The notes under the pieces: generated by a model
Databases searched by the model: none
What the model saw: only the letters and a program-made list of their open reading frames with translations
What the model was told of the DNA's origin: nothing
In this document: piece by piece, positions 1 through 40,263 of the stretch
Layout of the letters: each line of letters starts with the position of its first letter
How positions within the stretch are numbered: the stretch's first letter is position 1
Assembly: GCF_000373365.1 (NCBI RefSeq)
Contig: NZ_KB891115.1
Location: 15,243 to 55,505 of the forward strand
Source: Parafrankia discariae
Lineage (GTDB): Bacteria > Actinomycetota > Actinomycetes > Frankiales > Frankiaceae
Length of the DNA stretch: 40,263 nt
Direction of reading: 5' to 3'
Position numbers and translations under genes: made by a program

Positions 1-60
1 CCCACCGCCGGCACCGGCCACGCCGCCGGCACCCGCCACGCCGCCGGCACCCGCCACTTC
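1..60. repeat. Short tandem repeat encoding VAGAGG units
   Basis: About three copies of an 18-bp unit close to ccgccggcacccgccacg. Read on the minus strand they encode repeated VAGAGG in the tail of the SWIM protein. The array is cut by the window edge, so the copy number is unknown. Confidence 0.7.
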
Positions 61-339
61 GCCGGCCGCGGCGAGCAGCATCAGGCCGAGAGCGTGCTTG
101 CAGGGGAACTTCCGGCTCGGGCACGAGCACTTCGAGGCATGATCCGCGAGCGCCACGACAACCCGGTAGGGCGACTTCCCGCTGCCCCGGCACTCGCCCC
201 ACAGCGCCTCGGCGTCGCCGCCCGCCAGCGGCCAGGACCCGGCGACCGCGAGCCTCTCACCCGCTTTCACGGACGCCTGGTCCGGCGCCAGGGCGAGCGC
301 CTGCCCGCGCTCGACGGGGGGCCTGGTGGTGTTCGACAC
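1..339 (-). CDS. SWIM zinc-finger family protein (partial, runs off left edge)
   Basis: The 113 visible residues contain a SWIM zinc-binding motif C-x-C-x6-C-x-H (C71, C73, C80, H82; local sequence KCSCPSRKFPCKHALGL), preceded by a segment of the type ALALAPDQASVKAGERLA that is usual at the start of actinobacterial SWIM proteins. SWIM domains are predicted to bind nucleic acid or protein; no enzymatic role can be read. After the finger comes a VAGAGG repeat that continues off the window, so the C-terminus is unseen. The GTG at 339 gives the family-like N-terminus but has no good ribosome binding site; the frame stays open further upstream, so the start is uncertain. It diverges from the helicase gene at 550. 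In other actinobacteria such genes often sit with MoxR-ATPase and VWA genes, which would lie to the left. Confidence 0.8.
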   Translation of the reverse strand, partial: MSNTTRPPVERGQALALAPDQASVKAGERLAVAGSWPLAGGDAEALWGECRGSGKSPYRVVVALADHASKCSCPSRKFPCKHALGLMLLAAAGEVAGAGGVAGAGGVAGAGGG

Positions 340-484
340 GACGGCGATTCTGCCGGCGGGGTCCGACAGTTCCGTTTCGCGGCCGGGACCCGCACATCCA
401 CCTTCGAACCGGCGTTCGAAGGCACGGCGACGTCGACGGTGACATCCAGGCCTTTTCAAGCCCTGGAGCTCACCATCATCGACA

Positions 485-549
485 AATGAAGGCAAACGGA
501 TAAAAATTAAAAGAGCCCACTTATTGACCCTAAGTGAGGAGAGCATCAC
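485..549. promoter_or_regulatory. AT-rich divergent promoter region with inverted repeat
   Basis: This is one of the few AT-rich stretches in the window (around ggataaaaattaaaag, 497-512), between two divergent genes. A 6-bp perfect inverted repeat CACTTA/TAAGTG with a 7-base spacer lies at 518-536, and its right arm runs into the helicase ribosome binding site (GAGGAGA). No clear -35/-10 pair could be assigned. Confidence 0.4.
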
Positions 550-2991
550 ATGATCTCCGGCGCGGCACTGCCGACCCCGTCCGCCCTCGGGAGGGCCGTC
601 GAGCTCCGGCAGGTGATCGACGGAGTCGAGCTGCAGGTCCGGCACCTCAACGACACACTGGCGCAGCTGAAGGAAGAGGTCCGGCGGTGGGAGGCCGGCG
701 GGCGGGCCGAGCAGGGCGTCGCCCGCGCGCTGGTCGAGATGTGCGACGCCGGCTGGCACCTGCTGCCGGACCGGCGGTGGCCGGGAACTCGTCGGGCGAA
801 CATCGACATGATCGTCGTCGGGCCCGGCGGCGTCTTCGTCCTGGACGTGAAGAACTGGCGCGAGTTCAGCATCGAGCAGGGTCACCTGCGCCGCGGCGAG
901 GCCGACGCGGACGACGATCTCCGCAAGCTCCTGGACCAGACCCTCGCGGTCGAGGACGTCCTCGCGGACGCGGGCCTGCCGCCGACCGAGGTGGTGCCGC
1001 TGCTGGTGCTGGCCGGGCGGTCCGGCCTGCGGGAACGGATCGACCGGGTGACGGTTCTCGGCGCGCGCGACCTGACCCTCGAGTTGGCCCACCACGGCGC
1101 ACGCCTGGCACCGGACCTCGTCGAACGGCTGCTCACCTGCCTCGCGGACGGCTGCCCGCCGATGCCCCGGGCGACCGATCCTCCCGCACCGGCCGCCCGG
1201 CCCGTCCGCCGTCAGCGGGCTCGGCAGGCACACCTCCAGGCAGCTCTGCCGGGCCTGCCGACGCCGGCCGCCCGCCCGACCGGCCGCGAGGGCGCGGCGG
1301 CCACGGACGCACCAGCCGCGCGGCTCACACCGGTGTCACCGGTGACACCGCTCATGCCGCTCATGCCGGTCACGCGACTCGCGGCGGTCCCGGCGGCCCC
1401 GTCCAGCCCGGCGGCCGGCGGCCACGGGGGGCAGACGGAGTTGCTGAGCCACGAGGACCTCCTGCGCGAGCTCCTCGACGCCGCGGACCGCGAGCCCATC
1501 GAATCCTGGATGACCTGGCTGCACCCGAAGCAGGCCCGGCTGGCCGGACGGCAGTGGTCGGGGCCGGCCCGCGTGCGCGGCGCGGCCGGCACCGGCAAGA
1601 CGGTCGTCGCCCTGCACCGCGCCAAGTACCTGGCCGCGCGCGGGGAACGGGTCCTGTTCACCACGCTGGTGCGGACCCTCGGCCCGGTCTACCGCGCGCT
1701 GCTCGCCCGGATGGCCCCCGACCAGGTCGACCGGGTCGAGTTCGCCACCGTGCACGCCGTCGCCGCCCGCCGCCTGCGCGAGCACGGCCTGACCGACCGG
1801 CACCGGCAGGACATCGCCGACACCTGCTTCTGGCGCGCGTGGGGCCAGGTCGGGCAGTACTCGGCCCTGCCCGGGCTCGGCCTCGCGACGGGCTACTGGA
1901 AGGACGAGATCTCGACAGTCATCAAGGGCCGGGGCCTGACCGACTTCGCCCAGTACGCGAAGCTGGCCCGGGTCGGGCGCAGCACCCCGCTGCGGCCGGC
2001 CCACCGCCGCGCGGTGTGGGAACTCTACGAGCGGTACGAGCGGCTCCGGGTGGAGCGCGGCGTCCTCGACCGCGACGACGTCCTGCTACGCGCCCGCGAC
2101 CTGGTGCGCGAAGGCTCCCGCGAAGGCTCCGACGCCCGGCACGACACCCGCTACGACGCGGTGATCGTCGACGAGGTACAGGACCTCACCTGCGTCGGCC
2201 TGCAGATGCTGCACGCCTTCGTCGGTGACCGGCCGGACGGCCTGCTCGTGGTCGGCGACGGCCAGCAGTCCATCTATCCCGGCGGTTTCACCCTCGTCGA
2301 GGCCGGGGTCGCCGTCGTCGGGCGTTCCACCGTGCTCGCGCGGAACTACCGCAACCGCGAGCGGATCCTGCGCTACGCCCAGGCGGTGCTCGCCGACGAC
2401 GGCTTCGAGGATCTCGACGGCGTCCGGGAACAGGGGCGCCGCGAGGTCGACGTCGAGCGCCCCGGCGGCGAGATCCACGAGGTCACCGTGTCCGGCGAGG
2501 CGGCGCAGGACACCGCGCTCTGCGACCATCTCGTCGAGTTCCGGCAGCGCCGGAACGTGCGTTACGGCGACATGGCCGTGCTCGTGCCGACGAACGACCT
2601 GGAACGGCGTTGGCTGCGGGTGCTCGCCGAACGGGGAATTCCCGCCGTCTCCCTCCTGGAGTACGACGGGACCACCCGCGAGGCGGTCAAGGTCGGGACG
2701 TACTTCCGCGCCAAAAGCCTCGACTTCGCCCACGTCTGCATTCCCGACCGTAATCTCTTCCCGCGGCCGCGACGGTCGTCCGAGTCGGCCGACGCGTTCG
2801 GCGAACGCGTCCAGCTGGAGCGGCGGCAGCTGTACGTCGCCATCACGAGGGCGCGGGACAGTGTGTGGGCCGGCATTCACGCCCGGCCCGGCCCGGAACA
2901 CCAGGCCGTCCGGCATCGGTCGGCTACCAGTCCGGACCGGGACGAGCGGCCCGCGGACGGTCTACTCGGACGGGACCGGTCCTCGACGTGA
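550..2991 (+). CDS. NERD domain-containing UvrD-like superfamily 1 helicase
   Basis: An 813-aa protein joining an N-terminal nuclease-related NERD domain (about residues 50-130, with ANIDMIVVGPGGVFVLDVKNW) to a UvrD/Rep-type helicase core. Helicase motifs are in order: Walker A GAAGTGKT near 344, the DEVQD box near 541, GDGQQSIY near 570, the arginine-bearing ARNYRN, and the C-terminal VAITRARD near 763. A Pro/Ala-rich linker (about 215-300) separates the parts. NERD-helicase fusions are predicted to act in DNA processing, and some belong to anti-phage or plasmid-restricting loci; a specific role is not shown here. The ATG at 550 has GAGGAGA 6-7 bases upstream. The last 30 bp overlap the convergent membrane-protein gene. 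Confidence 0.9.
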   Translation: MISGAALPTPSALGRAVELRQVIDGVELQVRHLNDTLAQLKEEVRRWEAGGRAEQGVARALVEMCDAGWHLLPDRRWPGTRRANIDMIVVGPGGVFVLDVKNWREFSIEQGHLRRGEADADDDLRKLLDQTLAVEDVLADAGLPPTEVVPLLVLAGRSGLRERIDRVTVLGARDLTLELAHHGARLAPDLVERLLTCLADGCPPMPRATDPPAPAARPVRRQRARQAHLQAALPGLPTPAARPTGREGAAATDAPAARLTPVSPVTPLMPLMPVTRLAAVPAAPSSPAAGGHGGQTELLSHEDLLRELLDAADREPIESWMTWLHPKQARLAGRQWSGPARVRGAAGTGKTVVALHRAKYLAARGERVLFTTLVRTLGPVYRALLARMAPDQVDRVEFATVHAVAARRLREHGLTDRHRQDIADTCFWRAWGQVGQYSALPGLGLATGYWKDEISTVIKGRGLTDFAQYAKLARVGRSTPLRPAHRRAVWELYERYERLRVERGVLDRDDVLLRARDLVREGSREGSDARHDTRYDAVIVDEVQDLTCVGLQMLHAFVGDRPDGLLVVGDGQQSIYPGGFTLVEAGVAVVGRSTVLARNYRNRERILRYAQAVLADDGFEDLDGVREQGRREVDVERPGGEIHEVTVSGEAAQDTALCDHLVEFRQRRNVRYGDMAVLVPTNDLERRWLRVLAERGIPAVSLLEYDGTTREAVKVGTYFRAKSLDFAHVCIPDRNLFPRPRRSSESADAFGERVQLERRQLYVAITRARDSVWAGIHARPGPEHQAVRHRSATSPDRDERPADGLLGRDRSST

Positions 2992-3900
2992 CCGCGGTCC
3001 GGTCGCCAGCGGCACGGTGGCCGACGGGTCGGCGGCACCGTGGGCCGGGATCCCCCGATCCGGGCTCCGGCGCCCCTGGGTGGCCGGGCTCGGGATCCCG
3101 TGACCGGCGGCACCGCCGTCCGGGCGGTGTGGCTCCGGAGTGGCGGGCCGCTGGATGTCGCCGCGCGTGACGGTGAGGTAGGCGACGAAGGCCACGATCA
3201 GCACTGTGGCGACAGCGGCGACGGCACCGTCACCGAGACCGACCCCGGACTTCGAGCTCGGCTTTCCGAGCCAGTCCGCGAAGGACGCGCCGAGGGGGCG
3301 GGTGAGGATGTAGGCGAGCCAGAAGGCCACGACCTCGTTCAGGCCGAGCCGCCATCCGACCAACGGCACCAGGATCGCCGCCGCGAACAGCAGGCCGGAC
3401 CCGAGGTAACCGAGACGCAGGGTGTCCGCCGTCACGTCGCCGGCGGCGGTGCCGAGCGCGAACGTCGTCACCACGGTCAGCCAGTAGAGCGTCTCCCGGC
3501 GCCGGGTCACGATGCTGTGGATCGACAGCGTGCCCTCACTGCGATGCCAGTAGTGGAGGACACCGGCCAGGACGGCGATGTAGAAGAACATCGAGCCGAG
3601 GTGCCCGATGGGCGGCCCGTCGGCGGCCATCGTGCCGAAGACCGCCACCATCATCACCGCGAACCAGTACACCGGGGCGGTGTAGCGCGCCGCCCGGAAC
3701 TGCAGCGCCAGGCCGACGACGAAGCCCACGACACCGAGGCCGGCCGCCAGGACGAGACTGATGTGCGCGAGAAAGTCCGCGGCCGCCTCGCCCATCCCGG
3801 TGGTGAGGATCTTCACGGCCCAGAACATCGCGGTGATCTCGGGAACCTTGGCGGCGAGGGGCTCTCGGCCCCGGGCCCGGCTGGGGGACGAGGGAGGCAT
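2962..3900 (-). CDS. COG4705-type integral membrane protein
   Basis: A 312-aa polytopic membrane protein. The core alternates hydrophobic helices with conserved-looking loops (KVPEITAMFWAVKILTTGMG, RSEGTLSIHSI, TRPLGASFADWLG) that match the COG4705 family of uncharacterised membrane proteins, in which the segments recur as an internal duplication. About seven to eight transmembrane helices are expected. Function is unknown. The ATG at 3900 has AGAAGGA six bases upstream; the frame is open further upstream, but that extension is Arg-rich and not membrane-like. After the last helix a disordered Pro/Arg-rich tail of about 60 residues is antisense to the helicase gene's end and may have little function. 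Confidence 0.8.
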   Translation of the reverse strand: MPPSSPSRARGREPLAAKVPEITAMFWAVKILTTGMGEAAADFLAHISLVLAAGLGVVGFVVGLALQFRAARYTAPVYWFAVMMVAVFGTMAADGPPIGHLGSMFFYIAVLAGVLHYWHRSEGTLSIHSIVTRRRETLYWLTVVTTFALGTAAGDVTADTLRLGYLGSGLLFAAAILVPLVGWRLGLNEVVAFWLAYILTRPLGASFADWLGKPSSKSGVGLGDGAVAAVATVLIVAFVAYLTVTRGDIQRPATPEPHRPDGGAAGHGIPSPATQGRRSPDRGIPAHGAADPSATVPLATGPRSRRGPVPSE

Positions 3901-4241
3901 CGACGTCCTTCTGTCAGCGGCAGCGGCTCGTTCACGACACCACCACGACCGTGTGAAAACGGTGTGAGCCCACCGATCCGGCCTGCGCCGCCGGCCCGAA
4001 GCCGCCCGCCGCCGGGTCGGCCGCGCCGGGGTCTCCCCGCTGCCGGCCCACGGGCAGTTCCAGGCCAGGGGCGATCCGACCACGCGCTGGCTGGGTGGCC
4101 GGCGTCGGGCTCCCACGGACCTCGGGAATCCAGACACCCGGGATCCGGCTACCAGTGATGCCGCCGCTGGTCGTCCAGGCTCGGCGGCTCGGGTGCCGGG
4201 GATCAGGCCCCGGGGTCCAGGGGCCCGGGTGAGGTGAGGTC
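3901..4241. other. Intergenic region, no gene recognised
   Basis: 341 bp between two divergent genes. Open frames here look like shadows (Arg/Pro-rich). A small inverted repeat ACCGT/ACGGT with a 6-base spacer lies at 3948-3963, about 50 bp upstream of the COG4705 start, and could be an operator; this is weak. The ribosome binding site of the esterase (GAGGTGAGG) is at the right end. Confidence 0.5.
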
Positions 4242-5333
4242 GTGGGTTCGGCGCTGAGTTCGCTGGTCATCATCGGGACGTGGTTCCTGCTGCTCCTCGG
4301 TGCGCTGTCGGCGGTCTGCTGGGCGGGTTGCGTGTGGGTGGCCCGCCGGCGGCGTGCCGTGGCCGTCGGACTGGGCCTCCTGGCCGCGCTGCTCACGCTG
4401 GCGACGGCCGCGGACACCGTCAACGCCCATTACGGCTACCTGCCGCGGGCCGCCGACGTCCTCGGGCTGACCTCCTGGCCGACCGCGTCGGTGCGTGAGG
4501 TCGTCGCCACGTCGCCGCGGCCGAACGCCGCGGGCGGAGAGCAGCCTGCCGGTGGACGGCATCCCGACGGCGCGGTCGTCCACCTGCCGGTCGCCGGCGT
4601 GCGCAGCGGGTTCGGCACGCACAGCGCGCTGGTGTACGTCCCGCCGCAGTACTTCACCGACCTGAAAGCCCGGTTCCCGGTCGTCTATCTTTTCCACGGC
4701 TCCCCGGGGATTCCGCTCGACTGGTACCGGGCCGGGCAGGCGGCGAAGATCGGCGCGACCCTGGCCCGCGAGGGCCGGCCGGCGATCCTCGTCGCCCCGG
4801 CGCTGGGTCACGGCTGGCTCGATGACAGTGAATGCGTCGACCGTCCCGGGGAACGGATCGAGACCTACCTGCTCGATGATGTGATCCCGACCGTCGACAG
4901 GCTGCTGCGCGCCGTTCCCGACCGGGCCGACCGCGTCTTCGCCGGGATCTCCGCGGGCGGGTTCTGCGCGCTGAACCTCGGGCTGCGCCACCGTGATCTC
5001 GTCGAGACGATCGTGGACATCTCCGGCCTGGCGAAGCCGACCCATTCCGGTGGGATGGCCGGCCTGTTCGGGAACCGTCCGGACCTCGCCGCCGTCACCG
5101 CGGCCAACAACCCGCAGCGCTACGCCCCGACGCTGCCGCCGAATCCGCCGACCAGGGTCTGGCTGAGCGGTGGGCTCATGGACTTCGGAACGCTCGCCGA
5201 CCTCAGGATGATCGCGCTGGCCCTGCACGGGCGGCCCGGATTCACCACCGTGCTGCGCCCGCGGCCCGGCGGCCACGACTTCGCCGTCTGGCGGCCCGCG
5301 CTGCGCGACGGCCTGCGCTGGGCGCTCCCCTGA
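4242..5333 (+). CDS. Membrane-anchored alpha/beta-hydrolase, esterase (antigen 85/esterase D-like)
   Basis: A 363-aa protein. Two hydrophobic helices (about residues 7-34 and 40-58) tether it to the membrane; the rest is an alpha/beta-hydrolase of the putative esterase family. The nucleophile elbow is GISAGG with Ser237, the oxyanion region is VVYLFHGSPG, and HDFAVW near the C-terminus supplies a candidate catalytic His. The fold is shared with mycolyltransferase antigen 85 and esterase D, but the substrate cannot be read; an extracytoplasmic ester or acyl-transfer reaction is inferred from the topology. Start is GTG with GAGGTGAGG just upstream. It converges on the methyltransferase gene 70 bp away. 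Confidence 0.85.
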   Translation: MGSALSSLVIIGTWFLLLLGALSAVCWAGCVWVARRRRAVAVGLGLLAALLTLATAADTVNAHYGYLPRAADVLGLTSWPTASVREVVATSPRPNAAGGEQPAGGRHPDGAVVHLPVAGVRSGFGTHSALVYVPPQYFTDLKARFPVVYLFHGSPGIPLDWYRAGQAAKIGATLAREGRPAILVAPALGHGWLDDSECVDRPGERIETYLLDDVIPTVDRLLRAVPDRADRVFAGISAGGFCALNLGLRHRDLVETIVDISGLAKPTHSGGMAGLFGNRPDLAAVTAANNPQRYAPTLPPNPPTRVWLSGGLMDFGTLADLRMIALALHGRPGFTTVLRPRPGGHDFAVWRPALRDGLRWALP

Positions 5334-5380
5334 TTCTCCGGTGACTCCTCGGCCCGCCGACGGGACGTCCACCGGCTCTC

Positions 5381-5398
5381 CGTCCCGACGACGGGACG
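5381..5398. terminator. Hairpin between convergent genes
   Basis: Perfect 7-bp arms CGTCCCG/CGGGACG around a 4-base loop, in the 70-bp gap between two genes that end towards each other. The 15-bp sequence cgacgggacgtccac is present twice (5358-5372, 5389-5403), so alternative pairings exist. No U-tract. Confidence 0.5.
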
Positions 5399-5403
5399 TC
5401 CAC

Positions 5404-6291
5404 TCAGGCCGGTCGGTCGGCGACGGCGACCCGGCCGCTGCGCAGCGCGGCCCGCCGCGGCGTGGGGGCCGCCAGCCGGGTGGCGATGGTGAGCAGGTCG
5501 TCGTCGCCGTGCACGATGAAGCCGTCGCCGCCGAGCAGGTCCCGCATCGCGGGCGCCGTCCAGCGGGACCGCCACGGCTCGTCCGCCCAGATCCCGCGGC
5601 GGCGGGCCAGGACGTCCAGCGAGCGGGCGATCAGCCGTCCGGCGGCGATCGCGGCCTGCGGCGCCTGGTAGTTGACGATCAGCCGGCTGCCCGGGGCCGA
5701 CAGGGCGGCGACGGCGGCCACCGTCCGGGCGGCCTCGGGCCGGGTGAGGTAGGGGACGACCCCCTCCCAGATCCAGGTCGTGGGCGTGGCGGTCTGATGG
5801 CCGGCGGCGGCCAGCGCGTTCCCGAGCCGGTCGCGGCCGAGGTCGACGGCGACGAACCGGACGTCCGCCACGGGCCGCGCCGCCGCGGGTGACTCGGCGA
5901 GCCGCTCACGTTTGTCACGCGCGGAGTCCGGGTGGTCGACCTCGAAGACGACGCGGCCGGCGAGTTCCGGCATGCGCCACGCCCGGCCGTCCAGGCCGGC
6001 GCCGAGGAGCACGACCTGTGGGGACGGCCGTTCGCGCACCGCGTCGTCGATCGCGATCGTGCGCGGGACGAGGACCGCCGCGCAGGCCCGCACCGACTCG
6101 TAGTCGACACGCTCCAGCCAGCCGGCGGGCGGTGCGCCGGCGCGGACCTGTTCGACGGTGCGCCGCTCGTCGGCCCGCAGCAGCGAGACCGCGACCGGGT
6201 CGGTGAACCGGCCGGGGGCGATCCGCCCGTCCGCGACCGCCCGGCCCTGGCAGACGAGCACGGCTGTCCGACTGCCCCCGGTCGCCCTCAT
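5404..6291 (-). CDS. Class I SAM-dependent methyltransferase (leucine carboxyl methyltransferase-like)
   Basis: A 295-aa protein of the actinobacterial TIGR00027/LCMT-like O-methyltransferase group. The SAM-binding glycine loop is VVLLGAGLDGRAWRM, the following acidic strand is VFEVDHPDSARDKRERL, and the family motif WIWEGVVPYL is present. Relatives act on carboxyl groups of polyketides or small molecules; the substrate here is unknown. The ATG at 6291 is chosen because the product then begins MRATGGSRTA, like relatives, though the ribosome binding site is weak; the frame is open to about 6363. It diverges from the monooxygenase at 6456. Confidence 0.85.
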   Translation of the reverse strand: MRATGGSRTAVLVCQGRAVADGRIAPGRFTDPVAVSLLRADERRTVEQVRAGAPPAGWLERVDYESVRACAAVLVPRTIAIDDAVRERPSPQVVLLGAGLDGRAWRMPELAGRVVFEVDHPDSARDKRERLAESPAAARPVADVRFVAVDLGRDRLGNALAAAGHQTATPTTWIWEGVVPYLTRPEAARTVAAVAALSAPGSRLIVNYQAPQAAIAAGRLIARSLDVLARRRGIWADEPWRSRWTAPAMRDLLGGDGFIVHGDDDLLTIATRLAAPTPRRAALRSGRVAVADRPA

Positions 6292-6455
6292 GCCACGCCC
6301 ACCGCCCGGTTCGTCAGGTACCTGCCGTCGCCAGCATCCTCGAACCGGCGGTCCGCGCGCCAACGCGGCCGGTCCGGGACACCAGACGGTGATCGCCGGT
6401 TCCCGGCGCGGGCTGCGGGGACGGGCGTTCGTGGCGGACGGGGAGCGGACGGGGA

Positions 6456-7511
6456 ATGGGACCGGACGGCGGGGACATTGACCCTGAGGTGGATGTCGTT
6501 GAGGGTTCGCTCCCGCTGGCGGTGCTCGACTTCGTGGGGATCGAGCACGGTGAGAGTCCGAGCGCGGCGATCGCCGGGGCGGTGGACATCGCCCGGACCG
6601 TCGAGGCGGCCGGGTACCGGCGGTACTGGGTCTCCGAGCATCACAACATGACCAGCCTGGCGTGCAGCTCCCCCGAGCTGCTGACCGCGCACGTCGGAGC
6701 GCAGACGTCCCGGATCAGGGTCGGCGCGGCCGGGATCATGCTGCCCAACCACGCGCCGCTGAAGGTCGCCGAGACGTTCCGGACACTGCTCGCAATGTAC
6801 CCCGGGCGGGTCGATCTCGCGCTCGGCCGGGCACCGGGAACCGACCCGCTGACCGCGCACGTGCTGCGCCGTGGGGCGTCCGCCGACGCGGGCGCGGAGT
6901 TCCCCGGTCAGGTCGGCGAGCTCCTCGCGTTCCTCGGCGACGGTTTCCCCTCCGGCCATCCCTACGCCCAGCTGGTCGCCGCGCCGGTGGTCGACGAGCG
7001 CCCGGAGCTGTTCGTCCTCGGGTCGAGCCCGTACGGCCCCAGGTTCGCCGCCGTCAACGGCCTGAGCGCGGTGTTCGCCCACCACATGAGCCCGGAGCTG
7101 GCGTTCGACGCGCTGCGGGCCTACCGGCGTGAGTTCACCGGGCGGACCGAGGGCGCGCGGCCGTACTCCGCGATGTCCGTGCTCGCCTTCGCCAGTGCGG
7201 ACGAGGAGGCCACGCTCGACTTCGAGGCGGCCTGGACCCTGACCATCGAGAACATCAGCCGCGGGGTGCGCGAGCCGCTGCGGCCGGAGGACATCCGCGG
7301 CTATGCCCGTTCGGAGCGGTTCCGCGCCGCGCGCCGCCCCGAGGACGGCCGGATGGTGACCGGCGAGCCGAAGGCCGTCGCCGAGCGGCTGCTGGAGATG
7401 AAGCAGCGGGCCCAGGTGGACGAGATCGTCGTCGTCACGCCGAGCCTGGACCGGGCCCGGCGCCAGGGCAGCTTCGCCGCGCTGGCCGCGGCCTGGCGCC
7501 AGGCCGCGTGA
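6456..7511 (+). CDS. LLM class flavin-dependent oxidoreductase (luciferase-like monooxygenase)
   Basis: A 351-aa TIM-barrel protein of the bacterial luciferase-like family. Typical segments are the N-terminal LPLAVLDFV, YWVSEHHNM, RIRVGAAGIMLPNHAPLKVAE, and RVDLALGRAPGTDP. The family uses FMNH2 or F420 to oxidise varied substrates; neither cofactor choice nor substrate can be deduced. Similar paralogues in which the EHHN signature is followed by an LGRAPGTD signature are widespread and mostly uncharacterised. The ATG at 6456 has GGAG ten bases upstream; the first 18 residues are not family-like, so translation could begin a little later. It stands alone between divergent and intergenic regions. 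Confidence 0.87.
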   Translation: MGPDGGDIDPEVDVVEGSLPLAVLDFVGIEHGESPSAAIAGAVDIARTVEAAGYRRYWVSEHHNMTSLACSSPELLTAHVGAQTSRIRVGAAGIMLPNHAPLKVAETFRTLLAMYPGRVDLALGRAPGTDPLTAHVLRRGASADAGAEFPGQVGELLAFLGDGFPSGHPYAQLVAAPVVDERPELFVLGSSPYGPRFAAVNGLSAVFAHHMSPELAFDALRAYRREFTGRTEGARPYSAMSVLAFASADEEATLDFEAAWTLTIENISRGVREPLRPEDIRGYARSERFRAARRPEDGRMVTGEPKAVAERLLEMKQRAQVDEIVVVTPSLDRARRQGSFAALAAAWRQAA

Positions 7512-7739
7512 GCGAAGCCGCACCGATCCCCGAGCCCGTCCCGCGCGGTGGTCCACCAGCGGGCGCGCGGACGGGAACCGACCGCACCGACTCGACCGCG
7601 GGACCCGGACATCTCTCAGAGCGACCTGTCGACCGCACCGGTGAGACCGGCCGGCAATAGGTAGTTGATGCCGGCGTCATGGTCTGGTCCTTGACTGGAC
7701 CGGCTGTAGTTCGTGTCATCGGCGAAGGGTCCTGGCCAG

Positions 7740-8912
7740 ATGTCCGCGGTTTCCCCTCGATTGCCACTGACCTCCACCCGGGTTGCGATCACCGCTGATC
7801 GCCGAGGTGCCGAACTCGCGGCGTCCCTGGAACGGCTGGGTGCCACCGTCACCTGGGGTCCGACGATGCGGGCGGTGCCACCCGAACAGGACGAGCTCCT
7901 CGAGGTGGAGACCCGGGCGATGCTGGCCGCGAAGCCGACCTGGCTGGCCGTCTCGACCGGCAGCGGACTGCGCGCCTGGCTACAGGCCGCCGAGGGCTTC
8001 GAGCTGCGCGCGGAGCTCGAGACGTTCCTCGGCCGGACCCGCACGGTAGCGCGTGGCTCGAAGAGCCACGGCTCGCTGCGGGGGCTCGGAGTCGAGCCGG
8101 AATTCGTCTCCCGCAAGGAGACCATGGACGATGTCTGTTCCTGGCTGGGGGAACACATCGACCCGGCGGATGTGCTGGGCGTGCAGGTCCACGGCGGAGA
8201 GGTGGTCGGCACCCTCGACGCGCTGCGGCCACGGCTGCGGGCGGTCGTGACGGTGGCGCCCTACCGGTGGGTGCTGCCGCTCGACACCGGTCCCGCCGAG
8301 CGGGTGGTCGAGCGCCTGGTGGCCGGCGAGGTCGATGTCCTGGCCGAGACGAGCGCCCCGAGCGTGCGGAACCTGTTCGTGATCGCGAAGCGGATGGGTG
8401 CGCACGCGGACCTGCTCCGGACACTGCGCGGCCGGGTCGTCGTCGCCTGCGTCGGACCGGTCACCGCCCGCGCGTTCGAGGAGGTGGGCGTGCCCGTCGA
8501 CCTCATGCCGACTCGGCCGCGCACCGCCGATCTCCTCCGGTCGCTGGTTCACCGGGTCGAGGCGGGGGATCCGGAGGGCCCAGAAGACCGCGGGCCGGGG
8601 GCACCGCAGCCCTTGTCGGCCGCGCTCGAACTGGTCCCCGGGGCGTGCGCGGTCAGGATGGGCCCGACGGTCGTGCGACTGGGCCGGCAGGAGTTCGCTG
8701 TGCTGGCCGCCCTCGTGCGACGCCCGGGGGTGGTCATCGGCCCGGATGACCTCGCGGTCCAGGCGTGGGGCCATCGGGCTCCGGACGACGCGACGAAGAT
8801 CCGTCACTACATCGCTCGCATTCGCCGCAAGCTCATGGCACAGGGCGAGCGCCTGCAGACGGTCCGGAGCGTGGGCTACCGCTATCAGCCCCTCCCGGAC
8901 CCCGACGCCTGA
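7740..8912 (+). CDS. nnaR: NnaR-type regulator: uroporphyrinogen-III synthase-like domain plus winged helix
   Basis: A two-domain protein of 390 aa. The N-terminal two thirds resemble uroporphyrinogen-III synthase (HemD): TRVAITADRRGAELAASLE, WLAVSTGSGLRAW, VACVGPVTARAFEEVGV. The last 90 residues are an OmpR/PhoB-type winged helix (VVRLGRQEFAVLAALVRRPG through TVRSVGYRYQP). This architecture is that of NnaR, which in Streptomyces and Mycobacterium acts with GlnR to activate nitrate and nitrite assimilation genes. Its position directly upstream of narK-nasA-nirBD supports the assignment, and siroheme synthesis, the pathway of the HemD fold, serves NirB. The ATG at 7740 follows AAGGG; a GTG at 7713 in frame is the alternative. 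Enzymatic activity is probably lost but this is inference. Confidence 0.88.
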   Translation: MSAVSPRLPLTSTRVAITADRRGAELAASLERLGATVTWGPTMRAVPPEQDELLEVETRAMLAAKPTWLAVSTGSGLRAWLQAAEGFELRAELETFLGRTRTVARGSKSHGSLRGLGVEPEFVSRKETMDDVCSWLGEHIDPADVLGVQVHGGEVVGTLDALRPRLRAVVTVAPYRWVLPLDTGPAERVVERLVAGEVDVLAETSAPSVRNLFVIAKRMGAHADLLRTLRGRVVVACVGPVTARAFEEVGVPVDLMPTRPRTADLLRSLVHRVEAGDPEGPEDRGPGAPQPLSAALELVPGACAVRMGPTVVRLGRQEFAVLAALVRRPGVVIGPDDLAVQAWGHRAPDDATKIRHYIARIRRKLMAQGERLQTVRSVGYRYQPLPDPDA

Positions 8913-8953
8913 GGCGTTTCCGACCTCCACTCTCCGGTGTGTGCGCTAAGCAT

Positions 8954-9002
8954 GTGACGAGACCTTGTCAGCGCGGATATCGCCACGTAACACGAACGAG
9001 AC
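8954..9002 (+). promoter_or_regulatory. Candidate GlnR/NnaR binding region upstream of narK
   Basis: GTAAC at 8987 followed after six bases by GAGAC at 8998 resembles the actinobacterial GlnR box (GTnAC-n6-GaAAC). A further GTGAC at 8954 and TTGTC at 8965 fall on the same 11-bp grid (8954, 8965, 8976, 8987, 8998), which places them on one face of the helix. It lies 57-105 bp before the narK ATG. Confidence 0.5.
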
Positions 9003-9058
9003 CTCACTCCTTAGATTGAGAACATCGAAGGAATGAGGATCGATGGAGAGCAGAGGCC

Positions 9059-10444
9059 ATGCGTAGCGCACCGCCCAAGACCGCCTCGACAGCGCAGGAA
9101 CCAGCCGAACTCTCGCCGAACCGCGGGCGCTGGATCACGGACTGGCGACCGGAGGACGAGGCGTTCTGGGCTGGTACAGGGAAGTCGGTCGCCCAGCGCA
9201 ATCTCGTCTTCTCGATCCTCTCCGAGCACATTGGATTCTCAGTCTGGACCGTGTGGTCGGTACTGGTTCTCTTCATGGGCCCGAACTACGGGATAAGCCC
9301 CGCCGACAAATTCCTCCTCACGTCACTTCCGGCCCTTGTCGGCTCAGTGCTCCGAATCCCCTACACCTTCGCGGTCGCACGGTTCGGGGGAAGGAACTGG
9401 ACGGTCTTCAGCGCGGCGCTCCTCCTGGTGCCGACCGTTGCCGCGGCCATCGCGATGAAGCCGGGCGTCTCCCTGACGACGCTGCTCGCCGTCGCCGCCC
9501 TGGCCGGGGTCGGCGGAGGCAACTTCGCCTCGTCGATGGCCAACATCAACGCCTTCTACCCGGATCGCGCCAAGGGCTGGGCCCTGGGCCTCAACGCGGG
9601 TGGCGGCAACGTGGGTGTGGCGGTTGTGCAGCTCGTGGGCCTGCTGGTCCTCGCCGTATGGGGCAAGGAGCATCCACGCTACGTGCTCGGCGTCTACCTC
9701 CCGCTGATCATCCTCGCCAGTCTCGGCGCGGCGCTCTTCATGGACAACCTGGCCGGTGTGCGCAATGACAAGCGCGGCATGCACGATGTGCTCAGGTATG
9801 GCGACACATGGTTCGTCTCTCTGCTCTACATCGGCACGTTCGGATCGTTCATCGGGTTCGGATTCGCATTCGGACAGGTTCTCCAGGTGCAGTTCAAGAG
9901 CGATTTTCCGACTCCGATCGACGCAGCGTACGTCACCTTCCTCGGCCCCCTCGTGGGATCGCTCATACGACCGGTCGGCGGCCGACTGGCGGACCGTTTC
10001 GGCGGTGGAACGATCACCTTCTGGAACTTCGTGGCCATGGCGGCCGCGGGAGGAGTCGTCCTGACCGCGTCGTTGCGGAACTCATTGCCTCTGTTCCTGG
10101 CCGGTTTCGTCGCGCTGTTCGTCCTGAGCGGGATCGGTAACGGCTCGACCTACAAGATGATCCCCGCGATCTTCCGGTCCAGGGCCGACGTGGAGATCAT
10201 GGCCGGTGCCGACGCCGCCGCCGCCTGGGCGAAGGCTCGGCGCCTGTCGGCGGCCCTGATCGGCGTCGCCGGCGCGATCGGCGCCTTCGGCGGCGTCCTG
10301 GTCAACCTCGCGTTCCGGCAGTCGTTCCTCGAAACGAGGAACGGGAACGCCGCCTACATCGCTTTCATCGCCTTCTACGTGTTGTGCTTCCTTGTCACCT
10401 ACCTGGTGTACATCCGCCCACGGCGCGCCACCGTGGATTCCTGA
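9059..10444 (+). CDS. narK: NarK/NasA-family nitrate/nitrite MFS transporter
   Basis: A 461-aa major facilitator protein with about twelve hydrophobic helices. Both nitrate signature regions are visible: GGGNFASSMANINAFYPDRAKG (partly shown: GNFASSMANINAFYP) in the N-terminal half and GIGNGSTYKMIPAIF in the C-terminal half. It moves nitrate (or exchanges nitrate and nitrite) across the cytoplasmic membrane, and first place in the assimilation operon implies nitrate import. The hydrophilic N-terminus of about 45 residues is longer than in E. coli NarK. Start ATG is preceded by AGAGG; an out-of-frame ATG at 9042 was discarded. Its stop is two bases from the start of the nitrate reductase gene. 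Confidence 0.93.
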   Translation: MRSAPPKTASTAQEPAELSPNRGRWITDWRPEDEAFWAGTGKSVAQRNLVFSILSEHIGFSVWTVWSVLVLFMGPNYGISPADKFLLTSLPALVGSVLRIPYTFAVARFGGRNWTVFSAALLLVPTVAAAIAMKPGVSLTTLLAVAALAGVGGGNFASSMANINAFYPDRAKGWALGLNAGGGNVGVAVVQLVGLLVLAVWGKEHPRYVLGVYLPLIILASLGAALFMDNLAGVRNDKRGMHDVLRYGDTWFVSLLYIGTFGSFIGFGFAFGQVLQVQFKSDFPTPIDAAYVTFLGPLVGSLIRPVGGRLADRFGGGTITFWNFVAMAAAGGVVLTASLRNSLPLFLAGFVALFVLSGIGNGSTYKMIPAIFRSRADVEIMAGADAAAAWAKARRLSAALIGVAGAIGAFGGVLVNLAFRQSFLETRNGNAAYIAFIAFYVLCFLVTYLVYIRPRRATVDS

Positions 10445-10446
10445 CG

Positions 10447-12606
10447 ATGCACGACAGCGTCACCGGTCCCGGTCCCGGGACCGGGCCGGTCCGGACCCAC
10501 TGCCCCTACTGTTCCCTGCAGTGCGGCATCACCCTGGACGCGTCGGTGCGGCCCGTGATCCTCGACGCCCAAAGCGACTTCCCCACCAACCTCGGCGGCC
10601 TGTGCGCCAAGGGGTGGACCGCGGCCGAACTGCTCGATCACCCCCAGCGCCTGACCGCGCCCCTGGTACGGGACAGCCGCGACGAGCCGCTACGCCCGGC
10701 CAGCTGGGACGAGGCCCTCGACCGTGTCGCCACGGCCATCCGCGGGGCCCAGGACCGGTACGGCCGTGACGCGGTCGGCCTCTTCGGCGGGGGCGGCCTG
10801 ACCAACGAGAAGGCCTACCAGTTCGGCAAGTTCGCCCGGGCGACGCTGCGCACCGCCATGATCGACTACAACGGCCGGTTCTGCATGTCCTCGGCGGCCA
10901 ACGCCGCCACCCGGGCCTTCGGGATCGACCGGGGCCTGCCGTTCCCGCTGGCCGACATCGCCGGAACCGACGCCCTCATGCTCGTCGGCAGCAATCCGGC
11001 CGACACGATGCCCCCGGCGATGCAGTTCATCGACGCCGCCCGGGCTCGGGGCGCCCGCCTCATCGTCGTCGACCCGCGCACGACCCGGACGGCCGCGGGC
11101 GCGAACCTGCATCTGCAACCGGTTCCCGGCACCGACCTGGCCCTCGCCAACGGACTCCTCAACGTCGCGATCCGGGAACGCCTGATCGACGTCGACTACA
11201 TCGCCGAGCGCACCACCGGGTTCGACGGCGTCCGCCGAGCGGTGCGGCAGTACTGGCCCGACCGAGTCGAGCGGATCAGCGGGGTCCCCGAGGCCGACCT
11301 CGTGCGCGCGGCGCACATCCTGAGCGCGGCCGACCATGCCGTCATCCTCACCGCTCGCGGGGCAGAGCAGCACCGTTCCGGCTCCGATACCGCCCTGGGC
11401 TTCATCAACCTGGCACTGGCACTCGGCCTGCCCGGCCGCCCGTTCTCCGGCTACGGGACCGTGACCGGTCAGGGCAACGGCCAGGGCGGCCGCGAGCACG
11501 GCCAGAAGGCGGACCAGCTCCCGGGCTATCGCCGGCTCGATGACCCGGTCGCCCGCGCGCACGTCGCCGCGGTCTGGGGCATCCCCCCATCCGAGCTTCC
11601 CGCGCCTGGACTGTCCGCCTACGAGATGCTCGACGGGTTGGGCACCGAGGGCGGAGTCCGCGTGCTGTGGGTGGCCGGGTCCAACATCGCCGTCTCCGCT
11701 CCGCGTGCCGGCCACATCGCCGACCGTATGCGATCACTGGACTTCCTCGCCGTGTCGGACTTCTTCCTGTCCGAGACCGCGAGGATGGCCGATGTCGTGC
11801 TCCCGTCCACGCAATGGGCCGAGGAGACCGGCACGATGACGAACCTTGAGGGACGTGTCATCCTGCGCCGAGCGGCCGTGGCACCGCCGGCCGGGAGCCG
11901 GTCGGATCTGTGGGTGATGCGGGAACTGGCCGCCCGGCTCGGCCGGCCGGCGCTGTCGGACGATCCGCAGGAGATCTTCGAGGAGCTGCGGCGAGCCAGC
12001 GCCGGCGGGAAAGCGGACTACTCCGGGATCACCTATGAACGGATCGTCGCGGAGAACGGGCTGTTCTGGCCGTGCCCCTCGACCCGCCATCCGGGCACCC
12101 CCCGCCTGTTCACCCAGGACTTTCCCACCCGCGGCCGACAGGCCAGGTTCCATCCCGTCGAGCATGTGGGCGCCGCGGAGACACCCGACGCCGAATACCC
12201 CTACTACCTCACGACCGGGCGGCTCCTGCGCCAGTACCAGTCCGGCGCCCAGACCCGACGGGTCGCTTCGCTGTCCGAAGCGGAACCGGACGCGGCCGTC
12301 GAGATCCATCCGACCCTGGCCCGGCGGATCGGCGTCCGGGCCGGCGATCTCGTGTCCCTGCGGACCCGCCGCGGACGTGCCGTGATGCGGGTCCGGATCG
12401 CCGACGGCATCCGCCCCGACACCGTCTTCGCTCCCTTTCACTACGGCGGAAGCGGTGCGGTCAATCTGTTGACGAATCCGGCGCTGGATCCGTATTCACG
12501 GATGCCCGAGTTCAAGGCCTGCGCAGTATCCGTCGACGCCGTCGTCGACGGTCCGGGCGTAATACCACCCGAGTCGCCTCCCCCTCAGAAGGATCTCCAT
12601 GAATGA
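10447..12606 (+). CDS. nasA: Assimilatory nitrate reductase, molybdopterin catalytic subunit
   Basis: A 719-aa molybdopterin oxidoreductase of the Nas/Nap/NarB type, reducing nitrate to nitrite in the cytoplasm. The N-terminal [4Fe-4S] site is C19-x2-C22-x3-C26-x26-C53 (HCPYCSLQCG ... LCAKGW). The expected Mo-ligand cysteine is C146 in GRFCMSSAANAATRAFG. The central MGD-binding region (GYGTVTGQGNGQGGREHG) and the C-terminal MGD domain ending NLLTNPALDPYSRMPEFK are intact. It lacks the C-terminal [2Fe-2S]/FAD extensions of some Nas proteins, so an external electron donor is needed. The ATG lies 2 bp after the narK stop and the 3' end overlaps the next gene by 8 bp, which suggests translational coupling. 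Confidence 0.93.
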   Translation: MHDSVTGPGPGTGPVRTHCPYCSLQCGITLDASVRPVILDAQSDFPTNLGGLCAKGWTAAELLDHPQRLTAPLVRDSRDEPLRPASWDEALDRVATAIRGAQDRYGRDAVGLFGGGGLTNEKAYQFGKFARATLRTAMIDYNGRFCMSSAANAATRAFGIDRGLPFPLADIAGTDALMLVGSNPADTMPPAMQFIDAARARGARLIVVDPRTTRTAAGANLHLQPVPGTDLALANGLLNVAIRERLIDVDYIAERTTGFDGVRRAVRQYWPDRVERISGVPEADLVRAAHILSAADHAVILTARGAEQHRSGSDTALGFINLALALGLPGRPFSGYGTVTGQGNGQGGREHGQKADQLPGYRRLDDPVARAHVAAVWGIPPSELPAPGLSAYEMLDGLGTEGGVRVLWVAGSNIAVSAPRAGHIADRMRSLDFLAVSDFFLSETARMADVVLPSTQWAEETGTMTNLEGRVILRRAAVAPPAGSRSDLWVMRELAARLGRPALSDDPQEIFEELRRASAGGKADYSGITYERIVAENGLFWPCPSTRHPGTPRLFTQDFPTRGRQARFHPVEHVGAAETPDAEYPYYLTTGRLLRQYQSGAQTRRVASLSEAEPDAAVEIHPTLARRIGVRAGDLVSLRTRRGRAVMRVRIADGIRPDTVFAPFHYGGSGAVNLLTNPALDPYSRMPEFKACAVSVDAVVDGPGVIPPESPPPQKDLHE

Positions 12607-12952
12607 CCGCAGCACACCGCGCTTCCTGCAGGGCGTCTTCTCGCTGGAAGGTCTCGGTCTCGAAGCGCCGGGGCTTCTCCATCCAAGCCTCACCTACGTC
12701 GTCCCACCGGGCGCGTCGACGCAGCCGGTCTATTTCCGGGGCGGCAACAGCAGCGACGAGGTCATCTATCTGACCCTGGTCCGCGACGGCGTCGCGATGC
12801 GGTACTTCCCGATCGCCGCCCGGGGATCGACACATGTGTCGCTACGCGTGGTCGAGGATCTGTTGTCCGACTCCGTGCTCGAGGTCTTCGCCGCGGCGCC
12901 CAAGGGCGTCACCGCCACCGTCATCGTCGATGTCGGACTCGTAGAGGTCTGA
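12599..12952 (+). CDS. Small protein of the nitrate assimilation operon, function unknown
   Basis: A 117-aa protein that I do not recognise. It has no membrane segment, no cysteine and no cofactor motif. The sequence alternates hydrophobic and polar residues (LTYVVPPGASTQPVYFRGGN, VIYLTLVRDGVAMRYFPI, TATVIVDVGLVEV), which suggests a small beta-sandwich. Its ATG lies inside the end of nasA (8-bp overlap) and nirB follows 28 bp later, so it is almost certainly co-expressed with both. A role in nitrate reductase maturation, in docking an electron donor, or in coupling NasA to NirB is inferred from position only. Cyanobacterial NarM is a functional precedent for a small nitrate-reductase helper, but I see no sequence match. 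Confidence 0.8.
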   Translation: MNDRSTPRFLQGVFSLEGLGLEAPGLLHPSLTYVVPPGASTQPVYFRGGNSSDEVIYLTLVRDGVAMRYFPIAARGSTHVSLRVVEDLLSDSVLEVFAAAPKGVTATVIVDVGLVEV

Positions 12953-12980
12953 GCTCACCCCACGCGGCCAGGAGATTCCG

Positions 12981-15491
12981 ATGACCATGATGAACCACCT
13001 GCCCACGCTCTCACCCACACCGTCCGACAAGGCCACGCTGGTGGTCATCGGCAACGGCATGGCCGGTGCGCGCGCGCTGGAGGAGATCCTGCGCCGCGGC
13101 GGCGCGGCCCAGTTCGACATCACCGTTTTCGGTGACGAGCCCTACGGCAACTACAACCGGATCTCCCTGTCCAACGTCCTCGCGGGGACCGAGGACACCT
13201 CGGAGATCTACCTCAACCCGATCGACTGGTACGCCGACAACGACATCGACCTGCGCGCGGGCGTCCGGGTGGTGCGCGTCGACCGGTTCGCGCGTGTCGT
13301 GGACGCCGACGACGGCACGTCCCTGCGCTACGACCGGCTGCTGATCGCGACCGGGAGCCGTTCGTTCTTTCCGCCCATGGACGGTCTGTGGGCCGACGAC
13401 AAGACCCTGACCCCCGGCGTGTTCGGGTTCCGGAGCATGGACGACTGCACCGCCATTCTCGAGTACGCCCGGCAGGCCCGGCACGCCGTCGTCCTCGGCG
13501 GCGGGCTGCTCGGCCTCGAGGCCGCGCGCGGCCTGCAGAGCCGGGGGCTGCGGGTGTCCGTCGTACACCTGGCCCCCACCCTGATGAACGCGCAGCTCGA
13601 CGACACCGCGGGCGCCATCCTGCGCCGCTCCGTGGAGGGCCTCGGCATCACCGTCCACACCGACGCCCGTACCAGCGGAATCGTCGTCGCGAACGGGCGG
13701 CTCACCGGACTCGGGCTGGCCGACGGAACGTCCATCCCCTGCGACATGCTGGTCGTGTCCGCGGGGATCAGGCCCAACGTCGGGCTGGCCCAGCGGGCCG
13801 GGCTCTCCGTCGAACGCGCCATCGTCGTGGACGACCGCATGCGCTCGGTCGATGACGACGACATCTATGTCGTAGGTGAATGCGCCCAGCACCGTGGCCA
13901 GGTCTACGGGCTCGTCGCCCCGTTGTGGGAGCAGGCCGCGGTGCTCGCCGATCACCTCACCGGCAGCGACCCCACCGCGCGCTACACCGGGTCGCGGATG
14001 GCGACGAAACTCAAGGTCGCCGGAGTGAACGTGGCGTCGATGGGGGTCAAGAGCCCCGAGCGCCCCGACGACGAGTTCGTCCAGTTCTCCGAACCCGGAC
14101 GAGGGATATACAAGACCATCATCGTCCGGGACGGAAAGCTGATCGGCGCCACCCTGCTGGGCGACACCAGTAAAGTCGCGTTCCTCATGCAGGCGTTCGA
14201 CCGCGGTCTGCCGCTTCCCGACGAGCGCATCTCCCTGATGTTCGACCTCGGTACGCCCGAGGTGGCGGTCGGCGCCGCGGAGCTCGACGACGACGCGCAG
14301 GTCTGCAACTGCAACGGTGTCAGCAAGAAGACCATCGTCGCCTGCGTCCGAGGTGGCGAGCGGAGCGTGTCGGGCGTCATGGCCAGGACTCGGGCCGGGA
14401 AGGGGTGCGGCTCCTGCCGGGGCCTGGTGGAACAGGTCGTCGAATGGGCCGCCGGCGGCAGCGTCGAGGTCGACCCGTCGGCGAACTGGTACGTCCCCGG
14501 CGTGCCGTACGAGAAGTCCGAGCTCATGGAGAAGATCCGCGAGCTTCGGCTGTACTCCGTGTCCTCGGTGTTCGCGGCGCTCGTCCCGGACGGCAAGGAG
14601 GACGCCCAGTCGAAGATGGGCCTGGCCTCGCTGCTGGAGATGATGTGGGCCGATGAGTTCGTCGACGAACGCGACGCCCGTTTCATCAACGACCGTGTGC
14701 ACGCCAACATCCAGCGGGACGGGACGTTCTCGGTGGTGCCGCAGATGAAGGGCGGTGTCACGAGCGTCGAGCAGCTACGCGCTATCGCCGACGTGGCGGA
14801 GAAGTATTCCGTCCCCATGATCAAATTGACTGGCGGACAGCGGATCGACCTGCTCGGCCTACGCAAGGAGGACCTGCCCGCCGTCTGGGCCGATCTCGGG
14901 ATGCCGTCCGGCTACGCGTACGGCAAGAGTTTCCGCACCGTTAAGACGTGCGTCGGGAGCGATTTCTGCCGCTTCGGGGTCGGCGATTCGACCGCGCTCG
15001 GCATCAGGATTGAGGAGAGATTCCAGGGAATAGCCGGGCCAGCCAAGATGAAACTCGCCGTCACCGGATGTCCACGCAACTGTGCCGAGGCGCTGTGCAA
15101 GGATCTCGGAGTGGTGGCCGTGGACGGCGGAAAATGGGAGATCTATGTGGGTGGAGCCGCCGGGGCGCACATCCGCAAAGGCGATCTCCTCGCCACTGTC
15201 GACGACCCCGACATCGTCGTCGAGCTGGCCGGACGCTTCCTCCAGTACTACCGCGAGAACGCCAGGTGGCTCGAACGCACCTACGCCTGGGTCCCCCGCG
15301 TCGGTATCGAACGCATTCGCGCGGTCGTCGTCGAGGACACCGACGGGATCGCCGCCCGGCTCGACGAGCAGATGGAAAAAGCGGTCAACGCCTACCGGGA
15401 TCCGTGGAAGGACGGCGCGGAACCGGCGACTCCCGGCCAGTTCCGGACCGCTCTGCCGCTGACCGTCCTGCCGAGGGCAGGTGACAGATGA
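12981..15491 (+). CDS. nirB: Nitrite reductase [NAD(P)H] large subunit
   Basis: An 836-aa siroheme nitrite reductase reducing nitrite to ammonium with NAD(P)H. Order of domains: FAD/NAD(P)-binding pyridine-nucleotide reductase (VVIGNGMAGARALEEIL near residue 15; second nucleotide loop VVLGGGLLGLEAARGLQ near 170), BFD-like [2Fe-2S] site with C442, C444, C476 and C479, the ferredoxin-like half-domain, then the siroheme/[4Fe-4S] site C657-x5-C663 ... C697-x3-C701 (TCVGSDFC, TGCPRNC). All cofactor ligands are present. AGGAG lies upstream of the ATG at 12981. The stop overlaps the nirD start (ATGA). Confidence 0.95.
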   Translation: MTMMNHLPTLSPTPSDKATLVVIGNGMAGARALEEILRRGGAAQFDITVFGDEPYGNYNRISLSNVLAGTEDTSEIYLNPIDWYADNDIDLRAGVRVVRVDRFARVVDADDGTSLRYDRLLIATGSRSFFPPMDGLWADDKTLTPGVFGFRSMDDCTAILEYARQARHAVVLGGGLLGLEAARGLQSRGLRVSVVHLAPTLMNAQLDDTAGAILRRSVEGLGITVHTDARTSGIVVANGRLTGLGLADGTSIPCDMLVVSAGIRPNVGLAQRAGLSVERAIVVDDRMRSVDDDDIYVVGECAQHRGQVYGLVAPLWEQAAVLADHLTGSDPTARYTGSRMATKLKVAGVNVASMGVKSPERPDDEFVQFSEPGRGIYKTIIVRDGKLIGATLLGDTSKVAFLMQAFDRGLPLPDERISLMFDLGTPEVAVGAAELDDDAQVCNCNGVSKKTIVACVRGGERSVSGVMARTRAGKGCGSCRGLVEQVVEWAAGGSVEVDPSANWYVPGVPYEKSELMEKIRELRLYSVSSVFAALVPDGKEDAQSKMGLASLLEMMWADEFVDERDARFINDRVHANIQRDGTFSVVPQMKGGVTSVEQLRAIADVAEKYSVPMIKLTGGQRIDLLGLRKEDLPAVWADLGMPSGYAYGKSFRTVKTCVGSDFCRFGVGDSTALGIRIEERFQGIAGPAKMKLAVTGCPRNCAEALCKDLGVVAVDGGKWEIYVGGAAGAHIRKGDLLATVDDPDIVVELAGRFLQYYRENARWLERTYAWVPRVGIERIRAVVVEDTDGIAARLDEQMEKAVNAYRDPWKDGAEPATPGQFRTALPLTVLPRAGDR

Positions 15492-15850
15492 AGGCGGCCG
15501 AGATACCGGCCGGGGAAGGCCGTGCCGTCGTCGTCGGCGACGAGCAGGTCGCGGTGTTCCGCCTCCGGGACGGGACGCTTCGCGCCCTGTCCGCCGCATG
15601 TCCGCACCGCGGTGGCCCGCTCGCCGACGGCCTGATCGACGACAACGTCGTCGTCTGCCCGCTCCACGGCCTCACCTACGACCTCCGGACCGGCGCCGAG
15701 ACCAGCGACGGAGGCCCGTGCGTAAGCGCGTACACCGTTGACACGGACTCCGACGGCGAGCTTGTCGTGAAGCCGAAGGATGACGGCGAAAGCCGAGTGC
15801 CGGACTCTGGGCGGTCATCGGCGCGCGGCGACCAGCTCCGGGAGCGGTAG
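15488..15850 (+). CDS. nirD: Nitrite reductase small subunit, Rieske-type [2Fe-2S] protein
   Basis: A 120-aa Rieske-fold protein, the NirD partner of NirB. Both cluster-binding boxes are complete: C38-P-H40 (AACPHRGGPLADG) and C57-P-L-H60 (VVCPLHGLTYDL), so it should carry a cluster and pass electrons to the NirB siroheme centre, unlike the E. coli-type NirD that has lost the ligands. The last 25 residues are a polar tail without fold signals. It starts at the ATGA shared with the nirB stop, so the two are translationally coupled. Confidence 0.9.
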   Translation: MKAAEIPAGEGRAVVVGDEQVAVFRLRDGTLRALSAACPHRGGPLADGLIDDNVVVCPLHGLTYDLRTGAETSDGGPCVSAYTVDTDSDGELVVKPKDDGESRVPDSGRSSARGDQLRER

Positions 15851-15864
15851 CCCGCCGGCCTCAT

Positions 15865-15896
15865 GGCGCGCTCCGACGACGCGGTGGCGGCGCGCC
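15865..15896 (+). terminator. Possible terminator hairpin after nirD
   Basis: Arms GGCGCGC/GCGCGCC with an 18-base loop, 14 bp after the nirD stop. The loop is long and there is no U-tract, so this is weak. Confidence 0.3.
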
Positions 15897-15927
15897 GGGC
15901 CGTTGTTCCCTCGACCGCGTCGCGACC

Positions 15928-15969
15928 GTCCGGTGCGTGCCGACCGGTGCGTGCCGTCCGGTGCGTACT
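15928..15969. repeat. Three tandem 14-bp repeats
   Basis: Units gtccggtgcgtgcc, gaccggtgcgtgcc and gtccggtgcgtact follow one another between the nirD end and the tetR end. They are intergenic and look like a slippage-generated microsatellite. Confidence 0.7.
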
Positions 15970-15982
15970 GTCCGCCCGGCGC

Positions 15983-16693
15983 CTAGCCGCGCCGGACGGT
16001 CGGGACCATGCTCTGTACGGAGCGCTCGACCTGTTCCGGGGTGGGCGCGGCCGGCACCGGATCGGTGCGGGCGGCGCCCTCCGCGCGGAACGCGTCGAGC
16101 AGGTAGGCGGCGAAGCGGCGCCAGGCGTCGGGCGCCGCTTCCCGGGTCGCGGTGACCAGGCCGGCGTTGGCGAGCAGCAGGATGCCGATGTCGGCGGCGA
16201 CGAAGTCCGGCCGCAGCGTGCCCTCCCGCCGGGCCCGCGCGATGAGCTCTTCCAGGCCGGAGTGCGCCTGCGTCTTGAGCTCCTCGACCGCGCTGGACGG
16301 CGGGAAACGCAGGGTGATCAGGTCACGCAGGCCCGCGTTGGACGCCTGCGCGCCGCACAGGTACTCGACGAGCTGCCGGAAACCCGCCCAGGCGCTCGGG
16401 TTCTCCAACGCCTGGTCCACCGCCGCCAGGTATTCGCGGATCTTTCCTTCGAAGCTCGCCTCGAGCAGGTCGGCCCGGGTCGGGAAACGTCGGTAGAGCG
16501 TGGCGATCCCGACTCCGGCCCGGCGGGCGATCTCCTCCAGACCGACGTCGATACCGCGCTGCGCGAAGACCTCTTCGGCAGCCCGCAGAATGCGTTCGCG
16601 GTTACGTTCCGCGTCGACCCGCAGTGCGGGGACCACCTTCCCGGCTCGCCCAGCCGTCGCCACACGGTTTCCGCCGCGTCGCGCACTGTCCAT
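15983..16693 (-). CDS. TetR family transcriptional regulator
   Basis: A 236-aa repressor. The N-terminal TetR helix-turn-helix is clear: RERILRAAEEVFAQRGIDV, then LEEIARRAGVGIATLYRRFP, then RADLLEASF. The C-terminal ligand domain is all-helical and diverse, so no ligand can be named. It diverges from a drug-exporter gene with 125 bp between them, the usual layout of an autoregulated efflux switch. An ATG at 16693 is used; the first 25 residues are basic and a later start near VDAERNRERIL would also give a complete HTH. Confidence 0.88.
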   Translation of the reverse strand: MDSARRGGNRVATAGRAGKVVPALRVDAERNRERILRAAEEVFAQRGIDVGLEEIARRAGVGIATLYRRFPTRADLLEASFEGKIREYLAAVDQALENPSAWAGFRQLVEYLCGAQASNAGLRDLITLRFPPSSAVEELKTQAHSGLEELIARARREGTLRPDFVAADIGILLLANAGLVTATREAAPDAWRRFAAYLLDAFRAEGAARTDPVPAAPTPEQVERSVQSMVPTVRRG

Positions 16694-16710
16694 GTGACGA
16701 GCCTACCTTT

Positions 16711-16749
16711 ATATACGGAGGTATCTCTCCACTTAACCTGCTAAGGTTA
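16711..16749. promoter_or_regulatory. Operator candidates between tetR and the MFS exporter
   Basis: A perfect palindrome TAACCT-GCTA-AGGTTA lies at 16734-16749 and an imperfect one, ATATAC-GGAG-GTATCT, at 16711-16726. The stretch is AT-rich relative to its surroundings and sits between the divergent regulator and transporter, the expected place for TetR binding. Confidence 0.55.
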
Positions 16750-16818
16750 TCCGGAAGATCTCCTCCGTTTATCCCGATCGGCACGGCCACCCGCATGTCC
16801 GGCGAAAGGATTTCCGCA

Positions 16819-18417
16819 ATGTCACAGCCCGTCATCGCCGACGATCAGCGGACGCGGTCCGCGCGGGCGGAGGACGCCGGCGGCCGGCGGGGCAATCCCT
16901 GGTGGACACTGGCGAGCGTCGCCCTCGGCGTGATCATGGTCGGCCTGGACGGCACGGTCGTCTCGATCGCGAACCCGCGCATCGCCGAGGATCTCGGCGC
17001 CTCACTGACCGACCTGCAATGGATCACGAACTCCTACCTGCTCGCCCTGGCCGCCCTGCTGGTGTTCGGCGGCAAGCTCGGCGACCGGTACGGCCGCAAG
17101 CGGATCTTCCTGATCGGCGTGGTCGGGTTCGGGCTCACCTCGCTGGCCATCGGTCTGGTCGGCGACATCGTCGGGATCATCGCGCTCCGGGCGCTCCAGG
17201 GCGTGTTCGGAGCGATGCTGATGCCGAACACGCTGGCCATCCTGCGCGGCGCGTTCCCGCCCAGGGAGCTGAACCGGGCCATCGGCATCTGGAGCGGCGC
17301 GTCGTCCATCTCGATCGCCGGCGGACCGATCATCGGCGGCCTGCTCGTCGAGCACGTGAGCTGGGAGTCGGTCTTCTACATCAACGTGCCGATGGGCGCG
17401 ATCGCGCTGGCCGTGGGTCTGGCGGTGCTGCGCGAATCCCGCAGCGAGAGCACCGGGCAGCATCACGACATCCCCGGCATCATCACCCTCTCCGGCGGCC
17501 TGGTCGCCGTCGTGTTCGGCCTGATCAAGGCGTCGACCTGGGGCTGGACAGACCCGAAGACCATCGCCTGCGTCCTCGCCGGGCTGGCCGTGCTGGCACT
17601 GTTCGTGGTGATCGAGATCCGGGTGGCCGCTCCCCTGCTGCCGATGCGGCTGTTCGGCAACCGGTCGATCTCGGTGGGCAGCGCGGTTCTCGTCATCAAC
17701 TTCTTCGCGCTGTTCGGCGTGCTGTTCTTCGTCACGCTGTTCCTGCAGAACGTCCAGCACACCTCGCCGATCGAGACCGGCGTCCGCATCCTGCCGCTGA
17801 CCCTGGCAATGATGATCATGTCGCCGATCGCCGGCAGCGCCACCGAGCGGTTCGGGCCCCGCCCGCCGATGGTGATCGGCCTGCTGCTGTCCGGGACGGC
17901 GCTGCTCCTGCTGACCGGACTCGACCCCGGTTCCGGCTTCAACGCCGTGTGGCCGTCGCTGCTGATGCTCGGCATCGGGATGGGGCTGGTCATCACGGCC
18001 AGCGCGGAGGCGATCGTCGGCAACGCCCCGGTCGACGACGCCGGGGTCGCCGGCGGCCTGCAGACCACGGCGTTGCAGCTCGGCGGGGTCGTCGGAACGG
18101 CCGTCCTGGGCTCGGTGCTCAGCAGCCGGGTGGCATCGGTCATGGTCGACAAGCTGACCGGCGCCGGCGCCCCCGCCGAGGTCGCGAGCCGGCTGACCGA
18201 CTCGGAGCAGCTCATCAGCCAGGGAGTGGCGCCCCAGGTGACCGGGGCGCCGGAATCCGTCCAGGCCGCGGTGACCGCGGGCAGCCATGCGGCCTTCATG
18301 AGCGGCCTGCACGTCTCTCTCGTGGTCGCCGGCATCGCGACGCTCGTCGCGGCCGGGCTGGCCCTCCTGGTCCGGCGCGGGGACAACAGCGACGGAGCCC
18401 CGGTCGTCGTGCACTGA
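16819..18417 (+). CDS. DHA2 family (EmrB/QacA-type) MFS drug exporter
   Basis: A 532-aa major facilitator with about fourteen predicted helices. Family marks are motif A after helix 2 (GGKLGDRYGRKRIF), motif C-like GGPIIGGLLVEHVSWESVFYINVP (partly: SWESVFYINVP), and the acidic residue in helix 1 (IMVGLDGTVVSIANPRI). It should export hydrophobic or cationic compounds by proton antiport, and the adjacent divergent TetR gene suggests substrate-induced expression. The ATG at 16819 has GAAAGGA nine bases upstream; an in-frame ATG at 16795 lacks a ribosome site. A hydrophilic stretch near residues 450-480 (VASRLTDSEQLISQGVAPQ) is typical of the group. Confidence 0.9.
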   Translation: MSQPVIADDQRTRSARAEDAGGRRGNPWWTLASVALGVIMVGLDGTVVSIANPRIAEDLGASLTDLQWITNSYLLALAALLVFGGKLGDRYGRKRIFLIGVVGFGLTSLAIGLVGDIVGIIALRALQGVFGAMLMPNTLAILRGAFPPRELNRAIGIWSGASSISIAGGPIIGGLLVEHVSWESVFYINVPMGAIALAVGLAVLRESRSESTGQHHDIPGIITLSGGLVAVVFGLIKASTWGWTDPKTIACVLAGLAVLALFVVIEIRVAAPLLPMRLFGNRSISVGSAVLVINFFALFGVLFFVTLFLQNVQHTSPIETGVRILPLTLAMMIMSPIAGSATERFGPRPPMVIGLLLSGTALLLLTGLDPGSGFNAVWPSLLMLGIGMGLVITASAEAIVGNAPVDDAGVAGGLQTTALQLGGVVGTAVLGSVLSSRVASVMVDKLTGAGAPAEVASRLTDSEQLISQGVAPQVTGAPESVQAAVTAGSHAAFMSGLHVSLVVAGIATLVAAGLALLVRRGDNSDGAPVVVH

Positions 18418-18471
18418 TCGTCGCGCCGAAATGGGCCAGCGGTGGCGGGCTGGCCGCGGGATGATGAAGGC

Positions 18472-18678
18472 ATGCGTTCCGATGGTTCCGGTAACGGCTC
18501 ACGATGGTCGGTCGGTTTTCAGGATTCCGTCCTGTCCCTGTGGTCGCAGGGCCCCGTACTCTCCATCGGTTCGATCGGCTCGGTGCTGTCGATCGGCTCG
18601 GTCGGCTCGGCCGCGTCCGTTCTCGGCGTGGGTTCCTTCGCCGGCATCGGGTCCGTTCTGAGCGGCGCTTCCCACTGA
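18472..18678 (+). CDS. Small Gly/Ser-repeat protein (IGSxGS type)
   Basis: A 68-aa ORF whose second half is built from six-residue repeats (VLSIGS, IGSVLS, IGSVGS, AASVLG, VGSFAG, IGSVLS). The regular placing of Gly, Ser and aliphatic residues would suit a short beta-solenoid or a membrane-inserting amphipathic stack. GAAGG lies just before the ATG and the frame has actinobacterial codon use with G/C at third positions. I recall similar short repeat ORFs in actinomycetes annotated as hypothetical, but cannot name a function. It lies 54 bp after the exporter and converges on the toxin gene. Confidence 0.6.
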   Translation: MRSDGSGNGSRWSVGFQDSVLSLWSQGPVLSIGSIGSVLSIGSVGSAASVLGVGSFAGIGSVLSGASH

Positions 18679-18764
18679 TCGCCGCTGTCCTGGCGGGCCC
18701 GCCGGGTCTCGATGTCCGCTCCCTGACGCCAGGAGGGCCCCGCCGCGGCCGCGGCCGGAGACGG

Positions 18765-18792
18765 CCGTCCCGCCGGGCCGGCGGCGGGACGG
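18765..18792. terminator. Bidirectional terminator hairpin
   Basis: Perfect 10-bp arms CCGTCCCGCC/GGCGGGACGG with an 8-base loop. It abuts the stop codon of the MazF-like gene and follows the repeat-protein gene, which converges on it. Confidence 0.65.
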
Positions 18793-19104
18793 TCACTTCT
18801 CGGGCGTGGCGAGAATCTTGAACAGCATGTTGTCCGCGTCGGTGAGCGTCTGCAGGTCGACTCGGCGCAGGCACTCCCCCAGGCCGGCCTTGGCCACGAA
18901 CGTGACCAGACCCATCACAGCCCACTGCCCCTCGCCGAGATCGACGCAGAATCCCTCGGCGGTGGCGTGCTCCACGACCATGGCGACCAGCACGGTGGGC
19001 TCACCCACGATCTCGTTGTAGATCGTGGAGCTGATGACCAGCACCGCCTGTGGTGCCGAGCCGGTGGCCACGGTCCAGATCTCACCGCGGCGCGGCGATC
19101 TCAC
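18793..19104 (-). CDS. PemK/MazF-like toxin of a type II toxin-antitoxin pair
   Basis: A 103-aa protein beginning with the MazF-type strand RRGEIWTVATG, then AVLVISSTIYNEIV and VLVAMVVEH, as in MazF/PemK endoribonucleases, followed by a strand-rich core and a C-terminal helix. Members cleave mRNA at short sequences. The usual conserved proline-rich loop after the first strand is shortened here, so activity is uncertain. GTG at 19104 overlaps the antitoxin stop (GTGA), a typical coupled arrangement. The frame remains open upstream to 19230, but that part overlaps the antitoxin and is shadow. Confidence 0.72.
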   Translation of the reverse strand: MRSPRRGEIWTVATGSAPQAVLVISSTIYNEIVGEPTVLVAMVVEHATAEGFCVDLGEGQWAVMGLVTFVAKAGLGECLRRVDLQTLTDADNMLFKILATPEK

Positions 19105-19367
19105 TCGGCGGTACCCGCGAGGTTGGGGAGCCCCGCCGCCCCGAGAGACCGCTGATTGGCCGCGCCGAAGGAGAGAGCCGCGCGGGTCACCGCCGGGTTG
19201 GCCTGCATCCAGGCCCCGTGCGCGGCGCAACGTCGGCGCATGTCCTCCGCGTCGAGCAGGCCCTCCACCCAGGCGTTCATCGACGTGTGCTCAGCCTCGG
19301 CGTACCGCTTGACCGCCTCGTAGGCCTCGTCCGAGAGCCGGAGTGTGATCGTGCGCGTCATTCCCAT
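19101..19367 (-). CDS. Ribbon-helix-helix antitoxin
   Basis: An 88-aa protein. The first 45 residues are a ribbon-helix-helix DNA-binding fold (TRTITLRLSDEAYEAVKRYA, then HTSMNAWVEGLL). The remaining tail (WMQANPAVTRAALSFGA onward) would be the part that wraps the toxin. Order antitoxin-toxin with a 4-bp overlap supports pairing with the MazF-like gene, and such antitoxins normally autorepress. ATG at 19367 or 19361 (MTRT) are both possible. No clear operator repeat was seen upstream. Confidence 0.75.
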   Translation of the reverse strand: MGMTRTITLRLSDEAYEAVKRYAEAEHTSMNAWVEGLLDAEDMRRRCAAHGAWMQANPAVTRAALSFGAANQRSLGAAGLPNLAGTAE

Positions 19368-19442
19368 TCACCCGAAGATCACCAAGAGAGAGATCCGGTC
19401 GCCGCTGGCGGTGTCAAGGACGACAGGCTGCACAGCGCCGGC

Positions 19443-19637
19443 TCAGGCGACGTCGCGTCGACGCTCGGCGTAGGTGAGGACGAGGAACTCGTCGAGCTCC
19501 TCGTCGGAGTCGAAGGTGTCGGCGGCAAGGTCGTCGAGGGACCGGATGGGCTGGGTACCCTTGGCCGCCAAGAGCTCCTCGACGGTGTTCTGGGGGCGTG
19601 GCGGGTACAGGGGACGGGCGGCTTCCGGAGCGTTCAC
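19443..19637 (-). CDS. Small acidic antitoxin-like protein (orphan)
   Basis: A 64-aa protein, TVEELLAAKGTQPIRSLDDL followed by DTFDSDEELDEFLVLTYAERR. This pattern resembles the short acidic partners encoded ahead of PIN-domain toxins in actinobacteria, but no PIN gene follows; the next 75 bp are non-coding and then the antitoxin gene begins. The GTG at 19637 is chosen because GAGGAGG lies eight bases upstream; the frame continues upstream to 19754 with unconvincing sequence. It may be the remnant of a lost toxin-antitoxin pair, or a third member of the adjacent module. Confidence 0.6.
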   Translation of the reverse strand: MNAPEAARPLYPPRPQNTVEELLAAKGTQPIRSLDDLAADTFDSDEELDEFLVLTYAERRRDVA

Positions 19638-19802
19638 GACGAGGGCCTCCTCGTTGGTATCTCCGACTGGCGGCGGACTGGGCTCGTGATACGGCGGCGC
19701 GCTGATCCCCACCCGTGACCGTCTGTTGTCGGGCGAGACGGCCACCTCCCCCACACCGCAGATGCGTCAGCGCCACTGGCGTGCGGCAGGGAGCGCCCAG
19801 AT

Positions 19803-21005
19803 CTATGAATCTGACGCCAGAGCCTCAAGGGACCGCAGCTGCGCGGCGGTGCCGGAGGCGGCGGCGTAGTCGAGCAGTTCGTCGAAGGTGGGGACCAGCA
19901 CCTCCAGCAGGTTCGCCACGGAGGCGACCGAGTCGTCGAACTCCCCCCGGCTGATTCCGTACCGGCGGGAGATCGACAGGGCCCGTTGACGCACCGCCGC
20001 CGCCCGAGCCCGTTCGTCGTCGCACCACAGCTGCAGAAAACGGGTGTTCCTCACCTGGAAGGACCCGAGCCGATGCAGGGGCTGGCGGGGTGCCGGGCCG
20101 AACGCGTGGGCCGGGAGGGTCGCCCGCCAGATCCCGTTCGGCAGGTCGGTCAGCCGCGCCTGGCCCAGGCCCTGCGCGCGCAGCCATTCCACCCAGGTCT
20201 GGCGCGCGTCGGCGCCGCGCTCGTTCGCAAGAGCGTGCACCACCTGCGGCGCGTACCCACACAGCTCCTCGAGGAACCGGTCGCGATCCTGCGCGGCCTG
20301 GGTGAAGGCCAGCACCCTGGCCCCTTCGGCCAGCACGAGATGGGCCGGCAGCCAGGCGGCGACGGCGTTCACCGGATGCAGGTTCCGCAGCCTGCCGGGC
20401 ACGTTGAACCGTTGCCGGTCCGGCCGTGATCCCAGCGCCCGCACCGCGTCGAACTCGAACGGCCGAAGGGACGTCAACGGTCGGAACCAGTCACGTCCGT
20501 CTCCCGTGGTCCGTTCCCCGTCCAGCACGACGCGCACCGCGCCGTCGTAGTGCGCCCGGGGGAAGGGACTGTGGGTGAAGGCGTCGAACATCAGAAGCTG
20601 GCGGCTTTCCTTCAGGACGTAGCGCACGCCGTCCCGGACGGAGGCAGCCCCCAGATCCGTCGGTCGCAGCACCTCCCGGTCCGGGCCGTCCCGATGCAGG
20701 TGGCCGATGTGGACGAGATGCTCGATCCCGCGGGCCACGAGCGATCCGGACAGTCCGAAAAAGCGGGCGAGCTCGGCCTCCGTGCTCAGCCGGCCCTCGA
20801 CGATCCCCCGCAGCAGGTAGTGGTCGACGACGTCGAAGGGCTGGCTGTCCTCGAACGTCGCCTGGGCCTCCACCTGCCACAGCGGCCAGCGCACCGAGAA
20901 GATCCGCAGCGGGCGGATCCCCGGCATCGCCATGACCAGCTCAAGGGCCCGATAGTCGGGAAACACCAGCCAGTCGCCGGCCCCGCCGGCCGCGGGGCGG
21001 GTCAC
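19803..21005 (-). CDS. Unrecognised 400-aa protein of the helicase-nuclease operon
   Basis: I do not recognise this family. Residues about 60-110 (VVDHYLLRGIVEGRLSTEAE, LARFFGLSGSLVARGIEHLV) look like a winged helix, so DNA binding is possible. The remainder is mixed, with FEFDAVRALGSRPDRQRF and a Trp-rich segment ARQTWVEWLRAQGLGQ; no catalytic motif or membrane helix is evident. The GTG start at 21005 overlaps the helicase stop (GTGA), and it is the third gene of a coupled minus-strand operon with the kinase/nuclease and helicase genes. A sensor or DNA-loading role for the module is inference from context. Confidence 0.75.
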   Translation of the reverse strand: MTRPAAGGAGDWLVFPDYRALELVMAMPGIRPLRIFSVRWPLWQVEAQATFEDSQPFDVVDHYLLRGIVEGRLSTEAELARFFGLSGSLVARGIEHLVHIGHLHRDGPDREVLRPTDLGAASVRDGVRYVLKESRQLLMFDAFTHSPFPRAHYDGAVRVVLDGERTTGDGRDWFRPLTSLRPFEFDAVRALGSRPDRQRFNVPGRLRNLHPVNAVAAWLPAHLVLAEGARVLAFTQAAQDRDRFLEELCGYAPQVVHALANERGADARQTWVEWLRAQGLGQARLTDLPNGIWRATLPAHAFGPAPRQPLHRLGSFQVRNTRFLQLWCDDERARAAAVRQRALSISRRYGISRGEFDDSVASVANLLEVLVPTFDELLDYAAASGTAAQLRSLEALASDS

Positions 21006-24000
21006 CGTGTGCTCCCGGCGGCACCGTGCAGCCACGTCTCGATCTCCCGGGAGCCGCGCAGGTCACCCACGGTCGACAGCGTGGCCCGCAGCTCCCCGAC
21101 GAGGTCACGGAAGCCGTCGTCCCGCGATCGCCCGAGCGTGTCCAGATCGCCGACGAGGACGAGCTGCTGGCGCGTACGGGTCATCGCGACGTTGAGGCGG
21201 CGCAGCTCGCTGAGGAATCCGACCGTCCCGTCGCGGTTGCTGCGGGTGAATCCGTAGACGATCAGATCACGCTCGTTGCCCTGGAACGCGTCCACGGTGC
21301 CGACATTGTCCTCGACCGCACCGGGGCCGCCCAGCCGCCGGATGAGGGTCCGCCGCAGGAGCTGGACCTGCTCCCGGTAGGGGACGATCACCGCCCAGTC
21401 CCGGTGATGGCCGGCGTAGCGGGCGAGCAGAGCCGCGATCAGATCCGCCTCCAGCCGGTTGCTGATGCCCCCGTTCGCGCCGGCGCGTGTCTCGGACCGC
21501 TGCGGGGGCGGCCGGTCGGAGGTGTCGATGAACGCCAGTGGGCTCGTGAACAGCGGGTCGGGTCCAGTGCCGGGATGGTCCGTGGCGAGCACGCCGCCGT
21601 AGAAGGCCCGCGAGATGAACGTCGCGACCGTCGCCGGCATGCGGCGCTGGGTCGTCAGCGTCACGCCGTGCTCCGCCCCGATCCGCTCGAAGAGCCGCTC
21701 GAACTCGCTGCGCCCGACGATGTCCTGGGTCTCCGCGACCGCCGCGGCGGACAGGTCCGTCCCCGGCACGAGCCCCTGCGCCCACTGGGCGACATCGTTG
21801 TCCAGGTAGGGCGGCAGCTGCTTGTGATCTCCGACGAGCACCGCCCGCCGGGCCCGGACGAGAGGGACCAACAGGTCGGGCAGGGCGATCTGCCCCGCCT
21901 CGTCGACGATGGCGAAGTCGAAATCCAGCCCGCTGAGCAGCTTCTTCGTCGAGACTCCGATGCAGGTCGCGGCGATGACGTCGGCGTAGCCGACCAGTTC
22001 GTGCTTGAGCTCCTCGTCCGCGGTGGGAATCCGGTCACGCCAGTCGTCCAGCAGGATCGCGCGGGTGCGGGCGAGCTCGACCGCGTCGAGCAGGATCCGC
22101 TCGCGCTGTTCCCACCCGGCGACGCCGTCGGCCTCGCCCCCGGCGGCGCTGCCGGTCGCGCCGTCGGGCAGGACCGGGCCGCAGCCGGCCAACTCCAGTT
22201 GGGCGCGCAGCGGCTCCGCGGTCCGCATGGCCTGGGTGAGCGCCCGTTCACGGCGTCCCCACGCGTACTCCCGCTCAGCCAACAGCCGGCCGCCGGTGCT
22301 GTCCCGGGTGACGAGCACCATGACCCGCTCCAGCATGCCGTCGTGCTCCGCCCGGGCCGCCGCGAGCTCGCGCTCCGCGGCGTCGACCCGGACGTCGGCA
22401 GCGGCCAACGCGCGCCGGCGCCGGTCGACACCGCGACGGTGAAACGCCGCCCACCAGCCAGCGACCCGCCGACCGGCAGACTTCTCATACCGGCGCCGGG
22501 CGCGGCCCTGCCGGTCCCGCTGCCGTGCCGCCGCCGCCTCGAACCGGTCAGCCTGGGCCTGAGCCTGGGCGATCTCCGGTTCGAGCGGGGCCCGCAGCCG
22601 CCGGGTGACCTCGTCCAGCTCGGCGTCACGGCTGTGGACGTCCCCGTCGGCCTGCCGTGCCTCGACGAGGTGCGCGCGCAGCAGCGCCAGCGGGCCCCGG
22701 CGTCGTCTTCGGAGGCTCTGGTGCCGGCGCTGGTGAACGGCGCCAGCGCCGACCCGATCGGTTCGGTGTACCGCAGGATGTCGTCTTTCAGTGCCTCGAC
22801 CTGGACCTCGGCGGTGAGTTCGCGAGCCGGGCCGGTGAGCGCCTCCGGGTTGCCGACCCGCACGCAGCGCAGCTGGCCGGCCAGGCCCCTGAGGACGTTG
22901 TCGACGGCCCGGTTGCTCTGCGAGGTGACCAGGACACGGCGCGGACCACCCGTGCCGCCTCGGGCGGCCGCGGCCTCGGCGATGGCCATCTCGGTGATGG
23001 TCCAGGTCTTCCCGGTGCCCGGCGGGCCCAGCACCAGCAGCAGGTCCGGTTCGCCCCGCGCGCGCTGGTACGCGTCGAGCTGGCCGCCGTCCAGTGGGCG
23101 GCTCGGCAGCGCCGACCGGTCCGGCGGGGGCGACCGCAGGACGCGGTGCTCCGCCAGCGTCGCCAGCAGGCGGGGATTGGCGGCCTCGCCGTCCCGCAGG
23201 ACGGCCACCGCCCCCAGCTGCGCCCGGTAGACGACGTCGCTCGGGAGCACCTTGAGTGTCCCCTGGGCCGGGATGCGGGCGAAGTCCGGGACGCCGTCGA
23301 ACCGGACCGTCACGTCGAGGTTCTCGGCGCGAAGGATCACCCCGCGCAGGTCCCGGTCGTCGTTGATCTGGATCTGCGTACCCTCGGCGAGCTGGCACCT
23401 GTCGACCAGCCGGAACTCGTAGACACCGCGGGCGGAGTACCGCTGTTCCCGGGTCGCCCGCCGGGCCCGGTAGAGAATCCGGGTGGCGGCGAGCCGCTCC
23501 CGTTCGAGGTCCCTGGTCCGCAGGATGATCCGCTCGACCGTGTCGAGGTAGTCCTGGTGCCGGTCGGGCATCCGGCCGGCCGGCTGCGCCGACGCACGTA
23601 GCGCCGCCCAGGCCTCGGTCAGCGCACCGAGGTGGTTTCTGCCGCCCGCCGGCATGTTTCTGACCTGTGGAAAGAGGGTCCACCGGGGACAGCGGACGCG
23701 CAGGAAACCCTGGGCGAGGCTTCGGTGGTCCTGGAAGCTCCACCGGCCCACGTGCACCAGGATGTAGCCGTCGTCGCGGCCGGAGGGGCGCAGCAGCGCG
23801 ATGTGGGTGTCGGTGTACACCCGCAGCGTCACCGAGCCCTGCTTCCCGTTACCCGGCCCGCTGCTCGTCTCCAGCCGGGCCGGGACACCCGAACCGGCCA
23901 TCCGACCGAGCTGGTGAACGAAGCCTTCCGGGTCGAGGTCGTCGTCGCCCCGGACGCGGGCGCTGGCCATCTTCTCCACCATCCGCGCGCTCGGCGCCAC

Positions 24001-24039
24001 CGCGATCCCGCTCGGCAGCGTGACGTCGGCGATCGCCAT
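21002..24039 (-). pseudogene. Upf1/DNA2-family superfamily 1 helicase, interrupted by one frameshift
   Basis: Two overlapping frames together give a single protein of about 1012 aa with DNA2/NAM7/Upf1 (COG1112-like) architecture: an N-terminal region of 330 residues, Walker A GPPGTGKT at 338-345, a long Arg/Ala-rich coiled-coil insertion (about 450-600), Walker B-type VDEAGQ near 713, VLVGDHKQLPP, TLTTQRRMP, VGTVDAFQGNERD and LNVAMTRTRQQLVLVGD. The frame changes near 22690-22720, most simply by loss of one base in the GGGCCCC run at 22692-22698; restoring it makes the length a multiple of three. A real inactivation, a sequencing error, or recoding are all possible. ATG at 24039 overlaps the upstream stop by one base (TGATG). 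Both halves look intact. Confidence 0.82.
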
Positions 24040-25499
24040 CAACGCCCGGCCCGCGAGAGGTGGTCGGTACCGGCCCGCAGCGCCGGGAGGAGCAGGCCCG
24101 GCCGGGACGGCCGCCGGTCCGGATCGGGATCGAGGGCGGTGCGCAGCGCGTCGTCCAGCTCAGCGGGGAGGTCGAGCCCGAACGCTCGCAGCGGCGCCGC
24201 ACCCCCGAGGGCCGGCGGCCGTCCGGTCAGGCAGTGGTAGGTCATGGCGGCGAGCCGGTGGATGTCGGTGCGGAACCCGACCTCGGGGCGGTGGAACCCG
24301 AGACGCTCCTGCTCCGGCGCGCGGTACTCGGCGGGCCCTTCACCGGGCTGGCGAGGAACGGCGGCCAGGCCGACGTCCCGCAGCACGGGCGCGCGCCCCG
24401 GGCCGGGGAGCACCACCCCGTCCGGTGTGAGGGCCCGGTGGCTGTGCCCGGTCTCGTGCAGCCTGGTCAGGACGTCGGCGACTCCCGTGGCAACGGCGAG
24501 GAGGGCGGCGGCGGTCACGCGGTCCAGCGGGCGGGCCCGGGCCGGATGCACCGGGCCGAACACCTCCCGCCACGTCCGGCCTGCCGGCCGGGCCGAGACG
24601 ACGGCGGCCTCGGTCGGGCCGACCCGGCCCTCGACCAGCCGGGGCAGGCCGTCGCGGCCGCCGATCCGGCCGAGGAGACGCCGCTGGGTGTCGATCGCCG
24701 CCGCGTGTGCCTCCGCCGCCGGATCGGGCCGTCGGATAAGTACCTGACGAAACCGGGCCGGGCCGGACGGCGCCGACATGACCATGGCCGCGCCCGTGCG
24801 CAGCACCCAGGCGTCACCGCCCCGCCACTCCTGCGGATCGCCGTGCAGCAGGCACCGGCAGCCGGCGATCCGGACTGTCTCGCCGGCACGGGGGCGGCGG
24901 TCGATCGAGTGCGCAGGCGCCGTCGCGCCCGCTCCGGTATCCAGGGACGGCACGGTGATCCCAGCATTCGGGCCGGGGGACGGCGATCGCGGCCCGCCGG
25001 GCGGCGGGTAGTACGCCGTGAGCACCGAGGCCGCCGGCGGCCTCGCGAGCAGGCTCCGAAGTCTGGTCTCGTCCCAGATGTCAATCTCTGTGGATGTCTC
25101 GGTCTGCCGGGCCCGTCGCCAGCCATCCCACCAGAGTGTGGTGGGATGATCCATGGAGCTGGGAACGCACAGTATCCACTCGTCGATCCGATAGCCGTGC
25201 GTGCGGGCATTCTTCTGCGCGGAAGCAAAAGACTCTCTGATCTGCCCGCGGTGAGCGTGCGCGACCTGCGGCATGAAGTACTTCGACTGCCAGACGACGA
25301 TCCGGTCGTCAAGCCGGCCGTGAAAGACATCGATGCCGCCGTCGCCGGGATTGGCGCTCACCTGCCGGGCGCCGGGATGGAAGGCATCCACCAGCTGGGC
25401 GATCATCTGCTCGAAGTCCGCCCGGGCACCCGCGGCGCTGCCGGTGTTCACCTCGTGCGAACGGAAGTTGACCATCGGGTTCTCGCGCGATCCTGACAC
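24039..25499 (-). CDS. PD-(D/E)XK nuclease domain fused to a degenerate protein kinase domain
   Basis: A 486-aa protein. The first 160 residues look like an Mrr-type restriction nuclease: helix with FEQMIAQLVDAF, then D53-GG-I-D57 (GDGGIDVF) and the D-(x)n-Q-x-K pair Q71-S-K73 (VVWQSKYF). Residues about 200-480 resemble a Ser/Thr kinase: HSHRALTPDGVVL at 352-364 replaces HRDLKPxN, LRDVGLAA replaces DFG, EYRAPEQ keeps APE, and TDIHRLAAMTYHCLTGRPP matches subdomain IX. The catalytic Asp is absent, so it is probably a pseudokinase. GTG at 25499 has GAGGAGG upstream; the stop overlaps the helicase ATG. First gene of the three-gene operon; an anti-phage role is inferred. Confidence 0.8.
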   Translation of the reverse strand: MSGSRENPMVNFRSHEVNTGSAAGARADFEQMIAQLVDAFHPGARQVSANPGDGGIDVFHGRLDDRIVVWQSKYFMPQVAHAHRGQIRESFASAQKNARTHGYRIDEWILCVPSSMDHPTTLWWDGWRRARQTETSTEIDIWDETRLRSLLARPPAASVLTAYYPPPGGPRSPSPGPNAGITVPSLDTGAGATAPAHSIDRRPRAGETVRIAGCRCLLHGDPQEWRGGDAWVLRTGAAMVMSAPSGPARFRQVLIRRPDPAAEAHAAAIDTQRRLLGRIGGRDGLPRLVEGRVGPTEAAVVSARPAGRTWREVFGPVHPARARPLDRVTAAALLAVATGVADVLTRLHETGHSHRALTPDGVVLPGPGRAPVLRDVGLAAVPRQPGEGPAEYRAPEQERLGFHRPEVGFRTDIHRLAAMTYHCLTGRPPALGGAAPLRAFGLDLPAELDDALRTALDPDPDRRPSRPGLLLPALRAGTDHLSRAGR

Positions 25500-25590
25500 G
25501 GCGAACCGTTCCTCCTCGGGCCAGGGAGTCGGATACCGCAGGAAATCGTAAACCTAACCGAACGACGGCGCTGTCAGCCGTGGCCGGAGT

Positions 25591-26361
25591 TCAGTGGCGC
25601 GAGTTCCGTTCTTCCCAGGCAGGCCCCTCGGCGAGGAGGGACGCCCGCTGCCAGATGAACAGATACTGATCCCCCCCCCCGGAGAAATTGCCGTTCCGGC
25701 GGGAACGCTGTGCGTCGTGGCGGCGGTAGCGCAGGGTGGGAACGTCCAGCAGCACTCCGGTGGCGAGCGCGGAGCCGGCGATGAGCGTCGCGGTGTCCTC
25801 GACGCCGCGCAGCGCCGCCCAGCCCCCGACGGTCAGGAGCAGACTGCGGCGCCACATCACCCCGGCCGGGTGCACGGGCGGCAGGGTGCGGTCGGGCAGG
25901 GCCGCCGCCCATGCCACCGCCAGCGCGCCGCGGGCGAGCGGCCCGGGCCGCACCGCCAACGGGGCGGTGTGCAGGGTGCCGTCCAGGTGCAGGTCGCGGG
26001 CGTGGCCGACGGCGTAGCCGGCCACCGGATCCGCGGCGAGCGCGCCGCTGAGGGCGGCGAGCGCGCCGGGCTCGAGCTCGTCGTCGGCGTCGAGGTTCTG
26101 GACCAGCGGCGCGGTGCACGCGCCGAGAGCGATGTTGCGGGCGACCCCGGGGCCTTCCCGCGTACCGTGCGCGGAGATCCGGACCCGGCCGTCAGCCGCC
26201 GCCCCGCAACCGGTCAGCGCGTCGAGAACCGCGCCGGGCGGCCCGTCGACCTGGACCCGCCACGTCCAGTGCGGATGGCGCTGCCGGTGCAGCGAGTCCC
26301 ACGCCGCGGGCAGGTAGTCCGCGTACTCGGCGTGCGCCGCGGTGACCACATCGACCCGCAT
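25591..26361 (-). CDS. Family 2 glycosyltransferase (GT-A fold)
   Basis: A 256-aa enzyme beginning VDVVTAAHAEYADYLPAAWDSL, with the sugar-nucleotide metal motif NLDADDE and a preceding GPGVARNIALGA helix, as in GT2 transferases. The acceptor is unknown; the protein is short and has no membrane helix. Near the C-terminus the coding sequence runs through ten consecutive C (25671-25680, coding GGG repeats), a site prone to slippage, so the last 25 residues could differ in frame between cells or assemblies. It diverges from the membrane protein at 26434. Confidence 0.82.
   Translation of the reverse strand: MRVDVVTAAHAEYADYLPAAWDSLHRQRHPHWTWRVQVDGPPGAVLDALTGCGAAADGRVRISAHGTREGPGVARNIALGACTAPLVQNLDADDELEPGALAALSGALAADPVAGYAVGHARDLHLDGTLHTAPLAVRPGPLARGALAVAWAAALPDRTLPPVHPAGVMWRRSLLLTVGGWAALRGVEDTATLIAGSALATGVLLDVPTLRYRRHDAQRSRRNGNFSGGGDQYLFIWQRASLLAEGPAWEERNSRH
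25671..25680. repeat. Homopolymeric C10 tract inside the glycosyltransferase gene
   Basis: Ten consecutive C on the + strand (G on the coding strand), about 80 bp from the 3' end of the gene. Mononucleotide tracts of this length change length readily in replication and in sequencing. Confidence 0.9.
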
Positions 26362-26379
26362 GTTCGCAGTATGTACCGG

Positions 26380-26405
26380 TCCGACCCGCTTCCGTGTGGT
26401 ACATA
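26380..26405. promoter_or_regulatory. Perfect inverted repeat in a divergent promoter
   Basis: TATGTACC and GGTACATA, 8-bp perfect arms with a 10-base spacer, in the 72-bp gap between the divergent glycosyltransferase and membrane-protein genes. Arm centres are 18 bp apart, suited to a dimeric regulator; the arms are AT-rich for this genome. Confidence 0.5.
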
Positions 26406-26433
26406 TCCCGGGAAGATCCGACGGAGGGGGCTC

Positions 26434-27660
26434 ATGGACGTCGCATCGATCAACGCGCGGCTCGGCCAGGCGGCCTCAGTCGACTCCCGCGAGCTGGACC
26501 GGGTCTGCGAGGTCGTCGCCGCCGAACTGATCGACGCGGACCTCGAGCCGCCCTTCCGGATCCCGTCAGCGGACTTCGGCACCGACCCCTGGCTGATCTG
26601 CGCCGACCGGTACTGGCGCCGCAGGTTCCTGCGCGAGCCGACCGTCGAGGTCGCGGCCCGCTGCGCCCGCTGGCTGTACGACCACACCGACGACGCGGCG
26701 ATCCGGCCGGACATCATCGAGAAGTGGTCGCTGGGCTACGCCTTCATCACCAAGGACACGGTCGAGTCCCGCCACGACCTCACCCTGGCCACCGGCCGGA
26801 TCGTCGAGGCGTTCCAGGGCTCCGCGGACATCTGCTACTTCGCCACGGTTTACCACGCCGGCAAGCTGCGCGCGAACTTCATGTTCGACGAACTGCACCA
26901 GTTCCTCGGATCGTCCCTGCTCGCCGTCGCCGCCGGCCACCACCAGGACGACCCGCTGTTCACGGCGCTGCGCGCCTTCGCCGCTCTCGGCAGCCGCACC
27001 ATCACCACCGCGCACGCCCTCGACCTGCTCGACACGGCCTGGGACGCCGTCCCCCGGTCCCGCACCGTCGTCGACGTCTGCCTCAACGCCCTGGCCGCCG
27101 CCCCACCGTTCCCCGAACGGGGAGAGCAACTGCGCCGTCGTGCCACCGCGGCCGTCACGGAGTTCCCCGACGACCATCTCTTCTTGTTCCGCCTCGCGTG
27201 CGGCCAGCGCCTGTGCGGCGACCACGCCGACGCTCTGGCCAGCGTCGACAGTGCGCTGCGCCTGCTGCCCGCGATCGGGACCCGGATCAGCCACGCCCTG
27301 CTCCAGGAGCAGTACCTGCGCGAACGCGACATCATCGAAAAGGGTCTGGAGTTCACCGCGTGGACCGCCGGCCAGCAGGCCCGCTGGCGCGACCAGGACA
27401 CCGCCAACCGGGACCTCCGCCGGACGCTGCAGGCCTCCGCCATCCGCGCCGTGGAGCTCGTCACCGTCTTCACCGCGGCCATCGCGTTCGCCGTCGGCTC
27501 ACTCCAGATCACCCTCGTGGGCACCCTTCCGCTGCGCGACCGCGCGCTCCTGCTCGTCCTGTTCGGCGCGGGACTGCTGCTCTTCGCTCTCCTCATCATC
27601 GCCGGCACCTGGATCGTCTCCGGGCGGCACGAGCCAGACCCTCGGCCCGGCCCCCGGTAG
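26434..27660 (+). CDS. C-terminally membrane-anchored protein of unknown function
   Basis: A 408-aa protein I cannot assign. The first 330 residues are largely helical and cytoplasmic; HLFLFRLACGQRLCGDHADA followed by LASVDSALRLLP looks like one or two tetratricopeptide-type repeats. Two transmembrane helices close the protein (about 345-367 and 375-400), separated by a short loop, so both ends face the cytoplasm. A helical segment with many Arg/Asp (QARWRDQDTANRDLRRTLQA) precedes them and could form a coiled coil. GGAGGGGG lies eight bases before the ATG. It is monocistronic and shares a short palindromic promoter region with the glycosyltransferase. Confidence 0.78.
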   Translation: MDVASINARLGQAASVDSRELDRVCEVVAAELIDADLEPPFRIPSADFGTDPWLICADRYWRRRFLREPTVEVAARCARWLYDHTDDAAIRPDIIEKWSLGYAFITKDTVESRHDLTLATGRIVEAFQGSADICYFATVYHAGKLRANFMFDELHQFLGSSLLAVAAGHHQDDPLFTALRAFAALGSRTITTAHALDLLDTAWDAVPRSRTVVDVCLNALAAAPPFPERGEQLRRRATAAVTEFPDDHLFLFRLACGQRLCGDHADALASVDSALRLLPAIGTRISHALLQEQYLRERDIIEKGLEFTAWTAGQQARWRDQDTANRDLRRTLQASAIRAVELVTVFTAAIAFAVGSLQITLVGTLPLRDRALLLVLFGAGLLLFALLIIAGTWIVSGRHEPDPRPGPR

Positions 27661-28103
27661 TCCCCTGGAGTTCGGCGCCCGCCGCACGGTACGAACTCCC
27701 GCGGATTCATCGAGGACGCAAACCTGCCCGCCGTGCGCCTCACCGCGCGGTCACGGTTCGCGCACCAGGTCCGCGGGCTCCGTTCGACCTGACCGATACC
27801 CCGGTAAGATCAGTAACGTGATGCGTCGCCATGAGCGCGGAAGCTCGCCGGGAGATGGGGCGAACTGACGACCATGTCGGGCGAGCGACGGTGCAGCATG
27901 GGCGAGACAAGGCACTACCGACGAAAAAGAATGTGGACCTTCGGACGAGGGCGGGAGCTACCGCCCCCACTGCATGGTGCCACTGGACGGGATACCGACG
28001 GAGCGCGGCAGGATACGCGATGTCCTCCGGACGCACCTCGGCCTCGACCAGCCCGTATAACCAGATCATCATGCACCGCACCCTCGACCGCGGAGGAAGC
28101 TGG
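27661..28103. other. Intergenic stretch with short open frames, no firm gene
   Basis: 443 bp between two + strand genes. A frame open from 27869 to a TAA at 28058-28060 reads like protein (SYRPHCMVPLDGIPTERGRI, then RDVLRTHLGLDQPV) but offers only an ATG at 27974 with no ribosome site, giving 28 residues. It may be the 3' remnant of a lost gene. Nothing else supported. Confidence 0.4.
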
Positions 28104-28550
28104 ATGACATCCGCATCGGAGCCGTGGATCACCCTTGACTACACAAACCATCGCGGCGAACGGAAGGAGCGACTGGTCCGGCCCGAGCGGGTCTGGCACG
28201 GTCGGACGGACTGGCATCCAGAGTACGACCAATGGCTGTTGGAGGCATTCGACAAGGATCGACAGGACATCAGAAACTTTACGCTCAGGAATATTCACAA
28301 CTGGCGACCATCGACCGATCCGATACGACCATCCGGTGTCGGCACCGGAGTCTACCGTCACTTCAAGGGCGGACTCTACCTGGTGACAGCGGTCGCACGA
28401 CACAGCGAGACGGAGGATTTCCTCGTTGTTTATCGAGCACTCTACGGCAAGTTCGACCTGTGGGTTCGACCGCTGAAACATTTCCAGGAAGTCGTTGCCG
28501 ATCCCGCGGGAAACCCAGTCCCAAGATTTGACTTCACAGGCCCGATATAG
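28104..28550 (+). CDS. DUF1653 domain-containing protein
   Basis: A 148-aa protein with two parts. Residues about 8-70 (ITLDYTNHRGERKERLVRPE, then WHPEYDQWLLEAFD) form a small domain of a type seen beside WYL-like or repair proteins. Residues 90-140 are a DUF1653 domain: YRHFKGGLYLVTAVARHSET then VVYRALYGKFDLWVRPLKHF. DUF1653 proteins are small and uncharacterised. GGAGG lies seven bases before the ATG. Codons ending in A or T are more common here than in neighbours, and the gene stands alone, which suggests recent acquisition. Confidence 0.8.
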   Translation: MTSASEPWITLDYTNHRGERKERLVRPERVWHGRTDWHPEYDQWLLEAFDKDRQDIRNFTLRNIHNWRPSTDPIRPSGVGTGVYRHFKGGLYLVTAVARHSETEDFLVVYRALYGKFDLWVRPLKHFQEVVADPAGNPVPRFDFTGPI

Positions 28551-28655
28551 GGTCCCACGGGCGATTTCCCCTGGAGATTCGAGCGTGCCGCCCCCGGCGC
28601 GGGTTGACGCCGGCACCGGCACCGGCCGTCCCCAGCAGGTCGGGCCTCGGGGTTA

Positions 28656-28683
28656 CGCAAGCCCTCGCCGGCGATGGCTTGCG
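28656..28683. terminator. 28-bp near-perfect palindrome between convergent genes
   Basis: CGCAAGCC-C-TCGCC directly followed by GGCGA-T-GGCTTGCG, one mismatch. It lies in the 239-bp gap between the DUF1653 gene and the convergent DUF1361 gene; a shared terminator is the simplest reading. Nothing else supported in that gap. Confidence 0.45.
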
Positions 28684-28789
28684 ACGCTGGGCGCAGGACA
28701 CTACTGTGCCCCCGAGCTCCACTGTTCACCGACCGCTCTCGGGCGTTCTCTCGACGAGCCGCTCGACGGGCCCCTGACGCGGCGACAGG

Positions 28790-29449
28790 TCAGAGGACGC
28801 GCAGCCGTCGGGCTCCGCGCAGGGCGGCGTCCCAGGCGGCCCCGACAACCGCGCCGGTCACGAAATGGCCGATCCAGACCACCAGGAAGGTGGCCAGGAT
28901 CAGCATCGGCGCCCAGTTCCAGGACAGCTGGAGGACGGTCCGCTCGAACGCGCTGTGCGGGTTGACGACCGGTTCCCAGCTGTTCAGCCGGGCCCACCGT
29001 CCCAGGAAGATCCCGACGGCGCACAACGCGTGTGCCGCCACGGTGACCCGGCCGCGCCACTGGGCTCGGCCGATGTGCCCGAGATACCGGCGCAGCCCGG
29101 CCAGCGCCAGGTAGTAGGCGAGGAACCCCGACCCGATGAACATCGCGTAGACCGGCAGCACCACGGTCACCACGGCACCGTCGCCGCCGGCCAGCAGCAC
29201 GTCGTCCCGTAGATGGACGAGGTCGGTCACGACGTACGGGGCGTTGGGCAAAAACAGCGCGAACAGCACGAACCCGGCCCACCACAGGGGCGGGCGGAGC
29301 GGACGCCGGTCGGCGCCGCCCCGGAACAACCCGCAGGCCAGAACGACCGGTACCCAGGCCAGCAGGGTGTTCCACATCATCCACCGCGCGTTGCCGCGGA
29401 CGACGACAGTCAGACTCGGCGCCACCACTTCCAGCACACCCATGGCCAC
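28790..29449 (-). CDS. DUF1361 domain-containing membrane protein
   Basis: A 219-aa integral membrane protein with about six hydrophobic helices. The DUF1361 signature is present: an early MWNTLLAWVPVVLA segment, LFALFLPNAPYVVTDLVHL, and LNSWEPVVNP in a later loop. Function is unknown for the family. Starts at GTG 29449 or ATG 29443 are both possible, neither with a good ribosome site. It lies downstream of the ArsR gene on the same strand but is separated by a strong hairpin, so it is probably transcribed separately. Confidence 0.83.
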   Translation of the reverse strand: MAMGVLEVVAPSLTVVVRGNARWMMWNTLLAWVPVVLACGLFRGGADRRPLRPPLWWAGFVLFALFLPNAPYVVTDLVHLRDDVLLAGGDGAVVTVVLPVYAMFIGSGFLAYYLALAGLRRYLGHIGRAQWRGRVTVAAHALCAVGIFLGRWARLNSWEPVVNPHSAFERTVLQLSWNWAPMLILATFLVVWIGHFVTGAVVGAAWDAALRGARRLRVL

Positions 29450-29467
29450 ATTGTCGCTACCAGGCTC

Positions 29468-29499
29468 GCCCGCGCGGCCGTTTTCACGGCCGCGCGGGC
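29468..29499 (-). terminator. Strong terminator hairpin of the SRPBCC-arsR operon
   Basis: Perfect 13-bp arms GCCCGCGCGGCCG/CGGCCGCGCGGGC with the loop ttttca, 25 bp beyond the ArsR stop. Without a long U-tract, as is common in this GC range. Confidence 0.75.
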
Positions 29500-29524
29500 A
29501 ACCGGTGCTCGTGCGTCGACGGAC

Positions 29525-29908
29525 CTACCCGACGCCGTCCTCCTGATCCTCGGCGACGCCGGCGCGCTGGACGCGCTGGATCGACTCGGCGATGCCCTTG
29601 ATCCGCCGCAGTCGCGCGTCCCACGCCGACCCGACGGACGACAGCTGGGCCACCGCGCGGGCGAGCTGGGCGTCATCCACCCGGTACTGCTTCTCCCGGC
29701 CCGCCGGAGTCGCACGGACGAGGCCGACCCGGTCAAGGACGACGAGGTGCTTGGCCACCGCCTGCCGGGTGACCGGCAGCCGCTGGCTCAGCGTGGTCGC
29801 GGTGCCGTGGCCCTCGCTGAGCAGCAGGTCGAGCATCCGGCGTCGGGTGGGGTCCCCGATCGCGGACCAGAGGTCGTCGTCGACGCCCTCGGTCACGATG
29901 GTTCTCAT
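29525..29908 (-). CDS. ArsR family winged-helix regulator
   Basis: A 127-aa repressor: LWSAIGDPTRRRMLDLLLSE, then TATTLSQRLPVTRQAVAKHL, then a wing with REKQYRVDD. It lacks the cysteine metal box of metal sensors, so it belongs to the group paired with SRPBCC/AHSA1 proteins. Its ATG overlaps the stop of the SRPBCC gene (ATGA), so they are coupled, and a twin palindrome upstream of that gene is a likely autoregulatory site. The last 30 residues are variable. Confidence 0.9.
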   Translation of the reverse strand: MRTIVTEGVDDDLWSAIGDPTRRRMLDLLLSEGHGTATTLSQRLPVTRQAVAKHLVVLDRVGLVRATPAGREKQYRVDDAQLARAVAQLSSVGSAWDARLRRIKGIAESIQRVQRAGVAEDQEDGVG

Positions 29909-30366
29909 GGCCGCAGCTGAAGCGTCGCCACGTACGGCGCGAGCCGCGGCAAGTAGAAGTCCCAGCCGGAGACGTGGTCCTGGTACTGCTGCTCGAGAGT
30001 GGCGATCTCCCAGCCCATCTCACGGAAGCCGGTCTCGGTCATCCGCAGCAGCGTCCCTGCTCCCGACGGGGTCAGCTCGAAGGTGACCAGGAGCGAGTTG
30101 CCCTCCGCCGCGGCCTCGCCGGCCGGATGCGTCCAGCGGAAGGAGAACGTCCGCGGCGGTCGGGCGTCGACGACGGTGAACGCCACCGCCTTCCCGCCGG
30201 CGTCGCAGTCACCGAAGACGATCTCTCCCGTCGAGCCGGGCGTCGGCTCGTAGCGGGCGTCGTCCGGCCACCACCGCCTGAGGTGGTCGGGGCTGCTCAC
30301 CACCTCGAAGACGATCTCGGGCGCCGCCTCGACGTAGACCTCGCGCTCGACTGTGCCGAGTTCCAT
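29905..30366 (-). CDS. SRPBCC (AHSA1-like/START fold) domain protein
   Basis: A 153-aa protein of the AHSA1-like SRPBCC group: EREVYVEAAPEIVFEVVSSP at the start, RWWPDDARYEPTPGSTGEIV in the cavity lip, and a C-terminal helix GWEIATLEQQYQDHVSGWDF. These proteins bind hydrophobic ligands or assist chaperones; ligand unknown. GGGAGGA five bases before the ATG. First gene of a two-gene operon with ArsR, an arrangement repeated in many actinobacteria. Confidence 0.88.
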   Translation of the reverse strand: MELGTVEREVYVEAAPEIVFEVVSSPDHLRRWWPDDARYEPTPGSTGEIVFGDCDAGGKAVAFTVVDARPPRTFSFRWTHPAGEAAAEGNSLLVTFELTPSGAGTLLRMTETGFREMGWEIATLEQQYQDHVSGWDFYLPRLAPYVATLQLRP

Positions 30367-30377
30367 GACATCCTCCC

Positions 30378-30437
30378 GCAACGTTTGGTTGCTCGTGAGG
30401 CTATCCGGCGAGCCGAGACAAAGCAACCATCGGTTGC
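30378..30437. promoter_or_regulatory. Twin 15-bp palindromes, probable ArsR operators
   Basis: GCAACgtttgGTTGC at 30378-30392 and GCAACcatcgGTTGC at 30423-30437 share the same half-sites and spacing and are 45 bp apart. They lie directly upstream of the SRPBCC-arsR operon. The second extends to 7-bp arms. Confidence 0.65.
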
Positions 30438-30465
30438 TCCTCGCGCCTGTCGAGGCCGCAGGTGA

Positions 30466-30514
30466 CCGTGCGGGTGCCCCGGCCGGGCCTGATCCGGCCG
30501 GGGCACCCGCACGG
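30466..30514 (-). terminator. katG terminator, 21-bp perfect stem
   Basis: Two perfectly complementary 21-base arms (30466-30486 and 30494-30514) around the loop gcctgat, six bases past the katG stop. One of the longest perfect stems in the window. Confidence 0.85.
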
Positions 30515-30520
30515 TGGGAT

Positions 30521-33265
<2,745 letters not shown>

Positions 33266-33271
33266 TCACCC

Positions 33272-33296
33272 CTTTTCTTGAATCAGTCAAGAAAAG
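33272..33296. promoter_or_regulatory. FurA operator, 25-bp palindrome
   Basis: CTTTTCTTGA-atcag-TCAAGAAAAG, perfect 10-bp arms with a 5-base spacer, in the AT-rich leader of furA-katG. Autorepression by FurA is the established pattern for this arrangement; the site itself is read from sequence. Confidence 0.8.
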
Positions 33297-33651
33297 CAGA
33301 AAGTAGCTATTAGATCACCCAGAGCTTCCGGCCTGCCCCGGAGAAGCGGACGGGCCACGCGGATCCAGGTCACCCGACTCATCGAATGCCACGATGCGCC
33401 ACAGTTCGTATCGAATGCGTAGTATTCGGCTGGCTGACGCCACCGTCCCCCGCCCGGAGCATCCGATCAGCGGTGTCCGGTGCGATGCCCGACGGATGCT
33501 GGAAGGGAAGAACAACTTCGCGTTGGCGGAGACCACCCGGCGCAACACCGCGGTATACCGGCGGCGCGGCATCTCGCTCCAGGCCCGGGACCGCGCGCAG
33601 GTCGCGGCGCTGGTCCCGGCCGCGATGGTTTCCGCTGGCTGCCCCGGAGGT
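33297..33651. other. Intergenic region, no gene recognised
   Basis: 355 bp between the furA operator and the yaaA stop. Open frames on both strands (for instance + strand 33418 onward, RMLEGKNNFALAETTRRNTA) read fairly like protein but have no ribosome site or recognisable domain and run into yaaA antisense. Possibly decayed coding sequence. Confidence 0.35.
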
Positions 33652-34500
33652 TCAGGCGGTCGGGTTCCAGCGGGTGATGACGTCGAGGGTGGGCGCGGTC
33701 GCGGTGCCGCGTGGCTCGGCGACGAGGCCGGCGGACTCTGCCACCTCGGCCACGTCGTCGATGGTCTTCACCAGGCGGCCGGTGGCTTCGGCGAGCAGGA
33801 GTGCGCGGGTCAGCAGGCCCTTGGTCTGCTTCGCCTGGTAGCTGAGTGGACGGCGGACCCAGCGCCCGTCGACGAGTTTCTCGGTCAGGGCACGCACGGG
33901 CAGGGCGCTGGCGCGGATCGGTCCGGAAAGGGATGGCACGGTCGCGTAGTCCGACGAGCGGAGGTCCACGACGAGGTGCTCGCCGACGGCGTCCGGGGCG
34001 CAGGCGAGCAGGTCGGGCAGGGCTGGCGTGAGCCGGGCGCGCCAGAAGGCCGCGAGCACGGTCGGTGCGGTACGGCCACCGAGGCCGGGAATCGCCGCCG
34101 CCATGCCGACCCGGTGGTCGGGCACCGGCTCGGCCGCGCCGAGGAGGCCGAACGCCCCGTTGGAGACGAACAGGGTGTGGCTGGCCGCAGCTCGCGCGGC
34201 GGGTGGCAGCGCCGCCGGAGCCAGCGCCTCGTAGAGCACGCCCACGAATCGGTCGAGCGCTGGCATCGTCGGTGCGTCCAGCATCGCGGTGTTGGCGGCC
34301 AGGTCGGCCCGCGCGCGTGAGGCCGGCAGCCGCAGCGCGATGACCGCCGCGTTCGGGTCGGCCCGGCAGAACGCCGCGACCGCCCGCGCGACCTCGGCGC
34401 GGGCTCCCGCGAGCGGGCCGTCGCCAAACCCGGCCGTCCGCAGCGACGGCCCGTCGCCGCTCTCGGCCTTCCCCTCGCTCGGCGGCAGCAGGATCCGCAC
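33652..34500 (-). CDS. yaaA: Peroxide stress protein YaaA (DUF328/UPF0246)
   Basis: A 282-aa protein of the YaaA family: MRILLPPSEGK at the start, FVSNGAFGLLGAAEPVPDHR in the centre, VVDLRSSDY and a C-terminal SYQAKQTKGLLTRALL. In E. coli YaaA limits DNA damage under peroxide by keeping free iron low. Location just upstream of furA-katG on the same strand fits an oxidative stress cluster. It is somewhat longer than E. coli YaaA (258 aa). GTG start with GAGG about eight bases upstream. Confidence 0.9.
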   Translation of the reverse strand: MRILLPPSEGKAESGDGPSLRTAGFGDGPLAGARAEVARAVAAFCRADPNAAVIALRLPASRARADLAANTAMLDAPTMPALDRFVGVLYEALAPAALPPAARAAASHTLFVSNGAFGLLGAAEPVPDHRVGMAAAIPGLGGRTAPTVLAAFWRARLTPALPDLLACAPDAVGEHLVVDLRSSDYATVPSLSGPIRASALPVRALTEKLVDGRWVRRPLSYQAKQTKGLLTRALLLAEATGRLVKTIDDVAEVAESAGLVAEPRGTATAPTLDVITRWNPTA

Positions 34501-34573
34501 CTGTCCGACCTCATTTCACGATCTCGGCATCCCGGCGTTCTGTGCTGCCAAGCTACGGTGACCTCGAGGTTGA

Positions 34574-35167
34574 TCAGTCCGGCGGCCGCCGCGTGATCGA
34601 CGTGATCGCCGCGGCTGTTTTGTCGGCCCACCTGTGGTCGAGCGGTCCGACGTCGAAGATCAGTCGGTACCACAGCGAACCGTAGACGAAGTCGACCAGC
34701 TGCGTCGTGTACTCGTCGGGGATCTCGCCGCGGGCGACGGCCCGGTCGAGGAGCGTCTCGAGCGCGGCCCGCCTGGTGATGAGGAAGCGGTCTCGGACGT
34801 CATGGGCGACCGCCTGATCGGTGGCTGCCGCCGCGGCGACCGCGCGCAGGAGAAGGGCGGTGGTGCCGTCGAGCGCGTCGATCGTGGACCTCAGGAAGGC
34901 GTGCACGTCGTCCGGCAGGCTGCCGCTGTCGGGGAGCGGGATGCCCAGCTGCCCGCGTTCGACCATCGCATCCAAAATCACCTCGGTCTTGGACGGCCAC
35001 CAGCGGTAGAGCGTCTCCTTGCTGACGCCGGCCCGCCTCGCGATGGCCTCCATGGAGAGACCAGCCGGTCCCACCTCTCCTGCCAGCGCCAGGGTTGCTT
35101 CGAGCACCGCGGCGCGCGCTCGCTCGCTGCGCGGTCGTCCGGGCCGGCGGGCGGGCTGTTCATTCAC
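34574..35167 (-). CDS. TetR family transcriptional regulator
   Basis: A 197-aa repressor: ARRPGRPRSERARAAVLEA, then MEAIARRAGVSKETLYRWWP, then the C-terminal domain of the type with TQLVDFVYGSLWYRLIFDVG. The GTG at 35167 begins VNEQPARRPGRPRS, a usual TetR start, but GGAG lies too close to it, so translation may be leaderless or start upstream (frame open to 35266). It diverges from an SDR gene, with two palindromes between; the regulator probably controls both. Confidence 0.87.
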   Translation of the reverse strand: MNEQPARRPGRPRSERARAAVLEATLALAGEVGPAGLSMEAIARRAGVSKETLYRWWPSKTEVILDAMVERGQLGIPLPDSGSLPDDVHAFLRSTIDALDGTTALLLRAVAAAAATDQAVAHDVRDRFLITRRAALETLLDRAVARGEIPDEYTTQLVDFVYGSLWYRLIFDVGPLDHRWADKTAAAITSITRRPPD

Positions 35168-35179
35168 CTCCGCATCGTA

Positions 35180-35230
35180 ACCGAACGGTCCGTTCGGTAT
35201 TGATGGTAGAGTTTGCGAACGGGTCGTTCG
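35180..35230. promoter_or_regulatory. Two TetR operators in the divergent promoter
   Basis: ACCGAACGG-T-CCGTTCGGT at 35180-35198 is a perfect 19-bp palindrome; CGAACG-ggt-CGTTCG at 35216-35230 repeats its core. Centres are 34 bp apart. The second overlaps the region just before the SDR ribosome site. Confidence 0.75.
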
Positions 35231-35246
35231 GAAATGGAGGTTCGCG

Positions 35247-35978
35247 ATGTCCGCGAGCAGCAGCACGCAAGATCGTCACGTCGCCGTCCTCGGCGGCAGC
35301 GCCGGGATCGGGTTCGCCACGGCCCGGCTCCTCGCCGACCGGGGCGCGGCCGTCACCATCGGCGGCCGCAACCGCGACCGGCTCGAGGCGGCGGTCAAGG
35401 AACTGGGCGGATCGGCCAGGGGAATCGAGGTGGACGCCGAGGATGTCGGCGCGCTGCGGCGCTTCTTCAGCGAGGCGGGACCGATCAGTGACCTGGTCGT
35501 CACCGTCACCCGGCGAGGCGGGGCCGGTCCCGCGGCCGAGCTCGCCGACGCCGACCTGGCCGGAGCGTTTCTTGGCAAGTCCGTCGCTCACCTGCGGGCC
35601 GTGGCCCTGGCGATGCCGACGCTTGCCGCGGACGGCTCGATCACGCTGGTGACCGCGGGGTCGGCCCAGGCCGCGCTGCCGGGGACCGCGGGGTTGGCCG
35701 CGGTCAACGGCGCCCTGGAGGCCGCGGTGCCGCCGCTCGCCGTCGAGCTCGCTCCCCGGCGGGTGAACGCGGTGTCCCCGGGCGTCATCGAGACCGGCTG
35801 GTGGGACGAACTGCCAGTGGACGCTCGACGCGCCGCGCTGGACGAGTTCGCCGGCCGAGCGCCGGTCCGGCGCAACGGCCGCCCCGACGAGGTCGCGGCG
35901 GCGATCGTCGCGGTCCTGGAGAACGGATTCATCACCGGCGTGGTCCTGCCCTGCGATGGCGGGCTGCGGCTCGCCTGA
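35247..35978 (+). CDS. Short-chain dehydrogenase/reductase family protein with altered active site
   Basis: A 243-aa Rossmann protein. The cofactor loop GGSAGIG is at 16-22 and GGRNRDR follows strand 2, suggesting NADP(H). The C-terminal GVVLPCDGGLRLA is typical. In place of the usual YxxxK the sequence reads TAGSAQAALPGTAGLAAVNG, lacking both Tyr and Lys, so classical oxidoreductase chemistry is doubtful; a subgroup of SDRs with this change exists among TetR-linked genes. GGAGG six bases before the ATG. Probably repressed by the divergent TetR. Confidence 0.87.
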   Translation: MSASSSTQDRHVAVLGGSAGIGFATARLLADRGAAVTIGGRNRDRLEAAVKELGGSARGIEVDAEDVGALRRFFSEAGPISDLVVTVTRRGGAGPAAELADADLAGAFLGKSVAHLRAVALAMPTLAADGSITLVTAGSAQAALPGTAGLAAVNGALEAAVPPLAVELAPRRVNAVSPGVIETGWWDELPVDARRAALDEFAGRAPVRRNGRPDEVAAAIVAVLENGFITGVVLPCDGGLRLA

Positions 35979-36154
35979 TCCGGACAGACAGGGGTTGGTC
36001 AGTACCTGCCGGGTGAGGTCTTCCAACCGGGTGGCTGCCGACCGGCGGAAGGACGGATCGCTCACTCTGATGCGGCGTCCTTCGATGAAGGCGCTCAGAG
36101 GGTCGGTGGGTCGCAAGTCAGTGGCCGGGCTGTGTGTGCGACCAAGGGGTGGTA
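35979..36154. other. Intergenic; possible decayed minus-strand coding tail
   Basis: Read on the minus strand, 36110 to about 35990 gives DPLSAFIEGRRIRVSDPSFR followed by RSAATRLEDLTRQVLTN, which looks protein-like but runs into the SDR antisense with no stop. I cannot assign it; probably a remnant. Confidence 0.3.
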
Positions 36155-36393
36155 CCGATCGTGCTCGCGCACGCCCGGGCGCTGCTCACCAGCAGCCCGC
36201 GGGGCCGCACGGTCCACGTGCACGGCGATGTCCGCCAGCCGGCCGAGATCGCGGATCAGATCGCCCGCTTCTTCGGCGGCTGGGGACTTCTCGACCCCGG
36301 CGTCGTCCCAGCGACGCGGTGGCGGGCCGACGAGCCCGAATCCACCGTGATCCGGGTCGGCCTCGGCCACGAACCGGCCTGGCACTCCCGCCG
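36155..36393 (+). pseudogene. Remnant of a DUF574-type SAM-dependent methyltransferase
   Basis: One + strand frame contains two blocks of this actinobacterial family joined directly: VLAHARALLTSSPRGRTVHV (normally near residue 110) and IARFFGGWGLLDPGVVPATRW (normally near the C-terminus). The intervening 80-100 residues and the SAM-binding N-terminus are missing, and no family stop codon is in place. An internal deletion plus loss of the 5' end is the simplest explanation. Confidence 0.65.
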
Positions 36394-36426
36394 GCCGCGG
36401 ACGGGCCGCCGCCCGTACGTGACGAT

Positions 36427-37122
36427 ATGGGAGTGCTCAACGGAATCCTGCTCGACTTCTACGGCACCGTCGTGGCCGAGGACGACCACACCATCGACAT
36501 CGTCTGCGAGCAGGTCCGCCTGACCGCCGCCGGACGGTTCGACCCGACCGCCGCGCAGGTCGGCGCCTTCTGGCGCCACGTGTTCCAGGAGGAGACCGGC
36601 AGAAGCGTCGCGGAGGCCTTCCGCACCCAGCGGGACATCACCCTGTCGTCGCTGGCCCGCACACTGCGCCGCTTCGGCTCCACCGCCGACCCCTACGAAC
36701 TGTGCACGCCGCAGTTCGACCTCTGGCGCCAGCCGATGCTGTGCGCCGACACCAGGGCCTTCCTGGACGCGGTCGACCTGCCGGTGTGCGTCGTGTCCAA
36801 CATCGACCGGGCCGATCTGCGCGCCGCGATCGACCATCACCGGCTGCCGCTCGACCTGCTGGTCACCAGCGAGGACGCCCGCTGTTACAAGCCGCACCCC
36901 GCCATCTTCCAGAGCGCGACGCGACTGCTCGGCCTGCCCGCCGACGCCGTGCTCCACATCGGCGACTCGCTGACCTCCGACGTCGCCGGCGCCCACGCCC
37001 TGGGCATCCCCACCATCTGGGTCAACCGGTCCGGACGGCCCCGCCCCGCCGACCTGACGTCGATCGCGGAGGTCGCCGACCTCACCGGAGCGCTCCCCCT
37101 GCTGCGACGAGCGCGCCGGTAG
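36427..37122 (+). CDS. HAD family hydrolase
   Basis: A 231-aa haloacid dehalogenase-superfamily enzyme. Motif I is LLDFYGTVV (nucleophile D10; the usual second Asp is Tyr, as in dehalogenase-type or some phosphatase members), motif II VVSNIDRADL, motif III Lys in CYKPHPAIF, motif IV HIGDSLTSDVAGAHALG. A C1 helical cap lies between motifs I and II. Substrate unknown. The ATG at 36427 has no clear ribosome site; it follows the methyltransferase remnant closely, so the original leader may have been lost in the rearrangement. Confidence 0.87.
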   Translation: MGVLNGILLDFYGTVVAEDDHTIDIVCEQVRLTAAGRFDPTAAQVGAFWRHVFQEETGRSVAEAFRTQRDITLSSLARTLRRFGSTADPYELCTPQFDLWRQPMLCADTRAFLDAVDLPVCVVSNIDRADLRAAIDHHRLPLDLLVTSEDARCYKPHPAIFQSATRLLGLPADAVLHIGDSLTSDVAGAHALGIPTIWVNRSGRPRPADLTSIAEVADLTGALPLLRRARR

Positions 37123-37189
37123 CGGGCCACGGCGGCAATGGGCCCCGGGAAGGCAGAGGCTCCCGGAAAACGGGGGCCGGGAAATGTGG

Positions 37190-37336
37190 AAGAGCGGTCA
37201 TTTCATGCAGTTCATGCCGCCGCTCGACCACAGCAAGGCCACCCGGGAACTCGGCTGGGAGCCGTCCCCGACCCCGGACTCCGTCCGCGCCGGCGCGAAG
37301 TTCTACCTCGACCAGCAACACCGGCCCGCTCGCTGA
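37190..37336 (+). pseudogene. C-terminal remnant of an NAD-dependent epimerase
   Basis: The frame ending at TGA 37334-37336 reads FMPPLDHSKATRELGWEPSP then DSVRAGAKFYLDQQHRPAR, the conserved last helix region of extended SDR epimerases. There is no room for the Rossmann domain upstream, so only the tail survives. Confidence 0.65.
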
Positions 37337-37385
37337 CCCGGTCGCCCTGGCGGCGACACGCGTCGGGGCTACGAGACCCGGAGCC

Positions 37386-37507
37386 TTACGAGGCCCGGAG
37401 CCTGTCGACGGGCATGACGTGCGGGCGGTCCTCGAAGGTGTACGAGCGTTCCCCCAGGTACAAAGCCACGCCGGGCACGAACGCGTCTCCGGTCGCGTCG
37501 CGGAGCT
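37386..37507 (-). pseudogene. C-terminal remnant of a DUF4143-type ATPase
   Basis: On the minus strand the frame ending at TAA 37388-37386 reads LRDATGDAFVPGVALYLGER then SYTFEDRPHVMPVDRLRAS. This matches the closing strand-rich segment of ATP-binding proteins with a DUF4143 domain. Sequence upstream is unrelated, so the N-terminal ATPase part is gone. The rest of 37337-37678 holds nothing I can support. Confidence 0.6.
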
Positions 37508-37678
37508 TGCGCGGGGGAGCACGGATGCCGGAGCTACCGTGGCGGTGCCGCCCAGCACCGATGAGTTCGGTGCCGTCGGATGGTCTGACCAGGGAACGCA
37601 CCGGGCAGAGCGGAGCCGCGGGCGACGCGGAGCCGGGACGTCCACGGCATGGGTCGACACAGTTGAGGAGAGTTCGGG

Positions 37679-38242
37679 ATGCGCACACTGATCGTGACCG
37701 CCTTCGTGTCCGTCGACGGGGTCATGGAGGGACCGGGCGGCGAGGCGGACTACCGGAACACCGGCTGGACCTTCAAGGACATCGACTTCGACCCGGCCGC
37801 CTACGAGATCAAGGGCCGGGAGCAGGAGGAGACCACGGCGCTGCTCCTGGGACGGACCAGCTACGAGGCTTTCGCCCCGGTCTGGCCGACGATGGACGAC
37901 TTCGCCGGCTACAACGCGATGCCGCGCTACGTCGTGTCCAGCACGCTCACCGCGGACGACCCGCGGTGGCCGGCGACGATCCTGCGCTCCGTCGACGACG
38001 TCGCGAAACTGAAGGAGACCGAGGGCGGCCCGATCGCGGTGCACGGCAGCGCGACCCTGGGCCGGAGCCTCGCCGACGCCGGGCTGGTGGACCGCTACCA
38101 CCTGCTGGTGTTCCCGGTGCTGCTCGGCGCCGGGAAGCGGCTGTTCAGCGAGGCCGACAAGGACAAGACCATGCTGAAGCTGGTCGAACAGGACGCCTAC
38201 CCGAACGGCGTCCAGAAGCAGGTGTTCGAGGTCGTCCGCTGA
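37679..38242 (+). CDS. Dihydrofolate reductase family protein (RibD C-terminal-like)
   Basis: A 187-aa protein of the RibD_C/DHFR-like fold: MRTLIVTAFVSVDGVMEGPG at the start, LLLGRTSYEAFAPVWPT, PRYVVSSTL, and VHGSATLGRSLADAGLVDRY then LLVFPVLLGAGKRLF. Proteins of this group bind NADPH; most are orphan reductases. GAGGAGAG seven bases before the ATG. It is convergent with the thioesterase 17 bp away. Confidence 0.9.
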   Translation: MRTLIVTAFVSVDGVMEGPGGEADYRNTGWTFKDIDFDPAAYEIKGREQEETTALLLGRTSYEAFAPVWPTMDDFAGYNAMPRYVVSSTLTADDPRWPATILRSVDDVAKLKETEGGPIAVHGSATLGRSLADAGLVDRYHLLVFPVLLGAGKRLFSEADKDKTMLKLVEQDAYPNGVQKQVFEVVR

Positions 38243-38259
38243 CCGGCGGCGCGCGGGCC

Positions 38260-39108
38260 TCAGCGGCGGAACAGGCCGGCCTCCTGGATGGCGGAGGCGA
38301 CGAGCAGTCCGTCCCGGGTGAAGAACATGCCCCGGGAGAGGCCCCGCGCGCCGCCGGCACTCGGGCTGTCCTGCGCGAACAGCAGCCAGTCGTCCGCCCG
38401 GAACGGCCGGTGGAACCACATCGCGTGGTCCAGGGAGACGATGTCGAGCCGCCCCGGCACCCCCAGGTACGGCAGACTCGCGGTGCTGGCCAGGGTCAGG
38501 TCGGAGAGATAGGTCAGCGCGCAGACGTGTAACAGCGGGTCGTCCGGCAGCAGCTGGTCGACCCGTACCCAGACGCTCTGCCGCGGTATGCCGTCGGCCG
38601 GGCCGCCCGCCGCGCCGTCCTGCGGTACCCCGGGGACGCCCGCCGTCGAACGGATGTCGATCAGCAGGAACGGGCGGTACTCGGGGGCCTCGTCGATCGG
38701 CCCCCACCACCGGCGCAGCGTCTCTGGACTGGGCACGTCCGGAGCCCGCAGCCGGTGCGCCTCCTCGGTCTCCCGTGGCCGCTGGAACGACGCGGACATC
38801 GAGAAGATGGTCTCCCCGTCCTGCACCGCGCTGACGCGACGCGTCGTGAACGACCGACCATCCCGGATTCGCTCGACGAGGTACACGATCGGCGCGTCGG
38901 TACGGCCGGGGCGGAGGAAGTAGCCGTGCAGCGAATGCATCAGCCGGTCGGGCTCGACGGTGCGGCCGGCGGCCACCTGGGCCTGAGCGGCCACCTGCCC
39001 GCCGAACGCGCGCATCGGAGCGCCGTCATGACACAGACCGCGGAAGATGTCGCGGTCCACGGACTCCAGCGTCAGCAGGTCCGCGAAGTCGGGCTTGCGC
39101 TCGGTCAT
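38260..39108 (-). CDS. tesB: Acyl-CoA thioesterase II (TesB-like)
   Basis: A 282-aa double hot-dog thioesterase hydrolysing acyl-CoA to free acid and CoA. Family segments: DIFRGLCHDGAPMRAFGGQV, SLHGYFLRPGRTDAPIVY, RVSAVQDGETIFSMSASFQR in the first hot-dog; SLDHAMWFHRPFRADDWLLF, DSPSAGGARGLSRGMFF and the final ASAIQEAGLFR in the second. The Asp and Gln of the catalytic set are present. The insert GVPQDGAAGGPADGIPRQ is a loop extension. ATG at 39108 is picked because the protein then starts MTERKPDFADLLTLE; the ribosome site is weak. Confidence 0.92.
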   Translation of the reverse strand: MTERKPDFADLLTLESVDRDIFRGLCHDGAPMRAFGGQVAAQAQVAAGRTVEPDRLMHSLHGYFLRPGRTDAPIVYLVERIRDGRSFTTRRVSAVQDGETIFSMSASFQRPRETEEAHRLRAPDVPSPETLRRWWGPIDEAPEYRPFLLIDIRSTAGVPGVPQDGAAGGPADGIPRQSVWVRVDQLLPDDPLLHVCALTYLSDLTLASTASLPYLGVPGRLDIVSLDHAMWFHRPFRADDWLLFAQDSPSAGGARGLSRGMFFTRDGLLVASAIQEAGLFRR

Positions 39109-39215
39109 CGACGTCCGCCGCCGGGCATCTCGCCGGCCGGATTCGCGGACAGGGCTGCTACCAGCCGAAACGGCGGGATCAGGGACACCGTGTGAGGCTA
39201 CGCCGTGCCCGGCGC

Positions 39216-39257
39216 CCGGCGCCCGGTGCTCGGCACCCGGCGCCCGGTGCTCGGCAC
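39216..39257. repeat. Two identical 21-bp direct repeats
   Basis: Unit ccggcgcccggtgctcggca plus c, twice without gap, in the interval between the PH-domain gene and tesB. Partial copies flank it. No coding sense. Confidence 0.75.
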
Positions 39258-39287
39258 CAGCGCTCCGACCAACCGGCCGCCGGGCGG

Positions 39288-39914
39288 CTAATCGCCCGCG
39301 GCCGGCTCGGGGGAACCACCGAAAATGCTGTCGCAGAGCACCAGGTAGAACCGGTCGGGCCGGGGGACGTGATCGATTTTCTCCAGCTCGCTCGAATGGT
39401 CCCCCTCGGTCTCCATCGCGAACTTGCCGTAGCCGAGCACCCGGCCGTTGGGATCCAGGGTGTAGGAGATGTCGGTGATCTTCGAAAGCGGGATGCTCTG
39501 GACCCGCAGGGAGATGATCCCGGAAACTTTGATCATCCGGGAACTCGTGATCAGCAGGCTGGTGCGATGCCAGTCGAGCAGGTGCCACAACAGTCGCAGG
39601 ACCGCGGCCAGCACGACCCACCACAGCAGCGTGATCAGAAAACCGGCGCCCGTGTCATGGGCCTCCGAATAGATGGTCAGGGCCAGGACGCCGATGAGGA
39701 TGGCAGCCGTCCCGAGCACGAATCGGGCGATTACCACCCAGTGCAGTCGAATCCGAACAATTGCCTGCTCATCCGCGGCCAGAAATTCGTAGTTCCGCAC
39801 GCCGAACCCCCCCGGGTTTCTCTCGACGTACGGTCGCACCGCCAGCCGTGCGGTGACCCTGACAAGAATCGGCTTCAGCGCGACTTTCCGCACCGGTGTC
39901 CGGAGGATCAGCAC
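39288..39914 (-). CDS. PH domain-containing membrane protein (bPH2/YdbT-like)
   Basis: A 208-aa protein. Two adjacent transmembrane helices (about 62-82 and 94-115: VIARFVLGTAAILIGVLALT and FLITLLWWVVLAAVLRLLW) precede a bacterial PH domain (DWHRTSLLITSSRMIKVSGI, then LSKITDISYTLDPNGRVLGY). Family function is unknown; membrane or envelope roles are assumed. GTG at 39914 is the furthest start but lacks a ribosome site; an internal start near 39840 would drop a basic N-terminus. Confidence 0.8.
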   Translation of the reverse strand: MLILRTPVRKVALKPILVRVTARLAVRPYVERNPGGFGVRNYEFLAADEQAIVRIRLHWVVIARFVLGTAAILIGVLALTIYSEAHDTGAGFLITLLWWVVLAAVLRLLWHLLDWHRTSLLITSSRMIKVSGIISLRVQSIPLSKITDISYTLDPNGRVLGYGKFAMETEGDHSSELEKIDHVPRPDRFYLVLCDSIFGGSPEPAAGD

Positions 39915-39970
39915 CAGCCGCGACGGTCGCCGGCGCGCGGACTCCCCGGGCGCCCGCCGAAACGCCGAGG

Positions 39971-40024
39971 GGCCCTCCGTCCCGCCCGCTGCCGCTTGAC
40001 GCCGGCAGAGGCGGGGGGAGGGCC
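39971..40024 (-). terminator. Nested hairpin terminator
   Basis: Outer arms GGCCCTCCGTCCCGCC/GGCGGGGGGAGGGCC (39971-39986, 40010-40024) and an inner hairpin CTGCCG/CGGCAG (39989-39994, 40003-40008). It begins 36 bp after the stop of the Gly/Thr-rich gene. Confidence 0.7.
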
Positions 40025-40059
40025 GCTCGTCAGCGCGCTCTCAACCACCCAGGCGATTC

Positions 40060-40263
40060 TCAGTCGGCGGCGGTCGTCCCGCCCACGGTCGCCCCACCAA
40101 CAGCGGTACCGCCACCATCGTCGGCGACGGTCGTACCACCCACAGTGGGCCCGCCAACCGCGGTGCCACCGCCACCACCGGCGACGGTCGTACCACCCAC
40201 CGTCGGCCCGCCAACCGCGGTGCCACCGCCACCGGCCACGGTCGTACCACCCACGGTCGGCCC
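40060..40263 (-). CDS. Gly/Thr-rich repeat protein, C-terminal part (runs off right edge)
   Basis: The visible 67 codons are built from a repeat of 18-19 residues (TVGGTTVAGGGG, TAVGGP) ending DDGGGTAVGGATVGGTTAAD before a TGA. Composition suggests a surface-exposed or secreted low-complexity tail. A second frame (stop at 40041) is also open through the repeats but reads as Arg/Pro/Val-rich, so the Gly/Thr frame is preferred. No domain is visible and the start lies outside the window. Confidence 0.5.
   Translation of the reverse strand, partial: GPTVGGTTVAGGGGTAVGGPTVGGTTVAGGGGGTAVGGPTVGGTTVADDGGGTAVGGATVGGTTAAD
40077..40263. repeat. 54-57-bp imperfect tandem repeats
   Basis: The word acggtcgtaccaccca recurs at 40127, 40184 and 40238 (steps of 57 and 54 bp), with a degenerate copy from about 40077. 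Periods are multiples of three, keeping the reading frame. Confidence 0.8.

Follow-up and report, generated by a model that had tools for sequence, protein, structure and literature searches.

What kind of system is encoded by three overlapping minus-strand genes in Parafrankia discariae, and how does it relate to the known bacterial defenses that combine a helicase with a nuclease? The genes lie in a 40,263-nucleotide stretch of contig NZ_KB891115.1, hereafter the window. A preliminary description had read them as a nuclease-kinase-like fusion, a helicase and a partner of unknown type, together forming a defense operon related to Mokosh. The comparisons reported here make it probable that, in Actinomycetota, they form part of a modular immune system acting by abortive infection, built from a constant sensor core and a replaceable effector.

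Organization and limits of the operon

The open reading frame (ORF) list placed the genes at 25499-24039, about 24039-21002 and 21005-19803. Genes 1 and 2 overlap by 1 bp at TGATG (24041-24037), and genes 2 and 3 overlap by 4 bp at GTGA (21005-21002), in agreement with the overlaps described previously. Upstream of the GTG start of gene 1 is the sequence GAGGAGGA, which, judged by eye, resembles a ribosome site. The operon is real, and its gene arrangement is beyond chance because it is conserved in 61 of 67 related loci.

BLASTN comparison of the window with loci L018 to L024 and L030 (alignments of >150 bases) delimited a conserved cassette at 19818-25553, common to relatives with differing flanks. 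Homology to the nonsyntenic loci L018 to L022 began at 19,818 to 19,822 and ended at 25,538 to 25,553, and the edges of the cassette are sharp. The toxin-antitoxin neighbors, previously taken to fit a defense island, lie outside the stretch shared with these five loci (∼19,818 to 25,553) and were rejected as members of the system. At the sensitivities used, searches of plasmids, phages and viral contigs gave no gene 3 homologues, so it is the homology edges by themselves that speak for mobility of the cassette.

Conservation and distribution

Of the 67 related, deduplicated actinobacterial loci, 66 carry the helicase gene immediately upstream of gene 3, and in 61 a kinase-domain gene precedes the helicase in turn. 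The proposed check of whether homologues of the three genes co-occur was therefore answered in favor of a common system. Five of the exceptions carried the helicase with no recognized kinase (one was truncated by a contig end), and L257 had neither. The count excludes 15 loci from the G663 family search (L223 to L237) in which the helicase is reduced and gene 3 is represented by its N-terminal half alone; in L224, read as one of these, Walker A looks degenerate. Also excluded were the fragments L030, L051 and L271; the weak match G124 (L031), which had no HMM match; and weak, partial or second matches (G882, the second G794 piece, G986, G1066, the second G1039 match, G1309, G1285, G1178, G1228, G1506, G1371, G1313, G1393, G1558, G1570 and G1326).

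Presence was patchy, at 13 of 35 genomes in the family of the window and 14 of 297 in the family of G182, where only six copies were near full length. Several copies among the relatives were broken. The three-gene set was found in soil bacteria. Defense neighbors (DISARM or CRISPR genes) were identified at two of the seven loci checked (four of nine proteins): DISARM DrmD and DrmMI directly adjoin the system in L021, and type I-E Cas3 and Cas8e lie a few kilobases from it in L025.

Domains of the three proteins

Gene 1 (24039-25499, minus strand) encodes a putative effector-pseudokinase fusion of 486 amino acids in which no Pfam family scored above cutoff. Its N-terminal domain (residues 7 to 166; 25002-25481, minus strand) matched LmuA in PADLOC (5.7e−47), and residues E30, D57, Q71 and K73 were invariant in a 12-row alignment, consistent with an LmuA/Mrr-type PD-(D/E)XK nuclease. 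Approximately residues 206 to 483 (24051-24884, minus strand) have a protein kinase fold, with Foldseek matches to kinases such as PknI (about 1e−11) and a PADLOC match to MkoA (6e−13). In the window copy, the HRD Asp and the β3 Lys (position by eye) are lost, and the DFG Asp is retained. Across 58 kinase domains, the HRD Asp was missing in 53 and the DFG Asp kept in all; since five retain the HRD Asp, loss of catalysis need not hold everywhere. The fusion, its restriction-type nuclease and the degeneracy of its kinase, all proposed previously, were thus borne out.

Gene 2 (21002-24039, minus strand) encodes a Upf1/COG1112-type, MkoA-like SF1 helicase. The DNA2/Upf1 assignment made earlier is upheld by matches to AAA_11, AAA_12 and TIGR00376 (the last below its own cutoff), and its two halves matched MkoA with E values of 4.9e−22 and 3.6e−83 (PADLOC). 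The single protein of 1,012 amino acids first described was not recovered, as the gene is sequenced as two overlapping ORFs of 793 and 913 codons. Third-position GC content switches frame at about 22,700, and alignment with the copy of Parafrankia soli shows just one gap whose length is not a multiple of three, a single base near 22,699. Where the homologue is intact, it is encoded by one ORF of about 970 to 1,060 amino acids. The window assembly is a draft of 194 contigs, and the break near 22,700 may be a genuine mutation or may stem from a sequencing error; if real, this copy of the system may be inactive.

Gene 3 (19803-21005, minus strand) is the signature gene of the system. Its product has the 400 amino acids originally reported and matched the winged-helix part of MkoB, without the phospholipase D (PLD) part (PADLOC 3.4e−9; profile positions 8 to 204 of 610). 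The winged helix (residues 54 to 127; 20625-20846, minus strand) was recovered by VIA-align (Z, 12.1; rmsd, 1.9; 72 residues), with MarR-type regulators among the best rows; Foldseek and VIA rows covered about residues 53 to 127 and not the C-terminal half. MkoB positions around 25 to 95 also matched many small proteins at about 1e−4 to 1e−5. As a bare match to the MkoB N terminus is thus weak evidence, the relationship was judged by profile alignment against actinobacterial MkoB, which gave 97.4% probability (E value, 1.6e−11) across 119 columns in the region of the winged helix. Judged by these alignments, the ground shared with MkoB is the winged-helix part only. No PLD motif (HxKx4D) was seen by eye and no Pfam match was obtained. 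A hidden PLD nuclease was considered for gene 3 and rejected, given the absence of the motif by eye and the confinement of the MkoB alignment to the winged-helix part.

Exchange of the gene 1 N-terminal domain among lineages

Across lineages, the N-terminal slot of gene 1 is occupied by nucleases, TIR, SEFIR, nucleoside phosphorylase, DUF4145 or HNH domains, a hydrophobic segment or a short motif. A Pfam scan of gene 1 from 29 relatives identified TIR_2 (6.5e−31, 2e−12, 2.7e−11 and 2.4e−8), PNP_UDP_1 (5.3e−32, 2.7e−26 and 5.7e−34), SEFIR (2.8e−14; bSEFIR in PADLOC, 3.4e−21), DUF4145 (1.2e−9), HNH_2 (1.1e−6) and, below its cutoff, Cap4_nuclease (best, 2.9e−5). Nucleases in several relatives were undetected by Pfam. 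The TIR (4/4), DUF4145 (3/3) and HNH (1/1) classes rest on Pfam matches above cutoff, and the phosphorylase class does so for three of five members. SEFIR assignments were by Pfam for three of nine (one below cutoff) and otherwise by BLASTP cluster, with L255 assigned by eye in a broken copy; the scan of L259 gave no SEFIR match. Cap4-like members were assigned from below-cutoff matches (three of six) or similarity, and the hydrophobic class from hydropathy. The LmuA-type class was defined by an HMM built by the analysts, the PADLOC LmuA profile having been scored on the window copy only; it numbers 18 in the 67-locus count versus 19 plus the window on the tree, probably owing to differing distance limits.

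On a helicase tree of 62 rows, built by a quick method without bootstraps and with L264 on a long branch, 11 changes are required to explain the nine N-terminal classes, where the least possible is 8. Shuffled classes needed 38.5 changes on average, and none of 200 shuffles was as low. The starred branches of this tree force at least two changes each for the TIR and LmuA-type classes. From these domain assignments, unrelated, putatively toxic domains occupy one slot of a conserved core. The design with a restriction-type nuclease proposed at the outset holds for the window copy, but the nuclease is just one among several interchangeable effector domains.

In ten relatives, gene 1 is too short to hold an N-terminal enzyme. 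Alignment of eight of these short proteins revealed a common short motif; L262 and L263 were placed in the class by length alone. The motif recurs in the genomes of its carriers; in the loci that were read, it sits on NB-ARC/NACHT-type proteins and, in C-terminal position, on two stand-alone SEFIR proteins from the same genomes. A profile of the motif gave 7 to 32 matches in each of eight whole genomes (E values up to 1, own copies included). In a search for a partner within the fetched loci, a strict pattern matched only four of the kinase genes themselves. A SEFIR effector encoded at another locus could be recruited through the short motif. Bacterial NLR systems described in PMC8086366 carry amyloid signaling motifs at the receptor N terminus and the effector C terminus, on separate proteins. 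The short-motif class has a similar placement on separate proteins, but its receptor would be a pseudokinase-helicase system rather than an NB-ARC/NACHT protein, and the likeness drawn here is one of placement. A tentative extension, held at somewhat less than even confidence, is that the system is a helicase-centered counterpart of NLR immunity, in which a Upf1 helicase and winged-helix sensor would act through a pseudokinase relay on an exchangeable effector, with one lineage having exchanged its fused effector for an amyloid-type motif, through which it would share SEFIR executioners with the NB-ARC/STAND receptors of its own cell, and another lineage fusing SEFIR directly.

Comparison with known defense systems

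The kinship to Mokosh that had been suggested is supported by the PADLOC matches of the helicase, the kinase part and gene 3. Like Mokosh type I, the window encodes a helicase of the MkoA family (COG1112/Upf1 type), a kinase-fold domain and the winged-helix part of MkoB. These likenesses would be expected if the operon were an ordinary Mokosh type I subtype in which the kinase-helicase MkoA is divided between two genes and MkoB is shorter, with the mechanism of Mokosh unchanged. For Mokosh type I, PMC10952713 tabulates a nuclease-related domain (NERD) besides PLD, which also favors such a subtype, as do three MkoA-like fusions (L115 to L117) without the active-kinase pattern; given these, a degenerate kinase is not peculiar to the window system. 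However, four actinobacterial loci with both MkoA and MkoB (L082, L118, L119 and L120) have a fused kinase-helicase with an intact HRD motif and an MkoB with the PLD HxKx4D motif. Their MkoA matches start at profile position 5 to 7 and leave an open frame of no more than about 90 residues, too short for an effector domain. In the window and in relatives with mapped gene ends, kinase and helicase are instead separate, the kinase site is mostly degenerate, gene 3 has no PLD motif by eye, and the kinase protein bears an extra, exchangeable N-terminal effector. A Mokosh subtype is therefore rather unlikely, and the best reading of the sequences is a system related to Mokosh but, with its split genes and lack of PLD, apparently not a member as defined.

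Lamassu systems exchange effectors on a common core. The window effector matches LmuA, but the cassette holds no LmuB/SMC-type gene (no SMC match was among those listed for genes 2 and 3 in Pfam and PADLOC), and its core is a Upf1 helicase with a winged-helix protein.

Hachiman consists of HamA (DUF1837) and HamB (an SF2 helicase). According to its abstract, which names two proteins, the nuclease is liberated by the sensor helicase, and the window likewise would place an effector nuclease under a sensor helicase. The helicase here instead matches SF1 families (Upf1/AAA_11-AAA_12), and neither HamA nor HamB was among the PADLOC matches listed (for gene 1, 25 of 26 families). Together with the Hachiman precedent, the Mrr-type nuclease of the window copy, with its invariant motif residues and its place beside an SF1 helicase, would also suit a restriction-like system that cuts phage DNA directly under helicase control without killing the cell. 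In relatives, however, the same core bears TIR, SEFIR and nucleoside phosphorylase domains, which would not cut DNA fed to them, and direct restriction is accordingly an improbable reading, more so than a Mokosh subtype.

IGHMBP2/Upf1-type helicases also serve in repair and RNA turnover, and the below-cutoff TIGR00376 match would fit a housekeeping DNA- or RNA-repair operon, but this very improbable explanation was rejected on the patchy presence and effector exchange, with several broken copies also against it.

Kaur et al. (2020; PMC7159879) described actinobacterial conflict systems with kinase domains whose catalytic residues are disrupted and suggested a nonenzymatic role. Inactive kinases and diverse effector domains are common ground with the system described here, but those systems are centered on vWA/MoxR and GTPase proteins, and the term Upf1 is absent from the accessible part of the article. 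Among the matches listed from the open-access literature (titles and abstract starts, with most subscription journals outside), none described the three-gene operon.

A probable modular immune system with a putative helicase sensor

A defense role, as originally proposed, is well supported by genomics, through effector swapping, the sharp cassette edges and the DISARM and CRISPR neighbors. In the abortive-infection system favored here, the winged-helix protein would serve as nucleic acid-binding partner to the Upf1-type helicase, and together they would survey nucleic acid and recognize a phage-specific or damaged structure. A change of state in the helicase could then pass to the degenerate kinase domain, acting as a noncatalytic relay or scaffold, which would switch on the N-terminal effector of gene 1. 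The LmuA/Mrr-type nuclease of the window would cut DNA and stop the infection, probably sacrificing the cell. The corresponding slot in relatives holds a TIR or SEFIR domain, a nucleoside phosphorylase, a Cap4-like or HNH nuclease, a HEPN-type DUF4145 domain, a membrane-like hydrophobic segment or the short motif; by analogy, TIR and SEFIR domains would be NAD degrading.

The rule of a constant sensor with a replaceable killing domain would thereby also take in a Upf1-type helicase with its pseudokinase, and the short-motif class suggests cross talk between the helicase sensor and the NLR repertoire of the cell. With one core and at least six recognizable effector families, the relatives form a natural series for direct tests of what is sensed by a helicase of the Mokosh type and of whether a pseudokinase in bacteria can relay an immune signal.

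Organization and domains of the operon

The preliminary description had reported three overlapping minus-strand genes, and these were borne out by the ORF map and by reading of the sequence: gene 1 (positions 24039 to 25499; 486 amino acids) encodes an effector-pseudokinase fusion, gene 2 (21002 to 24039) an Upf1-type helicase, and gene 3 (19803 to 21005) a 400-amino-acid winged-helix protein. The 1,012-amino-acid helicase described there as a single open frame did not hold up, as gene 2 switches frame at ∼22,700, where third-codon-position GC also changes frame. The nearest named relative is the helicase of Parafrankia soli (85% identical across 553 columns), and relative to that copy a one-base gap near position 22,699 is the only gap in gene 2 that is not a multiple of three. 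By eye, the Walker A motif lies in the upstream frame and the Walker B motif (DEAG) in the downstream frame. The window has a GC content of 71% and belongs to a draft genome of 7.9 Mb in 194 contigs.

PADLOC matched residues 7 to 166 of the gene 1 protein to the Lamassu effector LmuA (5.7e−47) and residues 267 to 482 to the kinase part of MkoA, the kinase-helicase fusion of Mokosh type I (6e−13). Both halves of gene 2 matched MkoA (N half, 4.9e−22; C half, 3.6e−83), and residues 38 to 226 of gene 3 matched MkoB, the Mokosh type I PLD nuclease protein (3.4e−9). Pfam families AAA_11 and AAA_12 were identified in gene 2, with no Pfam family above cutoff in genes 1 and 3. The structure model for the gene 1 protein (mean pLDDT, 78; pTM, 0.58) resembled protein kinases, including PknI and PknE, at 1e−11 to 5e−11 in a structure search. 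In all 16 aligned gene 1 proteins the HRD Asp and the β3 Lys (position placed by eye) were missing and the DFG Asp was kept; in a wider set, the HRD Asp was lost in 53/58 and the DFG Asp kept in 58/58. Nuclease residues E30, D57, Q71, and K73 were invariant across the 12 nuclease-bearing rows of the gene 1 protein alignment (A4). For gene 3 (mean pLDDT, 88), residues 54 to 127 were predicted to fold as a winged helix of the MarR type (Z, 12.1; rmsd, 1.9; 72 residues), and no structural match was found for the remainder, a part barely covered by the searches.

Boundaries and distribution of the cassette

DNA comparisons using alignments over 150 bases limited homology between the window and five relatives with different surroundings (L018 to L022) to a stretch from 19,818-19,822 through 25,538-25,553. 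The P. soli locus also shared flanking stretches with the window, and in genome G276 (locus L030) a 190-base gene 3 remnant was left. Given these sharp edges, the shared P. soli flanks, and the remnant, it appears that all three genes are moved or lost together. DISARM genes encoding DrmD and DrmMI adjoin the system in L021, and L018 and L022 carry a helicase ORF that by eye is very similar to the DISARM one of L021. Type I-E Cas3 and Cas8e lie a few kilobases from the system in L025. PADLOC matched four of nine neighbor proteins from seven loci, these four coming from two loci. At 18793 to 19367, the window encodes a PemK/MazF-like toxin (9.4e−6) and an ORF resembling ribbon-helix-helix antitoxins (matches below cutoff), a pair also present in P. 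soli and lying outside the cassette.

Gene 3 was identified in 13/35 genomes of the window's family and 15/393 of its class. Profile searches, whose counts include partial and weak matches, returned 34/250 genomes for the family of a Dactylosporangium, 25/200 for that of Actinocrispum, 11/200 for that of a Streptosporangium, and 14/297 for that of genome G182. Across 84,980 species, a pattern-based scan yielded 17 loci, every one under an actinobacterial title. After deduplication, the helicase was immediately upstream of gene 3 in 66 of 67 loci, and a kinase-domain gene preceded the pair in 61. In the six loci without a recognized kinase, one was truncated by a contig end (L266), one had neither kinase nor helicase recognized (L257), and four had the helicase alone (L212, L219, L253, and L258). 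Separately, in 15 loci from the G663 family search (L223 to L237) the helicase was reduced, gene 3 was limited to its N-terminal half, and there was no kinase; Walker A looked degenerate in the one read (L224), and these loci are possibly a decayed or repurposed remnant. A Dactylosporangium roseum copy (L048, 6341 to 8044) carried an opposite-strand transposase-like ORF (by eye) within the helicase gene.

Exchange of the gene 1 N-terminal domain

The N-terminal domain of gene 1 varies with lineage. Using Pfam profiles on 29 relatives, PADLOC on 10, clustering, and hydropathy, nine classes were distinguished: an LmuA/Mrr-type nuclease (20 loci, counting the window), a short segment (10 loci), SEFIR (9 loci; Pfam for 3/9), a Cap4-like nuclease (6 loci; Pfam support solely from below-cutoff matches), a nucleoside phosphorylase (5 loci; Pfam for most), TIR (4 loci; Pfam), a hydrophobic segment (4 loci; hydropathy), DUF4145 (3 loci; Pfam), described as a HEPN superfamily member (PMC3710099), and HNH (1 locus; Pfam). 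On a tree of 62 helicases built by a quick method, the classes need 11 changes, compared with a minimum of 8 and 38.5 when shuffled; thus, judged from sequence, they are heritable, yet exchanged. The TIR class occurs in Pseudofrankia within a nuclease-class clade and once more in a separate clade. Since such unlike domains have mainly cell shutdown in common, the best reading is that a constant sensor core would be joined to a replaceable killing domain.

Eight of the 10 short-segment proteins aligned, sharing a Gly/Val-rich motif of ∼20 to 30 residues around Gln-Ala-Gly. Its profile matched 7 to 32 places per genome in eight genomes (E value up to 1, own copy counted). Most of 22 further motif loci encode, by eye, NB-ARC/NACHT-like proteins in which the motif lies toward the N terminus. 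Pfam, run on six of these, identified NB-ARC in L288 and L289, NACHT exactly at cutoff in L282, no family in L280, and stand-alone SEFIR proteins in L294 and L295 (1.2e−13 and 5.5e−16), where the motif lies at the extreme C terminus. By analogy, this arrangement is the receptor-side and effector-side geometry described for bacterial amyloid signaling motifs (PMC8086366), making this a putative amyloid-type motif.

Relationship to Mokosh

In four actinobacterial Mokosh loci (L082, L118, L119, and L120), the helicase is fused to a kinase that retains HRD, and MkoB has a PLD motif. Three other near-full-length MkoA matches (L115 to L117) likewise combine both parts in one protein; the active-kinase pattern is missing from them, and they belong to different operons. 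These operons (in L115, positions 3066 to 15409), in which a degenerate kinase-like part is joined to the helicase, may represent a further expansion of the core present in the window. In L115 the fusion is accompanied by an LCAT-like hydrolase, by a protein with NTPase and WD40 repeats that looks caspase-like by eye, and by a protein of 1,103 amino acids whose start resembles a winged helix by eye. Larger operons in genomes G123 and G073 (L083, 3111 to 14385, and L084) combine an MkoA-like helicase with a vWA protein, a protein judged kinase-like by eye, a winged-helix protein of ∼500 amino acids (Pfam wHTH-PRTase_assc), and an AAA protein (AAA_5 below cutoff). In other Upf1-type helicases (L122, 5720 to 8791; L124, 5406 to 8963), an HxKx4D (PLD-like) motif occurs within the helicase protein itself, an arrangement that by eye resembles fused Mokosh type II.

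The helicase of the window system belongs to the MkoA family of Mokosh, and the winged-helix part of MkoB aligns to gene 3 (probability, 97.4%; E value, 1.6e−11; 119 columns). However, two defining features of type I are lacking: kinase and helicase are not fused in one protein, and no PLD motif was seen by eye in gene 3. On these comparisons, the system is most aptly described as Mokosh-related, with interchangeable effectors.
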